DNA of 64,000 nt from Granulicella sp. GTDB lineage: Bacteria > Acidobacteriota > Terriglobia > Terriglobales > Acidobacteriaceae. The position numbers and the translations under genes were made by a program. Every line of letters begins with the position of its first letter. Position 1 is the stretch's first letter. The stretch covers positions 186,001-250,000 of the forward strand of contig DAIDGQ010000045.1 of the NCBI GenBank assembly GCA_027452215.1, in the 5' to 3' direction. Below the pieces are notes generated by a model, which had not been told where the DNA came from, did not search any database, and saw only the letters and a program-made list of their open reading frames with translations. This document shows, piece by piece, positions 1 through 64,000 of the stretch.

Positions 1-399
1 CCGCAGTCGATCCTGATAGCGGCCCGTGATCAACGCAACGCGCGATGCTGTGCACACCGCCGAGTTCGCATACGCCTGCAGAAGGCGAACGCCCTTCGCC
101 GCAATGCCGTCGATGTTCGGAGTACTGAGATCCGGCCGCCCATAGCAGGCCACATCCGCATACCCCATATCGTCCGCGAGGATGAAAACAATGTTGGGAG
201 GCTTCGCCGCAGGCTCCGCGCCCGCTAAGTTGCCGCGCATCGCCAGCGAGATCATCCCCGTGGCGGCACCGCGAATCACATCACGCCGCGTGAAGGGACG
301 CTTCGCTGCACGCTCCCCAATCCGCTCATCGCTGCGGCTCGACAACGTGTGCGTCGCGAAGGAACGTCTCTTCGCAACTCTCTTCCGTTCAAAGGTCAT
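1..399 (-). CDS. Sulfatase (arylsulfatase family), N-terminal part, runs off the window edge
   Basis: The first 133 residues of an exported type I sulfatase, which hydrolyses sulfate esters, probably of polysaccharides or phenols. A twin-arginine export signal (TRRDVIRGA, residues 37-45) follows an unusually long, basic N-terminal region. The mature domain opens with PNIVFILADDMGYADV. D76 and D77 are the usual metal ligands. The sequence CTASR (residues 116-120) matches the C-x-A/P-x-R signature whose Cys becomes formylglycine, so a maturase encoded elsewhere would be needed. The ATG at 399 gives an uninterrupted frame to the window edge. The C-terminal domain lies outside the window, so the substrate cannot be judged. 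Confidence 0.9.
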   Translation of the reverse strand, partial: MTFERKRVAKRRSFATHTLSSRSDERIGERAAKRPFTRRDVIRGAATGMISLAMRGNLAGAEPAAKPPNIVFILADDMGYADVACYGRPDLSTPNIDGIAAKGVRLLQAYANSAVCTASRVALITGRYQDRLR

Positions 400-574
400 G
401 ACGTCAGGTGCTCCTTCGTTCCTCGCCGCGGCGGCTCCACGGAAAAGCTGCAGCAACGACTATGCAGACGTTATCGCGCTTATTTGGTGCGGTCAAGAAG
501 CGGGCCGAAGGATAATCCTCTACTGACGCTTCAAGACATTCCAAAGCAGAGCGTAGCAGCCCATCCCCAAACAA

Positions 575-603
575 CCTCGCCGCCCCAGGTGGGAGCGGCG
601 AGG
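575..603 (-). terminator. Intrinsic terminator of the respiratory operon
   Basis: A perfect 9-bp stem (CCTCGCCGC at 575-583 with GCGGCGAGG at 595-603) lies about 30 bases past the stop of the last operon gene. On the transcribed strand it is followed by TTGTTTGGGG, a moderate T-tract. The rest of the 400-633 gap shows nothing recognisable. Confidence 0.65.
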
Positions 604-633
604 GACCTTATCAATTCGAACGGATGCTGCAGA

Positions 634-1362
634 CTATTTCTCGTACACCGTTCCAGCCGGCTTATACGGAGGATCCGAGACGACACGAATGTAGGCAATC
701 ACCGCCTGCACATCCGCCGGACTCAGCGTCTTGCCATATGGAGGCATCAGCGCGGATCGACTCAGCGCAGGCCCGCCATGCTGAATCACCGCCAGCATGT
801 CCGCATCACTCATCTTGTTCAGTGTGCCTCCGTCGGTAAACGCATGCGGCTTCACCGCTAGATTGTCGTAGTTCGAAACGCGCTCCGCAGACGACTCTGG
901 GTCATGGCAACGGCTGCAGTACTTGTCCGCCACAATCGACCCCAGTTGCTGCTGGTAGCCCAGCGCAATCTCTCCAACCTGCACTGACGCCTCGTGAGCC
1001 TTCCCGGGAGTGGTTGCACTCAACGTGTACCGTCCACCTATCGTGCCCAGCCGGACATTCGTCGTCGCCTGACCACTGGAATCCGTAAGGATCGCAGCCG
1101 GATCAAACACAACTCCGGCTGGTCCATGGAACTCGACCAACGCTCCGGTCACCGCCGCTCCCTGATCGTCATTCACCTGCACCACCACCGGGTTCGCGAG
1201 CACAGTCCCGGTCGGCCCGGTCTGCTTATCCCCGCTCGATAGAACGATCGCCGCTCCGGTAGCGGTCGGCTTCAATGCAGAGGAGGACGCCGCCGGGTGC
1301 TTGCATCCAATCCCCGCACCCATCAGCAACAGCACTGCGCATGCAACGGGTCGCCTTGTCAT
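634..1362 (-). CDS. Monoheme cytochrome c lipoprotein with an Ig-like domain
   Basis: 242 aa. An N-terminal hydrophobic segment ends in a Cys at residue 20 (AGIGC); this is a plausible but imperfect lipobox, because -3 is Gly. Residues about 40-130 resemble a bacterial Ig-like (Big/invasin) fold, with the typical phrase 'VNDDQGAAVTGALVEF'. The C-terminal half is a class I cytochrome c: CSRCH at 149-153 binds heme and Met206 (ALMPP) is the likely sixth ligand. The start overlaps the end of the octaheme cytochrome gene by 4 bases, so the two are translationally coupled. The Ig domain may hold the heme domain away from the membrane or bind a partner. It is probably a terminal electron carrier for the complex encoded upstream. 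Confidence 0.85.
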   Translation of the reverse strand: MTRRPVACAVLLLMGAGIGCKHPAASSSALKPTATGAAIVLSSGDKQTGPTGTVLANPVVVQVNDDQGAAVTGALVEFHGPAGVVFDPAAILTDSSGQATTNVRLGTIGGRYTLSATTPGKAHEASVQVGEIALGYQQQLGSIVADKYCSRCHDPESSAERVSNYDNLAVKPHAFTDGGTLNKMSDADMLAVIQHGGPALSRSALMPPYGKTLSPADVQAVIAYIRVVSDPPYKPAGTVYEK

Positions 1363-3416
1363 TGCTTTCCCTCCTGTTTGCCTGAGCCCTTCAGCGTCAT
1401 CAGAAACGCTGTCATTGCACGAGCATCTTCATCGCTAATATTCTGGTTCGGTTCCATCGTGCCCGGTCTCAACTCCTGCGGATTCTTCAGCCATGCGTAG
1501 ATCCACGCTGGTGTCAGCCGCGATCCCACCTGCGTCAACGTCGGCCCGATATATCCCTTGTCCGTCTTCGTATCGATGATGTGACACGACTGGCAAGCAT
1601 ATCTGGAGTAGAACAACTGTCGACCATGCTCCACCATCGCTGGAGGATTGACCGCCGGCGGAGCCTTATCCGGATCAATCGTCGCCGATTGATACACCAC
1701 CATGATGTAGTCAGTGAGCGTCTTCCGGTCCGCATCCGATAGATTGAACCGCGGCATCCGGCGAGTCAGTGCAGGCCGCAGCGTATTCGGGTTCTTGAGG
1801 AACGCGTCCAGCCATGCACGCTGCACCGAACTTCCCTCGAGCGTCAGATCCGGCGCCATGTCGCTGCCATGCCCGTTGATGCGGTGGCAACTGAAGCAGT
1901 CAAGGTCGGTCATCAGCTTGCCCGCTGGGCCCGCAGGCTCATAGGTCGTCTGATGAATCCCCGCAACGCGCAGCTTCTCCGGCATCGTCTGGCTGCGATC
2001 CCCAAGCGATAGCAGCGCCGTCGTCAGGCCATCGCGCTGTGTGTCGGTCAGGGTGTATTGCGGCATCTTCAAGCCCGGTCCAAACGCCTGCGGGTCCTTG
2101 ATCTTGCCTGCAATATAAGCCGGCAGCGCGTGCTGCATGCCCGGAAGAAAGACCACCTGCGATAGCGGCTTGCTGCCTATGCGGCTAAGGTCCGGTGCAA
2201 AGTTATCAGGCTTGTTGACCCCATTGATCGTGTGGCACGCCGCGCAGCCAAGCTCCGCCACCAACTTTTTGCCATGTGCAATCTGCGCCGGTGTCGCCGG
2301 ATCCAGATGCACATTCGACCCGTAGTCGGAGTCCGTCTTGCTCATCAGGTAGGACGTAAGCGTCGCCACCTGCTGCGGAGTAAACCGGTAGTGCGGCATC
2401 ATCGTCGCCGAGTTGTAGACATGTGGATTCTCAATCCACGCCTGCAGCCAGGCTGGCTTCACCTTGTTGCCAACACGGGTCAACTCCGGACCAACATTAC
2501 CCCCCACCAGGTTGCCTGCGCCGTTCTGTACCGCATGGCACGTCGCGCAGAACGATTCGCCATACAGGCTCGCTCCCGCCGATGGGTCCGCATTCTTCGC
2601 AAGTGCGATCATCGTTGCATCGCTATCACCCGCATGCGGAGTGCTGCTGCTCATCAGAAACGCAGAGATGTCGCTCGCATCCGCGTCACTGAGCTTGTAG
2701 TTCGGCATCGTCGCAGACACCGCGTACGCCTGCGGATCTTTGATCCAGCTAAACACCCACTCGCGCGTTGTCTTGTCTGCGAGATGCTCAAGCGACGGAG
2801 GATCATCGGTCGCCTTCATCGTCGTGCCATCCGGAGTCTTCACCAGGTGGCAGCTCACGCAACCATACTGCGCCAGCATCTTTCGGCCGCTGTTAAGTTG
2901 TGGAGTTCCAGTCAACTCGTTCTGATGACACTGCCCGCATCCAGACTCAATAAACCGCGCAGGAAGAATCGGATCTTCGCCAGCGCGCTCGCTGAAATGA
3001 GCCTCGGACACCGTCGTCGCAGGGCCCTGGCCACGATGGCAGATCACGCATCCATACCGGTCCAGTGGATGTGGAATCACTGGATGCTTCCGGAACGGCT
3101 GCATCTTCACATCCGCCAGGCTGGCTTCTTTCAACCCTTCATGGCACGTCGCGCAGCGGTCGACTACTCCCAACTCTGGCAGCCATATCTGCTGGATGCC
3201 CGGCTCAAACCGCCGCCGCAGGCTGATCGCATCGCTGCGGTCGTGGATCAGCGAAAGGTATCCATTCTGATAGCCATGCCACTCGCTGAAGTGGTCTTTT
3301 GCAGGAGCGATCGCAAGAGCAATCAGCAGCAATCCGCTGACGATGCCGAAGGCCCGCATCGTGTCCCCGAAGAGAGCACGCCAGATGGAAGAGAGGAATT
3401 TCATAACGGTCTTCAC
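1359..3416 (-). CDS. Membrane-anchored octaheme cytochrome c of the Rieske/cytochrome b complex
   Basis: 685 aa with one N-terminal membrane anchor (about residues 20-38) and a long extracytoplasmic part. Eight CXXCH motifs are visible in order: CATCH (88-92), CVICH, CGQCH, CVSCH, CATCH, CAACH, CFSCH and CQSCH. From the fourth onward they sit in repeated class I cytochrome units, each ending in a phrase like 'MPxYxLSDxD...LTxYLM', so the protein looks like tandem duplications of a monoheme domain fused to an N-terminal multiheme segment. The gene begins directly after the subunit IV gene. It most likely takes the place of cytochrome c1/f and passes electrons from the Rieske centre to periplasmic acceptors. 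Confidence 0.9.
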   Translation of the reverse strand: MKTVMKFLSSIWRALFGDTMRAFGIVSGLLLIALAIAPAKDHFSEWHGYQNGYLSLIHDRSDAISLRRRFEPGIQQIWLPELGVVDRCATCHEGLKEASLADVKMQPFRKHPVIPHPLDRYGCVICHRGQGPATTVSEAHFSERAGEDPILPARFIESGCGQCHQNELTGTPQLNSGRKMLAQYGCVSCHLVKTPDGTTMKATDDPPSLEHLADKTTREWVFSWIKDPQAYAVSATMPNYKLSDADASDISAFLMSSSTPHAGDSDATMIALAKNADPSAGASLYGESFCATCHAVQNGAGNLVGGNVGPELTRVGNKVKPAWLQAWIENPHVYNSATMMPHYRFTPQQVATLTSYLMSKTDSDYGSNVHLDPATPAQIAHGKKLVAELGCAACHTINGVNKPDNFAPDLSRIGSKPLSQVVFLPGMQHALPAYIAGKIKDPQAFGPGLKMPQYTLTDTQRDGLTTALLSLGDRSQTMPEKLRVAGIHQTTYEPAGPAGKLMTDLDCFSCHRINGHGSDMAPDLTLEGSSVQRAWLDAFLKNPNTLRPALTRRMPRFNLSDADRKTLTDYIMVVYQSATIDPDKAPPAVNPPAMVEHGRQLFYSRYACQSCHIIDTKTDKGYIGPTLTQVGSRLTPAWIYAWLKNPQELRPGTMEPNQNISDEDARAMTAFLMTLKGSGKQEGKQ

Positions 3417-4121
3417 TTAGCTCCTCCAGGGGAGTACCCACGACCATCCAGGGCCGCGGAAGAAGGTGCCAACCGCTGTCAGCACAATGAGTTCAAATAG
3501 AAACCAGGTCATCACCCACCAGGCCATCGGCTTTTTGGATAGATAGCGACACGAGGCGCTCTTCGATTGCGGAGAACTGTTCGCCGCAACAATCATCGCA
3601 ATCGCAACGATCAGACTCGGCACAGCGGCCACATACACATGGAACGCCACCAGGAACACCAGCAGGCCAATCGCCGTGACATAGAAGATCTGCAATCGCC
3701 TGCGACGATGATGAAGAAACAATCCCGCCGCTTCAATGTTGATATTGAAGTAAGGAATGATCACCAGCGATACGATGAGCATCGTGGGAACCAGCACGCC
3801 CGCAACGACAGGGGGAAAGTAGTGCAGCAGCTCCTGCAGTCCAAGAAAATACCAAGGAGCCTTCGCAGGATTCGGGGTATGCGTTGGGTCCGCAATGCCT
3901 TCGAGCGGAGCATTGAACAACAGCGCCATGCCCACCAGCACGATCGCCAGTATCTCAATCGCAAGCACCACGCGGAACAGCACTTCCGGATACGTCTGAA
4001 CCTGCTCCTCGTAATTCGCCTTCACCTGCGCGGATGTCCGGCGAGTCACAAACACCACGCGCTGGGGAGAGCGCCGCTGATCGGAGTCGACGCCGGCTAC
4101 AAAATCCTTCGGGTCACTCAT
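3417..4121 (-). CDS. Cytochrome b C-terminal domain / subunit IV-like protein
   Basis: 234 aa and about five membrane segments, corresponding to cytochrome b6f subunit IV or the C-terminal half of cytochrome b. The quinol-oxidation (Qo) motif PEWY appears as APWY, inside [16 protein letters not shown]; this variant is known from split cytochrome b proteins of several phyla. A soluble N-terminal extension of about 50 residues comes before the first helix. The start overlaps the end of the b6-like gene by 4 bases (ATGA). With that protein it forms the quinone-binding core. Confidence 0.9.
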
Positions 4122-4912
4122 TTGGCCTCCTTCACTAGAGTCGATTCATCCACTGCTCCTGCGCGCTTCGGTTCGCTCTGGTGTACGTAGAGGCCGCCGT
4201 CCTTGCGAATACGCCAGAAGTGCACGGCGATAAACAGCAGCGCCGCGAGTGGCAGAATCAAGCAGTGCAGCACATAGAACCGCAACAGCGCGTTGGCATT
4301 CACCTGGTTGCCGCCGAGCATCAGAAAGTGAATCTTGCTCCCCACCAGCGGTACTGCCTTCGAGAGATTCGATCCTACGGTGATCGCCCAGTACGCCAGC
4401 TGATCCCACGGCAGTAGATAACCCGTGTAGCTCAGCAGCAGTGTAATCAGCAACAGCACCACACCAATCACCCAGTTGAACTCGCGCGGTGCACGATACG
4501 CCCCGCGATAGAACACCTTGAACATGTGCGCAAACACCAGGAACACCATCGCCTGTGCCGACCACCGATGCAGATTGCGAAGGAAGAGTCCCGATGACAC
4601 CACAAACTGCAAGTCCTTCATGTCCGCATACGCCTGCGGGACCGACGGATGGTAGTACAGCATCAGCAGCACGCCCGTGATAATCAGAATCATGAACGTC
4701 CCCAGCGTCAGCGTGCCCAGGTACCACGTCGAGCTCACACTCAGCATCCGCTTGCGGACTTTGGTGGAGAACAGATGGAGGAATACATTCTGTTGAATAG
4801 CGAGCGCACGATGCAGTGTGCTGGTGCCTCGGCCGCTGCGGAAGATGGAGCGCCAGACCCGGCTTTGCTCCACCTGTTCGAGGATTTTGTCAGTCTTTCC
4901 GGGCATACTCAT
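4118..4912 (-). CDS. Cytochrome b6-like subunit (N-terminal cytochrome b)
   Basis: 264 aa, four-helix cytochrome b. Four heme-ligand His residues are visible: RNLHRW and FAHMF in one helix pair, VLHCL and AVHFW in the other, giving two b hemes across the membrane. The Qo-site phrase [12 protein letters not shown] is intact. It oxidises quinol together with the Rieske protein. Its start overlaps the Rieske gene by 4 bases and its end overlaps the subunit IV gene, so the three core subunits are translationally coupled. Confidence 0.93.
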
Positions 4913-5400
4913 ATCCTCAAATACTGCAGTGGGTGAATGTCGGTAGAGCGATCGACCATCAGGTCGCCTTCATCGCTTACCCATGTCCTTAGCCACGGCA
5001 GCGGCTTCGGCGCAGGGCCTTCGATCTTAACTCCGGTGCGTGTAAATTCGCTGCCGTGGCAAGGGCACTTGATCATGCCGAGCTCCTGGTTCCATGCCGT
5101 CAGGCAGCCCAGATGTGTGCACACGGCACTCAGCGCAAAATATCCCTCGGACGTATGCACCAGGTAGATCCCCGCATTCGGATCCATAGTCACCGAGTCC
5201 ACCGCAAAGTCTTCCGGCTTGCCCAGGTTCACGATCGGCGATGGCTCATACAAGACATTCGGTGACAGGAATTGATACGCAAAACCCGCTGTTCCCACTG
5301 CGGCAATGCCGAGTGAACCCAGTCCGATTTTTGCGAAGAAAGCGCGGCGGTTCAGCTCGCCCTTCGCCGTTGTGGATGCGTGTTGTTTTTCGTCGGCCAT
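4909..5400 (-). CDS. Rieske [2Fe-2S] protein
   Basis: 163 aa. A Tat signal-anchor ([10 protein letters not shown], residues 17-26) is followed by a hydrophobic segment. The Rieske fold carries CTHLGC (94-99) and CPCHGSE (112-118). Ligands by alignment are C94, H96, C112 and H115, with C99 and C114 forming the stabilising disulfide. It accepts one electron of the quinol pair and delivers it to the octaheme cytochrome. The gene lies between the flavoprotein gene (3-base gap) and the cytochrome b6 gene (4-base overlap). Confidence 0.95.
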
Positions 5401-5403
5401 CTC

Positions 5404-7386
5404 TTACCTCACACTTGCGGTTGCAACAGGTGGTGCTGGTCTGAATGCCCGGTCGATCGCATCCACCGAGATCAATCCAGTTGCCTCGACGGGCCTCAGG
5501 TTGTAGGACTCCATCGTGATCGTGCCTGCAGGGCAACGTGCCGCGCACAGCCCGCAGCGTATGCATCGCGACTCGTCCTTCAACATCGCGGAGCCTGTAA
5601 TCACGCCAAGCTCATCTGCCTGGATATCATCCAGTTCAAGGCCCAGCAGTTCGCGAGCATCGGTGATCTTCGCCGTCGTGTCATCGCTGAATTCAATCCG
5701 ATCCAGCGATACGAGTTGCAGACATTGCTCCGGGCACACATCCACGCAGCCACCGCACAGGATGCACATCGTTCCATCCTGCGGTGTGCCCTCAAAGACC
5801 GTGTTCACCCAGCAATGAAGGCAGCGCTGCGCCTCTGCCATCGCCGTGGCATCGTCGTATCCAATCTCTACTTCCGTTACTCCGGTCCGCCGATTCAGGG
5901 GCAGCATCGGGATCGGCTGCCGCATGATATCCAGTAGATCCAGCGGCATCCGATAGCGCTCCTTCACCTCTACCTCGATGATCGGATCCGGATGCTTCAC
6001 CCCGCGCAGATACTCGTCAATCCCAACCGCGGCGCGCTTTCCGTCAGCCACACTGTCGATGATGAGCCGAGGCCCGAAGACGCAGTCGCCACCCGCAAAC
6101 ACGCCTGCCGCCGTCGTCATCAGCGACTGCGGATTCACCGCGACCAACCCTCGTGGAGAGATCTCGACGCCGTCATCCGGAAGCAGAAAGTCCAGCTTGG
6201 CCGCCTGGCCAATCGCCATGATGATCGTGTCACATTCAATCTCCGTCTCGCTGTCATCGAAGAATGTCGGATTGAACCGGCGATTCTCATCGAAGACCGA
6301 CTTCGTCTTCAGTGCTTCGAGCGCCACCACGTGTCCATTCTTGCCGATGATCTGCTTCGGCCCGAACCCCGCATGAATGATGATGCCCTCTTCTTCGGCC
6401 TCTTCAATCTCTTCCAGTGCCGCCGGCATCTCTTTGCGAGTCTCCAGGCACACCAGGTGAACTTCCTGCGCGCCCAGTCGCAGCGCCGAGAGAGACACAT
6501 CCATCATCTCGCGCGTCGCAACCGCCGCCAGGCTTTCCTGCGAAGGCTCAATGTTTTCGACACCACCAGCATGTTGGCGAAGCACCTCACGTGCAGCCGA
6601 GCGGGCCACGTCCATCGCCACATTACCGCCGCCAATCACCAGCACCTTCTTGCCGATGGTGAATCGATACCCGAGGTTCACATTCAGCAAGAAGTCGATG
6701 CCCTTGTACACGCCATCCAGATCGACGCCAGGGATCGTCAGGTCGCGGCTGCGATGTGCCCCCACCGCAATCAACACTGCGTCATAGTCGCGGCGAAGAT
6801 CGGCAATCGTGAAGTCGCGCCCCGCCGCGTGATTCAGCTTCAGCGTAATATCGCCTGTCGCAAGAATCTCGCGAACCTGCGCCTCCACCACGTCGCGCGG
6901 AAGGCGATACTCCGGTAGCCCCAGATACAGCATCCCGCCAGCAACCTGCGACGCTTCAAACAGCGTGACCGAGTAGCCCATCAACGCCAGGTCGTGCGCA
7001 GCTGACAGTCCCACTGGCCCCGCTCCTACAATCGCAACCCGGTACGGCAGCGCTGGCTGCACGCGACCTTCATTCACATTGATCGGGTTCTTCGATTCCG
7101 GTCCGTGGCGTTCCGTCAGAAACCGCTTGAGCGCGCGAATCGCAATCGGCTGATCGATTGTTCCGCGTCGGCAAGCTGTCTCGCAAGGATGCGCGCACAC
7201 TCTTCCGCAGATGCTCGCCATCGGGTTCGGCTCGCGGGCATAGCGGTACGCCTCTTCAAAATTCCCCTCGGCAATCAGTTCGACATACCGTCCCGCATTT
7301 GTATGCGCAGGACAAGCCATCATGCAAGGGAAGTTGGTATTCAACCAATCCTTGTCCACTTTCTTCTCTGAAAAGCGGTGCGGCAT
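5404..7386 (-). CDS. FAD-dependent NAD(P) oxidoreductase with GltD-type core and two C-terminal [4Fe-4S] sites
   Basis: About 660 aa. The N-terminal cysteine region (CMMACP from residue 21, then CGRVCAHPCETAC) is the Fe-S domain found in glutamate synthase small subunits and related enzymes. Next come an FAD dinucleotide fold (GAGPVGLSAAHDLALMGYS) and an NAD(P) fold (VIGGGNVAMDVARS). A ferredoxin-like tail contains CILCGGCVDVCPEQC and CIRCGLCAARCP. No glutamate synthase large subunit is present, so it probably exchanges electrons between NAD(P)H and the cytochrome b complex instead of making glutamate. An in-frame ATG lies 18 bases upstream at 7404, but AAAGGA sits properly only before 7386. 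It probably faces the cytoplasm, since no export signal is seen. Confidence 0.88.
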   Translation of the reverse strand: MPHRFSEKKVDKDWLNTNFPCMMACPAHTNAGRYVELIAEGNFEEAYRYAREPNPMASICGRVCAHPCETACRRGTIDQPIAIRALKRFLTERHGPESKNPINVNEGRVQPALPYRVAIVGAGPVGLSAAHDLALMGYSVTLFEASQVAGGMLYLGLPEYRLPRDVVEAQVREILATGDITLKLNHAAGRDFTIADLRRDYDAVLIAVGAHRSRDLTIPGVDLDGVYKGIDFLLNVNLGYRFTIGKKVLVIGGGNVAMDVARSAAREVLRQHAGGVENIEPSQESLAAVATREMMDVSLSALRLGAQEVHLVCLETRKEMPAALEEIEEAEEEGIIIHAGFGPKQIIGKNGHVVALEALKTKSVFDENRRFNPTFFDDSETEIECDTIIMAIGQAAKLDFLLPDDGVEISPRGLVAVNPQSLMTTAAGVFAGGDCVFGPRLIIDSVADGKRAAVGIDEYLRGVKHPDPIIEVEVKERYRMPLDLLDIMRQPIPMLPLNRRTGVTEVEIGYDDATAMAEAQRCLHCWVNTVFEGTPQDGTMCILCGGCVDVCPEQCLQLVSLDRIEFSDDTTAKITDARELLGLELDDIQADELGVITGSAMLKDESRCIRCGLCAARCPAGTITMESYNLRPVEATGLISVDAIDRAFRPAPPVATASVR

Positions 7387-7454
7387 GACGGTCCTTTCTT
7401 GCATAGGGAGGAGGGAGATTCGGCGGCGACCTGCGTCGGTCGCCGCCGCGTGAG

Positions 7455-8036
7455 TTACTTGGTGAGCGTGAAGTCTGCAGTCGTGTCGCCGGCCACCTTC
7501 ACCGGGTTCGTCTTGGTCTTCCCGCCTTCATGCCATGCGGTCACTGTGTATGATCCATCGGGCACATTCTCGATCTTGTATGCGCCTGTTTTATCGGTCA
7601 CAGCAAAGTATGGTGTCGGCGAAACGACCAGGTAGCCCGCCATGTCCGGATGAACATTGCACAGCAGCGGGATCGCGCCCGGGTTGTCGAACTTGAACGA
7701 CTGGCGTTGACCCTGGGGCCACGTGCCAAGGTTGTGCCCAAGCTTCTTGTTGCCATTCACCGAGGGCCAGAACACGTTGTGCGCAACGCTGTCGCTGTTC
7801 AGAAATTCAACCGTCGTACCCTGCTGCACCGCGACAACGTGCGGCACGAACATCAGGCCCTTCTGGTCAATCGTCACGTGTTGGGTAGGAGCTGGGAACG
7901 TCTTTCCCGGGATGGCTTCCACGTAGACTACGGATTCACCTTTGACGCCTGCGACCTTGCCATGAATCGTGCCGGCAAACGCTGCAGTGCCATAGGCCGT
8001 CAGGCCGGTAAGTAGGATAAGGGCTATGCGTTTCAT
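7455..8036 (-). CDS. Secreted cupredoxin (type 1 copper protein) with a C-terminal carboxypeptidase-regulatory-like domain
   Basis: 193 aa with a Sec signal peptide ending near AAFAG (residue 21). Type 1 copper ligands can be placed as H86 (VAHNVFW), C126 (LLCNVHPDM), H129 and M132, the usual plastocyanin pattern. Residues about 143-190 (TDKTGAYKIENVPDGSYTVTAWH) resemble the carboxypeptidase regulatory-like beta-sandwich. It is probably a periplasmic electron carrier working with the cytochrome complex encoded just downstream. Confidence 0.85.
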   Translation of the reverse strand: MKRIALILLTGLTAYGTAAFAGTIHGKVAGVKGESVVYVEAIPGKTFPAPTQHVTIDQKGLMFVPHVVAVQQGTTVEFLNSDSVAHNVFWPSVNGNKKLGHNLGTWPQGQRQSFKFDNPGAIPLLCNVHPDMAGYLVVSPTPYFAVTDKTGAYKIENVPDGSYTVTAWHEGGKTKTNPVKVAGDTTADFTLTK

Positions 8037-8098
8037 ATGTTCTCCTGGTGGTACGAATTAGAGTTCCTGTTCCTGTGATTCCTGGTCTGTCCGCTCTC

Positions 8099-9436
8099 TT
8101 AGAAGAGGAACCGGGCGACCAGATAGACCGTGTTATTGTCCGTGGCGTTACGTCCAGCCAGGTCATAGTTCGTCGTTCCGCCGTTGAACCGCGTATAGCC
8201 CGTGTACTGAACCGCAAGGTCGAGGTTCTGCAGCGGCCAGTAGGAGACGTTCGCGATAAAACCAGCACTCCTCGGATCGCCATTCGCGCTCCCTGAGATC
8301 GGTGCCTGCGGATAGAGCAGCGCGTCGGTCGTCCCCTCGTTCATAAACCAGCCGAACGCCGCGGAGGCATGATTGCCGTAGTGATACTCGGCATTCACAT
8401 TCCCGGTATTCAGATGGTGAGCTACCTGCGCCGCGGCGCCCGCTGCATAACTCGCATCCAGCGAAGAGTTCTCCCGGATGTACGTGCCGCGCACCGATAG
8501 AACATCTCTGCCGAACGTATGGTCATACTCGAAGTCAGGACCGAAGTCGGTGTACGTGTCTTCCGCACCCTGGATCGCTCCCGGCGTCGACTTCATGTGC
8601 AGACCATAGCCGCCAACTTCGAGATAATCCTTTGCTCCTGTCTGTGCCCAAGCAACCCTCCAGTACGGAGCCACGCCGCGAATGTTATACGTCGCGCCCG
8701 CTCCATTCGTAGGCTGCGGAGTTCCATAGTGATCCGAGCGATACAGCGTTCCAGCCGCATACAGATGCTTGTCATACATCGTGTATGCGCCGATCCCGGC
8801 CACGTCCAGCCCGAGCTGCCCATTGATCACCGCAGTCGCTGCAGGGTTAGGTGCCGAGTCATTCGCTACGAACGGATAGCCCCACGCTGGCGTGCTGTTC
8901 CACAGATCCTCAACCGTCGGATTGTTGTTCAACATCACACCGTACACCAGGTCCTTGCCGCCTACTTCTGCCTTGTTCGCATAGCGGATATCCGTGTTGT
9001 CGATGCCGATGCTATCCGATTGCCCGTCATACGTTACCTGTACAAAGCTGCCCAGATGCTCTGACCACGCACCCGCGAAGAAGAACGCAATGTCCTGCGG
9101 AAATTCGAAGTTGCCATTCTGAGTGCCTGGCTGCGGAGCCTTGGTGCTCGTCAGCGAAGCCTCAAGAAATGCACTCAACGGCAGCGCCCCCAGCAGATCG
9201 AGCCCCGCGTTGCGCTTGCTCGCCTCCGAGATGATGTCGTCCTTCTTTGCCCGGTCGACATAACCCATCAGCTTGAATTGCCTCCCGCCTGCATTCAACT
9301 CAGGTGGTGTCGTATGACAACCGCTGCATGGCAGTCCGGTCTGGCGCGCATAGCTCGGAAGAGCCTTCGCCTTTGGTGCGAATCCACAACAGGCAGCAAA
9401 CAGTACGACAGTACTCAGTGACTTCAGACCTCTCAT
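8099..9436 (-). CDS. Outer-membrane beta-barrel protein with one N-terminal c-type heme
   Basis: 445 aa. A signal peptide is followed at once by CSGCH (residues 37-41), with the phrase 'TPPELNAGGRQFKLMGY' after it. The rest is rich in alternating aromatic strands and ends in ...VYLVARFLF. A terminal Phe is the usual outer-membrane insertion signal. No second heme motif is present. It is the first gene of the operon and could carry electrons into or through the outer membrane. The CXXCH and the barrel-like C-terminus are seen; electron conduction is inferred. It could instead be a porin whose heme has a structural role. Confidence 0.8.
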   Translation of the reverse strand: MRGLKSLSTVVLFAACCGFAPKAKALPSYARQTGLPCSGCHTTPPELNAGGRQFKLMGYVDRAKKDDIISEASKRNAGLDLLGALPLSAFLEASLTSTKAPQPGTQNGNFEFPQDIAFFFAGAWSEHLGSFVQVTYDGQSDSIGIDNTDIRYANKAEVGGKDLVYGVMLNNNPTVEDLWNSTPAWGYPFVANDSAPNPAATAVINGQLGLDVAGIGAYTMYDKHLYAAGTLYRSDHYGTPQPTNGAGATYNIRGVAPYWRVAWAQTGAKDYLEVGGYGLHMKSTPGAIQGAEDTYTDFGPDFEYDHTFGRDVLSVRGTYIRENSSLDASYAAGAAAQVAHHLNTGNVNAEYHYGNHASAAFGWFMNEGTTDALLYPQAPISGSANGDPRSAGFIANVSYWPLQNLDLAVQYTGYTRFNGGTTNYDLAGRNATDNNTVYLVARFLF

Positions 9437-9777
9437 AGTTCCTCTTTCTCCGCATCGAGGAGACGTGTCACTGCTGGCCGCATTGCGCCTTGGCCGCTAT
9501 CCATACATGCTCCTCATGTCTCGCGATCTATAGCGAGATGATTTGTAGATTCATTCTGTCGTTTCACAGTCAAGATGGTCTGTGACCACCGTCACAGGGC
9601 GCGGGTAGCAGTATGTTCCTCGCGCAAACCCCGCGATTTCAGAAGCGATTCCACCAATCGGCTACCCTCCGCCTACGCTCAACAGCGCACGCCAAGGCCC
9701 GTCCTTCAAGCGGATCGCTCGAAGTCTTACCCACGCATCTCGTCTCGCTTATTGGCGAACGGCTCGCAGCTTATCGA
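9437..9777. promoter_or_regulatory. Intergenic control region upstream of the respiratory operon
   Basis: 341 bases with no credible gene. It holds two inverted repeats described separately or here: TGTGA-N6-TCACA at 9581-9596, and TCTCGC/GCGAGA (9519-9524 with 9533-9538). The part near 9600-9777 trails the amidohydrolase stop of the neighbouring operon and shows no clear terminator. Confidence 0.5.
9580..9597. promoter_or_regulatory. CRP/FNR-type operator palindrome
   Basis: CTGTGAC and GTCACAG are separated by CACC. The core reads TGTGA-N6-TCACA, the textbook half-site arrangement bound by CRP-family regulators. It lies about 145 bases upstream of the outer-membrane cytochrome start. A second TCACAG at 9564-9569 can pair with the same left arm (9580-9585), so an alternative hairpin is possible in RNA. 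Confidence 0.5.
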
Positions 9778-11235
9778 TTATCGTCTTGCCGCATAGAGCG
9801 AGCTTGCCGTGCCACGCATCACTTCATCAGCAATCGCATTTGCCCGAGCTCGCGAGATCTCACCATCCCTCACCATCCCCGTAAGAGCCAACGCCAGTGC
9901 CTCCCGCCCATTGCGATTCGCAATCCACGTCGTCTCCTCCCACCCCGCGGACTCCGACAGCGCATACCCATCCGTTCCAAACATCACCTTCTCCGGATAC
10001 GTCTCCAGCCACTCGCGCAGCCACCTCGCCAGTGTCCGGGGAGGAAACATCAGCGACTGCTGCGATAGATCGAGATACATATTCGGCTTCTGCAGCAGAG
10101 CTCCCGCCTCGCGCACGAACGGCCACCCTCCATGCAGCAACACAAAATTCGTATGCCTCAATCGCGAGTCATTGAACAGCGGCTCAAGCAGCAACGGATT
10201 CGCGCCCGCAATTCCGAAGTACCCTCCGCCACCCGACAGCGTATGCAGATGCACGGCCATCCCCAGTCGCCCACACTCCGCCGCAATATACCGAAACAAA
10301 AAATCCTGCAGCCGCTTGTACTCCGCCGAATCCGGAGCGCTCTTCCCCACCCACTTCGCATATACCAGCGCTGCCTCCTGCATCGTCGGATCGGAAAAAT
10401 CAAACGACCGCAGATACGCAATCTCAAACTTCTCTGCAATCGCTCCGCCCGCGCGCTGCCGTTCCAACGTCGGAGTCACCACCTTCGCCAGGTACTCCTG
10501 CAGCGTTGACGGAACAGCCTTCATCCCAACCGCGTCAAGATATCTCGCGCGAAGCCGATCCTCCAGCGGAAAGAAAAGTTTCTTGTCCGGAGTCTGCTCC
10601 GCCAGCACGCCATTCTCCAGCGGAAACAGCAACGCATCCGCATAGGGAACCCAACGAAACCGCGGCTCCTGCACACCCGCGCCCATCGTCACGCGGTTCG
10701 CCAGCATCACGCCGATCCTCGCCTGGTCCAGCACCCACTCGTCGTAATGAACTCCCTCGCGAGCCTTCACCACCTCGCGCGCCGCCTGCAGCCGCTTCAT
10801 CCCGTCAGCATCCAACGGCCCCTTGAAGTCCACCGGAACATCAAAGCCCCACAGCGCCTTCCACGCCGCCGGTAGCTGCGGATTATCCGCACGCCACGCC
10901 ACCACATCCGTCGCCGCCTCCATGTTATCTACAGGCAGCGCATCAAAATCGCGATCCGCCTTATCCTTCGGAGGAGCAAGAATCGGATGAGCATGATTGT
11001 CGATCGCCTCCACCGAATAGATCCGCGCAGCAATCTCCGGATCAATATCGCGACTCACGCCACTCTCATCCGCAGCCGTCACTCCAGCCTGCGAAGCAAC
11101 ACTCGCGCCGGTCTGCGCCGCACAACTCGCTCCCATCGCCACCGCTGCCAACACCCACACTCCAACAGCGTGGCGACCACCCTGCATCCAACCGCGCCGA
11201 ACCGCATCGCTCCGCCGACTGTTATCCATACGCAC
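9778..11235 (-). CDS. Exported amidohydrolase-family protein (FluG/COG2159-like)
   Basis: 485 aa. A long basic N-terminus and a hydrophobic stretch (VLAAVAMGASCAAQ) indicate export, perhaps with lipidation at the Cys. The TIM-barrel metal site is visible: DNHAHP (HxH) near the mature N-terminus, AVHLHT mid-protein, LLHGGWP, and FGTDG near the C-terminus. The overall layout matches the amidohydrolase domain found alone or fused to glutamine synthetase-like domains in FluG proteins. The substrate is unknown. It is the last gene of the eleven-gene operon, 49 bases after subunit 3, so it probably acts on the pathway substrate or product in the periplasm. Confidence 0.8.
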   Translation of the reverse strand: MRMDNSRRSDAVRRGWMQGGRHAVGVWVLAAVAMGASCAAQTGASVASQAGVTAADESGVSRDIDPEIAARIYSVEAIDNHAHPILAPPKDKADRDFDALPVDNMEAATDVVAWRADNPQLPAAWKALWGFDVPVDFKGPLDADGMKRLQAAREVVKAREGVHYDEWVLDQARIGVMLANRVTMGAGVQEPRFRWVPYADALLFPLENGVLAEQTPDKKLFFPLEDRLRARYLDAVGMKAVPSTLQEYLAKVVTPTLERQRAGGAIAEKFEIAYLRSFDFSDPTMQEAALVYAKWVGKSAPDSAEYKRLQDFLFRYIAAECGRLGMAVHLHTLSGGGGYFGIAGANPLLLEPLFNDSRLRHTNFVLLHGGWPFVREAGALLQKPNMYLDLSQQSLMFPPRTLARWLREWLETYPEKVMFGTDGYALSESAGWEETTWIANRNGREALALALTGMVRDGEISRARANAIADEVMRGTASSLYAARR

Positions 11236-11284
11236 ATCTTATCGACGACGCACCTAAGTCGCGAACACTTCTTCTTCGCCGCCG

Positions 11285-11899
11285 CTACACGCCCAGCTTC
11301 GCCAGCACCGCAGGAGGGCACCCATGCCATTCACTCTGCGGCTCATTCCCCACATACGGCAGGCTGCGAATTCCCATCTCGCTCGTATAAAACCCGCTCA
11401 GCACCAGGTCGCGCATCCGGCTGAAGAACGCAACCCCCACCGCATCGCTCGCCGCAGCCTTCTCCGGATACGCCATCCGGTCCAGCATCACCCTCTGCCG
11501 ATCCGTAGGGGCCTCCACAAAATTCTGCTGCCAACTCCCCCTGCACTCCGCATCCAGCCAAGCCAGTCCACCGCGAATCTGCACCAGCAACTCGCCTCCC
11601 TGGAACTCCAGCCAGTCGTCGATAAACTCCGGCACGCCCGCATCGCTCGCGCTACCCGACGTCTCATCCGCTGGCAGAATCCAATCGCTCAAGGAGCACA
11701 CCGTCTTCCACTCGTGAGCAGTCAGCACCCTCAGCCGCCACGTCCCCGCGTCCTCATCCACTGTCCCCTCCGGCAGCATTCCCGCAACCTCCGCCGCCAA
11801 CGCAGATAGCGGCATCAGCCCCGCAATCGGCAGCGCCATCATCGCCTTCAGCATCTGCCGCCGCTGAAACCGCAGCCCCAACCTCGACTCCGTCGTCAT
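11285..11899 (-). CDS. Gluconate 2-dehydrogenase subunit 3 family protein
   Basis: 204 aa from the ATG at 11899. Longer in-frame starts would overlap the GMC gene and lack family similarity. The N-terminus QRRQMLKAMMALPIAG is a Tat-like signal. The body (LTAHEWKTVCSLSDWILPADETSGSA...) is typical of the small subunit that accompanies membrane or periplasmic GMC dehydrogenases. In characterised systems this subunit carries the signal peptide that takes the folded FAD subunit across the membrane. It starts 5 bases after the GMC gene stops, in line with a 1:1 complex. Confidence 0.87.
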   Translation of the reverse strand: MTTESRLGLRFQRRQMLKAMMALPIAGLMPLSALAAEVAGMLPEGTVDEDAGTWRLRVLTAHEWKTVCSLSDWILPADETSGSASDAGVPEFIDDWLEFQGGELLVQIRGGLAWLDAECRGSWQQNFVEAPTDRQRVMLDRMAYPEKAAASDAVGVAFFSRMRDLVLSGFYTSEMGIRSLPYVGNEPQSEWHGCPPAVLAKLGV

Positions 11900-11904
11900 C
11901 GCCA

Positions 11905-13614
11905 CTACGCCCTCCCCGTCTTCATCTGCGAGGCCACATACTCCGACGTCCGCCACGCCAGCGCCAGAATCGTCAGCGTCGGATTCTTGTCCGCAAGGCT
12001 CACAAACGGAGCTCCATCGGCCACAAACAAGTTCCTGCAATCCCACGCCTGGCAGTGTTCATTCAGCACCGACGTCTTCGCGTCGCTACCCATCCGCGCG
12101 CCGCCCACCTCATGAATCCCCTGCCCGCCCGCCGCAATTCCCCATCGCTCCTCCGCTCCATACGACTCAATCACCGTGCCGCCCGCCGCCTTCACAATCT
12201 CCTGAAACGTCGTCTGCATATGCCGAGCCATCTGCACCTCTTCCTCGCTCCACGCAAAGTGAAACTTCAGCACCGGAATCCCCCACCGGTCCACGGCCTT
12301 CTCATCGATCTCGCAATAGCTCTGCTCATTCGGAATCATCTCGCCACGCCCATGGAAGCTCACAAACGACCCGTACAGTCTGCGACTCTTCTCCTTCAAC
12401 TGCGCGCCATACCCTCCGCCCAGCAAGCCCTCTGCTCCACTCAACAATCCCGGCCCCGGCATCCCCCTCCGCCCGCCATCAAATTCGATATGATACCCAC
12501 GCGAAAACGGAAGCTCGCCCCGAGCCTGCTCCTTATACTTCCACCACGGCATATACAGATGCATGCCCCCCACGCCATCCTCGTTGTGCGCCGGCAGGTC
12601 CATCATCGCCGGTACCCATCCCGTCACATCCGACATCACCGTATCCATCAGATATTTCCCCACCATCCCACTCGAGTTCGCCAGCCCCTTCGGGTTGCGC
12701 TCACTGCGCGAATTCAGCAGCAGCCGCGCCGTCTCGCAGGCACTCGCCGCCAGCACCACCGTCCTCCCCCGCACCTCCACAGTCTCGCCAGTTTTCTTGT
12801 CGACATACGCCACCCCCGTCGCCAATCCATCCGGCCCCGTCTTCACCTCGCGCGCCATCGCGTTGCAGCGAATCTCCAGATTCCCCGTCTGCAACGCCGG
12901 ATACAACAGCACTGCAGGCGACGAAAAATTCGATCCCATCCGGCACCCTCTCCCGCACTGCGCCACATAGTGGCAGGCCGGCCGCTCACCCTTCGGCTGC
13001 GTCAGGATCGCCAGCCGCGACGGGATGCAGGGAATCTTCAAAGTCCCACAAGCCTTCTGCACCAGCCGCTCATAGCACCGCGGCGCCGGAGGAGGCTGAT
13101 ACTTTCCATCCGGAAGATTCTCCATCTCCTCCACCGATCCAAACACCCCAATCAACTCCTCCGTGCGGTCATAATACGGCGCCAGATCCTCATAGCTGAT
13201 CGGCCAGTCGAACCCCTTTCCATCGCGGCTGTGCGGCTTGAAATCATATGGCCCATTGCGCAGCGCAATCCGTCCCCACGTATTCGTTCGCCCGCCCAGC
13301 ATGCGTGACCGGAACCACTTGAACTCCGTCCCCGCCGCACACGAATACGGCTCACCCTCCACCGTCCACCCTCCCACCACCGCATCAAATCCGCCCCCAC
13401 CCATCGGCTCACGCGACGCTCCTCGATGCGCCGCGTCATACCCCCACTCCAGCCACTTCGAATCCTTCGCCGTGTCATACCAATCGCCCGCCTCCAGCAG
13501 CACACACTTCAGCCCCGCCTTCGTCAGCTGATACGCCGCCATCCCTCCGCCCGCACCCGACCCCACGATCACCACGTCGTACTGGTCCGCGCTCACATCC
13601 TCAGCACCGCTCAT
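11905..13614 (-). CDS. GMC-family FAD oxidoreductase (gluconate dehydrogenase large-subunit type)
   Basis: 569 aa. The N-terminal FAD motif is VVIVGSGAGGGMAAYQL; the C-terminal GMC signature is GGARMGSD...LFVADGAPFVSL..NPTLTI. The protein has no signal peptide and probably crosses the membrane with the Tat-type subunit 3 encoded next. It oxidises an alcohol or sugar hydroxyl; the exact substrate cannot be read from the sequence. Characterised three-subunit enzymes also have a triheme cytochrome subunit, which is missing here, so electrons may go to the cytochromes encoded upstream in the same operon. The gene overlaps the second substrate-binding protein gene by 4 bases. Confidence 0.9.
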   Translation of the reverse strand: MSGAEDVSADQYDVVIVGSGAGGGMAAYQLTKAGLKCVLLEAGDWYDTAKDSKWLEWGYDAAHRGASREPMGGGGFDAVVGGWTVEGEPYSCAAGTEFKWFRSRMLGGRTNTWGRIALRNGPYDFKPHSRDGKGFDWPISYEDLAPYYDRTEELIGVFGSVEEMENLPDGKYQPPPAPRCYERLVQKACGTLKIPCIPSRLAILTQPKGERPACHYVAQCGRGCRMGSNFSSPAVLLYPALQTGNLEIRCNAMAREVKTGPDGLATGVAYVDKKTGETVEVRGRTVVLAASACETARLLLNSRSERNPKGLANSSGMVGKYLMDTVMSDVTGWVPAMMDLPAHNEDGVGGMHLYMPWWKYKEQARGELPFSRGYHIEFDGGRRGMPGPGLLSGAEGLLGGGYGAQLKEKSRRLYGSFVSFHGRGEMIPNEQSYCEIDEKAVDRWGIPVLKFHFAWSEEEVQMARHMQTTFQEIVKAAGGTVIESYGAEERWGIAAGGQGIHEVGGARMGSDAKTSVLNEHCQAWDCRNLFVADGAPFVSLADKNPTLTILALAWRTSEYVASQMKTGRA

Positions 13615-14777
13615 CGCCGCACCTCCGTCATCCTCACCAAATGCAGTGCAGCGTGATCATTCCCCTCGCGATCAAACGAAATGCGTCCCGACACTCCACC
13701 AAAATTCTGCATCCTCGCCAACTCATCCCGCACCCTCGCGCGATTCGCTCCCGCAACCCGCAGAGCTCTCATCGTGATCATCACCGCATCGTAGCTCTCC
13801 ATCGCAGCATCACCCGGAACCTTCCCGGTCGCCAACAAATATCTCTGCGCAAAACTTCGCCGCGCCTCCGCGTCCTCACCCTCCGCAGCCGCCATCCACG
13901 CCCCCTCCCACCTCGCATCTCCCATTCCCAACTCCTCATCCCCCGCGCTCCGCGACAGATAACGGATCGTCGTCAAACCCGCGCGCTGCATCGCACCCAG
14001 CAACTCCCTCGCCTTCGCCGCGCCAGTCCATAACACCACCGCCTGCGACTCTTCCGCGCGAATCCTCTTCACCACCCCCGCCACATCCGCATGCAGAGGA
14101 TCCAGCATCACGCTCTCCGGCGCAGCCATGCCCAACTCCTTCGCCGCCGTCTCCATCGCCTCTACCCCGCGCCGTCCATCATGTTCCTGCTCCGTCACCA
14201 GCAGCACCTTCATCAGCCCGCGTTCGCGATAAATATCTCTCGCCACCACCATAGCTTCTTCATCGTCGCTGGCACCCATCCGAAAGATCCACGGAATATC
14301 AATCTCCGTCGTCGTCGCATCCGCGGCCAGCGTCAGCACCGGCACGCCAATCCGGTTGCCCACCTGCTCGCACAAGTGCGCATCCGCCCCACTCGTCGAC
14401 GTAATCATCGCGACCACCTCATCCTCCATCACCAACTGAATCACCTCATCCGACACCGCGCCCCACGACGGCCCACTCTCATCCCGCACCGCCAGCTCCG
14501 CTCTCCGCCCACCAGGCAACACATCGCCACCCGCGTCCTGCAACGCGATCCGCGCCGCCGTCACCATCGCATCACCCTCCGCCTTGCGCGCTCCATGCAG
14601 AGGAGCCAGCATCCCAATCCGCACCACCCTCCCCGTCAAATCATTCGCAACCGCGCGCCCCGCCCCCGCATAGCTCTCGCCGTCCGTCGCAATCGAAGCG
14701 TACGGCGCAACACCCTGCGCACGTACTCCACCGCCAAACACCAACAGCGCGGCCAACACACACGCCTCAGTGCGCAT
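13611..14777 (-). CDS. Periplasmic substrate-binding protein, branched-chain amino acid (Peripla_BP_6) type, copy 2
   Basis: 388 aa from the ATG at 14777, with signal peptide MRTEACVLAALLVFGGGVRAQ. It has the two-lobe type I periplasmic-binding fold: VRIGMLAPLHGARKAEGDAM, then VAMITSTSGADAHLCEQVGN and a C-terminal 'SYDAVMITMRALR'. The start overlaps the end of the first binding-protein gene by 11 bases. No permease or ATPase gene lies in the operon, so it may act as a sensor, scaffold or enzyme accessory instead of a transport component. It is diverged from its neighbour and does not look like a recent duplicate. Confidence 0.8.
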   Translation of the reverse strand: MRTEACVLAALLVFGGGVRAQGVAPYASIATDGESYAGAGRAVANDLTGRVVRIGMLAPLHGARKAEGDAMVTAARIALQDAGGDVLPGGRRAELAVRDESGPSWGAVSDEVIQLVMEDEVVAMITSTSGADAHLCEQVGNRIGVPVLTLAADATTTEIDIPWIFRMGASDDEEAMVVARDIYRERGLMKVLLVTEQEHDGRRGVEAMETAAKELGMAAPESVMLDPLHADVAGVVKRIRAEESQAVVLWTGAAKARELLGAMQRAGLTTIRYLSRSAGDEELGMGDARWEGAWMAAAEGEDAEARRSFAQRYLLATGKVPGDAAMESYDAVMITMRALRVAGANRARVRDELARMQNFGGVSGRISFDREGNDHAALHLVRMTEVRR

Positions 14778-16110
14778 ACGCCACACTCTTCGTCTTCCAA
14801 TCCGTGCGCTGCTCCGGCCAGTACACAAACTTCCCATCGCGAACCTGCGCGAACGTCACCGGAGCAATATTATTCAGCGTGTAATCAAAGTGCGCGTTGC
14901 CACTCACGCCCGCATACTCCTTCATCTCATACTCGCGCAGCGCATCCATGATCCTTCCGCGGTTCAGCCCCGCCTTCTCAATCGCCCCAATCATCAACGT
15001 CTCGCCGTCATACGCATACGCCGCATACGCATCCGGCTCCGTGTTGAATCGCGCCACAAACCTCTGCCGAAACTCCTGCCACCGTGCATCCGTTCGAGTC
15101 GGATCAATCGCACTGATCGTCACCAATCCCTCGGCCGCCGCGCCCGCAATCGTCGCCACCTCCGGAGCACAAATCCTGCTACTCCCGAACACCGGCTGCT
15201 GCATCCCCATCGCTCGCATCTGTTTCAAAATCATTCCAGCCTGCGCCGCATTTCCCCAGATCACCAACCCATCAACTCCACTCGCCTCAATCGTCTTCAG
15301 CTGCGCAGAGAAATCTCTACTCCCCGCCGCATACCAAACCTCCACCACCGGCTGGTGTCCCATGCGCCGCGCCGTATCCACAAAGATCTCCTTGCCCGCG
15401 CGCCCGTACCGATTATTCACCTGCAAAATCCCAATCCGCTTCAGATGCTGCTGCAAAAAGATGTAATCCGCCAGCGCATATCCCTGCTGCCGGTCATCCG
15501 GAAAGTTGTGCATCAGCCACGGAATCCCCGTCTCGGTCACCGTCGGATCATTCGTCGCCGTATCCATAATCGGCAGCTCCAGCTTCAGCGTCACGCGCAA
15601 CTCAATATGGGTCGACGACGAATCCACCGACCCCAGCATCGCCCAGTCCTCATCCTCAAACCGCATCGCCACCAGCGCCATCGACGACGCTCCCCACAGC
15701 GGCAGATCATCATGCACCTTCAGCTCAAACGGCTTCCCCCGATACCCTCCCTTCGCATTCGCCTCCTCCACCGCCATCTGCGCCCCATGCAGCATCGCAA
15801 TCCCATAAGGCGAATCTTCATTCACTGCATCCAGCGGCCCAAGAAACCCCAGCTTGATCGTCTTCAGCGCTGCCACATCACCGTCCGCCTCACTACGCGC
15901 CGCGCCGTCATACTCCAACGTGTTCGGCTCCACCAGCCACTGTTGATACGGCTTCCGAAACCCACCATACGGCTCCGCCACAGGAGGCATATTCGCATAC
16001 GGCATCGTCACCGCCTCCGCCGCCCTCTCCGTCACCGCCGTCTGCGGGTGCACCCCACTCGCACCTGCAACGCACAATAATCCCATCGCGATACCGCTTC
16101 GAACTCTCAT
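14767..16110 (-). CDS. Periplasmic substrate-binding protein, branched-chain amino acid (Peripla_BP_6) type, copy 1
   Basis: 447 aa from the ATG at 16110, preceded by AGACAGG; a GTG at 16119 is an alternative. After a signal peptide and an extra proline/tyrosine-rich stretch (about residues 35-75), the binding fold begins at IKLGFLGPLDAVNEDSPYG. It continues through GSVDSSSTHIELRV, PIMDTATNDPTVTETGIPWL and the C-terminal AYAYDGETLMIGAIEKAG, all typical of LivJ-like proteins. No transporter partner is encoded nearby. It sits between the DAHP synthase gene (21-base gap) and binding protein 2. Confidence 0.82.
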   Translation of the reverse strand: MRVRSGIAMGLLCVAGASGVHPQTAVTERAAEAVTMPYANMPPVAEPYGGFRKPYQQWLVEPNTLEYDGAARSEADGDVAALKTIKLGFLGPLDAVNEDSPYGIAMLHGAQMAVEEANAKGGYRGKPFELKVHDDLPLWGASSMALVAMRFEDEDWAMLGSVDSSSTHIELRVTLKLELPIMDTATNDPTVTETGIPWLMHNFPDDRQQGYALADYIFLQQHLKRIGILQVNNRYGRAGKEIFVDTARRMGHQPVVEVWYAAGSRDFSAQLKTIEASGVDGLVIWGNAAQAGMILKQMRAMGMQQPVFGSSRICAPEVATIAGAAAEGLVTISAIDPTRTDARWQEFRQRFVARFNTEPDAYAAYAYDGETLMIGAIEKAGLNRGRIMDALREYEMKEYAGVSGNAHFDYTLNNIAPVTFAQVRDGKFVYWPEQRTDWKTKSVAYAH

Positions 16111-16131
16111 CACCAGCACCTGTCTCTCGCC

Positions 16132-17061
16132 CTACCGGCTCCACGTCCAGCCATCGTTTGCCACCACATCTTCAGCCAACAACACTTCCACTTCGCGACG
16201 CTGGATGAAGCGAGCAATCCTCGCCAGCGTGCTCGGCGATATCGCCTGATCCGCATCGCACTGCGGCCGCAACACTCCGCCTCCTTCGCCCCAGCTCGAC
16301 ACCTCGATCATCAAGCCATCGCTGCCAAACTCGATCGCCGCACGGCTCGCCGCCTCCACCCTCGACCCCATCCCCGTCGCATGACTCGGGTCCGCAATCA
16401 CCGGAAGAAACGTCTCCGCATGCGCCGCCGGAATCACATTCAAATCCAACGAGTAGCGCGAGTATTCACTCGCCGCATGCGTCTTGATTCCGCGCTCGCA
16501 CAGCACGATATTCAAGTTCCCTTCGTTCGCAATATATTCCGCCGCGCCCAGCCACTCGCACAGACTCGCGGCCATTCCGCGCTTCAAGAGCACCGGCTTG
16601 CCGCTTCTCCCCACCTCCACGAGCAGCGGATAATTCTGCATGCTCCGCGAGCCGATCTGCAGCATATCCGCATACTCACTCACCATCTCCACCAGCCGCA
16701 CGTCGATCACCTCCGTCACCACCGGCAGCCCTGTCAAATCGCCCGCGGCCCGCAACAACTTCAGCCCCTCCAATCCAAGCCCCTGAAAATCATGTGGCGA
16801 CGTGCGAGGCTTGAACGCCCCACCCCGCAACATATCCGCGCCCGCCTCTTTCACTCCGCGAGCGACCTCCATCAACTGTCCCTCACTCTCCACCGCGCAG
16901 GGGCCGGCAATCACTACCGGCCTCCCTGCACCAAAGCGAGCTCCTCCCACCTCCACCACGAACCCGCCCTCATCAAACTCCGGGTGCGTTCGGCGGCTGA
17001 TGTTCGGACAGATTCGCGGCAGATCCGCAAGCCCTACTTGCCCAGCAATTTTCCTTTGCAT
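16132..17061 (-). CDS. aroF: 3-deoxy-7-phosphoheptulonate (DAHP) synthase, type I-beta
   Basis: 309 aa. It condenses phosphoenolpyruvate and erythrose 4-phosphate in the first step of the shikimate pathway. Family motifs are intact: [10 protein letters not shown] (metal-ligand Cys), [39 protein letters not shown] and IADPSHATG (metal-ligand His). The N-terminal extension of about 40 residues is short and no chorismate mutase domain is fused. Its position between periplasmic-protein genes is odd, because the enzyme is cytosolic and no other shikimate gene lies nearby. It may supply an aromatic precursor for the operon's own purpose, or the family fold may have been recruited to a related aldol reaction. 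Confidence 0.85.
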
Positions 17062-17114
17062 ACCAGCTCTCCTTCACTCCGTCTACCGACCGTCCTGTGC
17101 AAGCGTGAGACTCT

Positions 17115-17645
17115 TTATTCACTCGCCGTGCGCGCAGCACCAGGCGTCTCGAAGATCGCCATCGCTTCCATCTCAAACAGCAGACTCGGCCAGCACAGAA
17201 TCGCCTGAATCCCAGTCGACGCCGGCAGTACCTCCAAACCCTGCTCTTCAAAAAACTTCGTCCGAATTAAATTGAACTGCTCATAGTCCCGCTCAATATC
17301 ACGCAGATAGCAAGTCGTCCGCACCACGTCCTTCCACGTCGCGCCCTCCGACTTCAGCAAGTCCGTAACGTTCTGATACGCCCGTCGCGTCTGCGCCCCA
17401 AAGTCTCCCGGATGCACCGTCTCACCCTTCTCCCCCACGCTCGCCGTACCCGAAATCATCAGGATCGTGATCCCCTTGATATCCAGCCGCATCCCGCGAG
17501 AAAACGACGACGGCTTCTGATACTGGTATGCCTCATTCAGCGCCTTCGGTGCCGACATCGCCTTCTTCCGCAACGTCTTCGGAGCCCCATTGCTCCCGTT
17601 CTTCGCCGCCACGCTCGCCTCTGCTTCCATCACGATATTGCTCAT
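17115..17645 (-). CDS. RidA (YjgF/UK114) family protein with the catalytic Arg replaced
   Basis: 176 aa, longer than classical RidA (about 128 aa) because of an N-terminal extension of about 45 residues. The core matches the family: ISGTASVGEKGETVHPGDFG, then QTRRAYQNVTDLLKSEGATW and VVRTTCYLRDI. At the active site the classical PARS becomes PASTGIQA, so the Arg that binds the imino acid carboxylate in canonical RidA is Ser by alignment, whereas the later Glu (FEMEAMAI) is kept. It therefore probably does not perform the usual 2-aminoacrylate hydrolysis. It shares a 4-base overlap with the preceding gene and lies 53 bases before the DAHP synthase gene. Confidence 0.82.
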   Translation of the reverse strand: MSNIVMEAEASVAAKNGSNGAPKTLRKKAMSAPKALNEAYQYQKPSSFSRGMRLDIKGITILMISGTASVGEKGETVHPGDFGAQTRRAYQNVTDLLKSEGATWKDVVRTTCYLRDIERDYEQFNLIRTKFFEEQGLEVLPASTGIQAILCWPSLLFEMEAMAIFETPGAARTASE

Positions 17646-18778
17646 TTCCCTTGCTCCTTTCGTACCGCGCGCATCCCGTGGCTCAGGCCCTGTGCCGTCG
17701 CCACCCAGATGTCGTCGCCTTGAAAATCCGTGTTAAGAATGTAGGTGTGCGCCACGCTTGTCTCCGTGGCGATCCGCTCTTTGCTTCCATCTGCATGGGT
17801 CACAAGAATCTCCCCGCGCCCCGTCTTCGCATCCCTTCGATAGCTGACCCACGTATTCGTCCGCGTATCCAGTTCGCTCAGCCCGCCCTGCGTACTCGCC
17901 CACACCTCATCACCGCGCGAGTGCACCGCATTAATAAAATTCGAGGCCAGCCCGCTATCCTTCGTCAGATAGTTGTGCCAGTTCCGCCCGTCATACCCAC
18001 TCAACCCAAAGTAAGTCGACGCCCAAAACGTCTTCGTCTCCTCGTTGTAGCTCACGCTGCTCACAATGTTGTGGATCAACCCCTGGTTGCGATACAGCAC
18101 TAACTCCATCTCCCCATCAGGATCCGTGAACGGCTTCCACGCCTGTGTCGCAAGGTCATACGACAGCACGCCACCTCCCCACACCGCGAAATAGATCTTC
18201 TCCTTCGCCACCGAAATCCCATAGCCCCACGGCTCTGCAAACGGAGCATTGGTCTCATTGAAGATCGACCAACTCCCCGTCCGCGTATCCAGCCGATTCA
18301 CGCCCGCGCCTGTCGCCACCCACACACTCTGTCCCTGCACCGCAACGCCATACACCAAATCATTCGCAAGCCCGCTCGTCATATTCGTATAGTTCGTAAA
18401 CTTGCCACCCGAGTACCGGCTCAGCCCACCAAACGTTCCCACCCACACATCACCGCTCTCCTTGTCCACCGCAACCGACATCACCGCGCGCCCGGCCAGC
18501 CCATCCTCCTGCGTGAACACCTTCTTCACGCGGCCACCTTCCAGCATCACCAGCCCATGCGACGTTCCCGCCCACACTCGCGCTCCATCCACCGTCACGC
18601 AAAACACTTCACCCGTAGGAAACCCATTCGCCGGAGTGTAATTAATCCACCTCGTATACAGCCCTGGTGTCTGCGCAGCGCTCTGCACGCTCACACCCAC
18701 CATCGCAGCAAACAACCATCCCGCAACCACCAACACTCTTCGCATCATCCACGCCTGCATCGTCATCATGATCCTCAC
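17642..18778 (-). CDS. Exported Reg_prop-type beta-propeller protein
   Basis: 378 aa. A Met-rich N-terminus and hydrophobic segment (VLVVAGWLFAAMVGVSV) form a signal peptide. The remainder is repeats of the two-component-regulator propeller kind, each with a 'xVWVGTxGGLSRY...' strand pattern (VWAGTSHGLVML, VWVGTFGGLSRY, VWVATGAGVNRL, VWASTQGGLSEL, IWVATAQGLSHG). In hybrid sensor kinases this propeller is the extracytoplasmic sensing domain, but here no Y_Y_Y domain or kinase follows. It may therefore be a stand-alone ligand-binding or assembly protein. Both ends overlap neighbouring genes by 4 bases. Confidence 0.8.
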   Translation of the reverse strand: MRIMMTMQAWMMRRVLVVAGWLFAAMVGVSVQSAAQTPGLYTRWINYTPANGFPTGEVFCVTVDGARVWAGTSHGLVMLEGGRVKKVFTQEDGLAGRAVMSVAVDKESGDVWVGTFGGLSRYSGGKFTNYTNMTSGLANDLVYGVAVQGQSVWVATGAGVNRLDTRTGSWSIFNETNAPFAEPWGYGISVAKEKIYFAVWGGGVLSYDLATQAWKPFTDPDGEMELVLYRNQGLIHNIVSSVSYNEETKTFWASTYFGLSGYDGRNWHNYLTKDSGLASNFINAVHSRGDEVWASTQGGLSELDTRTNTWVSYRRDAKTGRGEILVTHADGSKERIATETSVAHTYILNTDFQGDDIWVATAQGLSHGMRAVRKEQGK

Positions 18779-20763
18779 AGCGTCTTCAAGTACTCGATCA
18801 AATCATTCAACTGCGCCTTATTCATATCTGAGGTCAAACCGTGTTTATCCTCCGGGTTAAATAAGGTCCAGATATCTTCCAGCTCCAGCGCCTCGCCATT
18901 GTGCAGATACGGAGGCTTCATCACCACGCCCTCCAACTGCGGAACATCGAACGCGCTGATCGTGTCATACTTCGTCGCCGTCCCCACATTTACCTGGACC
19001 CTCGATGTGAAATGCGTCAGCGGAGAATGGCACGTATAACACCGCTGCATCGGAGGGATCACGGCACCGCTGCTGCTCTTGTCGCGAAAGAACACAGCCC
19101 GTCCGCGCGCCTGCGCCTCCGTCAACGTTCCATCGGCTGCCACATGCGGGTTCTGCCCCAGGTGCAGCGAGAAGATGTACCCCACCAAATCCTCCACCTC
19201 GCTCGAATTAAACCCCTGCGACCGGAAGATATACATCGCAGTCCTCGGTCCATCCTGCGTCTCAAGATCCGGATTCTTTCCGTTCCACTTGAACGGCTCG
19301 GTCCCCGCAATGCTGTATAGCGTGCGGTTCTCCACCACATCGCGCCCTAACTGCGGAGTCTCCAAACTCCACGCCAGCCCATCCGAAAGCCCCTCATGCG
19401 GATGACACGTTGCGCACGCCATCTGTCCCTGGTAGCAATAGCTCGCGTTGTAAAACAGCCGCTCGCCGCGCCGTCTCCGCGTCAACTCCTTCGGCCCACC
19501 CAGATCAATCGTCGACACCATCTGTCTCCGCGTCATATCCATCACGCTGATCGTGTCGTCCATCCGGTTTGCGATATACGCAAACCTCCCATCCGCCGAA
19601 GCGATCACATCCGTCGGATTTCTCCCCGTCGCAACGCGTCCCTCAACAATCGCATTCGCCGAATCCAACCGGTTCGCCAGCTCCATCCTTCGCGCCGCAC
19701 TCCGCACCAGCAGCCCACGCAGCTTTACCGCATCCACCACCGACACCACATCCGCACCCGACGCTGTCACCAGCGCCCATCTCCCCTCCACCGTCGCCGC
19801 CACCCCAAACCCATCCGCATAGTAGTGGTCGATGTTATCCAGCAACACCTCCGACACCCGGTAACTCCCCGCTCCATCCGCACTCTCTCTCGCCGGCCGA
19901 ATCACCGCTACCCCATGCGTCAGATATCCTCCCTGCGGAATCTGCACCAGAGGATTCAAATTCTTCGGCCGCATAAACGGCACCAGCACATATCCCCCAG
20001 CGCTCGCAGGCAGCTCCGCAATATGCCGCATCTGGATCACGCCCTGCACATCCACCCGCGCCGCCACCACCTGCTTCGCGCAATCGATCACCGTCAACTC
20101 CGACACCGGTGGCTGATCCGGAGCCGCCAGCCGCGCCAGCAGATTCGCCACATACACCCGGCTCCCATCGCGCGAGAGCGCCACATACTCCGGATAGTGC
20201 CCCGCCTCCAGCCGCTTCCGCTCCATCCCCGTGCGCAAATCAATCACTGACACGTCATTGCCCAGCGTGTTCGCCACATACAACACCTCGCCCGCGCGAT
20301 CCGTCGTCAGTCCCACCGGCCCCCATCCCGCAGCCAGCGTCCTCCGCACCGCAAAGCTCTGCGCGTCAATCTCCGTCACCGCATTGCTCGCCTCATCCGA
20401 CACATACAGCGTCTTCCCATCCGGCGAAATAGCAATCCCCTTCGGCCGCTTGCCCACCTCCACACTTCGGACCACACGTCCCGCCCGCGTGTCCACCACC
20501 AGCATCACATCGCTGTCTTCGCACACCACATAGAGCCACAACCCATCGTGCGAAATCTGCAATGCCACCGGGCTCAAATACCACGCCCTGCCCTCCAACC
20601 TCTCGACCGTCGCACCCATCCCACGACCTGCAGCCGACACGCGAACCGGCTTCGTCGCGACCATCAACAACGACGCCAAAATCATCGCAATCGCTGCGAT
20701 GCCGATCGCCGCTTCCTCCCACCTCTTCATCTGCGCAACCGGACTCCCACGACGTCCCATCAT
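18775..20763 (-). CDS. YVTN beta-propeller fused to a di-heme cytochrome c peroxidase/MauG-like domain
   Basis: 662 aa. One N-terminal membrane anchor (AAIGIAAIAMILASLLMVA) is followed by YVTN-family propeller repeats ('GIAISPDGKTLYVSDE', 'LYVANTLGNDVSVIDL', 'RFAYIANRMDDTISVIDM'-like units) over roughly residues 50-430. The C-terminal 230 residues are a di-heme domain with CATCHPHEG and CYTCHSP, plus the conserved phrase KPPYLHNGEALELEDI. Related fusions include oxidases and peroxidases acting on peptides or polymers. It is probably anchored on the periplasmic face and is the best candidate in this operon to take electrons from the GMC dehydrogenase or to carry out an oxidation itself. Confidence 0.85.
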   Translation of the reverse strand: MMGRRGSPVAQMKRWEEAAIGIAAIAMILASLLMVATKPVRVSAAGRGMGATVERLEGRAWYLSPVALQISHDGLWLYVVCEDSDVMLVVDTRAGRVVRSVEVGKRPKGIAISPDGKTLYVSDEASNAVTEIDAQSFAVRRTLAAGWGPVGLTTDRAGEVLYVANTLGNDVSVIDLRTGMERKRLEAGHYPEYVALSRDGSRVYVANLLARLAAPDQPPVSELTVIDCAKQVVAARVDVQGVIQMRHIAELPASAGGYVLVPFMRPKNLNPLVQIPQGGYLTHGVAVIRPARESADGAGSYRVSEVLLDNIDHYYADGFGVAATVEGRWALVTASGADVVSVVDAVKLRGLLVRSAARRMELANRLDSANAIVEGRVATGRNPTDVIASADGRFAYIANRMDDTISVMDMTRRQMVSTIDLGGPKELTRRRRGERLFYNASYCYQGQMACATCHPHEGLSDGLAWSLETPQLGRDVVENRTLYSIAGTEPFKWNGKNPDLETQDGPRTAMYIFRSQGFNSSEVEDLVGYIFSLHLGQNPHVAADGTLTEAQARGRAVFFRDKSSSGAVIPPMQRCYTCHSPLTHFTSRVQVNVGTATKYDTISAFDVPQLEGVVMKPPYLHNGEALELEDIWTLFNPEDKHGLTSDMNKAQLNDLIEYLKTL

Positions 20764-22472
20764 CGCGTCGTCCCCTTCGCCGCAACTGGCGCTGCAACAA
20801 CTGCGGCCGCAGGCTCCGTCACCTTCAGCACCTGGTCCGCCTTCACATCATGCAGCGTCTGCACCGTCCCACTCGGCCAATGAATCGTAAGCGTATCCAC
20901 GACCGCATGCGACCCCAAACCGAAGTGCGGTCGCGAATCATTCTGCGAAAGATACCCGCTCTCCGAAGTCGATTGCACCCACTGCTTCAGCTCGCCCGCC
21001 ACCGCCTCCAAACTCGCACCATAGCCATCGCGATTGCTCCGCGTCCCCACCAGCTTGATCGTCAACCAATGATTCCGCTTGTCCGCCGGAGGAGTATTGT
21101 GCAGCAAGATTCCCTTGCCCCCCAGCGTCGTCACAAACGCATCCACATACCCATCGTTGTCGTAGTCCGCAAAGCAAGCGCCGCGACTCACACTCTGTTT
21201 CTGAAAGAACGCACCCGCCTGCAACGACACATCGCTGAACGTTCCATTGCCGTTATTCCGCAGCAATGAACTCTGCTGTGGAACCAGCCACACCAGCCCA
21301 CCATTCACGATGAACAAGTCCTTCCATCCATCGTTATCAAAATCAAACAGCCCATCGCCCCACCCCACAAACTGCGCCGACACCTGCCCTACGCCCGACG
21401 CATTCGTCACATCCTCAAACCCTCCGCCCGCCCTCCCCGCACCCCGCAGCAGCCGATGATAATGCGCATCCGAAACAAACAATGACTGCCGCCCGTTATT
21501 CTCATAGTCCCCAAACACCGGCCCCATCGCCGTCGACGCCTCGCCGTTCTGCCCATACGCAGCGCCCACATCCGCCGCCACATCCGTAAACGTCCCATCG
21601 TGATTATTGCGATACAGAAAGCTAGCCATCGTGTCATTCGCAACATAAAGATCCGGCCATCCATCGCCGTCGAAATCCCCCACCGTCACGCCCATCGCGC
21701 GCGCCGGCTGCGCCCCAATCCCCGACGCCTTCGACACATCCGCAAACGTCCCATCGCCATTGTTATGCAGCAACCGGTTCGTCTCCGGCGCATACTCCAG
21801 CGGCCCCGGATACTGTTGCGCCGAATAATATTGCCGACTGCTCGGATCGAACTTCAGATAATTCCCCACGAACAAATCCAGCCGCCCATCGTGGTCGTAG
21901 TCCAGAAACGCCGCGCCCGTTCCAAAGAACGCGTTGTTCGCCCCAGCCTTCGCCGTTACATCCGTGAACGTTCCATTCCCGTTGTTGTGATACAAAATTG
22001 CCGAGTTGTAATTCGTCACATACAAATCTTCATTGCCATCGTTATCGAAGTCCCCCGCCGTAACCCCAACCCCAATCCCCTTACCCGGCACGCCCGCCTG
22101 CGCCGTCACATCCGTAAACGTCCCATCCCCATTGTTCCGATACAAATGGTTCGTCGCCCCCACTCCATCCGCCGCCGAGTGGTCCGTCAGCCCATCAACA
22201 TGTCGCCCATTCGCAACATACAAATCCATTAGCCCATCGTTGTTGTAATCCAGCCACGCGCACCCCGACCCCGTTCCCTCCTGAATCGAGCTCAGCGCCT
22301 TCTCGCCAAACGAATGTTGAAAATCAATCCCCGACTTCGCCGTCACATCCACAAACTGCGGCAACCCCGCAGCACGCACCGCAACGTCCGCACTCTGCGA
22401 TAGGGCACTCAACGCCACACTCAACATCACCCCCGCACACGCCCATCGCATCCTCATCATCGAACTCCTCAC
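20760..22472 (-). CDS. CRTAC1-family FG-GAP/VCBS repeat protein with ASPIC/UnbV C-terminus
   Basis: 570 aa, exported (signal peptide ending near ALSQS). Many calcium-type FG-GAP repeats are visible ('LDYNNDGLMDLYVANG', 'GDFDNDGNEDLYVTNY', 'DYDHDGRLDLFVGNY', 'FDFDNDGWKDLFIVNG', 'ADYDNDGYVDAFVTTL'), forming an integrin-like seven-bladed propeller. The C-terminus (GLGSHAVVDTLTIHWPSGTVQ) is the ASPIC/UnbV domain that defines the family. The molecular role of CRTAC1 proteins is unknown; extracellular binding is the usual suggestion. 4-base overlaps on both sides place it firmly in the operon. Confidence 0.88.
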   Translation of the reverse strand: MRSSMMRMRWACAGVMLSVALSALSQSADVAVRAAGLPQFVDVTAKSGIDFQHSFGEKALSSIQEGTGSGCAWLDYNNDGLMDLYVANGRHVDGLTDHSAADGVGATNHLYRNNGDGTFTDVTAQAGVPGKGIGVGVTAGDFDNDGNEDLYVTNYNSAILYHNNGNGTFTDVTAKAGANNAFFGTGAAFLDYDHDGRLDLFVGNYLKFDPSSRQYYSAQQYPGPLEYAPETNRLLHNNGDGTFADVSKASGIGAQPARAMGVTVGDFDGDGWPDLYVANDTMASFLYRNNHDGTFTDVAADVGAAYGQNGEASTAMGPVFGDYENNGRQSLFVSDAHYHRLLRGAGRAGGGFEDVTNASGVGQVSAQFVGWGDGLFDFDNDGWKDLFIVNGGLVWLVPQQSSLLRNNGNGTFSDVSLQAGAFFQKQSVSRGACFADYDNDGYVDAFVTTLGGKGILLHNTPPADKRNHWLTIKLVGTRSNRDGYGASLEAVAGELKQWVQSTSESGYLSQNDSRPHFGLGSHAVVDTLTIHWPSGTVQTLHDVKADQVLKVTEPAAAVVAAPVAAKGTTR

Positions 22473-23884
22473 GGCCTCACCGCCTTCTTCGCATCACCCA
22501 CCAAATCACTCGGCGTATCGAACCGCTGCAGCGCCATCGGCGACCGATTTTCCGGAGCCAGCACCTGGCTCTCATGACATCCCGGGCATCCACGATCCTC
22601 TCCTCCGCGCACCCACATCCAGCTCCGCTGCGCCTTCACCACCGCGCCCTTCGTCCCCACCAACTCCACGCGTATCGCCACGTCCGCCGGCACCGTCGCA
22701 TAGAACGATCCATCCGCCTCCACCGGAGCCTCGCCCAGCACCCGCTCGCCGCCGCGATCCTTCGCCAGCACACGCACCCGAGCAACACGCCCCGCCAGCC
22801 GCCCACTCGCCACGTCCTCGGACGAATAAGCATCAAGGCAAAGCAGCCGCCCCGTCGTTCTCTCCGGATGCAAAATACTGCGATACGCCTGCACCGGAGC
22901 ATGCGCCGCAATCTCCACGGCCTGCGCACTCACTCCCTGTGCACTCCGATACACCAACGTCTCGCGCCCACCGCGCAGCAAATCCATGCTGTACAACGCG
23001 CCCCCGCGCGACACCACCAGCGTCCCATCCCCCATCTCCGTCACCGACGCATATCCAAGCTCCGCCCCGTGCATCGCCACCGCATGCAGCGCCCCCGGCC
23101 GAATCCACTCCAGCACTCCACCCGCAGCCCGCGCCATCGCTCGCTGCACAAACACAATCGTGCCATCCGCCAACTCCGTCGCCCCACCACGAATCGCTCG
23201 CGCCCCATCATCCTGCCGCAGCAGCGCCAACCCCGACCCATCCGGGTCCATCACATACAGCGCCCTACCCTGCCCACCCACACCCGTAGCCGACACCAGC
23301 AGTCGCCCACTCCGCAGCGCCGTCTCCACCTCATACTCCCCCGGCCCAAACGTAATCGCATGCGCCTCCACTCCACTCCTCGCACTCACATAGATCTCGC
23401 CCGCACGCCCCGCAGCCCCAGCCAACGAATACGCAATCGCATCCCCCGGTAGATACACTGCCCGTACACAATCCCCCGAGCAATGCGTCACCTGCCGCGC
23501 ATCCCCGCCCTCCGCGCTCATCTCCCAAATCTGCCACGTGGAATCTCGCTGCTTCCTGCCGCTAAACAGCACCCGCGTTCCATCAAACGACACCTGCGGA
23601 TCAGCCACCGCAAAGAACTCCGGAGTCATCACAACGGGCGGCTCCGCAGCGGCCACTCCCGCTATCCACGCCGCACTCCGCATCAACTGGCTGCCCTGCG
23701 GATACCTCCCCACCACATCCCCAGCCACCACCACCGAGGCACGCACGAAGGCAATCGCGCCGTGTGCATGGTTGGGAGAGACCATGACACTCGTAGACGA
23801 ATCCTGCACAGCCCCGGCTGGTTTACTTACCGTGCTCAGGGCCAGGGCAAGACCTGTGAGCACACCTCTCCACGCCAACTTCAT
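22469..23884 (-). CDS. TolB-like beta-propeller protein with a C-terminal c-heme motif (HzsA-related type)
   Basis: 471 aa, first gene of the operon, with a signal peptide ending near SKPAGA. The body has TolB/WD40-like repeats ('FDGTRVLFSGRKQRDSTWQIWEM', shown here only as the first recognisable blade around residue 110, and later 'LYVMDPDGSGLALL' units), a beta-sandwich-like stretch (GRVARVRVLAKDRGG...) and one heme site GCPGCHE near the C-terminus. The combination resembles the family named after the hydrazine synthase alpha subunit, but the similarity covers only the architecture and does not imply hydrazine chemistry. The rest of the operon follows with 4-base coupling. Confidence 0.75.
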   Translation of the reverse strand: MKLAWRGVLTGLALALSTVSKPAGAVQDSSTSVMVSPNHAHGAIAFVRASVVVAGDVVGRYPQGSQLMRSAAWIAGVAAAEPPVVMTPEFFAVADPQVSFDGTRVLFSGRKQRDSTWQIWEMSAEGGDARQVTHCSGDCVRAVYLPGDAIAYSLAGAAGRAGEIYVSARSGVEAHAITFGPGEYEVETALRSGRLLVSATGVGGQGRALYVMDPDGSGLALLRQDDGARAIRGGATELADGTIVFVQRAMARAAGGVLEWIRPGALHAVAMHGAELGYASVTEMGDGTLVVSRGGALYSMDLLRGGRETLVYRSAQGVSAQAVEIAAHAPVQAYRSILHPERTTGRLLCLDAYSSEDVASGRLAGRVARVRVLAKDRGGERVLGEAPVEADGSFYATVPADVAIRVELVGTKGAVVKAQRSWMWVRGGEDRGCPGCHESQVLAPENRSPMALQRFDTPSDLVGDAKKAVRP

Positions 23885-24141
23885 GTCTGCTTTTGCGCAA
23901 GCTGGGATTGGCCGGCTTGTGCGCCTGCTTTCTATCTCCGGTTATGGAGCTCTGAGTACGATGTATACCCACCCGACCCCACCGTTGTATTGGACCAGTA
24001 GGTTGATTACTGCACCCATCATTCGATGGAGCCCATCCACGCGCGCCCACTGGTCCCCTCCCTGCGCGCCCCACAAACAAGAGTGGGCGCAGCCATCGCC
24101 GCGCCCTCCCTGTCTTCCACCTCTCATTTCATCCGCGCGAC
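23885..24141 (-). promoter_or_regulatory. Promoter region of the eleven-gene operon
   Basis: 257 bases between the HhH gene (ends 24142) and the first propeller gene (starts 23884), with no gene inside. On the minus strand TATACA (23962-23967) is a plausible -10. The position 17 bases upstream reads ATACAA, a poor -35, and it is directly abutted by TGGTCCA (23991-23997). This fits an activator-dependent promoter; the -10 was chosen by eye and is not certain. Confidence 0.35.
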
Positions 24142-24468
24142 TTACTTCTTCTTCGTCGCCTGCGACGCAATCACCAGCGGAGCAATCTTCGTATACGTCG
24201 CCGCCGGAACAATATTCCTGCTCTTCAGCTGCGTCTTATTCGCATAAGGTCGTCCATCGATAATCTTCTGCGAGTACACATCGCCCACACCCGGCAGCGC
24301 CTTCAACTGGTCCTTCGTCGCCGAATTAATATCCACCAGGCTACTCGTCGTCGCCGCTGCGGCAGGCTTCGTCGCCGACTTCGCCTGCAACGCCACCGCC
24401 GGCAGCACGCCCACCAACACAGTAGCTACAAGAGCCAGCGCCATAGTCTTCATCTGTTTAAACGTCAT
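24142..24468 (-). CDS. Secreted helix-hairpin-helix (ComEA-type) protein
   Basis: 108 aa from the ATG at 24468, preceded by GAGGAGAATGGC. A signal peptide (MKTMALALVATVLVGVLPAVALQA region) is followed by a low-complexity Ala/Thr linker. A helix-hairpin-helix domain comes next: VDINSATKDQLKALPGVGDVYSQ, here named by its core LPGVGDVYSQKII. ComEA-type domains bind DNA without sequence specificity in the periplasm during uptake. No competence genes are nearby, so DNA binding is a family-based inference. Confidence 0.85.
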   Translation of the reverse strand: MTFKQMKTMALALVATVLVGVLPAVALQAKSATKPAAAATTSSLVDINSATKDQLKALPGVGDVYSQKIIDGRPYANKTQLKSRNIVPAATYTKIAPLVIASQATKKK

Positions 24469-24652
24469 GCCATTCTCCTCGTCCTTCAAAATGATTCTCT
24501 CGCCCAAAAGCGAATAGTCGCACCCACGGCAACGCCTCCGCCCTCGGCACCACAGGCCCGCCGACAAGAAAGCTCCACCCATCAGCTCCGCGAAATATTC
24601 AAGGGTAACGCCGCCACAATATTCTCTGGCCCAGCCCTCTTCGTCAAATCGG

Positions 24653-26143
24653 TCAGCGCCATCCCTCCGCCCGCAGCCGCTCAAACACCCTCGCCAGCTT
24701 CTTCACTCCGGCCTTGATCTCCGGTTCGTTCACCGCCGCAAACCCAATCTGCAGCCCTTCCGGAATCTTCTCCGCATGGCAATACCGATTCAGCGGAACC
24801 ACATCGATCCCCTCCAGCGCCGCTCGTTCCGCCACCAGCTCCGCGCACATCTTCCCCTTGATCAACCCAATCGTCTGCAACCCCGCCTCAATCTTCGAGA
24901 TCTCCAGGTCCTCCTCCAAATACTCGCGAGCACTCTCCATCAGCAGCGAAAACCTCTCCTCATAAATCTTCCGCATCCTCCGCAAGTGCCGCCCAAAGTG
25001 TCCCTGCTCCATAAAGTCGCACAACACCGCCTGGTCCAGCAGAGGATGATGCCGAGTCGTCATCGCCTTGGTTCGCCCAAACACTTCCACCAGATCTTCC
25101 GGCAACACCAGGTACCCCGTCCGCAGCGACGGAAACATCACCTTATTAAAGCTTCCGCAAAAGATCACCTTCCCCGCGCGGTCCAGCCCCTGCATCGCCG
25201 GCAGCGGTCTCCCCGCAAACCGAAACTCGCTGTCATAGTCATCCTCAAAGATCGCCGTGTCATACTTCTTCGCCCACGCCAGCAGCTGCAATCGCCGCTG
25301 CAGACTCATCGTCATCCCCATCGGATACTGGTGCCCCGGAGTCACAAACAGCATCTTGCATCGTCTGAAGTCGCTCTCCCGCGGGGCCGCTCCCTCCCCA
25401 TCCAGCCGAGCAGACACCACCTTCGCCCCCGCCGCCCGGAAGATCGCATACGCCCCCTGGTACCCCGGGTCTTCCATCAACACCTTGTCTCCCGGATCCA
25501 GCAGCAGCCGCGTCGCCAGGTCCAGACCCTCCTGTATCCCCGACACAATCACCACCTGCTCCGCGCTGCAGCTCACTCCCCGCGACGCATGAGCATACTC
25601 CGCCACCGCCCTCCGCAAAGGACCATATCCCTTCGCCTCGCACCCCAGCAGCGACCTCGCCGTCGCTCCCCTCAATCTCCTCGCCGACACCTGCGCCCAC
25701 AGCGTCGTCGGAAATAAATCCAGCGCCGGAAGATTCGTCCGAAACGCCCTGCTCTCCGGCTTCACATACAGCGAAAACGGCTCCACCCTCCTCCCAAACT
25801 CCGACAGCGCCTGCTCCCGCTGCACCCCTCCATTCGCCTCCCCCTCCGCCACCTCCTCAAACTGCAGCAGGTGCTCCGGCAGAATCATCGCCACATACGT
25901 CCCCGACCCCCGCCTGGTCTCCACATACCCCTCCGCCTGCAACTCCCCCAGCGCCGCCAGAATCGTTCCCCGAGACAGGCAATACTGCCGCGCAAAGTCC
26001 CTGCTCGCCGGAAGCTTCGCCCCCGGCCCAATCCGCCCGCTCAGAATCTCAGCCCGCAGCGCATTCCGCAGCCAGTGAAACGCCACCATCCCCGCCGGAC
26101 GGGGTGGCAGCACCAACTCAAAGCTCGAATCGCGCCTGGTCAT
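24653..26143 (-). CDS. MocR/PdxR-family transcriptional regulator (GntR HTH fused to aminotransferase-like domain)
   Basis: 496 aa. The N-terminal winged-helix (about residues 20-85: LRAEILSGRIGPGAKLPASR, then YCLSRGTILAALGELQAEGY) is joined by a linker to a fold-type I PLP domain. The PLP site is visible as FEDDYDSEF, then CGSFNKVMFPSLRTGYLV, with Lys in the usual position. The length is normal for the family. Members sense PLP or amino compounds and often activate a divergent or nearby gene. Two direct repeats upstream (26188-26226) are likely its operator. The target is not obvious: candidates are the divergent TPR gene, itself, or the operon at 23884. Confidence 0.9.
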   Translation of the reverse strand: MTRRDSSFELVLPPRPAGMVAFHWLRNALRAEILSGRIGPGAKLPASRDFARQYCLSRGTILAALGELQAEGYVETRRGSGTYVAMILPEHLLQFEEVAEGEANGGVQREQALSEFGRRVEPFSLYVKPESRAFRTNLPALDLFPTTLWAQVSARRLRGATARSLLGCEAKGYGPLRRAVAEYAHASRGVSCSAEQVVIVSGIQEGLDLATRLLLDPGDKVLMEDPGYQGAYAIFRAAGAKVVSARLDGEGAAPRESDFRRCKMLFVTPGHQYPMGMTMSLQRRLQLLAWAKKYDTAIFEDDYDSEFRFAGRPLPAMQGLDRAGKVIFCGSFNKVMFPSLRTGYLVLPEDLVEVFGRTKAMTTRHHPLLDQAVLCDFMEQGHFGRHLRRMRKIYEERFSLLMESAREYLEEDLEISKIEAGLQTIGLIKGKMCAELVAERAALEGIDVVPLNRYCHAEKIPEGLQIGFAAVNEPEIKAGVKKLARVFERLRAEGWR

Positions 26144-26187
26144 CTCTCCACCCTACCCCCAAAACTCGCTTCCCATACTCACCCTCA

Positions 26188-26226
26188 AAGTGGTCCAGTC
26201 AATTTTGCGTAAGTGGGCCTAGTCAA
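26188..26226. promoter_or_regulatory. Direct-repeat operator upstream of the MocR-type regulator gene
   Basis: Two near-identical units, AAGTGGTCCAGTCAA (26188-26202) and AAGTGGGCCTAGTCAA (26211-26226), repeat with 23-base spacing between the regulator start (26143) and the divergent TPR start (26324). Direct repeats about two helical turns apart are typical of MocR-family binding. Confidence 0.55.
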
Positions 26227-26323
26227 GCGTACCAATCCAGGATCATCCTAATCCCCAGATCCTGCCCAGGTCCAGCCGCTTCTTCGGCTTACCCTCGACC
26301 CCGGCACTGATCCGGAGGCCGTG

Positions 26324-27148
26324 ATGAACTCCCTGAACGTCGTAACCCCACGCCCATTCCCCCTTATGCGCCCCGCTCTGGCCGCGCTTCTGTTGTCCCT
26401 CTGCACCGCCCTCTCCCCCCACGCCTCTGCCCAGCAGCGGCTCCTCAGCATCGTCGCCGACGATCACCAGCAATCCGCCCCCTCTACCTCCTCCAGTGGC
26501 GACCTCGTCACCCTCACCCCCGAGGCCACCGCCGATCTGCTTGCCGCCCGTCAGCACTACAGGGACGCGATCAGCGCCTACAAGAAGCTCCCCCAGACCC
26601 CCGAAATCGTCAATAAAATCGGCATCGCCTGCCAGCACCTCCAGGCCTACGCCGACGCCCGCTACTACTTCACCCGCGCCATCCACCAGGATCGCAAATA
26701 CGCTCCCGCCTATAACAATCTCGGCACCCTCGAATACCACGACAAAGACTATCGCCGGGCCGAACGCCTCTACCACCGCGCAATCAAACTAAGCCCCAAG
26801 ACCCCTCAGTTCTGGAGCAACCTCGGTGCCGCCGACCTCGCCAGCAATAAATATCGCGATGGAGCCGAAGCCTATCAGCGCGCCTACGTCCTCGATCCCG
26901 AAATCTTCGAGGACATCGCCCTCAACGGTCTCCATGAGGCCACCTCCAACGAGGAGATGGCCAAGATGTACCTCTGCTTTGCAGGAATCTTCGCCCGGGC
27001 CGGCCAGAAAGCCCAGGCCCTCGAATACATCCGCAAGGCCCTCCTCGAAGGCTTCCATGACCGCAACGCCATCCAGCAGGACCAGCAATTCGCCAGCCTC
27101 CGCGGAGACCCGGCCTTCGACCAACTCTTCCCGAATCACAAAAAGTGA
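26324..27148 (+). CDS. Secreted TPR-repeat protein
   Basis: 274 aa from the ATG at 26324, five bases after GGAGG; a GTG directly before it is too close to the ribosome-binding site. The signal peptide ends near ASAQQ. From about residue 60 onward there are TPR units ('AYKKLPQTPEIVNKIGIACQ', 'DARYYFTRAIHQDRKYAPAY', 'AERLYHRAIKLSPKTPQFWS', 'DGAEAYQRAYVLDPEIFED'), and the C-terminus ends DPAFDQLFPNHKK, a phrase common at the end of such proteins. It is probably a periplasmic protein-interaction scaffold. It is divergent from the MocR gene. Confidence 0.85.
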   Translation: MNSLNVVTPRPFPLMRPALAALLLSLCTALSPHASAQQRLLSIVADDHQQSAPSTSSSGDLVTLTPEATADLLAARQHYRDAISAYKKLPQTPEIVNKIGIACQHLQAYADARYYFTRAIHQDRKYAPAYNNLGTLEYHDKDYRRAERLYHRAIKLSPKTPQFWSNLGAADLASNKYRDGAEAYQRAYVLDPEIFEDIALNGLHEATSNEEMAKMYLCFAGIFARAGQKAQALEYIRKALLEGFHDRNAIQQDQQFASLRGDPAFDQLFPNHKK

Positions 27149-27187
27149 CCCCCGGCTCTCCCAGAGCCTCAACTCCCACCTCTCCCC

Positions 27188-27215
27188 ACCCCGTATCTAT
27201 ATATAGATACGGGGT
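27188..27215. repeat. Perfect 28-bp palindrome followed by a degenerate direct copy
   Basis: ACCCCGTATCTATA (27188-27201) is followed without a loop by its exact reverse complement (27202-27215). The right arm and its flank (AGATACGGGGTACTTGTTTGG) recur imperfectly just downstream as AGATTCGGGGCACTCATTTG. No T-tract follows, so this is not an ordinary terminator. The rest of the 27149-27394 gap shows nothing else. Confidence 0.7.
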
Positions 27216-27394
27216 ACTTGTTTGGATAGATTCGGGGCACTCATTTGGCCTCCCCCCACCCACCTCCCCCTGTACCAGCAAATACCCCAGTACCCAACTA
27301 GTTAACATCGGTCCCCACCCATCTCTCCCCACGCCCTCCTCCCCCTCCTGCGGTACCCTTCTATCAGCACCTCTGACCGCTCCACAACCCTGAT

Positions 27395-28231
27395 ATGAAG
27401 CCACGCATCGCCATCCCGCTCCCCACCTCCACCGATCTCCCCTACAACCAGCGCTCCTGGCCCGCCTACGCGACCGCCGTCACGCGTTCCGGAGGAGAGC
27501 CCGTCGCCATCGACCTATCCTCCACCCCCGCGCAACTCAACGGCCTCGCCGCCACCTGCGACGGCATCCTCCTCCCCGGCAGCCCCGCCGACGTCGACCC
27601 CGCCCTCTACGGTGCTGAACGCGACCCAGCCTCCGCTCCCGCCGATCCCGCCCGCGAAGCCGTCGACTACCTCCTCCTCGACCACGCCGCCAAATTCTCC
27701 AAGCCCGTCCTCGGCATCTGCTTCGGAGTCCAATCCCTCAACGTCTGGCGGGGAGGCTCCCTCATCCAGGACCTCACCCCCCTCCCCGTCAACCACGAGG
27801 CCGGAAGCAAAGTCGCCATCGCCCACTCTGCTCTCGTCGCTCCCAACAGCCTCCTCGCCTCCCTCCTCACCCCCGAAGAGGCCCCCGAATCCAACGGCTT
27901 CCTCCGCCTCCCCATCAACACCAGCCACCACCAATCCATCGCCGCCCCCGGCGACGGCCTCCGCATCGTCGCCCGCTGCCCCGACGACGGCGTCATCGAA
28001 GCCGTGGAACTAGACCACGACGACTCAGTGTTCCACGTGGAACATTCAGCCGAACATTCATCCGGATCCTCCACCCCTCGCCAGTTCCTCCTCGGCGTCC
28101 AGTGGCATCCCGAGCGCAGCTTCGACATCAGCCCGGCCAGCCGAGCCCTCTTCCAGCGCCTCGTCTCCGAAGCCCAACCCTCCGCCGACGCCCGCACCGC
28201 CTCCCCCTCCCCCTCGCCGCAGGCGCCCTAG
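27395..28231 (+). CDS. Class I glutamine amidotransferase-like gamma-glutamyl hydrolase (peptidase C26, PuuD-like)
   Basis: 278 aa. The family hydrolyses gamma-glutamyl amide bonds such as gamma-glutamyl-GABA. The nucleophile elbow GICFGVQSLNVWRGG carries the catalytic Cys, NTSHHQSI precedes the C-terminal part, and GVQWHPERS carries the catalytic His and Glu. Between the beta-strand ending EAVELDH and the strand FLLGVQWHP there is an extra hydrophilic stretch of about 20 residues that includes VFHVEH. That stretch is encoded by a perfect parS site, so the insertion probably exists for DNA reasons. The gene is six bases upstream of rsmG. Confidence 0.85.
   Translation: MKPRIAIPLPTSTDLPYNQRSWPAYATAVTRSGGEPVAIDLSSTPAQLNGLAATCDGILLPGSPADVDPALYGAERDPASAPADPAREAVDYLLLDHAAKFSKPVLGICFGVQSLNVWRGGSLIQDLTPLPVNHEAGSKVAIAHSALVAPNSLLASLLTPEEAPESNGFLRLPINTSHHQSIAAPGDGLRIVARCPDDGVIEAVELDHDDSVFHVEHSAEHSSGSSTPRQFLLGVQWHPERSFDISPASRALFQRLVSEAQPSADARTASPSPSPQAP
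28029..28044. other. parS centromere site 1, inside a coding sequence
   Basis: TGTTCCACGTGGAACA, a perfect 16-bp palindrome of the ParB-binding parS class, lies within the C26 hydrolase gene and encodes FHVEH in frame around residues 212-217. It is about 1.1 kb upstream of parA. Confidence 0.88.
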
Positions 28232-28236
28232 CCACC

Positions 28237-28842
28237 ATGCCCACCCTCCCCGACTCCCGCATCGCCGCCCTCCTCCAGCCCTACCTCGGCCCCCACCTCA
28301 TCGCCCCCACTCTCTACCCGCAGCTATCCACCTACCTCGACCTCCTCCTCAAGTGGAATGCCCGCACCAACCTCACCGCCATCCGCGACCCCGAGGACAT
28401 CGTCTGCCGCCACTTCGGAGAAAGCCTCTTCGCCGGCCTCCACCTCGTACCGCGCCTGCCCGCCAGCGCCACCCTCCTCGACTTCGGCTCCGGAGCCGGC
28501 TTCCCCGGCCTCCCCATCCAACTCCTCTACCCCGACCTCAGCGTCACCCTCGCCGAATCCCAGGGCAAAAAGTCCTCTTTCCTCCGAGAAGCCGTCCGAA
28601 CCCTCGCTCTCTCCACCGAAGTCTGGGCCGCCCGCGTCGACACCATGCCCCCCTCCCGCCAGTTCGACGCCATCACCCTCCGCGCCGTCGATAACATGCC
28701 ACAAGCCCTCGCCGACGCCCAACCCCGCATCGCCCCCCACGGCTGGCTCGTCACCCTCTCCACCGATCCACCCACGGACGCCGAACGCATCGCACTCCCC
28801 GGAACCGCCCCCGGCTGGCTAACCCTCCAACAGCACCCCTGA
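28237..28842 (+). CDS. rsmG: 16S rRNA (guanine-527-N7) methyltransferase RsmG
   Basis: 201 aa from the ATG at 28237; an upstream in-frame extension would overlap the preceding gene and lacks family similarity. The family opening LLLKWNARTNLTAIRDPEDIV is abbreviated here to KWNARTNLTAIRDPEDIV, followed by the SAM motif LLDFGSGAGFPGLPI and the later 'ITLRAVDNM' segment. It methylates G527 of 16S rRNA. rsmG directly upstream of parA-parB is the classical bacterial arrangement near the chromosome origin. Confidence 0.93.
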   Translation: MPTLPDSRIAALLQPYLGPHLIAPTLYPQLSTYLDLLLKWNARTNLTAIRDPEDIVCRHFGESLFAGLHLVPRLPASATLLDFGSGAGFPGLPIQLLYPDLSVTLAESQGKKSSFLREAVRTLALSTEVWAARVDTMPPSRQFDAITLRAVDNMPQALADAQPRIAPHGWLVTLSTDPPTDAERIALPGTAPGWLTLQQHP

Positions 28843-28868
28843 CCCCTGACCCTGACCCTCCGCCCCAA

Positions 28869-28884
28869 TGTTCCACGTGGAACA
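28869..28884. other. parS centromere site 2
   Basis: TGTTCCACGTGGAACA, identical to site 1, 27 bases after the rsmG stop. It is a perfect ParB-class palindrome. Confidence 0.92.
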
Positions 28885-29101
28885 TCCCGTGCTCCACCAC
28901 CCAACCAACACAACCAAAACAGCACCGCCGACGCCCGAAGGTTCCCTCAGTCACGCCACTTGCAACCCCACACCCGCACGAATGCGCACTAAATGCAACA
29001 TCAAATCCACCTCCATTCAATCCTTCCCCCGCTAACCTACAGACTCCATAGACATTACACAGCATTTCCTCCCAATATCCTCCACCAAACCAAATCCCCA
29101 A

Positions 29102-29117
29102 TGTTCCACGTGGAACA
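29102..29117. other. parS centromere site 3
   Basis: TGTTCCACGTGGAACA, identical to sites 1 and 2, 40 bases before the parA start. Its position could also let ParB binding influence parA transcription. Confidence 0.92.
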
Positions 29118-29156
29118 TCAACCCTCTGCATCTGCTACCCTTGGTCTCGTCCCGCC

Positions 29157-30065
29157 ATGTCCGAACAGCTAAAACCCAACAATCCGCCCGCATCCACCCC
29201 TCCGGCCCCTCGCAGCAAGGTCATTGCCATCGTCAACCAGAAGGGAGGAGTCGGCAAAACCACCACAGCCATCAACCTGGCCGCCGCCATCGCCATCGAA
29301 GGCGTCCCCGTCCTCCTCCTCGACGTCGATCCCCAGGCAAACACCACCGGAGGTCTCGGCTTCCCACGAGAAGAAGCTCGCCTCTCCGTCTATGACCTCC
29401 TCCTCGGCAACGCCACCGCCCGCGAGGTCATCCTCGCCACCGACGTCCCCAACCTCTCACTCATCCCCGGCACCCGCAATATGATCGGAGCCAACCTCGA
29501 ACTCGTCGGAGTCGAGCGCCGCGAATCCCGTCTCCGCGAGGCCCTCGAGCCCGTTCGCACCGAATATCCCTTCATCCTCCTCGATTGCCCACCCGCCCTC
29601 GATCTCCTCACCCTCAACTCCCTCGTCGCCGCCGACACCCTCCTCGTCCCCATGCAGGCCGAATACTTCGCCCTCGAGGGAATCTCCGAGCTCATGGCCA
29701 CCCTCGACAGCGTCGCCGCCAGCTTCAACCCCGGCCTCTCCCTCGAAGGCGTTCTCCTCACCATGTTCGACGACCGCACCAACCTCTCCCAGCAGGTGCG
29801 AGACAACCTCGTCGGCTTCTTCAACGAGAGGATCTTCAAAACCACCATCCCCCGCAATATTCGTCTCGCCGAAGCCCCCAGCCACGGCAAGCCCGTCGCC
29901 CTCTACGATCCCCGCTCCCGTGGAGCCGAGGCCTATCGCAACCTTGCCCTGGAACTCCTCGATCGCAATGGTATGAAACCCGCCAAAAAGCCCGGCCCGG
30001 CCCCCACCTTCCCCGTTCTCGAAAGCATGGGAGAATCCAAGGGAATCTGGCCCTTCAAACGATAA
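29157..30065 (+). CDS. parA: Chromosome-partitioning ATPase ParA (Soj)
   Basis: 302 aa. The deviant Walker A motif KGGVGKTT (residues 29-36) has the signature first Lys. LLLDVDPQANTTGGLG and ILLDCPPALDLLTLNSL complete the MinD/ParA fold. A disordered Pro-rich N-terminus of about 20 residues precedes it, and the C-terminus ends in basic GIWPFKR. It drives origin segregation with ParB bound to the nearby parS sites. Confidence 0.95.
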   Translation: MSEQLKPNNPPASTPPAPRSKVIAIVNQKGGVGKTTTAINLAAAIAIEGVPVLLLDVDPQANTTGGLGFPREEARLSVYDLLLGNATAREVILATDVPNLSLIPGTRNMIGANLELVGVERRESRLREALEPVRTEYPFILLDCPPALDLLTLNSLVAADTLLVPMQAEYFALEGISELMATLDSVAASFNPGLSLEGVLLTMFDDRTNLSQQVRDNLVGFFNERIFKTTIPRNIRLAEAPSHGKPVALYDPRSRGAEAYRNLALELLDRNGMKPAKKPGPAPTFPVLESMGESKGIWPFKR

Positions 30066-30091
30066 ATACAGCTTCGAGCCAAAGGCCAAAG

Positions 30092-30144
30092 GCTAGAAGC
30101 TAGAAGCTAGAAGCTAGAAGCTAGAAGCTAGAAGCTAGAAGCTA
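30092..30144. repeat. Heptamer tandem array GCTAGAA, seven full copies plus GCTA
   Basis: Seven uninterrupted identical copies of GCTAGAA (30092-30140) plus GCTA fill half of the 104-base parA-parB gap. The array ends just before the parB ribosome-binding site (AAAAAAGGAACC). Confidence 0.95.
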
Positions 30145-30169
30145 ATCAAGGCTAAAAAAGGAACCAAGC

Positions 30170-31102
30170 ATGTCAACACCCTCCGAAACCAAGCCAAAGC
30201 CCCGCGCCCTCGGCAAAGGTCTGGAATCCCTCCTCCCCTCAAGGCCTGCCGCACCCGCCCCGGCGCCTGCCCCGGTAAGCCTCTCGGCTGCTGCAGACAC
30301 CACCGGCAAGCCGCTCGAGATCCCCGTCGATCTCATCGACCGCAACCCCTTTCAAACCCGCACCAACTTCGACGAAGCCAAGCTCGCTGAACTCGCCCTC
30401 TCCATCACCGCCTCAGGAGTCGTCCAACCTATCGTCGTTCGTCACGGCCAGAACTTCCAGCACGACGGCCGCTACACCCTCATCACCGGAGAGCGCCGCC
30501 TCCTCGCCAGCAAGAAGGCAGGCAAACCAACCATCCCCGCCATCATCCGCGAGGTCTCCAATCTCCAGGCCATGGAGATGACCATCATCGAGAACCTCCA
30601 GCGCGCTGACCTCAACCCCATGGAGCAGGCCCACGCCTACGTTCGCCTCAGCCGCGACTTCCACATGACCCAGGAGCAGATGGCCGAGCGCACCGGCAAA
30701 GACCGAGCCAGCGTATCTAACTTCCTTCGTTTGTTGAAGTTACCAGAGTCCGTTCAGCGCCACGTAGAGCTTGGCGAACTCAGCTTCGGCCACGCCCGAG
30801 CACTCCTCGCGCTCGACAACCCCGAGGCCATCACCGCCGCCGCACAAAAAGTCCTCGCGCTCCACCTGTCCGTCCGGTCCACTGAAAACTACGTCCAGGG
30901 CCTCCTCAACCCGGAATCCCGCGCCAAAGAACCCAAGACCATCGTCCCCGTCGACCCCAACGTCCGCGAAGCACAGGACAACCTCCGACGCACCCTCGGC
31001 CTCAAGGTCACCATCGAGGACAAGAAGGGCAAAGGCAAGGTCATCATCGAATACTCCGGCGTCGAGGACTTCGACGCCATCCTCTCCGCCTTGGCTAAGT
31101 AG
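30170..31102 (+). CDS. parB: Chromosome-partitioning protein ParB (Spo0J)
   Basis: 310 aa. The N-terminal ParA-stimulating peptide RALGKGLESLLPSR is present. The CTP-binding/nuclease-fold domain includes NPFQTR, then VVQPIVVRH, LITGERRLLASKKAG and ENLQRADLNPMEQAHAY. The helix-turn-helix is MTQEQMAERTGKDRASVSNF. The C-terminal dimerisation domain ends VEDFDAILSALAK. It binds the three parS palindromes and spreads as a CTP-dependent clamp. Confidence 0.96.
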   Translation: MSTPSETKPKPRALGKGLESLLPSRPAAPAPAPAPVSLSAAADTTGKPLEIPVDLIDRNPFQTRTNFDEAKLAELALSITASGVVQPIVVRHGQNFQHDGRYTLITGERRLLASKKAGKPTIPAIIREVSNLQAMEMTIIENLQRADLNPMEQAHAYVRLSRDFHMTQEQMAERTGKDRASVSNFLRLLKLPESVQRHVELGELSFGHARALLALDNPEAITAAAQKVLALHLSVRSTENYVQGLLNPESRAKEPKTIVPVDPNVREAQDNLRRTLGLKVTIEDKKGKGKVIIEYSGVEDFDAILSALAK

Positions 31103-31132
31103 CACATTACAAGCATTTAACGAGGTCACATT

Positions 31133-32506
31133 ATGAAGCATGCAGCACGTCTCGCCGCCTTCCTCCTCGCCGCCGCCACCACCACTCTCTCGTTAGCGCA
31201 ACAGCCTACTTACAAGCCCGCTGCCCCGCGAACCCTTCTCCGCGCAGGCCATGTCCTCGACGTCCACACCGGCAAAGAAGCCCCCGCCCAAACGATCATC
31301 GTCGAAGGCGACCGCATCACAGCCATCGCGCCCACCGCGAGCACCCCCGAGAAGCCCGGTGACCGCGTCGTCGACCTCACAGCCTACACCCTGATGCCCG
31401 GTCTCATCGACGTCCACACCCACCTCACCAGCGCCACCAACTTCGACCCCTACTTCGAGCTCTCAATGACTCCCGGCAAAGAGGCCATCCTCGGTGTCGA
31501 GAACGCGAAGACCACGCTCGAAGCAGGCTTCACCACCGTCCGAAATGTTGGCGCCAATGACTTTACCGACGTTGCCCTGCGCGACGAGATCAACGCCGGT
31601 CACATCCCCGGCCCCCACATGCAGGTCTCCGGCCCACCCCTCGGCATCACCGGAGGCCACATGGACGAGAACCTCCTCCCCGAGCAATACCACGTCGTCG
31701 GAGAAGGAGTCGCCGACGGTATTCCGGCAGTCCAGCACATGGTTCGCCAGAACATCAAATACGGTGCCGACCTCATCAAGATCGGAGCCTCGGGAGGAGT
31801 TCTCTCCAAGGGGGACGATCCTCAAGCCTCGCAGTACACTCTCGAAGAGATGCAGGCCATCGTCGCCGACGCCCACCGTCTTGGCCGGAAAGTCGCCGCC
31901 CACGCCCACGGCGCGCAGGCCATCCTCTGGGCCTCCGAAGCCGGTGTCGACTCCATCGAGCACGGCAGCTACATCAACGACGAAGACATCGCCATGATGA
32001 AGCAGCATGGTACCTACCTGGTCCCCACGGCCTACCTCGTCGACTGGATGAAAGAGAACGGCCATCTCCCCGCGCTCTACCAGCAGAAGATGACCGACGT
32101 CGGCAACGCCATGAAAGCAAACCACAAGCGAGCCATCGCTGCCGGTGTAAAAGTCGCCCTCGGCACCGATGCCGCCGTCTACCCGCATGGCCTCAACGCG
32201 CATGAGCTAGACGTCTACGTCAACCAGTACGGCATGACACCGCTCGCCGCCATCCAGACCGGAACCCTCAACGCCGCCGACCTCATGGGCTGGACCGACA
32301 AGATCGGCTCCCTCGAGGCCGGCAAATGGGCCGACATCATCGCCGTCCAGGGCGACCCCCTCGCCGACGTGCGCATCCTCCAGCACGTCCCCTTCGTCAT
32401 GAAGTCCGGCGTCATCTACAAAGACGAAGCACAACCTGCCGCCGTGGACAAACTCATCGCCTCAGCTCCTTCCCACGAACCCGCCCTCTCGGAGAACAGC
32501 TTCTAA
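31133..32506 (+). CDS. Exported metal-dependent amidohydrolase (imidazolonepropionase/prolidase-like)
   Basis: 457 aa with a signal peptide (cut near SLAQQ). The metal site is complete: DVHTHL (H95, H97), LIKIGASGG, AHAHG, SIEHGS and ALGTDAA. Close relatives in soil bacteria are annotated as Xaa-Pro dipeptidases or imidazolonepropionase-like hydrolases, but the substrate cannot be read from the sequence. The stop codon overlaps the next gene's start by one base (TAATG). Confidence 0.88.
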   Translation: MKHAARLAAFLLAAATTTLSLAQQPTYKPAAPRTLLRAGHVLDVHTGKEAPAQTIIVEGDRITAIAPTASTPEKPGDRVVDLTAYTLMPGLIDVHTHLTSATNFDPYFELSMTPGKEAILGVENAKTTLEAGFTTVRNVGANDFTDVALRDEINAGHIPGPHMQVSGPPLGITGGHMDENLLPEQYHVVGEGVADGIPAVQHMVRQNIKYGADLIKIGASGGVLSKGDDPQASQYTLEEMQAIVADAHRLGRKVAAHAHGAQAILWASEAGVDSIEHGSYINDEDIAMMKQHGTYLVPTAYLVDWMKENGHLPALYQQKMTDVGNAMKANHKRAIAAGVKVALGTDAAVYPHGLNAHELDVYVNQYGMTPLAAIQTGTLNAADLMGWTDKIGSLEAGKWADIIAVQGDPLADVRILQHVPFVMKSGVIYKDEAQPAAVDKLIASAPSHEPALSENSF

Positions 32507-33264
32507 TGCAGGCCTCTCGCTTCGAATATCGCTTCCGCTTCGCCATTCACGCGATCATCTTCATCCTCGGCTTCACCACGCCGTGGCTCTACATTCCCGC
32601 ACTGGCAGACGTACCCGGCTTCAGCAGCAGATCCACCTGGCTCATCACCGCGTCCATGCTCTCGCGCCAGGGTTGGCTCACCTTCAGTGCCGCCACCGTC
32701 GTTCTTCTCATACTCATGCTCATCTTTACCGCGCTGGGAGCAATAATGCGCCTCTGGGGTTCAGCATACGTCGGATCCAGCATCGTCAAATCCCCCACAA
32801 TGCACGGCGCTGCCATGCTCGCCGACGGCCCTTTTCGCCGCACCCGCAATCCCCTCTATCTCGGAACGCTGCTCCATACCTTCGGTCTAGCAATCCTCAT
32901 GCCCCCCAGCGGGACGCTCTTCACCATCGCTCTCATCTGGATCCTGCAATTCCGCCTCGCGCTGGCCGAAGAACCCTTCCTGGCCGCCCGCTTCGGCCAG
33001 CCCTACCTCGACTACAAAGCTGCTGTCCCGCGCTTTCTTCCCGCACTTACTCCGCAGGTTCCCGCAGCCGGAGCACAGCCCCACTGGCTCCAATCGCTGC
33101 TCGGCGAAATCTACTTCCCCGCAGTCTTCCTCGTTCTTGCCATCTTCGGCTGGAGCTTCAACGCACAACCCATCCGACAGGGCCTGCTCATCTCCGTAGG
33201 AGTCTGGCTCATCATCCGGGCGCTGCTGCCGAACGCCTCGCAGGACCCATCCACACCCGCATAA
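32506..33264 (+). CDS. Membrane methyltransferase of the isoprenylcysteine carboxyl / phospholipid methyltransferase type
   Basis: 252 aa from the ATG at 32506, translationally coupled to the amidohydrolase gene. About six membrane helices are visible. The SAM-binding C-terminal motif is present: GPFRRTRNPLYLGTLL, then EEPFLAARFGQPYLDYKAAV and PRFLP. The methylated substrate is unknown; candidates are lipids or isoprenoid thiols. A further pair of helices follows the conserved domain. Confidence 0.8.
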   Translation: MQASRFEYRFRFAIHAIIFILGFTTPWLYIPALADVPGFSSRSTWLITASMLSRQGWLTFSAATVVLLILMLIFTALGAIMRLWGSAYVGSSIVKSPTMHGAAMLADGPFRRTRNPLYLGTLLHTFGLAILMPPSGTLFTIALIWILQFRLALAEEPFLAARFGQPYLDYKAAVPRFLPALTPQVPAAGAQPHWLQSLLGEIYFPAVFLVLAIFGWSFNAQPIRQGLLISVGVWLIIRALLPNASQDPSTPA

Positions 33265-33300
33265 TCCCCACCACGCCGCAAGCCTGAAACGCAAAGCCAA

Positions 33301-33343
33301 AAGGGCCGGAGTCTCGACGCATCGCGTCGACTCTCCGGCCCTT
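33301..33343. terminator. Bidirectional terminator hairpin between convergent genes
   Basis: The outer stem AAGGGCCGGAG/CTCCGGCCCTT (11 bp), a two-base internal mismatch and the inner stem TCGACG/CGTCGA close a CATCG loop. It lies midway between the methyltransferase stop and the HU gene stop, with A-rich sequence on the left and T-rich on the right, and so should work in both directions. Confidence 0.8.
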
Positions 33344-33369
33344 CTCACTGGACTCCTGAAAGACCCGAA

Positions 33370-33666
33370 CTACTTCTTGGGCGGAGCGATCGTGTCCTTC
33401 GCTACCTTGGCCACGCGGAACTTAACCACGGTCTTAGCCTTAATCTTGATGGCCTCGCCAGTCTGCGGATTGCGGCCGATGCGCGCCTTGCGCTCTGCCT
33501 TCACCAGCTTGCCGATGCCCGGGATCGTGAACTCACCAGTCTTCTTGGTCTCCTTCACTGCCGTCTCAGCCAGCGTCTCGAGGAACGCAGCGGTCTGCTT
33601 GTTGGTGAGCTCGAGCTTCTCCGCGAGTAAGCGAACCAGCTGTGTCTTTGTAATTCCCTTTGCCAT
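33370..33666 (-). CDS. hup: HU-family DNA-binding protein
   Basis: 98 aa, small and basic. The family signature GRNPQTGEAIKIKAKTVVKF is present with the proline at the DNA-intercalating arm tip, and the N-terminus MAKGITKTQLVRLLAEKLEL is typical. AAGGAGATAC precedes the ATG. The C-terminus has a short KDTIAPPKK tail. It compacts and bends DNA. Confidence 0.95.
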   Translation of the reverse strand: MAKGITKTQLVRLLAEKLELTNKQTAAFLETLAETAVKETKKTGEFTIPGIGKLVKAERKARIGRNPQTGEAIKIKAKTVVKFRVAKVAKDTIAPPKK

Positions 33667-33960
33667 GTTGTATCTCCTTCGTTCGGTAAATAAGTTAAAG
33701 CGGAAGCATGGGTCACAGCCCCTCTCCGCAACCTGCCTCTAACGACCTTCCGCTCGCGTCTTCCTGCAACTCTGCCGGAAGCTTCTTGAAGCGGGAATCG
33801 CCAGTGTTCACGCGGGTGCAGAGTACCGCGCCGATGTTCACCTTCAACCTTCCCAAGCCCTTTGTCAACGACAAATCAGCCATTTCCACAGATATTTACA
33901 GGTTTCTTGAGGATATGTTCCCTTTTAGGCGCGTTTTCACTGGATTTCTTCGCCGTCAAG

Positions 33961-34692
33961 TCAAAATAACGGCTTCCGTCCCACCATGGAACGATCCCTC
34001 ATCGACGAGTCCCCGCCCGTCAGAATTGCTCCATTCAGAGCCTCCACCACCGGAGCCGCCAGCTTGAACCTCCGCACGATCTCTTTTGCCAACGACGGCT
34101 CCAACGCCAACTCCCCAGGCATCGACGCTCGCACTCCCCAGTTCTTCGCACGCACCAGATCATCCGCAGGATCGTCTGCCGCAAACCCCTTCGGCATCCG
34201 AGTCAACGCCTGAGCATCAATATCCTCAAACCCCGCGCCCCGCGCCCTCGTCAGCTTCTTCACCATCGCGCGATACGCTTCGTGGTTCTCGCTCATCCAG
34301 CGTCGAATCGTCAGCAACTGCTCGCGCTCCGGCATATACACGCCTGCCGCCACCATCACCTCCTGCGGGCTCACCTGCAGATAAAATCCACCGCCCGAAG
34401 TCTTTTTCATCCCCCGCCTCGCCCACCACGCAGCCAGATGAGATTTATACGGAAGCTTGTTTTTGCTGAACCGAATGTCGCGATAGATTCGCATCGTGAT
34501 CTTGTGCGGAGGCCGCACATGCTCAGGAGCAAAGCCCTCCATCGCCGCGCTGATCTCCTCCACCAGCGCCAGCATCGGAGCCTTCAGGGCGCGCTCGTAC
34601 ACCGCGCGCCGTTCTTCAAACCACACGCGGTCATTGTTGCGAGCCAGCCCGCGCAGAAACTTCATAGCCTCAGGAGTAAAGTGTGTCGCCAT
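33961..34692 (-). CDS. DUF2461 (TIGR02453) family protein
   Basis: 243 aa. The family signature is clear: FLRGLARNNDRVWFEERR, MRIYRDIRFSKNKLPYKSHL, GGGFYLQVSPQEVMVAAG. No catalytic function is established for the family. It is a soluble protein with no signal peptide, monocistronic, and lies downstream of the M28 peptidase gene in the same direction. Confidence 0.9.
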   Translation of the reverse strand: MATHFTPEAMKFLRGLARNNDRVWFEERRAVYERALKAPMLALVEEISAAMEGFAPEHVRPPHKITMRIYRDIRFSKNKLPYKSHLAAWWARRGMKKTSGGGFYLQVSPQEVMVAAGVYMPEREQLLTIRRWMSENHEAYRAMVKKLTRARGAGFEDIDAQALTRMPKGFAADDPADDLVRAKNWGVRASMPGELALEPSLAKEIVRRFKLAAPVVEALNGAILTGGDSSMRDRSMVGRKPLF

Positions 34693-34786
34693 CGCTCCTC
34701 GATGCTACCCAACATCCCTCCTCACCACAATGCACAACGGCGAAGACCGAAGTCTTCGCCGCCGCATCCTTCACCTCACCAAACAA

Positions 34787-36574
34787 TTACTGCACCGCGT
34801 TCGGGTAGATCCCCTTCAGCGGTTCGGCCAACTTCTTCTCCAACTCAGGATGGGGGAACGGCTTGCGAGGCATCATCGCGTCGCGCTGGCTCGTGTTCCA
34901 AAGGAAGATCGCCTCGACCACCGCCGCCTGCTCCAGGTCGCCCTCATGCAGCCGGTCGTACGTGTCCATATCCGAGTGGTGCGTGCGAGTCTCATAGTCC
35001 ATCGGGTCCTGAATAAACTGGAAGCCCGGCAGTCCCACCGCATCGAACGACAGGTGATCCGTGCCTCCCGTATTGCGCGTCGTAATCGTCGTCACACCCA
35101 GGTCGCTGAGCGGAGCAATCCACTGCGCAAAGATCGGAGCAATCGCGAAATTCCCCTGCGTGTACACCCCTCGAACCTTGCCCGTACCGTTGTCCAGGTT
35201 GTAGTACGCGTCCAGCGTCTCCCACTCCTTCGTAGTCTTCAAAGGCCCATGGTTGGTGCTCATAAAGCTCGGCATGCCAGACGTATCCGGCTTCTCCGGC
35301 GCGGCAAACTCTCCGAAGTGCTGCTTCACGTAGCCTAGCGAGCCGAACAGTCCCTGCTCTTCTCCAGACCACAGCGCAATGCGAATCGTGCGTCGCGGCT
35401 TCAGATCCAGCGCCTTCAAAATCCGCACCGCCTCCATCGCCACAATCGACCCCGCGCCGTTATCCGTCGCCCCCGTGCCCGAGATCCAGCTATCCAGATG
35501 CCCACCCACCATCACGACCTCATCCTTCAACTTCGGATCGCTGCCCGGAATCTCCGCCACCGTATCGAAGCCATGCTCGTGCTCGCCCGTAAACTTCGTC
35601 TCGATATTCACCTCGACCGTCACCGGCACATGATTCTGCACCATCCGCCCCAGCCGGTTATAGTGCTCAATCATCATCACCGCATTCGGAATCTTCACCG
35701 CGTTCTCAGCCAGTTGCGCATTGCGCGCAACATTCGCTCCGTTGTCGTCAAAGATGATGCCCGTACCTCCGCCGTCGCTGCTATCGCGGCTCGGCGTAAT
35801 GATCGCGGCAACACCCTCATCAGTCATCATCTTCAGAGCCTTCTCCTTCAGCTCTGCAGCCTTGCGCCGCGCCGCCATAAACTGCTCAAGCGTCTGACCA
35901 TTGAACCTCCGCGAGTCCTGCCCCACCGCGGTCTCCTTCATCTTCGCAAGCTCATCATCGGTGTAGCGCCGGAACAGCGGCTCCGTAATATCGGGAGTAG
36001 GCCGCAGCGCCCCCAGCAGCACAATCTTCCCGGCCAGCTTGCCCTTCAGCGCATCCAGCTCCTTCTCATCGGTCAACGGCACATACACCACCTCGCCACT
36101 CACCGGCCCCTTCGTCGCCGGAGACCACGGAGCAGCCTGCATCCACAGCGGCTCCGGATCAGGAGACACCATCCGAGCCCACGTATTGATCTGCTGCCAG
36201 CCCATCCCGAACTCGCCCCAGTCCTCCAGGTGAGCATTCTCCAGCCCAATCGCCGTCAGCGTATCGCGTGTCCACGCATTGGCCTTCGCCATGTTCGGAG
36301 ACCCCGTCAGCCGCGGCCCAATCCCATCCGCCAGCGCCCCCGCAAACTGCATCACCTTGCTATGCGTAAAGCCTTCCGTGCGTATTCGCGCATACATCGT
36401 CAAATCGATGTCTTCGCGAGCAGGCTGCGGTCCGTAATAAGAGGGAACCGCCGGCGTCTCCTCGACATGCTTCTTCTTGTCCTGCGCCCCCGCGGTCAAG
36501 CACGTAGAACCTACCACCATCGCCAGAGCAGCACCAGCGCTCCAACGCATAAATTTACAAGCAAACGTAGTCAT
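34787..36574 (-). CDS. Exported M28-family zinc metallopeptidase with PA domain
   Basis: 595 aa from the ATG at 36574, preceded by GAGGAG at suitable spacing; a longer frame exists but gives a poor N-terminus. The signal peptide ends near CLTAGAQ. A PA-type insertion (SGEVVYVPLTDEKELDALKG) sits mid-protein. The zinc ligands of the di-zinc aminopeptidase site appear as GGHLDSW, ATDNGAGS, SGEEQGL and GTDHLSF. It is probably a periplasmic or secreted aminopeptidase/carboxypeptidase. Confidence 0.9.
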   Translation of the reverse strand: MTTFACKFMRWSAGAALAMVVGSTCLTAGAQDKKKHVEETPAVPSYYGPQPAREDIDLTMYARIRTEGFTHSKVMQFAGALADGIGPRLTGSPNMAKANAWTRDTLTAIGLENAHLEDWGEFGMGWQQINTWARMVSPDPEPLWMQAAPWSPATKGPVSGEVVYVPLTDEKELDALKGKLAGKIVLLGALRPTPDITEPLFRRYTDDELAKMKETAVGQDSRRFNGQTLEQFMAARRKAAELKEKALKMMTDEGVAAIITPSRDSSDGGGTGIIFDDNGANVARNAQLAENAVKIPNAVMMIEHYNRLGRMVQNHVPVTVEVNIETKFTGEHEHGFDTVAEIPGSDPKLKDEVVMVGGHLDSWISGTGATDNGAGSIVAMEAVRILKALDLKPRRTIRIALWSGEEQGLFGSLGYVKQHFGEFAAPEKPDTSGMPSFMSTNHGPLKTTKEWETLDAYYNLDNGTGKVRGVYTQGNFAIAPIFAQWIAPLSDLGVTTITTRNTGGTDHLSFDAVGLPGFQFIQDPMDYETRTHHSDMDTYDRLHEGDLEQAAVVEAIFLWNTSQRDAMMPRKPFPHPELEKKLAEPLKGIYPNAVQ

Positions 36575-36678
36575 CAGGGGACTCCTCGAGAAATAGCTGC
36601 ACACTAAAAGCCGGATGGCTAAGAATACGCGCCAACCCCGCAATAAGTCTCGAATTGTGACGATCTAACCTTGTCCCT

Positions 36679-36996
36679 CTACGCCTTGCGCGACTTCCTC
36701 GCCATCCGCCGCGACCACTGCACGCCCAGAAACCCCAGCGCCAGCGCCATCACCACCACACCCACCGGAAACCCCGCCACCTTGTAGGCCAGCGCAAAGT
36801 CCGGGTGCTTCCCCGTCGCCATCATGTAGACCAGCAGCGCCATAATCGCGAGGAACGTCGTCCCAAAGAACGCCGCCATCCCCGTCGCCACGCCCATCAG
36901 CAGCGACTGGAACCAACCCAGGTCTCCCAGCGGAATCCCGAACAACTCACCATCGCGCCGAGCTCGTTCTACATCGTTTGCAGTAGCCATACTCAT
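36679..36996 (-). CDS. Small membrane protein of unknown function
   Basis: 105 aa. A charged N-terminus (ANDVERARRDGELFGIPLGD) is followed by two membrane helices (about residues 35-60 and 74-94) and a basic tail ending SRRMARKSRKA, so N- and C-termini are probably cytoplasmic. No family recognised. The start codon is only 13 bases from the divergent gene's start. Confidence 0.6.
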   Translation of the reverse strand: MSMATANDVERARRDGELFGIPLGDLGWFQSLLMGVATGMAAFFGTTFLAIMALLVYMMATGKHPDFALAYKVAGFPVGVVVMALALGFLGVQWSRRMARKSRKA

Positions 36997-37009
36997 TTAG
37001 AATAAGCTA

Positions 37010-37969
37010 ATGGCAGAGACTCTGCAGACCGGCCTGCCTCACCCTACCTCGCATCTTGTGCGTGCCATCGAAGTCGCCCACGATACCACCGTCCGGCAAT
37101 CCCCCAATGGCGTCCGTTTCGCCACCTTCGGCGAAACCGGCCTGGCCGACCTCGACCTCGACCGCATGCTCCAGGCCGTCCCCACCGCCATCACCGCCGC
37201 GCTCAACGCCAACACCTACTACTTCGTCCCCCTCGCCCTGCGTGAGGCCTCCGAAAGCCTCGACGCCCCCTCCGACCAGAAGCCCGAAGCCTCCGAGCCC
37301 GCCATGGTCGCCAGCGCCTACACCGACGAGTTTTCGCAATCCGCCATCTGCCACCGCAACGTCGAGCTCGGCCACGGCAAGCGAGGCGTCTTTATCTCCA
37401 CCCGCCTCATGAGCGACCGCTTCGCCCTCAGCTTCGAGTTCTTCATCAACGTCGCCCACGCCTTCGTCGATCAGGCTGGCATCCCCGACGCCTTCACGGA
37501 CCTCGTCTGGAAGCAGGCCCTCAGCAACGTCCGTGGAGAGACCAGCATCGACGCCTGGGAGGCCCGCAACCTCGCCTTCGGCCGCCCCGCCAACGCGCAG
37601 CCCGACCCTGCTCAGCCCACCTCTCGCCGCAACCGCAACACCCTCTCGCCTGCTGCTGCCCGGCAGCGCTCTTTTTCCAGCGCGCCCGCGTCCCTCGCCC
37701 AAATCAACGCCTCAACCCCGCAGGGTCCAGACCAGCAACTCTCCATCGACGAGAAAGAGCGAGGCGCCTACCTCGAAGCCGCCTTCTCTGACGCGGTAGC
37801 CATCTACCTCCTTTCGCTGGCCCTCGACTTCGACTACAGCGAACTCCGCGAGCGGGACTATCCCCTCCTCAGCCCCACCGCCCTGGCCGCGCGCCTCCGC
37901 CTCGTCGCCGATCTCTACCCACCCAACCCCGCCTACGAATTCTCCGTCCGCTACCGCCGCCGCGCGTAG
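37010..37969 (+). CDS. Conserved-looking hypothetical protein
   Basis: 319 aa, soluble, no signal peptide. The N-terminal 180 residues have regular alpha/beta character (VRFATFGETGLADLDLDRML, then TYYFVPLALREASESLDAPS). A disordered Pro/Gln/Asn-rich linker spans about residues 190-245, and a helical C-terminal domain (ERGAYLEAAFSDAVAIYLLS) follows. Strong third-position C preference supports coding. I do not recognise the family. Confidence 0.6.
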   Translation: MAETLQTGLPHPTSHLVRAIEVAHDTTVRQSPNGVRFATFGETGLADLDLDRMLQAVPTAITAALNANTYYFVPLALREASESLDAPSDQKPEASEPAMVASAYTDEFSQSAICHRNVELGHGKRGVFISTRLMSDRFALSFEFFINVAHAFVDQAGIPDAFTDLVWKQALSNVRGETSIDAWEARNLAFGRPANAQPDPAQPTSRRNRNTLSPAAARQRSFSSAPASLAQINASTPQGPDQQLSIDEKERGAYLEAAFSDAVAIYLLSLALDFDYSELRERDYPLLSPTALAARLRLVADLYPPNPAYEFSVRYRRRA

Positions 37970-38002
37970 ACCTTTGCCTTTGCTCCTGCCTTTCTTTCTG
38001 TC

Positions 38003-38017
38003 ATTCCCGCAGGGAAT
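38003..38017. repeat. Short hairpin ATTCCC-GCA-GGGAAT between convergent genes
   Basis: A 6-bp perfect stem with a 3-base loop in the 37970-38106 gap between the hypothetical gene and ruvA. The surrounding text resembles short dispersed hairpins common in intergenic regions of such genomes; it may also act as a weak terminator. Confidence 0.4.
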
Positions 38018-38106
38018 CTGCTTCTCGCTAGCGCCTCCTATCCTTCCGTCACCTCGACCGTAGTGGAGAGACCCCTGTACTGCCGATTGCCCTTGGACTT
38101 CGTGCC

Positions 38107-38706
38107 CTACCGCACAGCCGCCATACTCGCACGGAACAGCCGCTCGAAATCCCCGGCAACCGCAGCATCCTTCGCCGCTGTCTCCACGGCCTTCTGCGCA
38201 ATCGGCCGAGGATACCCCAAATTCACCAACGCACTCAACACGTCATCCGCCGTCGCTCCCAGCGACCGTGTCGCCGACACACCGCCGACTACAAATCCTG
38301 CCAGGTCATCCAGCTTATCCTTCAGCTCCAGCACCACGCGCTCGGCCGTCTTCTTCCCAATTCCCGGAATCTTCGTCAGCGTCGCATGATCCCCACCCCG
38401 GATCGCCCCCACCAGACGCTCTGCCGAAATCCCACTCAACACCGTAATCGCCAGCTTCGGCCCAATGCCAGAGATCGTCAGCAGCTTCTCAAACAGCCGC
38501 TTCTCCGTCACCTCATAAAACCCGAAGAGCTGCAGAGCGTCCTCCCGCACATGCGTATGTACATGCAGCCGCGCCTCCGCTCCCACTTCGCCAAGCTCGG
38601 TATACGTCGTCACCGAAATCGCCAGCTCATACCCCACGCCGCCGCAGTCAATCACGACATAGTTGGGGATCTTGTACAGAATTTGTCCACGCAGATGGGC
38701 TATCAC
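38107..38706 (-). CDS. ruvA: Holliday junction branch-migration protein RuvA
   Basis: 199 aa. N-terminal OB fold (MIAHLRGQILYKIPNYVVID, FGFYEVTEKRLFEKLL), tandem helix-hairpin-helix (TISGIGPKLAITVLSG, LTKIPGIGKKTAERVVLEL) and a C-terminal RuvB-binding domain (DDVLSALVNLGY). It positions RuvB on Holliday junctions. ruvB and ruvC are not next to it. Confidence 0.96.
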   Translation of the reverse strand: MIAHLRGQILYKIPNYVVIDCGGVGYELAISVTTYTELGEVGAEARLHVHTHVREDALQLFGFYEVTEKRLFEKLLTISGIGPKLAITVLSGISAERLVGAIRGGDHATLTKIPGIGKKTAERVVLELKDKLDDLAGFVVGGVSATRSLGATADDVLSALVNLGYPRPIAQKAVETAAKDAAVAGDFERLFRASMAAVR

Positions 38707-38740
38707 AAAGCGAGTTTACGCGATCCCACCCTCACCTATC

Positions 38741-38805
38741 TCCTAATCCCTAATCCCTAATCCCTAATCCCTAATCCCTGTTCCCTAATCCCTGATCCCT
38801 GATCC
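38741..38805. repeat. Heptamer array (CCCTAAT and variants) at the plsC/ruvA junction
   Basis: About nine 7-base units: repeated CCCTAAT followed by CCCTGTT, CCCTAAT, CCCTGAT, CCCTGAT. The array covers the last about 16 codons of plsC (minus strand, stop at 38757) and continues towards ruvA. A 33-base segment is identical to one inside folC (40283-40315). Confidence 0.95.
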
Positions 38806-39602
38806 GCCACATAGGTCTCATGAATCACCGCACGCAAACGCTCGGTCAGCGCCTCCGCATCACGCGTCGTCATTCCCACCGTCGAGATCGGCTCGCCCAC
38901 AATCAGCTTCAAGGGTCTGGGCCGCAACGCATACACATGGATCGGCAGCAGCTCATACGTCCCCACCAGTGTCAGAGGAACCACCGGAACCTGCGCCTTG
39001 ATCGCCATCCACGCTGCTCCCGCAGCCATCGTCTGTAGCTCTCCATTGAACGCTCGGCCTCCCTCCGGAAAGATCACCATCGGCATCCCTGCCTCCAGCG
39101 TCTTCGCTCCCCGTCCCAGGCTCACCACCCCTGCGCGCGACGAGCTCTGATCGATCGGCACCTGCCCCGATCGCTGCAGATACCACCCGATAAACGGTAC
39201 CTTCCACAGCGGAGCCTTCGCCAGAATCCGAAACTGAAACGGCAGCTCCGCATACAGCACCGGAGTGTCGTAGTAGCTCAGATGATTGCTTGCATACACC
39301 GCCGCCTGGCCCAACGGTAGCCTCTCTGCATGCTCCAGCGTCACCGGCGACAACGCCACCCTCAGCAGCACCCGAGCCCAAATCCGCGCCAGCGTATGCT
39401 GCTGCCGGCCATTCTCATCCCACACCCCGCAAACCAGCGAGATCGTCCCAAAGAACACCGTCGCCAATCCCACCAGCGGCAGAAAAAAAAGATAGTTCAC
39501 CCAGCGCATCGCCAGCGAAACCGCCGGACGCGGCACATCCTCCCGCGCCTCTGGCTGCGCAACCGTCTCTTTCGTCTTCAGGGTCTCGTTCGTTACCGAC
39601 AT
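38757..39602 (-). CDS. plsC: 1-acyl-sn-glycerol-3-phosphate acyltransferase
   Basis: 281 aa. It makes phosphatidic acid by acylating lysophosphatidate. One or two N-terminal membrane helices are followed by the acyltransferase motifs SNHLSYYDTP (H-x4-D), GQVPIDQSS and FPEGGRAF. The last residues (QGSGIREQGLGIRD) are encoded by a heptamer array and are unlike the family's usual C-terminus; they look like a neutral repeat-derived tail. Copy-number change in the array would alter the tail's frame but leave the catalytic domain intact. Confidence 0.9.
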   Translation of the reverse strand: MSVTNETLKTKETVAQPEAREDVPRPAVSLAMRWVNYLFFLPLVGLATVFFGTISLVCGVWDENGRQQHTLARIWARVLLRVALSPVTLEHAERLPLGQAAVYASNHLSYYDTPVLYAELPFQFRILAKAPLWKVPFIGWYLQRSGQVPIDQSSSRAGVVSLGRGAKTLEAGMPMVIFPEGGRAFNGELQTMAAGAAWMAIKAQVPVVPLTLVGTYELLPIHVYALRPRPLKLIVGEPISTVGMTTRDAEALTERLRAVIHETYVADQGSGIREQGLGIRD

Positions 39603-39613
39603 CTTTCCCTATG

Positions 39614-41059
39614 CTATCGCGCTTCTCCCAGCGCCAGCTCCCTCAACTCACCCACCAGGTACACCGACCCCGTCGCCACGATCACTCCATCCTTCGGCGT
39701 CACCGCCTCGGCCTGTGCCAACGCCCCCGCCAGATGCGGTGCCGCATGCGCAGACACATCCAGCTTGTGCGCCGCAGCCAGCAACTCCTCCACCGTAGCC
39801 GACCGGGGATTCTGTATCGGAGCAAGAATCACATGGTCCCGCACCCTCGCCGGATCACCCGACGTCGAATCAAACAGTGGCAGCAACACCTGCGCCATCT
39901 CATCAATCTGCTTATCCGCCATGCAGCTGAAGATCAGCGTCCGAGGCATCTCCTCCGGAAGCTGCGCCAGCGCCGCCCGCAGCGTCCACGCCCCCGCCGG
40001 ATTATGCGCCACATCCAGCAGCAGAGGAGCATGTCCTCCCCGCGAGGCAATCCACTCCAGCCGTCCCGGCCACACCGTCGCCTTCACCCCTTGCTCAATC
40101 GCCGCGTTCGAAATCACAAACGGCCTCCCGTTGTGAAGATGATTCGTCCGCAACTCAATCGCCGTAGCAATCGCCAGCGCCACATTCCTCTGCTGATGCT
40201 GCCCCGCCAGCGGAGAGTCCACCTGCAGCACCTCCCCGCCAATGCTCAACTCATACCGATTCCGAGCCAGCGGCGATCCTACCCCTAATCCCTGTTCCCT
40301 AATCCCTGATCCCTGCTCTTGCCTCTCCCCCGGCAAACACCTCGCCGCATCCACTCCCCGCACACCCAGCCGCACCGCCACTTCGCCAATCGCGGCATTC
40401 GCCTCCGGGTGCTGCGACAGCGTCACCAGCACGCCATCCTGGCGCATAATCCCCGCCTTCTCTCCCGCAATCTCCCGCAGCGTGTGCCCCAGAAACTCCG
40501 TGTGATCGATCCCGATATCCGTAATCACGCTCACCAGCGGCTCCACCGAGTTGGTCGCATCCAGCCTCCCACCCAGCCCTACTTCGAGCACCGCCAGCTC
40601 CACACCCTGCTCCGCAAACCAGGTAAACCCAATCGCCGTCACCAGCTCAAAGTAGCTCGGGTAATGCGGCAGCTCGCCCCTCTCCACCAGCTGCCTAGCA
40701 GCCTCGTCCACGATCCCCAGCACGCGCCCAAACTCCTCATCCGGAATCTCTTCGAGCCCGCGCGAACCAGAGATCCTGACCCGCTCATTCACCCTCACCA
40801 GGTGCGGAGACGTATACAGCCCCGTCCGCAACCCCGCCGCCTGCCCAATCGCCGCCAGCGTCGCCGCCGTCGATCCCTTGCCATTGGTCCCCGCAATCAG
40901 CACCGACGCAAACTTCTTCTGCGGCTCGCCCAGCGCCCCCAGCAGAGCCCGAATATGCTCCAGCGAAAACTTCCGCGGCACACCCGTGCGACCCACGCGC
41001 AACTCCGGCCCCAGCGCCGCCAAACGATCCAATGCTTGTTCGTACGTCATCCCATCCAT
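39614..41059 (-). CDS. folC: Dihydrofolate synthase / folylpolyglutamate synthase
   Basis: 481 aa from the ATG at 41059, which overlaps the upstream stop (TGATG); MTYEQA at 41050 is an alternative start. The Mur-ligase ATP site is IAGTNGKGSTAATLAAIG. Further motifs are TSPHLVRVNERVRI, EVGLGGRLDATN, ITDIGIDHTEFLG and LLDVAHNPAGA. Between the central and C-terminal domains an extra stretch (GERQEQGSGIREQGLGVGSP, about residues 245-262) is encoded by five heptamers and resembles the plsC tail. An array of this unit length could frameshift the gene if it slipped, and folC is normally essential. Confidence 0.92.
   Translation of the reverse strand: MDGMTYEQALDRLAALGPELRVGRTGVPRKFSLEHIRALLGALGEPQKKFASVLIAGTNGKGSTAATLAAIGQAAGLRTGLYTSPHLVRVNERVRISGSRGLEEIPDEEFGRVLGIVDEAARQLVERGELPHYPSYFELVTAIGFTWFAEQGVELAVLEVGLGGRLDATNSVEPLVSVITDIGIDHTEFLGHTLREIAGEKAGIMRQDGVLVTLSQHPEANAAIGEVAVRLGVRGVDAARCLPGERQEQGSGIREQGLGVGSPLARNRYELSIGGEVLQVDSPLAGQHQQRNVALAIATAIELRTNHLHNGRPFVISNAAIEQGVKATVWPGRLEWIASRGGHAPLLLDVAHNPAGAWTLRAALAQLPEEMPRTLIFSCMADKQIDEMAQVLLPLFDSTSGDPARVRDHVILAPIQNPRSATVEELLAAAHKLDVSAHAAPHLAGALAQAEAVTPKDGVIVATGSVYLVGELRELALGEAR
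40283..40317. repeat. Heptamer array inside folC
   Basis: Five units in a row: CCCTAAT, CCCTGTT, CCCTAAT, CCCTGAT, CCCTGCT. They are in frame within folC (three heptamers equal seven codons). The first 33 bases match the array at 38769-38801 exactly. Confidence 0.95.
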
Positions 41060-41934
41060 CAGTCTCGCACCTCTTCCTCTCGCGACGCCGCCACACAAAA
41101 CCGCCCGCCCTTGCCACGAAGCATCAACCCATCCGCTCGCCCCGCGAAATATCTCTCCGTCATCGCCGCACTATCCAAATCCTCCACCACCCGAAGTCCC
41201 AACCAATCCAACTCTTCCGCCAACTGCTCCGGAGTAAAGAAGAGCTGAAACGGCTCACCCGCCCGCGCCACGCGAGCACTCAACGAATCCAGCATCAACT
41301 GTTCCACCGGAGGCAGTGCTTCTCTTGGCTGCGCATAGTCAAACACCACCTCGCTGCCCGCCTTGAATCTCGCAAGCACCCGCATCGTCGTCCGAAACGC
41401 CTCGCTCGTCAGATACGGCACCACTCCCAGCCATGCCGTCACCGTCGCCACACCCTCATCGAACCCGGCAGCCTTCAGCCGCGTCCGCAACGAATCCCGC
41501 TCGAAGTCCACCGCCACAAACTTCGCTGTCTCTGGAGCCACAATCCCCGCCCCCGCCAGCATCGTCATCTTCCAGGCCTGCGTCGCCGGATGATCCACCT
41601 CAAACACCTTCACATCCTCATACGGATTCCGGCACGCGAACGTATCCAGCCCCGCGCCCAGCACCACGTACTGCCGCACGCCCAACTCCCGCACCCCCGC
41701 CGCCAGCGTATCCTCCGCCAGCCTCGCCCGCCCCACCATAAACGCCCGCAACCCTGCAGAGAACGGACGCTTCGCCCCATCCGGAGTCCGTTTCAACTCC
41801 TCCTGAAACTCTCTCCCCAGGATCCGTACCGCCAACGGGTCCTCAAACACCAGCGGCTTCGCGTCATGCACCTGGTGCGCCGCCCGCCGCAGCGCAACTC
41901 GCAGCGCCGTCCGCGATGGAATCGCTTCATGCAT
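41059..41934 (-). CDS. SAM-dependent methyltransferase, TIGR00027 / leucine carboxyl methyltransferase type
   Basis: 291 aa. The family N-terminus RTALRVALRRAAHQ and 'LVFEDPLAVRILG' is followed by GRARLAEDTLAAGVRELGV, here the core VVLGAGLDTFACR (SAM site) and FEVDHPATQAWK. The substrate is unknown; relatives methylate O-carboxyl groups of small molecules. It overlaps folC by one base and may share its transcript. Confidence 0.87.
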   Translation of the reverse strand: MHEAIPSRTALRVALRRAAHQVHDAKPLVFEDPLAVRILGREFQEELKRTPDGAKRPFSAGLRAFMVGRARLAEDTLAAGVRELGVRQYVVLGAGLDTFACRNPYEDVKVFEVDHPATQAWKMTMLAGAGIVAPETAKFVAVDFERDSLRTRLKAAGFDEGVATVTAWLGVVPYLTSEAFRTTMRVLARFKAGSEVVFDYAQPREALPPVEQLMLDSLSARVARAGEPFQLFFTPEQLAEELDWLGLRVVEDLDSAAMTERYFAGRADGLMLRGKGGRFCVAASREEEVRD

Positions 41935-41946
41935 GACGTTGCCTTG

Positions 41947-42810
41947 CTAGCTCGCCTTCGCTTCGGTCATCCACTTCAGCGTCTGCGCCAGGTACGCCTT
42001 CAAATCCTTGCGAGCCACAATCGCATCCAGAAACCCATGCTGCAGCAGGAACTCTGACCGCTGAAAACCCTCCGGCAGCTTCTGCCGAATCGTCTGCTCG
42101 ATCACCCTCGGCCCGGCAAACCCAATCAGCGCTCCCGGCTCGGCGATATTCAAATCTCCCAGCATCGCAAAGCTCGCCGTCACGCCCCCCGTCGTCGGGT
42201 CGGTCATCAGGCTGATGTACGGAATCTTCGCATCGTCCATCTTCGCCAGGGCCGCCGACACCTTCGCCATCTGCATCAGGCTCGCAATCCCTTCCATCAT
42301 CCTCGCCCCGCCGCTCGCCGACACCACCACCAGCGGGACCCGCTTCTCCAGCGCCCGGTCCACCGCCCGCGCAATCGTCTCTCCCATCACCGCGCCCATG
42401 CTGCCGCCAATAAACCCATACTCCATCACCGACAGCACCACCTCCTGCTCCCCATACAACCCGGCAATCCGCCCCACCGCGTTCAGAATCGCGTCATTCA
42501 ACCCCGTACTCTTCCGCGCCGCCGCCAGCCTCGCCTTATAGGGCTTCAAATCTGTAAACTCCAGCGGATCAGTCGACTGTAGCTCCAGGTCCACCAGCTC
42601 ATAGCCCGGCTCCAGCAGCAGCTCCACCCTCTCCCGCGCGCTGAACTTGAAGTGGTACCCGCAGTGCGGACACACCTTCAGATTCGCCTCCAGCTCCGCC
42701 TTCCACAGCGTCTTCCCGCACTCCGGGCACTTGGTCCAAAGCCCCTCTGTCCTCACCTCATGGTCGGGAGTCGGGGAAATCTCATGCGCATCGCGTTTGA
42801 ACCAGGTCAT
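41947..42810 (-). CDS. accD: Acetyl-CoA carboxylase carboxyltransferase subunit beta
   Basis: 287 aa from the ATG at 42810 (MTWFKRDAHE); an 8-residue longer frame exists. An N-terminal zinc finger (CPECG...CPHCGY) and the carboxyltransferase core SGGARMMEGIASLMQMAK are present. It forms acetyl-CoA carboxylase with AccA, encoded elsewhere, for malonyl-CoA synthesis. 12 bases separate its stop from the methyltransferase start, and accD next to folC is a common arrangement. Confidence 0.95.
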   Translation of the reverse strand: MTWFKRDAHEISPTPDHEVRTEGLWTKCPECGKTLWKAELEANLKVCPHCGYHFKFSARERVELLLEPGYELVDLELQSTDPLEFTDLKPYKARLAAARKSTGLNDAILNAVGRIAGLYGEQEVVLSVMEYGFIGGSMGAVMGETIARAVDRALEKRVPLVVVSASGGARMMEGIASLMQMAKVSAALAKMDDAKIPYISLMTDPTTGGVTASFAMLGDLNIAEPGALIGFAGPRVIEQTIRQKLPEGFQRSEFLLQHGFLDAIVARKDLKAYLAQTLKWMTEAKAS

Positions 42811-43009
42811 TGCCGGGACACTCCTGCCCCGCACGAACTGCCAGGGACCTCGACCATTGTATCGAAGCGGAGAGGCCCGTGTGACGGACCTGCCGGATTA
42901 GCAACGGGCTCAAGGCCGCGGTATGCGACGGCGAAAAGGTGGGCTTTAGCCTGGGCCGTCCTATCACCGACCAAAATAACTTCGCCGACTTTGCACTATC
43001 CTTATATCC

Positions 43010-45046
<2,037 letters not shown>

Positions 45047-45172
45047 CGCAACCCAATCCCGCCATGCGCTCACCGCGTCGATTGCACGCGGCGAGCCTCC
45101 TTTTGCGTAACGCCAAACATCGCCGCAACCTTCTCCACAAGCGGTGAGCATTCGCGCGCATACTAAAGCTCT

Positions 45173-45733
45173 ATGCGCGACTTCACCCGCCAGCCCGTCC
45201 ACGAGTCCGCCGTCATCCACGCACCCATCGAGCGAGTCTTTGCTCTCTCCACCCGCGTCGAGCTCGTCAAAGAAACCCTCGGCATGAACCTCGTCGACAC
45301 CGGCCAGGCAGGCTACGTCTCCTCCGGCCACATCACCAACAACAGCCGCGTCCTCTGGCGAGGCTGGAAGTTCGGCCTTCCCACCACCCACCTCACCCTC
45401 ATCACCGGCTTTCAGGAGCCGCACACCCACTTCATTCGCATCGACCACCACGAGATCACCAAGGAAGCCTTCTTCCAGGACACCCAGGAGCGCGGCCGCT
45501 TCGCCTTCTTCCAGCACGACCACCACTTCTACGAATCGCCCGACCCCATCACCGGTGCCCCCATCACCGAGCTCGAAGACGAAGTCCGCTTCTCCCTCCC
45601 CTTCGGCCCTCTCGGCCGCATCGCCGCGAATCTGCTTCTCGCCCCCCACATCCGCAGCCTCTGCCGCCAGCGCTTCGCCCGCCTCAAAGGCCTCGCCGAG
45701 TCCGACCGCTGGCAGCAGTATCTCCCCACCTGA
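45173..45733 (+). CDS. SRPBCC-fold (polyketide cyclase-like) protein
   Basis: 186 aa. The first strand and helix (AVIHAPIERVFALSTRVELV) and a late 'FSLPFGPLGRIAANLLLAPHIRSL' helix, shown by its core LPFGPLGRI, are typical of the SRPBCC cell-division/ligand-binding superfamily. It probably binds a hydrophobic ligand in a cavity; the ligand is unknown. It is monocistronic between thrS and the MDR gene. Confidence 0.75.
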   Translation: MRDFTRQPVHESAVIHAPIERVFALSTRVELVKETLGMNLVDTGQAGYVSSGHITNNSRVLWRGWKFGLPTTHLTLITGFQEPHTHFIRIDHHEITKEAFFQDTQERGRFAFFQHDHHFYESPDPITGAPITELEDEVRFSLPFGPLGRIAANLLLAPHIRSLCRQRFARLKGLAESDRWQQYLPT

Positions 45734-45807
45734 CGTCACACCCCGAGTCATACGACGCCTAAAAACCCGTCTGCGTCCCCCCGCATCTCACTCACCGAGG
45801 TGCAGCC

Positions 45808-46728
45808 ATGAAGGCAGTCGTTCTCCACGAATACGGCGCTCCATCCAAGCTCAAGTACGAGGACTTCGCCGACCCCACTCCCGCTCCCGACCAGATCCTC
45901 ATCCGCGTTCAGGCCGTCAGCCTCAACCCCGTCGATTGGAAGATGCGTTCCGGCGCTGCCAAAGCTCACTTCCCCGTCGGCTTTCCCGGCATCCTCGGCC
46001 GCGACGTCGCCGGAGTCATCCGTGAACTCGGTGCCGGCATCGACCCCGCGGCCTCCGGCTTCCACGTCGGAGACCGGGTCTTCGCTCTCGCCCGCGCCAC
46101 CTACGCCGAACTCTGCGTCGTCAATGCCTCCGACCTCGCCCACATCCCACCCGGCCTCGACATCACCACCGCCTCCGCCGTCCCCCTCGTCTCCCTTACC
46201 GGAGATCAACTCATTCGCCGCGGAGCCAACCTCCAGCCAGGCCAGACCATCGTCCTCACCGGGGCTCTCGGCTCCGTCGGCCGCTGCGCCCTCTTCGCCG
46301 CACTCGAGATCGGAGCCAAGGTCATCGCAGGAGTCCGCAAGAAGCAGATGGACGAAGCTCTCGCCCTCGGTGCCATCGCCGCCATCAATCTCGACGACGA
46401 CCAATCCATCGCCTCTCTCGGCATCGTCGACGCTGTCGCCGACACCGTCAATCACGACGTCGCCGCCAAGCTCATCGCCAAAATAAAACCCGGTGGAATC
46501 TTCGCCAGCGTACTCGGCCCTCCCTCCAACGCCGCCCTCCATCCCACCATCCAGATCAACCCCATCATGGCCGTCCCCGACCCAAAGACCATAGTCCACT
46601 ACGCCGAGGCCATCCGCGATGGCAAACTCAAGCTCCCCATCGACCGCATCATGCCCCTCAATGAAGCTGCCGAAGCCCACGCCATCGCCGAAAAAGGTGG
46701 AGTCAGCAAAATCATCCTCACCGCCTGA
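45808..46728 (+). CDS. NADP-dependent MDR oxidoreductase (quinone oxidoreductase-like)
   Basis: 306 aa, medium-chain dehydrogenase/reductase without the zinc-ligand loop. GroES-like N-terminus (VSLNPVDWKMRSGAAK, FPGILGRDVAGVI) and a Rossmann fold with ALGSVGRCALFAALEIGAK are present. It probably reduces quinones or enals with NADPH. AGGTGCAGCC lies before the ATG. A terminator hairpin follows the gene. Confidence 0.88.
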   Translation: MKAVVLHEYGAPSKLKYEDFADPTPAPDQILIRVQAVSLNPVDWKMRSGAAKAHFPVGFPGILGRDVAGVIRELGAGIDPAASGFHVGDRVFALARATYAELCVVNASDLAHIPPGLDITTASAVPLVSLTGDQLIRRGANLQPGQTIVLTGALGSVGRCALFAALEIGAKVIAGVRKKQMDEALALGAIAAINLDDDQSIASLGIVDAVADTVNHDVAAKLIAKIKPGGIFASVLGPPSNAALHPTIQINPIMAVPDPKTIVHYAEAIRDGKLKLPIDRIMPLNEAAEAHAIAEKGGVSKIILTA

Positions 46729-46755
46729 TCTCTGCACCCAATAGCGAATAGCAAA

Positions 46756-46775
46756 GGCCGCCATTCCTGGCGGCC
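46756..46775. terminator. Terminator hairpin between MDR gene and dnaA
   Basis: Perfect stem GGCCGCCA (46756-46763) and TGGCGGCC (46768-46775) with a TTCC loop, between two convergent stops (46728 and 46809). AAA precedes the stem, so it fits termination of dnaA better than of the MDR gene; no strong T-tract follows on the right. Confidence 0.7.
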
Positions 46776-46808
46776 CTCGCTCTGCGCTCTACACTCTAAG
46801 CCCTGCTT

Positions 46809-48221
46809 CTACCCCAACGTCTCCATCAGCTTATTCACCGTACGATTCAGGTCCTTGTCGTTCCTCCGCTGCTCGTCAATCTTGGAGATCGAGTGCATCA
46901 CCGTCGTATGGTGCTTGCCCCCGAACTGCCTCCCGATCTCCGGCAGACTCGCCTCGGTCAACTGCTTCGCCAGGTACATCGCAATCTGCCGCGGCACCAC
47001 AATCTGCCGCGAGTTATTCTTCTGCTTCAACTCCGCAACCCGCATCCCGAAGCTCTCAGCAACCGCACGCTGAATCGCCTCAATCGTAATCTTCCGAACC
47101 TGCGTGTCGATGAATTGCTTCAGGCATTGCTGCGCCGTCGGCAGAGTAATCTCCACGCCATGCAGCGAGCACCACGCAATCAACCGCACCAGCGCTCCCT
47201 CAAGCTCACGCACATTGGTCCGCACATTGCCCGCGATGAACAGCGCCACATCCGTCGGAAGAACCGTCTGCTCCAGCTCCGCCTTGCGCTGCAGAATCGC
47301 AACCTTCGTCTCGAGATCAGGAGGCTGAATGTCCACCACCAGGCCCCACTCAAAGCGCGACCGCAAGCGATCCTCGAAGTCGTTCAACTCCTTCGGAGGC
47401 CGGTCGCTCGCCACCACGATCTGCTTGTTCTGCTCATGCAGAGCATTGAACGTGTGGAAGAACTCTTCCTGCGTCCGCTCCTTGCCTGCAAGAAATTGAA
47501 TGTCGTCAATCAGCAGCACATCCACATTGCGATACCGATCGCGAAACCCGGTCATCTTGTCATACCGCACCGAGTTGATCATCTCGTTGGTGAACTTCTC
47601 ACCCGACACATAGCTCACCGCAGCCAGCGCATTGCGCGCCTTCACCAGGTGTCCAATCGCCTGCATCAAATGCGTCTTACCCAGCCCCACGCCCCCATAC
47701 AGGAACAACGGGTTGTAGGCCTTCGAAGGCCGCTCTGCCACCGCCTGCGCCGCCGCTTGCGCAAACTGATTCCCGCTGCCGATTACGAACGAATCAAACT
47801 GGTAACGAGGGTTCAACTGCGCCGCAGTATTCCAATCAAACCGAGATTGCTCAGGTCCTGCCGGCATCGGTCCACCATTCCCACGCCGGGGAGCATTTTG
47901 ACTATGGCTCGGCTGCGGTGCAAACCCACCATCCTCACGTACCCGAACAGGAGCCTCCTGCGGAGGAACCTGGAACACCACCTGGTCGATCTCCAGCCCT
48001 AGATTCTCGATCGCCTCGCCAATCAGGTCGCCATAGCGATCCCCGATATGCTGAAACTCCTCCGACGGAATCCTCACGTGCAGCGTTCGGTCACTTACAT
48101 GCGAGTAGCGTGTCGGCTTAAGCCACGTCTCATAACTTTGGCGGTTAATCTTCTTCTCAAGCGCGCCAAGAATCCGAACCCACTGGTTCAGCACTGCGGC
48201 CGGGACTGGAACAAATGACAT
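46809..48221 (-). CDS. dnaA: Chromosomal replication initiator DnaA
   Basis: 470 aa. Domain I (LGALEKKINRQSYETWLKPT), a Pro/Gln-rich domain II (about 95-140), AAA+ domain III with GGVGLGKTHLMQAIGH and LLIDDIQFLAGK, and domain IV DNA-binding segment with RQFGGKHHTTVMHS are all present. Its base composition is close to G=C on the plus strand, unlike the C-rich neighbours. It is divergent from rpmH, the ancestral arrangement, but dnaN is not downstream of it. Confidence 0.97.
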   Translation of the reverse strand: MSFVPVPAAVLNQWVRILGALEKKINRQSYETWLKPTRYSHVSDRTLHVRIPSEEFQHIGDRYGDLIGEAIENLGLEIDQVVFQVPPQEAPVRVREDGGFAPQPSHSQNAPRRGNGGPMPAGPEQSRFDWNTAAQLNPRYQFDSFVIGSGNQFAQAAAQAVAERPSKAYNPLFLYGGVGLGKTHLMQAIGHLVKARNALAAVSYVSGEKFTNEMINSVRYDKMTGFRDRYRNVDVLLIDDIQFLAGKERTQEEFFHTFNALHEQNKQIVVASDRPPKELNDFEDRLRSRFEWGLVVDIQPPDLETKVAILQRKAELEQTVLPTDVALFIAGNVRTNVRELEGALVRLIAWCSLHGVEITLPTAQQCLKQFIDTQVRKITIEAIQRAVAESFGMRVAELKQKNNSRQIVVPRQIAMYLAKQLTEASLPEIGRQFGGKHHTTVMHSISKIDEQRRNDKDLNRTVNKLMETLG

Positions 48222-48761
48222 CGTCTAAGTCTTCCTTACTTTCATAAAGTCGTCCACATGTGGCAACTTCGGTAACTGATCAAATTCAAAAAAGATGCAA
48301 TAAACAACCAATCCCCGCGATCCAGTCGCGAAGCCAGCCCATCCTTAGGATGCTTTTGAAGCCCAACACCGTTCGGCGTGTTGGAGGAGTGAAGCAGTAC
48401 GTTGGCTCGTCGGAAAAGTTAGCCGCGAGAGATTCACACATCACGGAACGGAATCGATACTAGCATGTGAACAGGGCCTCTCTACCAAGCCAAATTACCC
48501 AAATCGTGAAACTTTTTTTGAGTTGCACCAACCTTTGTGAAGAATCAGCAATCCACTCCGGTAACCGGATTCACGAAACCCCTCCCACCCGACATACACT
48601 CTATTTCGTTGCCTGTTTTCCTCAACTCGGATATACTCAAATCTTGCTGCCGAGTTGGCTTTTACGCCCGCTCCAGTGCCCATCGCCTGACCATTCGCCC
48701 CCAAATCTCAGGCGACACCGGCCCGGGGACAGTACACAACATTTGAGACAGGACAAACACC
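48222..48761. other. dnaA-rpmH intergenic region, candidate replication origin
   Basis: 540 bases without a gene and clearly more AT-rich than the surroundings. Near-matches to the DnaA box TTWTNCACA are TCGTCCACA (48250-48258, +), AGATTCACA (48430-48438, +), CTGTTCACA (48466-48474, -) and TTCTTCACA (48536-48544, -, 8 of 9). AT-rich runs lie at about 48278-48310 and 48505-48525. No perfect box was found, so the call rests on gene context plus imperfect boxes. Confidence 0.4.
48609..48637 (+). promoter_or_regulatory. Sigma-70-type promoter for rpmH
   Basis: TTGCCT (48609-48614), a 17-base spacer and TATACT (48632-48637) form a good consensus pair. Transcription would begin near 48645, leaving a leader of about 115 bases before the rpmH start. 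Confidence 0.6.
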
Positions 48762-48917
48762 ATGCCCAAGCGCACCTTCCAACCCAACCGCCGCCGCCGT
48801 AGCAAGGTCCACGGCTTCCTCGTCCGCATGGCCTCCAAGGCCGGTGCCGCCGTTCTCAGCCGCCGCCGCGCCAAGGGCCGCCACAAGATCGCCGTCTCCG
48901 CCGGCTTCCGCGACTAG
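48762..48917 (+). CDS. rpmH: Ribosomal protein bL34
   Basis: 51 aa: [19 protein letters not shown] at the start and a run of Arg/Lys with [13 protein letters not shown] at the end, the whole of bL34. GACAGGACAAACACC precedes the ATG. It opens the rpmH-rnpA-yidD-yidC-khpB cluster. Confidence 0.96.
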
Positions 48918-48946
48918 TCGCACAGCTTCGCATTGGTTCCAACCAG

Positions 48947-48977
48947 CGCGCTCACGGGAGCATTCCCGCTGAGCGCG
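48947..48977 (+). terminator. Bulged hairpin between rpmH and rnpA
   Basis: CGCGCTCA pairs with TGAGCGCG, then CGGGA with TCCCG across a one-base bulge, closing a GCAT loop. TTCTTGTG follows. It may attenuate transcription so that far more bL34 than RnpA is made, or serve as a processing site. Confidence 0.55.
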
Positions 48978-49022
48978 TTCTTGTGTTCAGCAAGAAGTCT
49001 CCATCTCTGCATTCCTTCGTAC

Positions 49023-49481
49023 ATGACCTCTTCAACGACAACCCATCGCCTCTGCAAACACGCTGACTACCAGCTCGTCTACAAAGCCAGCCGCAAGCAG
49101 TTCGGCAAGCAACTCGCCTACTTCCACGCCCTCCGCCCCTCTGACCGCCGATCCGACACCCCCGGCCCACGCATCGGCCTCACCGTCCCCAAGGCTCTCG
49201 GCAAAGCCGTCGATCGCAACCGCATCAAGCGCCGCATGCGAGAAGCCGTCCGCGCCGCGCTGCCGCTCCTCACCTCTCCCGTCGACGTCGTCCTGCATCC
49301 TCGCCGCTCCGTCATCGATCTTGACTTTGCCCAACTCAAGCGAGAGGTCTCCACCATCTTCCGCAGCGTCCAGGCCGCCTGCGACCGCAACCCCGCAAGC
49401 AGCGCCGCGACCTCCCCAAACAACACCACAAAGACCAACCGCAGCACCGCCGCCGCCGTCGCCGCTCCACCGCAGCCATGA
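49023..49481 (+). CDS. rnpA: Ribonuclease P protein component
   Basis: 152 aa from the ATG at 49023. The RNR signature is present as [18 protein letters not shown], with [12 protein letters not shown] before it. The C-terminal 30 residues ([20 protein letters not shown]) are a low-complexity tail not needed for the fold. It assists the RNase P RNA in 5' tRNA processing. The stop overlaps yidD by 4 bases. Confidence 0.93.
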
Positions 49482-49726
49482 GCGATCTTCCCTCCAACTC
49501 CCGCCGCGAACGCATCGCCGCCGCTCTCCTCGCTCTGCACAAGCGAGTTCTCTCTCCCCTCCTGCACGTCTTCGCTGTCACGCAGTGCAAATACCTCCCC
49601 ACCTGCAGCGAGTATGCCTACGTCGCCGTCGTCCGTCATGGCTGGGCGCGAGGCAGTTGGCTTGCCGTCCGCCGCATCGCCCGCTGCCACCCCTTCGCCT
49701 CCGGAGGCCACGACCCGGTCCCTTAG
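49478..49726 (+). CDS. yidD: Membrane protein insertion efficiency factor YidD
   Basis: 82 aa. The family motifs [20 protein letters not shown] and [14 protein letters not shown] are intact. The ATG overlaps the rnpA stop (ATGA). It is a small membrane-associated protein that helps YidC/Sec insertion. Confidence 0.94.
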
Positions 49727-49843
49727 CCCTCCCCGGCCCGCGATTACGCTCCCTGCCGTAACGCAATCGCAGCATTCACCATTTACCATTAGAAGTTAGC
49801 TGGCTGCGCTCTCACGCCGGCCTTGGAAAGAGTAGGAACCCCT

Positions 49844-51652
49844 TTGCCAGAGTTTCGTAATCCCAATCAGGGCGGTGGCGGAAGCCAGGACAATCGCTCC
49901 TTTCTGATCATGATGATCGTCATGATCAGTGTCATCTTCGGTCTCCAGTACTGGCGCACGCAGCACAACCCACCGATCGCCCCGCCCGACCAGCAGACCG
50001 CCGTCACAGCCCCTTCGACCTCGCCCTCGGCCTCCTCTACTCCCTCCGCCACCACTGCCGCCACCCCCGCCGTCGCTGCCGCCGCCCAAACCTCCACCGT
50101 CGTCGAGAACGAGCTCTACCGCATCACCTTCTCCAACCGAGGAGGTCAGGTCACCTCCTGGATCCTCAAAAAGTTCAAGGACACCGAGGGTCATCCCCTT
50201 GACCTCGTTCACAACGGTGCCTCTGCTCTCTACGGCTATCCCCTCTCGCTCTATACCTATGATGAAGGCCTGACCCGCCAGCTCTCCAACGCCCTCTACG
50301 TCGCCTCCTCCACCGGGACACTCGAGGCCCCCGCAACCCTCACCTTTAAGTACGCGGCCGGCAATCTCTCCGTAACCAAAACCTTCACCTTCGGTGCCGA
50401 CTACCTCGTCCACGCCGACACCGTCGTCCTCCGCGACGGAGCTCCCCTCCGCGCTCTACTCTCCTGGCCCGCCGGCCTCGGCGACCTCGAAACCGCCATC
50501 GCCTACAACGGAGCGCAGGTCGATACCAGCTCCAGCGGCAAGGACGACCACCTCTCCTTCAAGAAGGTCTCCGGAGGAAACACCCTCCCCGGACCCTTCG
50601 ACTTCGCCGGAGTCAGCGACCAGTACTTCGCCGCCATCTTCATCCCCGACCAGCCCTCCGACGCCTCACTCGTCACCCTTCAAAACAAGATCGACGTCAC
50701 CAAGGTCAAGCGCAGCGCGGTATCCAACACCGTCATCCCCGGCAAGTCTGCCGTCCTTCTGCCTGTCCTCGGCGCCGCTGTTGGTTCACTCTCCGGCCAT
50801 AACCAGATGAGCGTCTTCGTGGGTCCCAAGGCCATCTCCGTCCTGAAGAGCATCCACACCGCTGATGGCAACACGCTCGAGCCCCTTCTGGACTTCGGCT
50901 TCTTCGGCCCTATCGGCAAGTACCTCTTCCTCGGCCTCCGCGCCGTCCACTCTGCCATCGCCCCCCACGACAACGGAGTCCACAACTACTCCTGGGGATG
51001 GGCAATCGTCATCTTCACCATCCTCATCAACCTCGTTCTTCTTCCACTCCGCGTCCAGGGCATGAAGTCCGCCGTGAAGATGCAACGCATCCAGCCGCAG
51101 ATCGAAGCCATCAAGGCCAAGTACAAGAACCCCAAGGCCACCGATCCCAAAGCCGGCGAGATGAACGCCGAGGTCATGGCCCTCCAGAAGGCCAACGGCG
51201 TCAGCATGCTCGGTGGCTGCATCCCGTCGCTCATTCAGCTGCCGCTGCTCTTCGCCTTCTTCACCATGATGACCAAGGTCGTCGAGCTCCGCCAGGCCCA
51301 CTTCTTCTGGCTGCCCGACCTCTCCTCCGCTGACCCCTGGCACATCCTCCCCATCCTCATGGTCATCACCTCCTTCGTGGCGCAGTACTACACGCCCTCG
51401 CCCGGAGTCGACCCCCAGCAGCAGAAGATGATGGCCTTCATGATGCCCGCCTTCTCCGGCTACATGACCTGGAACTACGCCTCCGGCCTCGCCCTCTACT
51501 GGAACATCGGCAACCTCGTCATGATCATCCAGCAACAAGTCATGAACCGCACCTCCCTCGGCCGCGAGATGAAAGAGATTGCCGCCAAGCGAGCCAGCCG
51601 CAAGACCGCTGTTCGCTCCTCCAGCTCTAAGACCATCCAGGGCAGAAGGTAA
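49844..51652 (+). CDS. yidC: Membrane protein insertase YidC (Oxa1 family)
   Basis: 602 aa from TTG at 49844, preceded by GTAGGAA at good spacing and giving a MPEFRNPNQ start; an in-frame TTG at 49823 is the alternative. First membrane helix at about residues 20-35 (SFLIMMIVMISVIFGLQYW), a large periplasmic beta-domain (about 60-340), then the insertase core with helices near 350-540 (NYSWGWAIVIFTILINLVLL, PSLIQLPLLFAFFTMM). The basic C-terminal tail (RASRKTAVRSSSSKT) contacts the ribosome. Confidence 0.94.
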   Translation: MPEFRNPNQGGGGSQDNRSFLIMMIVMISVIFGLQYWRTQHNPPIAPPDQQTAVTAPSTSPSASSTPSATTAATPAVAAAAQTSTVVENELYRITFSNRGGQVTSWILKKFKDTEGHPLDLVHNGASALYGYPLSLYTYDEGLTRQLSNALYVASSTGTLEAPATLTFKYAAGNLSVTKTFTFGADYLVHADTVVLRDGAPLRALLSWPAGLGDLETAIAYNGAQVDTSSSGKDDHLSFKKVSGGNTLPGPFDFAGVSDQYFAAIFIPDQPSDASLVTLQNKIDVTKVKRSAVSNTVIPGKSAVLLPVLGAAVGSLSGHNQMSVFVGPKAISVLKSIHTADGNTLEPLLDFGFFGPIGKYLFLGLRAVHSAIAPHDNGVHNYSWGWAIVIFTILINLVLLPLRVQGMKSAVKMQRIQPQIEAIKAKYKNPKATDPKAGEMNAEVMALQKANGVSMLGGCIPSLIQLPLLFAFFTMMTKVVELRQAHFFWLPDLSSADPWHILPILMVITSFVAQYYTPSPGVDPQQQKMMAFMMPAFSGYMTWNYASGLALYWNIGNLVMIIQQQVMNRTSLGREMKEIAAKRASRKTAVRSSSSKTIQGRR

Positions 51653-51838
51653 CCCCCTCCAGCGGGGGGAGCCCACCCTCCCTCCGCTTCTCCCTCACTC
51701 CGTCGACGAATACTCTTGCCCTTGTTATTCCAACCTCTTCTGGCTGTGGATGTTGTAAGTACAAGCCTGTATTTCCGCTTCATTTCCTCTCTGTTTGCTG
51801 CTAGTCTCGCATCCTAACTAGTACGACTGGATTCTTTC

Positions 51839-52408
51839 ATGGAAGATCTGACTCAAGCCGCCGAAACCGTAGCTTCCCTCATGAGGTTACTCACCACCAC
51901 AGGTGGTCTTCGCCTCAAATACCGCATCACCGCCGGTGCAGGTGCCGTTGATCCCAACGGCTTCGAGCGCCGCGACATCTACGTCGAGTGCAAGGGTCCC
52001 GATACTGATCTCCTCCTCGCCAGCGATGCCGAACTCCTTCGCTCCCTCGAACATCTCTCTGCCAAGATGCTTCGCCTCGAACCCGACGAGCATGACCGTG
52101 TCTCCTTCGACGCCAACGGCTTCAAGGCATCCCGTGCCCGCGCCCTACAGGACGCAGCCGACGATGCCATCGATCAGGTAGACGACACCGGAGAGCCCTT
52201 CCGCTTCCCTCCCATGAACTCCCGCGAGCGCCGCATGCTCCACATGTTCCTCAAGGACTCCGGCCTCCAGACCGCCAGTTCCGGCGAAGGCCCTCGCCGC
52301 TTCGTCGTCCTCTATCCCGAGGGCTACCGCATCCCCGCTGAACCCCCCCGTAACGACCGCGACCGTCGCCGCTCTCCCCGCCGGCCCTCCACCTCCAGCC
52401 GCTACTAA
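51839..52408 (+). CDS. khpB: KhpB/Jag-type KH-R3H RNA-binding protein
   Basis: 189 aa. A KH-like region (VASLMRLLTTTGGLRLKYRI...LEHLSAKMLRLEPDEHDRV) and an R3H domain (MNSRERRMLHMFLKDSGLQT, EGPRRFVVLYP) are present; the basic tail RNDRDRRRSPRRPSTSSRY follows. The N-terminal Jag domain seen in many homologues is missing. It is the usual partner gene after yidC. The 186-base gap before it shows only a small CCCCCT/GGGGGG hairpin just past the yidC stop. Confidence 0.88.
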   Translation: MEDLTQAAETVASLMRLLTTTGGLRLKYRITAGAGAVDPNGFERRDIYVECKGPDTDLLLASDAELLRSLEHLSAKMLRLEPDEHDRVSFDANGFKASRARALQDAADDAIDQVDDTGEPFRFPPMNSRERRMLHMFLKDSGLQTASSGEGPRRFVVLYPEGYRIPAEPPRNDRDRRRSPRRPSTSSRY

Positions 52409-53074
52409 CGAATCTTTTCTTTGGAATCAGCCCCTCGCAGCGGAGCAATCCTCCTCCGCAGCCCAGTCTCGCCCTCCACCTACATACCCGCATGCGAACT
52501 CTCTCGCCCTCCGTGCGGGACCACATTTCCTCGCGTCTTCTTCGTGCTGTCGAAAACCCCACCCCTTCAGCGGCCGCTATCCACGCAGTTTTCGTCTCAC
52601 TCCCCACACACCTCCCAGCTTTCGCCTCTGGCCATCAATACCCTCCTGTGCGCAGCTAGGAAAACCCCACCCCAAACTCCCTCAGCCCGTCCTCATATCC
52701 AAACTCCAGTCTCTCCCTCCACCCACTTTTGGAAACCGTGTACCCAACATCCGCCCAGCATCCATGCGGATTCCGTCCTCTTATCCACTCTTCCACCCAC
52801 AACGGTTACTACTACTAGAAATATCTCTCCTTTCACTTAGTTTCTTAGAAGCATTCTCCCGGCATGCATTCATCCCTCACCAAAGTCCTGGCCAACACCG
52901 CGCAAAGCCTACCGCCGTCCGCGCAGGCCCAGGACCCCCACAAGATGCCCCCTGAAATTCACAGCCCCGCGGACTCGCACGAAACCCCCTCCACGCCCTA
53001 AAATCAAGGCAACCGCCGCACCGGGAAAAGCCTTCAGCAAACCATCGCCAGGAGCCCAGGGGAGAGACCACACC
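52409..53074. other. khpB-dnaN intergenic region, 666 bases without a gene
   Basis: C-rich, low-complexity sequence with no credible coding frame. Two near-matches to the DnaA box are TTATCCACT (52781-52789, 8 of 9) and CTATCCACG (52577-52585). A short AT-rich run lies at about 52800-52850. AGGGGAGAGACCACACC at the right end holds the dnaN ribosome-binding site. It is a second, weaker place to look for origin activity. Confidence 0.4.
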
Positions 53075-54259
53075 ATGTCCACCGCCACCATCACACCCGA
53101 CGTAGCAGCCCCCACCGGCAACCTCGAGATCACCGTCTCCCGCGCCGAACTCCTCCGCGAGCTCACCGCCGCGCAGTCCGTCGTCGAGCGCAAAACCACC
53201 ATCCCCATCCTCTCCAACTTCCTCTTCGAAGCCACAGTCGACGACCTCGGTGCCGGCCGCCTCACCATCACCGCCACCGACCTCGACCAGTCCCTGCGTA
53301 CCTCCTGCGCCGCCAAGGTCAAGAAGCCCGGTGCCTGCACCATCCCCGCCCGCAAGCTCTACGACTACATCAAGCTCCTCGCCGACGGCGACATCTCCAT
53401 GAAGCTCATGGACAACCACTGGGTACAAATCCGCTCCGGCCGTTCCAACACCAAGATGGTCGGCATGGCCCGCGCCAACTTCCCCCAGGTCCCCGAATTC
53501 CCCTCCGTCGGCGCCTACAAGATCTCTTCTCCCGCCCTCGCCAATATGATCGCCAAGACCATCTTCGCCATCTCCAACGAAGAGTCGCGCTACACCCTCA
53601 ACGGCGCTCTCCTCGTCCTCAAGGCCGAGTCCATGGCCATGGTAGCGACCGACGGTCACCGCCTCGCCCACATCGAAAAGCTCGGCGAATCCCTCGAGGG
53701 CATCTCCGGAGAAAAGAAGACCCTCATCCCCCGCAAGGCCCTCGCCGAGCTCGCCAGCCTCCTCTCCGCCTCCGACGCCGACCACCTCGAATTCGGTGAT
53801 GACGACCAGACCCTCTTCTTCAAAGTCGGAGGCCGCGTCCTCACCAGCCGCAAGCTCACCGGCCAATTCCCCAACTACGAGGCCGTCCTCCCCCGCGACA
53901 ACACCGAGTTCGTCATCGTCCGCTCGGAAGACCTCATGGCCTCCATCCAGCGTGTCGCCCAGTTCGCCGACGAGCGCAGCGGTGCTATCAAGATCCGCCT
54001 CGAACAAAACGAGCTAAAGATCAGCGCCCAGTCCACCGACGCTGGAGAGTCCGAAGACATCATCGAAACCCCCTATAACTACGACCCCATCGTCGTAGGC
54101 TTCAACAGCTCCTACCTGGTCGACTTCCTCCGCGCCACCGGCAATACCGGCGAAGTCCGCCTCGAGTTCAAGGACGCCCAGTCCGCCGGCCAGATGCGTC
54201 CCGAAGACGCCAACGAAGACGTCAAATACCGCTACATCCTCATGCCAATGAGGATCTGA
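53075..54259 (+). CDS. dnaN: DNA polymerase III beta subunit (sliding clamp)
   Basis: 394 aa, three-domain clamp. Recognisable phrases are LTAAQSVVERKTTIPILSNF, LADGDISMKL, FAISNEESRYTLNGALL and the C-terminus YRYILMPMRI typical of DnaN. It tethers the replicative polymerase. It follows khpB instead of dnaA, a rearrangement of the ancestral dnaA-dnaN pair, and recF is not next to it. Confidence 0.96.
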   Translation: MSTATITPDVAAPTGNLEITVSRAELLRELTAAQSVVERKTTIPILSNFLFEATVDDLGAGRLTITATDLDQSLRTSCAAKVKKPGACTIPARKLYDYIKLLADGDISMKLMDNHWVQIRSGRSNTKMVGMARANFPQVPEFPSVGAYKISSPALANMIAKTIFAISNEESRYTLNGALLVLKAESMAMVATDGHRLAHIEKLGESLEGISGEKKTLIPRKALAELASLLSASDADHLEFGDDDQTLFFKVGGRVLTSRKLTGQFPNYEAVLPRDNTEFVIVRSEDLMASIQRVAQFADERSGAIKIRLEQNELKISAQSTDAGESEDIIETPYNYDPIVVGFNSSYLVDFLRATGNTGEVRLEFKDAQSAGQMRPEDANEDVKYRYILMPMRI

Positions 54260-54488
54260 TCCTTCGTCATTCGCCACATCACATTGGCACGTGCCCCGAA
54301 TCGAGAAAGTGCGTCGATCTCAGGCGCATTGCCTCGTCGCTGTATCGGCTTGTCCAGTAAGCCAAAGAAATGTCGTCCCGGAGCGACCAGAGCCCGGCGG
54401 AGTGGCAAGCGTGTGGGTCGTGGCGCTCTTAGGCTATACTCATTCGCGGTACGGAGTTCGCGTTCGCAGTGGTCTTTCTGGAGGCAAA

Positions 54489-57467
54489 ATGAAAACGGTT
54501 TCACGCCGCGATTTATTGAAGACAAGCATCATGATGCCAGCCGGAATCGCCGCCGCCCAAGGTCTGGGGCCCATGGGTTCCGCGCTTCAGATCGCTGGAC
54601 AAAACTCTGAGCCGCTCCCCATCGCTGCGGCTCGTGAAGCCGCCATTCCCGGGGCCGGGCGCGAGCGCCTCCTCCTCGATTTCGACTGGCGCTTCCACCT
54701 CGGCAACGCCGACGATCCCACCAAGGACTTTGGATTCGGTGAGGGCACAACCGGCAACTTCCAGAAGACCGGCAACTTCCTTTCCGCCGGAGCGTTGGCC
54801 TACGACGATGGTGACTGGCAGCCCGTGAATCTGCCTCACGATTGGGCCGTCGAGCTGCCCTTCCACAACGACCCCGCGCTTGCCAGCAAGGGCTACTACC
54901 CGCTCGGCCGGGCCTATCCCACCACCAGCGTCGGCTGGTATCGCCGCGTCTTCGATCTCACCGAAGCCGACGCCGGCAAGCGGCTTACGCTCGAATTCGA
55001 CGGAGCCTACCGCGAAACCATGGTCGTGCTCAACGGCTTTTTCATCGGCAACCACAGCGGAGGATATGATCCTTTCAGCTTCGATGTCACCGACTTCGCC
55101 AATCCCGGCGGAGCGAACGTGTTGCTCGTTCGCGTCGATGCGACCCTTAGCGACGGCTGGTTTTACGAAGGCGCAGGCATCTACCGCCACGTTTGGCTCG
55201 TCAAGACCCATCCCGTTCATGTGAAGCAGTGGGGAACCTTTGTCTCTGCCGAGGTTGAGTCTGGCAAGGCGTCTCTCTCCGTGCGAACCGAGGTGAGTAA
55301 CCAGGAGGCTACAGCCAGGAGCGCACGCGTTATCTCAACTGTGCTCGACCCCTCAGGTAAGGCCGTAGAAAGGGTCGCCACCGCTGTCGCCTCCATCCCC
55401 AAGGGTGAAGACCACACCTACGAGCAAAAGTTTGTGCTGAACAACCCGCTCCTGTGGTCTCTCGAGGAGAGAAACCTCTACAAGCTTGTAACGGAGGTCC
55501 GTGCCGGAGATGAGGTGGTGGATCGCTACGAGACTCCGTTTGGCATTCGCTCCATTAAGTTCGACGCGGACAACGGCTTCTTTCTGAACGGCAAGCCCGT
55601 AAAAATAAAAGGGACCTGCAATCATCAGGACCACGCCGGCCTCGGCGTAGCGCTCCCCGACGCCGTACAGTCCTACCGCATCCAGCGGCTTCAGGACATG
55701 GGCTGCAACGCCCTGCGAACCTCGCATAATCCCCCCACCCCCGAGCTCCTCGATGCCTGCGATCAACTCGGCATGCTCGTCTTCGACGAGACCCGCATGA
55801 TGTCCTCCAATCCCGAAGGTCTTCGCGAGTTCGGAGACCTTGTCCGCCGCGATCGCAATCATCCCAGCGTCTTCATGTGGTCCATGGGAAATGAAGAGCG
55901 AGTGGCCAACACCGACCGAGGAGTGCTGATCCTGGAAGCGATGAAATCCGTAGCCACCCAATTCGATGGCACACGGCCCGTCTCCATCGCTCCCACTGGT
56001 GCCATCGGAACCGGTGGTCTCGCCGTGTGCGACGTCATCGGCTACAACTACATGGATCCCGGTGCCGCGGCCTACCATAAGGCCAACCCCGGCAAACCCG
56101 TCATCGGCACTGAGACCGTCAGTGCCGTCGGCACTCGCGGCATCTACATTACCGACCCAGCAAAGGGTTACGTAGGCTCCTATGATCCCTACACCACCAC
56201 CGGTCGAGCCTCGGCTGAAGGCTGGTGGAGCTTCTGCGATGCCCAGCCCTGGCTCTCCGGAGGCTTCGTCTGGACAGGCTTTGACTACCGCGGCGAGCCC
56301 TCCCCCAACCAGTGGCCCAACATCAGCTCCCAGTACGGCATCATCGACACCTGCGGCTTCCCCAAGGACTCCTTCTTCTACTACCAGTCGTGGTGGACCT
56401 CCCAGCCGGTTCTCCACCTCTTTCCCCACTGGAACTGGCCCGGCATGGAGGGAAAGGAGATCGCCGTCTGGGTCTATTCGAACCTCGACCAGATCGAGCT
56501 GCTCCTCAACGGCAAGAGTCTCGGCACCAAAGAGATCAAGAAGAACTCTCACTTAGCCTGGAATGTCACCTATGCTCCAGGCGCGATCGAGGCCCGAGGC
56601 TACAAGGACGGCAAGCTCGCGATGACGGAGAGACGTGAGACCACCGGCCCCGCCACAAAGCTTGTGATGAAAGCTGACCGCCAGACCCTCAGCGCCGATG
56701 GTGAAGATGTTGCCATGTGCGCGGTCGAGGTTCGCGACGCCCATGACCGCATCGTTCCTATCACCAGGAATGAGGTGTCCTTCAAAGTCTCAGGCAGCGG
56801 TCGACTCATCGGCGTTGGCAACGGCGATCCTACCGACCAGGAATCCGATAAAGGCACCTCGAGAAAGGCCTTCTCCGGCCTCTGCATGGCCATCGTTCAG
56901 TCCACCAAAGCGAGGGGGCCCCTCACCGTTCGAGCTACTTCGCCCGGACTCGAATCAGCCAGCGTGACCATCGAAGCGAGGAAGGTTCCTCTCCGCCCTC
57001 AAGTGGAAGCGTGGAGGCGCGAGGTTCCTGCCGGCACCGGGATCACCGGCCTGTGGCGCCCCCTGCCGTCGGAGAAGGCGGCTACGGGTATGGTCGCTTT
57101 CCTCGTCGGCAGTGGAACCATGGTCTTCACGCTCCGTCAGGAAGGCAACAACCTTACGGGAACCGTCGAAGGAGGGGGAGGTTTCTTCAGCGGAGGCGAA
57201 ACCCCTGCTCCCATCGAAGACGGCAAAGTAGAAGGCAAAAATATCTCCTTCAAGGCTGGCAACAGCACCTATTCCGGAACGATCGTGGAAGGCCGCCTCG
57301 AGCTCCAGCGAAAGGTCGAGATCCCCTTCCATAGGCCTCAAGTCGAGGTGCCTACAGGCCCACAACCCGCCATTGGACCTCCACCCAACGGATCCGACCC
57401 CTCGATAGGTTCGTCCTTCCACATGCCAGCAGCCATCACGATGAGTTTGCATCGGGTCGAGCGATAG
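54489..57467 (+). CDS. Tat-exported glycoside hydrolase family 2 enzyme (beta-galactosidase type)
   Basis: 992 aa from the ATG at 54489, preceded by CTGGAGGC. Tat signal VSRRDLLKTSIMMPAG. Order: GH2 sugar-binding domain (FDWRFHLGNADDPTKDFGFG, LPHDWAVELPF), Ig-like domain, TIM barrel, a DUF4982-like and Big-like region, and an extra C-terminal domain (about 890-992) outside the usual GH2 length. The likely acid/base is Glu469 in GNEE and the nucleophile Glu542 in IGTETVSA. The substrate is probably a beta-galactoside or related plant or microbial glycan. It is probably monocistronic, with a 229-base leader region. Confidence 0.92.
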   Translation: MKTVSRRDLLKTSIMMPAGIAAAQGLGPMGSALQIAGQNSEPLPIAAAREAAIPGAGRERLLLDFDWRFHLGNADDPTKDFGFGEGTTGNFQKTGNFLSAGALAYDDGDWQPVNLPHDWAVELPFHNDPALASKGYYPLGRAYPTTSVGWYRRVFDLTEADAGKRLTLEFDGAYRETMVVLNGFFIGNHSGGYDPFSFDVTDFANPGGANVLLVRVDATLSDGWFYEGAGIYRHVWLVKTHPVHVKQWGTFVSAEVESGKASLSVRTEVSNQEATARSARVISTVLDPSGKAVERVATAVASIPKGEDHTYEQKFVLNNPLLWSLEERNLYKLVTEVRAGDEVVDRYETPFGIRSIKFDADNGFFLNGKPVKIKGTCNHQDHAGLGVALPDAVQSYRIQRLQDMGCNALRTSHNPPTPELLDACDQLGMLVFDETRMMSSNPEGLREFGDLVRRDRNHPSVFMWSMGNEERVANTDRGVLILEAMKSVATQFDGTRPVSIAPTGAIGTGGLAVCDVIGYNYMDPGAAAYHKANPGKPVIGTETVSAVGTRGIYITDPAKGYVGSYDPYTTTGRASAEGWWSFCDAQPWLSGGFVWTGFDYRGEPSPNQWPNISSQYGIIDTCGFPKDSFFYYQSWWTSQPVLHLFPHWNWPGMEGKEIAVWVYSNLDQIELLLNGKSLGTKEIKKNSHLAWNVTYAPGAIEARGYKDGKLAMTERRETTGPATKLVMKADRQTLSADGEDVAMCAVEVRDAHDRIVPITRNEVSFKVSGSGRLIGVGNGDPTDQESDKGTSRKAFSGLCMAIVQSTKARGPLTVRATSPGLESASVTIEARKVPLRPQVEAWRREVPAGTGITGLWRPLPSEKAATGMVAFLVGSGTMVFTLRQEGNNLTGTVEGGGGFFSGGETPAPIEDGKVEGKNISFKAGNSTYSGTIVEGRLELQRKVEIPFHRPQVEVPTGPQPAIGPPPNGSDPSIGSSFHMPAAITMSLHRVER

Positions 57468-57650
57468 CCGTCGCAGCGGCCCCTGCGCCGGAGTTCGCCT
57501 GCTTCCCCTCCGTCCGTCCGCGCAGGGCTGTCAAGCCCCTCAACGCCTTCATAGTCGCAAAAATGCCTATCAACACTGGCGAATTATCTTTCCAAAAGTT
57601 GGCATAGTTCCCCCACCCCGCTTGATAAACTTAGAGCAGAGACAAAATTT

Positions 57651-57689
57651 AAAGGGCTGCAGGCTGGCAATCGCCGCTTGCAGCCCTTT
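57651..57689 (+). repeat. Hairpin repeat, left copy
   Basis: AAAGGGCTGCA (57651-57661) pairs with TGCAGCCCTTT (57679-57689) around a 17-base loop containing GGCAA and CCGC; TTTT overlaps the end. It has terminator form but ends only 27 bases before the next start codon. A closely related hairpin follows that gene at 58441. Confidence 0.8.
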
Positions 57690-57716
57690 TCCTTTGCTCC
57701 AGAATCAGGAGATTTT

Positions 57717-58415
57717 ATGCCCAACACAGTAACCACCCTGCTCGGCTTCGAGCACCAGTCCGACTGGATCCAGCCCAGCAACACCGGAGACACAGGCGGA
57801 GGCTCCGCCAGGCCCAACGGAACCTTTCTCATGACCCCCGCCACCCACGAGATGCCCGCCGTAGCCGCCATCCCAGCGTCTCCAGCCACCTTCTCAGCCC
57901 AGGGAAACTACCCCTACAACAACGGCTATTGGTACCGAGTCATCCCCGGTGCCTGGGACGCCATGACCTACTTCGCCTACCAACTCCAGTTCATGCTCCC
58001 CACCTCCGCCGACCTCGCCGCCTCCCAGGCCGTCGAGTTTGAGCTCCAGCAGAACATCGGTGGCCACATCTACAACATGGCCTGGCAAGCCGATATCGCC
58101 GGCACCAAACTCTGGCGAACCTTCGACTACAACACCTCGCAATGGATCCCCACCGACATCCCCGTCAGCATCACCGCCGGCGAGTGGACCGTCGTCGAAG
58201 CCATCTTCCTGCGAGGCGAATCCTGCACCCTCACCCACGTCTCCCTCTCGCTCAACGGCGTCGTCTATCCCGTCAATGTCACCCGGCCCGCCACCCCCAG
58301 ACTCGAGAGCGACTACCTCCACTGCGCCTTCCAGCTCGACAGCGGCTCCACTCCCATTCCCTACACCTGCAAGGTCCAGGGAGTAAACGTCAGCATGATG
58401 CCCTCCGGAACCTAA
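57717..58415 (+). CDS. Hypothetical protein, beta-rich, unrecognised family
   Basis: 232 aa from the ATG at 57717 (CAGGAGATTTT before it). No signal peptide or membrane segment. The sequence alternates aromatic and polar residues (YPYNNGYWYRVIPGAW, MTYFAYQLQFML, AVEFELQQNIGGHIYNMAW, WTVVEAIFLRGESCTLTHVS), suggesting a jelly-roll lectin-like sandwich. C-ending codons support translation. It is enclosed by two related hairpins, as if it could be a mobile or modular unit. Confidence 0.65.
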   Translation: MPNTVTTLLGFEHQSDWIQPSNTGDTGGGSARPNGTFLMTPATHEMPAVAAIPASPATFSAQGNYPYNNGYWYRVIPGAWDAMTYFAYQLQFMLPTSADLAASQAVEFELQQNIGGHIYNMAWQADIAGTKLWRTFDYNTSQWIPTDIPVSITAGEWTVVEAIFLRGESCTLTHVSLSLNGVVYPVNVTRPATPRLESDYLHCAFQLDSGSTPIPYTCKVQGVNVSMMPSGT

Positions 58416-58440
58416 AACCGGAACACCCACACCAAGAAAA

Positions 58441-58477
58441 AAGGGGCTGCAAGACGGCAACCACCGCTGCAGCCCTT
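58441..58477 (+). repeat. Hairpin repeat, right copy
   Basis: GGGCTGCA (58444-58451) pairs with TGCAGCCC (58468-58475) around a 16-base loop that again contains GGCAA and CCGC, flanked by A-rich and TT sequence. Clearly related to the copy at 57651, and a good terminator for the enclosed gene. Confidence 0.8.
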
Positions 58478-58606
58478 CTCATTCACCTCATAACGCCAAT
58501 CGAATGAATATTTTGAGCGTAACCCATTTAGAATGACCGGTTTGAAAGCTGCTTTCCCAAGCTAAACCGAACATTCCAAACGACTTCGCTAAGCAAAAGT
58601 GAAAGC

Positions 58607-58632
58607 AGGGGGGGAGGGGGGTACCCCTCCCC
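58607..58632 (+). promoter_or_regulatory. G-tract and GGGGAGGGG/CCCTCCCC hairpin in the leader of the Cys/His protein gene
   Basis: A run of G with one A is followed by GTAC and a C-run, forming a strong stem that ends just before the AAGGAGA ribosome-binding site of the 58646 gene. It could block translation, form a G-quadruplex, or vary in length by slippage. Confidence 0.5.
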
Positions 58633-58636
58633 CTCA

Positions 58637-59269
<633 letters not shown>

Positions 59270-59833
59270 CTACTTGATGCGGACGACGATGCCTATGCCC
59301 ACCTGCTGCATCTCCTGTCGCGTCCCCGAAAACTGCGACCCAATCTGTCCCGCACCATACTCAAACCGCAGATCCACCAGAGGAAAGATGGTGTAGTCCA
59401 GCCCACCCTGCACCTGGTACGCAAAGCTCGTCGAACGTTGCGATTGCGTCCCATAATTCGTCCCAACGCCGCCAATCTCCGCCTGAATATACGGCGAGAA
59501 TGGCACCGCATGGCTGAACAACGCCAACCGTGCGCCTACCAGTCCGCCGCGAAGCTGATTTCCAAAAGGAGTATTGTTGCCCTTCGACTGGATGAAGAAT
59601 CGCCCATCGCCACCAAACTTCACCGGCCCCCAGTGCCGGTAATTGTCATACACCCCAAACGTCCCGCCATACGCCGAAAAGCTAGCCGAAGTCAGCGTCA
59701 GCGGCCCACTCTGAGCATTCACCGACGACAAAAATCCGCCGCTTCCCATCCCATAAATTCCCACCTGTGCGCGAGCCTGTCCGCACACAACCAGCAGCAC
59801 ACCCAACACCAACGCGGCCCATAATCTCTTCAA
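59270..59833 (-). CDS. Outer-membrane beta-barrel protein (OmpA/OmpX-like)
   Basis: 187 aa with a Sec signal peptide (LWAALVLGVLLVVCGQARAQ). Small eight-stranded-barrel character: alternating Gly/aromatic strands (LTSASFSAYGGTFGVYDNYR, FGGDGRFFIQSKG, LVGARLALFSHAVPFSPYIQ). The C-terminus ends GIVVRIK, not in Phe, so the insertion signal is weak. It is convergent with the Cys/His protein gene. Confidence 0.8.
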   Translation of the reverse strand: MKRLWAALVLGVLLVVCGQARAQVGIYGMGSGGFLSSVNAQSGPLTLTSASFSAYGGTFGVYDNYRHWGPVKFGGDGRFFIQSKGNNTPFGNQLRGGLVGARLALFSHAVPFSPYIQAEIGGVGTNYGTQSQRSTSFAYQVQGGLDYTIFPLVDLRFEYGAGQIGSQFSGTRQEMQQVGIGIVVRIK

Positions 59834-59937
59834 GCAACACCTCTGCTTTAAGCCTATCGCGCAACCATCTACCCATAGAATAGCAATCCAGATTCCAGCT
59901 CCAGCGAACCTCGCTCCAGAGGATTACGATAACCAGA

Positions 59938-61167
59938 ATGAGCACAAGCACAACCACATTGGCACTATCGGACATCCTCGCCGCAAGAGCTCGGATCGAG
60001 AGCTCGGTCTATCGTTCACCGTGCACGCGATCGGAGATGTTGTCCAGGATGACTGGGCAAAACGTCTTCCTGAAACTTGAAAACCTCCAGATGACAGGAA
60101 GCTTCAAAGAGCGAGGAGCTCTGAACAAAATTGCGATGCTCACCCCAGAGCAGGCCAGGCGAGGAGTGATTGCGGCCAGCGCAGGAAATCACGCCCAGGG
60201 TGTTGCGTACCATGCGACCCGTCGAGGCATTCGCGCAGTGATTGTGATGCCGCTGACCACGCCGCTCGTGAAGGTCACCGCGACGCGAGGGTTTGGTGCG
60301 GAAGTCGTTCTGCATGGCGGCAACTACGACGAGGCCTGCACCGAAGCAACGCGTCTCTGCGAAGAACAGGGCATGACGTTCATCCACCCATTCGACGACC
60401 CGCTCGTGATCGCAGGACAAGGAACCATTGGCCTCGAGCTGCTCGAGCAGATTGACGACCTCCAGGCTGTCGTGGTGCCGATCGGAGGAGGAGGATTGAT
60501 CGGTGGAATCGCCTGCGCGGTCAAGGAGATGAAGCCCAGCGTGCGTGTGATCGGTGTGCAGACATCTCGCCTGCCTTCCATGAAGGATGCGATCGCGGCA
60601 CATCATCCCGTCACCCTCGAGCCGGCAACAACCATCGCCGACGGTATCGCCGTGCGGCGCGCCGGTGAGGTCACCTTTCCCGTCGTCGAGAAGTATGTCG
60701 ACGAAATTGTTACGGTCGATGAAGACGAGATTGCCAGCGCGATTCTCACGCTCCTGGAGCGCGAGAAGACGCTCGCAGAAGGCGCTGGCGCAACCGCTCT
60801 CGCCGCGCTCCTGCAGAAGCGCACCTCGCTCGCCGAAGGCGTGCGAACCGCCGTGCTGGTCTGCGGTGGCAACATCGACGTCACCTTGTTGAGCAGGATC
60901 ATCGAGCGAGGCCTCGTGCAAGATGGCCGTCTTATCCGTCTGCGAATCCATCTGCTGGATAAGCCTGGTGCGCTGACAGAACTGACGACGTTGATCGCAG
61001 CGCATCGCGTCAACATTGTGGACACGTTGTATAACCGAGCATATTACGGCGTGAATCTTGGCGATACGACGATCGACATCACCATGGAGACTCGCGGGCG
61101 CGAGCAGGTAGAGCAGCTGCTCACTGCGATGACCGAGGCTGGCTACCGCCACAGCCGCGTGTTGTAG
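59938..61167 (+). CDS. ilvA: Threonine ammonia-lyase (threonine dehydratase)
   Basis: 409 aa. It deaminates threonine to 2-oxobutanoate for isoleucine synthesis or catabolism. PLP-lysine motif TGSFKERGALNKI, glycine loop IGGGGLIGGIA and 'EGAGATALAALLQ' are intact; a single C-terminal ACT-like domain (LHLLDKPGALTELTTLIAAH region, core LDKPGALTEL) gives the short, TdcB-like allosteric type. Plus-strand composition is G-rich in places here, unlike all plus-strand genes from 26 to 59 kb. Confidence 0.94.
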   Translation: MSTSTTTLALSDILAARARIESSVYRSPCTRSEMLSRMTGQNVFLKLENLQMTGSFKERGALNKIAMLTPEQARRGVIAASAGNHAQGVAYHATRRGIRAVIVMPLTTPLVKVTATRGFGAEVVLHGGNYDEACTEATRLCEEQGMTFIHPFDDPLVIAGQGTIGLELLEQIDDLQAVVVPIGGGGLIGGIACAVKEMKPSVRVIGVQTSRLPSMKDAIAAHHPVTLEPATTIADGIAVRRAGEVTFPVVEKYVDEIVTVDEDEIASAILTLLEREKTLAEGAGATALAALLQKRTSLAEGVRTAVLVCGGNIDVTLLSRIIERGLVQDGRLIRLRIHLLDKPGALTELTTLIAAHRVNIVDTLYNRAYYGVNLGDTTIDITMETRGREQVEQLLTAMTEAGYRHSRVL

Positions 61168-61170
61168 AGG

Positions 61171-62286
61171 CTAGCGCGTAAAGCTCGTCTGCTGCTTCTC
61201 TGTGTGCCGTTCCAGCGCCAGCTCAATCAACCTGTCGATCAGCTTCGTATACGACACACCGCTAGCAGCCCAAAGCTTCGGATACATGCTGATCGACGTA
61301 AACCCAGGCATCGTATTCACCTCGTTCAGCACAATCTCTGAGGTCTTGCCTTTGCTCGCAGGCGACATCAGAAAGTCCACCCTCGCCAGCCCCGCGCAGT
61401 CACACGCCTTGAACGCAGCAATCGCCATCGCACGAATCTTCTTCTCTTCGCTCTTCGACAACTTCGCAGGAATGATGCTCACACTCTCATCCGCACCATT
61501 CAGCTCATACTTCGCCTCGTAGTCGTAGAACTCCTTCGCCGGAACAATCTCTCCGATGACACTCGCCTCTGGAGAATCATTCCCAAGCACTGCAACCTCC
61601 AGCTCGCGCGGCTTCACTCCAGATCCTCCAACTCCCTGCTCGATCACAATCTTCCGATCAAAGCTCGCCGCCAGATCCATCGCCGCTGCAAGGTCCTTGC
61701 GCGACTTCACCTTGCTGATCCCGACCGAACTCCCCAGGTTCGCAGGCTTCACAAACACCGGATAAGTCAGCGCCTTCTCAATCGCACGCGTAGCCTTCTT
61801 CGCATCCGCTCTCCACTCGCTCCGCAGCAGCGTCACATGTGGAGTCAACGGCAGACCAGCGGCGAAGAACATCCGCTTCATCGCATCCTTATCCATACCT
61901 GCAGCCGAGCCCAGAACTCCCGAACCCACGTAAGCGATATCAGCTAGCTCAAACAGCCCCTGAATGGTTCCGTCTTCGCCGAACGTCCCATGCAGCACCG
62001 GGAACACCACATCCAGCCCAGTGCCTGCCTCCGGCTCCGCAGCTGCGGTCACGATCGACAGCCCACTCTCATCGCCAGCATCAGCCGAGGCCGTCTCGCT
62101 ACCAAGCAGTCCCTGCGCAGCTCCACTCTGTAGCCAGCGACCCTCCTTGGTGATGCCCAGCTCGACCACGTCATACTTCTTCCGGTCGATCGCCTTCAAA
62201 ATCGAGCGTGCCGAACGCAGCGAGATCTCGTGCTCACCGCTCTTGCCACCAAACAAAATGCCTACGCGAAGTCTCTTCCGTGCCAT
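61171..62286 (-). CDS. ddl: D-alanine--D-alanine ligase
   Basis: 371 aa, ATP-grasp ligase for peptidoglycan precursors. Motifs: GILFGGKSGEHEISLRSARS, VFPVLHGTFGEDGTIQGLFE, PVFVKPANLGSSVGISKVK and VLNEVNTMPGFTSISMYPKL. Length and motifs are normal. It is separated from ilvA by three bases (convergent) and from ychF by 24 bases (same direction, likely co-transcribed). Confidence 0.95.
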   Translation of the reverse strand: MARKRLRVGILFGGKSGEHEISLRSARSILKAIDRKKYDVVELGITKEGRWLQSGAAQGLLGSETASADAGDESGLSIVTAAAEPEAGTGLDVVFPVLHGTFGEDGTIQGLFELADIAYVGSGVLGSAAGMDKDAMKRMFFAAGLPLTPHVTLLRSEWRADAKKATRAIEKALTYPVFVKPANLGSSVGISKVKSRKDLAAAMDLAASFDRKIVIEQGVGGSGVKPRELEVAVLGNDSPEASVIGEIVPAKEFYDYEAKYELNGADESVSIIPAKLSKSEEKKIRAMAIAAFKACDCAGLARVDFLMSPASKGKTSEIVLNEVNTMPGFTSISMYPKLWAASGVSYTKLIDRLIELALERHTEKQQTSFTR

Positions 62287-62310
62287 GTTGCGTCCCTCAG
62301 CTTGCTCCAG

Positions 62311-63411
62311 CTACACATTGAACTTGAAGAACAGGATGTCGCCGTCCTTCACCACGTACTCCTTGCCCTCAGACCGCAACAGACCAGCTTCCTTCACAGC
62401 CTGCTCGCTGCCCAGCCGGAACAGGTCCTCGCACGCATAGCAGTCAGCCTTAATGAACCCACGCTCGAAGTCCGAGTGAATCACGCCTGCGGCTCCAGGA
62501 GCCTTGGTTCCACGCTTGATCGTCCACGCGCGGACCTCCTGCACGCCTGACGTGAAGTACGTAATCAAATTCAGCAGCCTGTAAGCCGAGTGGATCAGCC
62601 GATTCAACCCCGGCTCTTCCAGCCCCGCTGCCTCGAGGAACTCGGCTCGCTCCGCTGGCTCCAACTGCGCGATCTCTGCTTCCATCGCGCCGCAGATCCG
62701 AACCACTTCGCTGCCTTCCTCGGCGGCGCGTTGCTCCACCAGCTTGGTAAATTCATTTCCGTCGACGATCCCGTCTTCATCCACATTCGCCACATACAAC
62801 TGTGGCTTCATGGTGATCAGAAAGAGGTCGCGAGCAATCAGCTTCTCATCATCCGCAAGCTCCGCTGTGCGCGCTGGCTTACCCGCATTCAGCACATCAG
62901 CCAGTTTTACCATTGCAGACAACTCCGACTTCTGCGCAGCCGTTGCCGAGTTGCTCTTCGCCGCCTTCTCAGCCTTGTTTCTGCGCTTCTCTACCGTGTC
63001 CAGATCAGCCAGTAGCAGCTCCGTATTGATGATGTCGATGTCGTGCAGCGGGTTCACTCCGCCTGCTACGTGGATCACTTCAGGATCAGAGAAGCAGCGC
63101 ACCACATGCAGAATCGCGTCTGTCTGCCGAATGTGGCTCAGGAACTGATTGCCCAGACCTTCCCCTTTACTCGCGCCTTCCACGATGCCCGCAATGTCCA
63201 CAAACTCCATGGTCGTCGGAACGATCGAATTCGGCTTCACCATGGTGACGATGCGGTCCATGCGAGCATCAGGCACAGGAACGATCCCGACATTCGGATC
63301 AATCGTGCAAAACGGGTAGTTCGCAGCCGCAGCTTTCGAGGCTGTAAGCGCGTTGAAGATGGTGGACTTGCCGACGTTCGGCAGCCCGACGATTCCGCAA
63401 TTCAGAGGCAT
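62311..63411 (-). CDS. ychF: Redox-regulated ATPase YchF (Obg family)
   Basis: 366 aa. G1 motif GLPNVGKSTIFNAL, FVDIAGIVEGASKGEGLGNQ and C-terminal TGS domain with GAAGVIHSDFERGFIKAD. In characterised members ATP is preferred over GTP. Function lies in translation and stress; the sequence shows a full-length normal protein. Confidence 0.95.
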   Translation of the reverse strand: MPLNCGIVGLPNVGKSTIFNALTASKAAAANYPFCTIDPNVGIVPVPDARMDRIVTMVKPNSIVPTTMEFVDIAGIVEGASKGEGLGNQFLSHIRQTDAILHVVRCFSDPEVIHVAGGVNPLHDIDIINTELLLADLDTVEKRRNKAEKAAKSNSATAAQKSELSAMVKLADVLNAGKPARTAELADDEKLIARDLFLITMKPQLYVANVDEDGIVDGNEFTKLVEQRAAEEGSEVVRICGAMEAEIAQLEPAERAEFLEAAGLEEPGLNRLIHSAYRLLNLITYFTSGVQEVRAWTIKRGTKAPGAAGVIHSDFERGFIKADCYACEDLFRLGSEQAVKEAGLLRSEGKEYVVKDGDILFFKFNV

Positions 63412-63508
63412 AATTCAGAGATTCCTTTTCACCTCTATTGGAACATGCTCGCCGCATCGCTGCAGCATGGCCTGAGTCCTCCCCTTGCCTTCCCTCATCG
63501 AATTCACC

Positions 63509-64000
63509 ATGCAGATCGGCATTGACAGCTTTGTGGAGACGATTGTGGGTTCCGGACGCTCGTCCGGCGAACTCGGCGCAGAACGCGTTCGTGAGCTGCT
63601 GGAGGAGATCGAGCTCGCCGACCGCGTTGGCGTCGACGTCTATGGCATCGGCGAACACCACCGCGAAGAGTACATCGCCTCGTCGCCCGCGGTCCTCCTC
63701 GCCGCGGCGGCCGCTCGCACCCGGAACATACGCCTTACCTCGGCAGTGACGGTGCTTAGCTCCGACGATCCTGTCCGCGTGTTCCAGGACTTCGCGACGC
63801 TCGACCTCATCTCCCAGGGCCGAGCCGAGATGATCGTCGGTCGTGGGTCCTTCATCGAGTCCTATCCTCTCTTCGGCTACGACACCAGGCACTATGACGA
63901 ACTCTTCGCAGAGAAGCTGGACCTGCTGTTGGAGCTCCGCGAGCAAACCCGGGTCAGCTGGGAAGGCAAACATCGCCCATCGCTCACTGGGCAAGGAGTG
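63509..64000 (+). CDS. LLM-class flavin-dependent oxidoreductase (luciferase-like), N-terminal part, runs off the window
   Basis: First 164 residues from the ATG at 63509 ([13 protein letters not shown]). The bacterial luciferase-like TIM barrel is recognisable from [58 protein letters not shown]-type text (seen as [18 protein letters not shown]) and [20 protein letters not shown]. It uses FMNH2 or F420; which one cannot be decided from this part. It is divergent from ychF with a 97-base gap. Confidence 0.88.

Follow-up and report, generated by a model that had tools for sequence, protein, structure and literature searches.

Among the described relatives of the genes considered here is hydrazine synthase (HZS) of anammox bacteria, known from the Kuenenia structure 5c2v. 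In HZS, residue Tyr591, four residues past the histidine of a CxxCH motif, is a ligand of heme alpha-I (PMC12758564, PMC12607021). The main text of PMC12758564 also describes clusters of HZS homologues, clades I–III, in which alpha, a CRTAC1 protein and a fused beta–gamma protein occur together, part of them with two periplasmic binding proteins (PBPs) downstream. Key residues are lost in these clusters, and alpha is short in clades II and III. A two-residue gap in the Tyr591 region is reported in the homologues, beta and gamma are fused in the HZS of Scalindua too, and no protein with an experimentally confirmed other function is said there to rank among the best structural hits to HZS alpha. 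In Phycisphaerae, an hzsA-like gene lies beside a fused hzsBC-like gene, and the authors suggest a broad hzs-like family with other substrates (PMC10732223).

The window, a stretch of 64,000 nucleotides from Granulicella sp., contains a run of genes related to these systems. Its features are as follows:

g1, 22469..23884, minus strand: HZS alpha-like, 471 residues; propeller of TolB type, HZS_alpha middle domain, one CxxCH
g2, 20760..22472, minus strand: CRTAC1-type FG-GAP/UnbV_ASPIC protein (PF13517, E 1.6e-51; PF07593, E 3.8e-20)
g3, 18775..20763, minus strand: fused HZS beta–gamma-like protein; propeller and di-heme CCP/MauG-type domain
g4, 17642..18778, minus strand: Reg_prop-type propeller (PF07494); N-terminus signal-peptide-like by eye
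g5, 17115..17645, minus strand: Rid-family protein, 176 aa (PF01042, E 4.9e-17)
g6, 16132..17061, minus strand: DAHP synthase, N-terminally truncated relative to the PRK08673 model
g7, 14767..16119, minus strand: PBP, Peripla_BP_6 (PF13458, E 4.2e-45); N-terminus signal-peptide-like by eye
g8, 13611..14777, minus strand: second Peripla_BP_6 PBP (PF13458, E 1.6e-40); start at 14777 inferred
g9, 11905..13614, minus strand: GMC FAD oxidoreductase (PF05199, E 5e-23; PF00732, E 2.5e-11)
g10, 11285..11899, minus strand: gluconate 2-dehydrogenase subunit 3 (Gdh3)-like protein (PF13618, E 5.6e-26); N-terminus Tat-like by eye; probable start 11899
g11, 9778..11235, minus strand: amidohydrolase (PF04909, E 7.6e-13); a neighbour, outside the conserved unit
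Terminator-like hairpin, 24085..24106, minus strand: upstream of g1; 9 pairs, 8 of them G–C, with a T-rich tail; consensus match only

All eleven open reading frames (ORFs) were recovered at these coordinates when the window was checked, and their ends bear out the 4-base overlaps that a sequence-only reading had placed at 13611, 17642, 18775, 20760 and 22469. The 11-base overlap it placed at 14767 depends on where g8 begins: it exists if the start is the internal ATG at 14777, the one adopted here, where a signal-peptide-like stretch opens, and not if it is that of the longest ORF, at 14837. For g10, the most likely start is 11899 rather than the listed 12046. The hairpin at 24106–24085 is a possible operon boundary, and weak evidence for one, since 10 hairpins were found in all, against 8.0 (sd 3.4) in shuffled sequence; the same scan lists none between g10 and g11. 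A promoter scan returned 1 site against 4.6 expected, and an Rfam scan no matches.

By profile and by predicted structure, g1 is a homologue of HZS alpha. It matches PF18582 (E 1.5e-17), and the profile built on it (A1) finds 5c2v_A at E 7.6e-31. In a Foldseek search with the g1 model, 5c2v took ranks 1 and 2 (E 5.9e-20), ahead of TolB at rank 3 (1.9e-9). The single CxxCH of its 471 residues (C433, C436, H437) is kept in all 79 aligned ORFs, and the C-terminal domain that carries the second heme (alpha-II) is absent; the score against the curated NCBIfam HZS alpha family, 64.6 bits, lies below the cut-off of 800. By profile comparison g3 is a homologue of fused HZS beta–gamma: its profile (A2) finds 5c2v_B at E 7.8e-54 and 5c2v_C at E 1e-35. 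It matches NF052342 at E 7e-46 with 156.7 bits, below the cut-off of 1250. Its heme motifs, C450xxC453H454 and C575xxC578H579, are both present in 77/77 aligned ORFs, and one lineage (7 ORFs checked) carries 10 CxxCH. Pfam assigns a CCP_MauG domain (E 2.7e-11), and HZS gamma is nevertheless the closest solved heme-protein relative by profile, ahead of the di-heme enzymes 6e1c and 1iqc. In the predicted model of g3, the heme domain has low confidence (mean pLDDT 69). The earlier label of di-heme cytochrome thus gives way to a protein that matches both HZS beta and gamma; Pfam bears out the other domain names first given, within their limits, and it was the HZS homology of g1 and g3 that had been missed.

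Conservation was followed in three sets of samples—80 loci, 61 genomes and 299 genomes of the class—which share genomes, L054 and G013 for instance having contigs of equal length, so that their counts are not summed. Clusters c7, c9, c12 and c13, which arose from antisense ORFs, were left aside. Thirteen of 60 relatives share the gene order; the G011 copy is truncated within g3, and the reading frames of the G013 copy are broken. In the class sample, g1 occurs in 51/299 genomes. Among 49 newly read g1 loci, g2 was found at 47, and g2, g3, g4 and g7 were all present at 40; eight of the other nine are cut by contig ends, and one, G092, is a real exception that retains only g1 and g2. The DAHP synthase g6 is present at 23 of the 49. 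A same-strand Rid gene was not seen at 10 of the 49 (11 entries if G092 and the cut loci are counted as listed), seven of them cut by contig ends; Rid is really lacking in G205, G296 and G092, and lies on the other strand in G214. The set is less complete in other classes of the phylum (g3 at 9, g4 at 8 and g7 at 7 of 11 loci). The order proposed from the window is therefore found across genera, and the run behaves as one unit, as had been claimed: it is a conserved acidobacterial operon, more than chance, in which g1 and g3 are accompanied by CRTAC1, Reg_prop, one or two PBPs, usually Rid and often DAHP synthase. Co-location is no proof of a single pathway, given that g6 is at 23/49 loci and Rid is absent at some.

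The amidohydrolase and a group of electron-transfer genes at 634–9436 lie on the same strand as the operon, and nothing corresponds to them in the stretches read at the other copies, some of which are cut by contig ends. Neither g11 nor the downstream Rieske/cytochrome b genes were therefore kept as members of the system. Single matches to the 634–9436 genes occur at L095, a Rid locus that lacks the operon, and a solved-structure search with the product of 8099–9436 returned no matches.

Several of the partners have features of their own. Orthologues of g4 occur in 13 of 60 relatives, always inside the operon (that of G013 is split in two pieces). The active-site arginine of the RidA imine deaminase is Arg105 in Escherichia coli RidA; g5 has a serine aligned to the corresponding arginine of 2dyy, the Arg of RidA-type deaminases. 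The motif LPAST was found first in 124/133 Rid ORFs. TIGR04444 is matched by 14/14 members of the Rid set (A3), whereas E. coli RidA and YjgH both fail to match it at E 0.001. A faint resemblance of g5 to the C-terminal part of the FkbO/Hyg5 chorismatase NCBIfam (28 bits, cut-off 325, that part of the model only) may serve as a lead only. Two curated DAHP synthase families accept g6: NF006421 with 344 bits (cut-off 335; model positions 75–327 of 338) and a second NCBIfam with 309.2 (cut-off 267.75). G001 has a second, full-length DAHP synthase (model positions 1–336). In the window's own draft genome and in G008, the search for further PF00793 copies found a KDO8P synthase and no other, and the idea that g6 is an extra copy everywhere was rejected on this ground; in these two genomes g6 may be the housekeeping DAHP synthase, as judged by a search with PF00793.

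The g7 and g8 queries match one long ORF in G004, G008, G011 and G029. Searched for a LivHM-type permease (PF02653, the one permease type covered), 27 operon genomes gave no match in 17 cases, which include the window's own draft (59% complete) and two genomes assembled as a single contig, G151 and G190; in the others the gene is on a different contig or at a distance of roughly 60 kb or more. Because of this absence, the operon PBPs probably do not act as importers.

The residue comparison and the tree drew on 77 distinct g3 ORFs, each 500 aa or longer, from a total of 107, and on 79 of 103 g1 ORFs, each 350 aa or longer; among the 77, L101 and L132 are not operon copies. HZS gamma residue numbers were carried over by hand from the HMM alignment. 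The column of Tyr591 (441) holds Glu, Ala, Ser or Val in 79/79 g1 ORFs, and never Tyr. The position of gamma-His144 is Trp in 75/75 operon rows (Trp493 in the window) and that of gamma-Asp168 mostly Thr, Leu or Ile (Thr508 in the window). The position of gamma-Cys165, which forms the third thioether bond of heme gamma-I, is Cys in 53/75 operon rows and Asp504 in the window. Position 503 is Gln or Glu in all 75. A tryptophan is described as important in CCP and MauG (PMC12758564, main text), and this Trp is found in 75/75 operon rows, so that g3 combines two CxxCH with the conserved Trp of those enzymes. Because several active-site residues differ, we rejected hydrazine synthase itself as the operon product, and the reaction is probably a different one.

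The GMC gene is an accessory of one subclade, as is its Gdh3 partner. Of 75 distinct operon rows, 15 carry it, and these all fall inside a single 19-row subclade (support 99); the stretch read for the other 60, some of which are cut by contig ends, showed none; eight rows, truncated or the outgroups L101 and L132, carry no GMC label on the tree. A GMC-like match at L114 (opposite strand, 38%) was set aside. GMC occurs in 0/53 operon rows with the gamma-165 Cys and in 15/22 without it. We rejected loss of the Cys and gain of GMC as independent evidence of a connection, since the 15 rows are one subclade; a paired test yielded 2 pairs, neither of them informative.

Across the class sample, a quinol nitric oxide (NO) reductase is found in 35/51 operon genomes and 42/248 others, uncorrected for kinship, and within the window's family (f1, 86 genomes as read from listings) in 9/14 and 11/72. 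A hydrogenase served as control: among the matches listed, it is in 20/51 operon genomes and 33/248 others, likewise uncorrected for kinship, and in 8/14 versus 12/72 of the family. These control figures include only hits better than E 1e-100, which 53 genomes have; the threshold was picked after the matches had been seen and is stricter than the hydrogenase family's own cut-off, which 161/299 genomes pass. An HAO-like protein is present in 9/14 operon genomes versus 3/72 others in the family, and in 24/51 versus 31/248 in the class; in G151, G155, G190 and G202 the match is g3 itself, and without these the count is 20/51, or 21/51 if a weak second match in G202 is kept. A Rid paralogue accompanies NnrS and a Crp-type gene in 7/29 Rid loci without g3; NO reductase is present in 3 of the 7.

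On balance, we lean towards a periplasmic multi-heme redox complex of the HZS family as the product of the operon, with structural partners and PBPs that do not import, and, in one subclade, with electrons fed by GMC. By analogy with HZS, g1, a propeller with a one-heme site, and g3, a propeller with a CCP/MauG-type di-heme domain, would form a complex exported to the periplasm, with CRTAC1 and Reg_prop as its putative structural partners. The PBPs would bind a small ligand there, and the cytosolic-type Rid and DAHP synthase might, more tenuously, supply a shikimate-derived small molecule. In the window's subclade the added GMC flavoenzyme and its small partner would most likely hand electrons on to the complex's hemes, as GMC has no cytochrome subunit of its own beside it in the operon. 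The sequence-only reading had instead put GMC at the centre, as an oxidase of an alcohol or sugar whose product the amidohydrolase processes further. GMC and Gdh3 do sit in the operon, and GMC is 69–92% identical in 6 loci; with GMC confined to one subclade and no amidohydrolase next to any other copy read, that model is highly improbable.

The complex could handle reactive nitrogen, with heme gamma-I binding or reducing NO or handling hydroxylamine, and the alpha heme coupling or oxidizing the product with a partner other than ammonia. Homology to HZS, the third-thioether Cys of 53 operon rows, the 10-CxxCH lineage, the Rid paralogue beside NnrS and the enrichment of NO reductase in class and family, together with the HAO-like excess in the window's family, are all consistent with this. 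The hydrogenase control is enriched too, however, so lifestyle accounts for part of the NO reductase enrichment, and the class-wide HAO-like excess roughly equals that of the control; the changes at gamma-His144, gamma-Asp168 and Tyr591, and Asp504 in the window, also count against it. We regard this chemistry as rather unlikely. Equally doubtful is a CCP/MauG-type role for g3, as a peroxidase or a protein-modifying oxidase acting on a partner (e.g. g2 or g4) or on a bound organic ligand. The CCP_MauG domain, the invariant Trp and Gln/Glu 503 speak for it; the closer profile match to HZS gamma speaks against, and peroxide chemistry alone leaves the alpha-like partner unexplained. An elaborate version, improbable in our estimation, extends the HZS-family complex to a widespread acidobacterial, non-anammox enzyme that would catalyze an NO- or hydroxylamine-dependent reaction on a ligand held by PBPs lacking an importer. 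It might attach nitrogen to a shikimate-derived compound produced via the associated DAHP synthase and Rid protein, and would have been rewired to GMC in the window's subclade upon loss of the Cys.

With its fixed gene set and many acidobacterial copies, including ones assigned to Granulicella (L055) and Occallatibacter (L112), the operon makes a tractable system for studying the role of the HZS family outside anammox. The functional options are narrowed by the added partners (Reg_prop, Rid, DAHP synthase, and PBPs without a LivHM-type permease), and the subclade that has lost the Cys and gained GMC provides a natural comparison. No named system with such a set was known to the sequence-only reading. 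That holds only in part, since a core of the set is in print (PMC12758564); the main text of that paper contains no match for acidobacteri, RidA, DAHP, Terriglob or Granulicella, and names Paludibaculum. We found no paper that joins CRTAC1, Acidobacteri and cytochrome.

FAD glucose dehydrogenase consists of three parts: GMC, a small subunit and cytochrome c. It resembles g9 and g10, and differs in that the operon has no dedicated cytochrome subunit beside them. Like HZS of Kuenenia, the operon encodes counterparts of alpha, beta and gamma together, as judged by profile and, for alpha, also by structure match. It differs in the fusion of beta and gamma, in an alpha without the second-heme domain, in several active-site residues, and in its context of CRTAC1, Reg_prop, PBPs, Rid and DAHP synthase. 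The Phycisphaerae hzs-like genes share an alpha-like gene beside a fused beta–gamma-like one, and come from another phylum. The operon also resembles the clusters of clades I–III, as the main text of PMC12758564 presents them: alpha, CRTAC1 and fused beta–gamma in the same order with PBPs downstream, a short alpha and the same loss of residues. It is a putative member of these clades. The gamma-165 Cys, reported there for clade I, occurs in acidobacterial operons also in copies with two hemes.

Eleven minus-strand ORFs are present between 23884 and 9778, with the overlaps claimed for them by the sequence-only reading, whose domain names, so far as they reach, are also in line with Pfam. The starts of two, g8 and g10, lie most likely at 14777 and 11899. 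The genes are:

g1, 22469-23884 (-), similar to the alpha subunit of hydrazine synthase (HZS) of anammox bacteria
g2, CRTAC1
g3, 18775-20763 (-), similar to HZS beta and gamma, fused
g4, Reg_prop propeller
g5, Rid-family protein
g6, DAHP synthase
g7 and g8, Peripla_BP_6 binding proteins (PBPs)
g9, GMC FAD oxidoreductase
g10, gluconate 2-dehydrogenase subunit 3-like
g11, amidohydrolase, a neighbour outside the conserved unit

The draft genome that holds the window amounts to 2.5 Mb, with a completeness of 59%. Between the operon and a MocR-type regulator (24653-26143) sits a small, exported-looking ORF (24162-24467, -), helix-hairpin-helix-like by eye, a name that does not come from a search match.

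The operon is real and conserved. Orthologues of g4 occur in 13 of 60 relatives, the own genome apart (in two pieces in genome G013), and in all 13 the neighbouring genes are arranged alike, up to contig ends: g1-g2-g3-g4-g5, then g7 and g8. The place of g6 varies: between g5 and g7 in the window and eight of these relatives, upstream of g1 in G004, G008 and G029; none was seen in G038, nor in G011, whose contig begins within g3. The GMC gene is present in six (G014, G053, G013, G041, G043 and G039). In the class sample, g1 was found in 51 of 299 genomes (E 1e-20 or better), three of which have an extra copy (G098, G113 and G147). Around the 49 newly read class copies, g2 is found at 47 loci, g3 at 44, g4 at 42, g7 at 40, g5 at 39, g6 at 23, g8 at 10, and g9 and g10 at 4. 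At least one of g2, g3, g4 and g7 is missing from nine of the 49; judged by length and position, eight of the nine run into a contig end, and the ninth, G092, which keeps just g1 and g2, is a true exception. A same-strand Rid gene is missing from 10: those cut by contig ends (G113, G150, G162, G178, G261 and G113b), the exceptional G092, G214, where it is on the opposite strand, and G205 and G296, at whose loci none was seen. In the phylum sample, 13 of 277 genomes carry g1, 10 of them outside the window's class. The 11 loci outside the class include g3 in nine, g4 in eight, g7 in seven, g5 in four and g6 in four (G368, G398, G419 and G502), and CRTAC1 precedes g1 in six and follows it in four, the contig ending in G419. 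A second locus in G467 carries neither g4 nor g7. One record with an acidobacterial operon (L115) is titled Arcobacter sp., probably wrongly.

Several searches tie g1 and g3 to HZS. The HZS alpha middle domain, PF18582, is found in g1 by Pfam (E 1.5e-17); a profile built from 13 g1 orthologues matches HZS alpha (5c2v_A, E 7.6e-31); and a structure search with the predicted g1 model (mean pLDDT 77) places HZS alpha at ranks 1 and 2 (E 5.9e-20), ahead of TolB at rank 3 (E 1.9e-9). In profile searches, g3 as a single protein matches HZS beta across 340 profile positions (E 7.8e-54), and also HZS gamma (E 1e-35). The surface-layer propeller 1l0q ranks above HZS (E 8e-65), a match made via the repeats of the propeller part. 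Because NCBIfam HZS scores fall far under their cut-offs, we regard g1 and g3 as distant HZS homologues. An alpha-like protein of genome G055 (L039:3392-5179) has a C-terminal extension with more CxxCH motifs.

Could the operon encode HZS itself? Residue roles in HZS were taken from PMC12758564 and PMC12607021. Both C-terminal CxxCH motifs of g3, His621 and His641 are unchanged in 77 of 77 aligned rows (75 from operons, plus outgroup rows L101 and L132), as is the g1 CxxCH in 79 of 79 ORFs. By HMM alignment, with numbers moved by hand, gamma-His144 corresponds to Trp493 of g3, gamma-Cys165 to Asp504 and gamma-Asp168 to Thr508. Trp493 is found in 75 of 75 operon rows; at the gamma-Cys165 position of these rows Cys is commonest (53), followed by Asp (17), Ala (3) and Gly (2). 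In g1, the fourth residue past the CxxCH His is Tyr in none of 79 ORFs. As the alignments read, the hemes are kept and HZS-specific residues are lost, and membership in HZS proper is rejected on that loss.

A g3 tree of 77 distinct ORFs, made by a quick method that excluded the N-terminus and column 504, resolves three main acidobacterial groups, of 13, 31 and 30 rows; L104 is a long branch of unsure placement. The 13-row group has extra hemes in g3 (10 CxxCH in the 7 ORFs checked), the 31-row group has a long PBP (604-670 aa in 30 of 31), and the 30-row group includes the window. All 15 GMC-bearing rows fall in one 19-row subclade of the latter (support 99), throughout which the gamma-Cys165 position is Asp or Ala. 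The copy of the operon in the window is a derived one, with a GMC module. Downstream lies a same-strand run of electron-transfer genes:

634-9436 (-), Ig-cytochrome, multi-heme cytochrome, split cytochrome b (ExtP/ExtQ-like), Rieske protein, GltD-like FeS flavoprotein, cupredoxin, and a CxxCH protein without a Pfam match

No counterparts of this run were seen beside other operon copies.

The partner genes are more varied. A Rid profile scan of named genomes gave 375 relatives out of 383 pattern hits, and the best 80 were used. g3 stands with g4 or g7 at 49 of these 80 loci, and g3 was not seen at 29, three of which (L060, L078 and L130, with g4, g7 or both) are probably cut operons. Near the Rid gene, 15 of the 29 have a 2OG-Fe(II) oxygenase gene, and seven (L073, L080, L084, L085, L086, L089 and L097) have NnrS and Crp-type genes as well, joined in L084, L089 and L097 by quinol NO reductase; these seven, in which the Rid gene is a paralogue, look closely related and therefore count as one lead. 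Among the remaining 51 loci, eight have a Crp/Fnr-type gene upstream of g1. In g5, a Ser is aligned to the Arg of RidA-type proteins. A chorismatase model is matched by 14 of 14 members of a Rid-family set (A3), and not by E. coli RidA or YjgH; the window's g5 reaches 28 bits, where the cut-off stands at 325. g6 is above curated DAHP synthase cut-offs and covers only model positions 75-327 of 338. PF00793, which also takes in KDO8P synthases, has a copy beyond the operon in 13 of 13 operon genomes searched. G001 has a full-length DAHP synthase among such copies; for the own draft and G008 the sole other copy found is a KDO8P synthase, so g6 could be the main DAHP synthase there, which weakens only a shikimate-derived supply step, itself weakly inferred. 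A search for PF02653 permeases came up empty in 17 of the 27 operon genomes covered (15 of 25 among better drafts), and elsewhere the permeases lie on another contig or about 60 kb or more off; as a control, the family was found in 12 of 14 well-known genomes.

Nitrogen-related genes were counted in genomes with and without the operon. In the class sample, quinol NO reductase occurs in 35 of 51 operon genomes versus 42 of 248 others, HAO-like genes in 24 of 51 (20-21 after removing g3 itself) versus 31 of 248, and strong NiFe-hydrogenase matches, the control, in 20 of 51 versus 33 of 248. For the 86 genomes of the window's family the corresponding figures are 9 of 14 versus 11 of 72, 9 of 14 versus 3 of 72, and 8 of 14 versus 12 of 72. 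In a smaller set of relatives, by matches over cut-off, NO reductase occurs in 6 of 14 versus 6 of 47 and HAO-like genes in 5 of 14 versus 4 of 47. The NO reductase signal exceeds the hydrogenase control, in raw counts uncorrected for shared ancestry. In four contigs (G014:C14, G004:C150, G331:C1 and G236:C4) an HAO-like gene lies about 2 kb or less from the quinol NO reductase gene, on the opposite strand.

The operon product is probably an HZS-like heme complex of the periplasm, and a multi-heme redox complex is our best reading of it. A broader HZS-like family is proposed in PMC10732223, and co-located HZS homologues (alpha, CRTAC1 and beta-gamma, some with two PBPs) are described in PMC12758564. 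The main text of the latter has no match for acidobacteri, RidA, DAHP, Terriglob or Granulicella, and names Paludibaculum; among the titles listed in the literature searched, none concerns the wider operon, subscription papers and preprints being outside the scope of that search. PMC12758564 reports alpha homologues in a few obligate anaerobes, whereas here one is carried by 51 of 299 genomes of the class sample. Its verdict on its own HZS homologues agrees with the pattern seen here, of HZS-specific residues lost and hemes kept.
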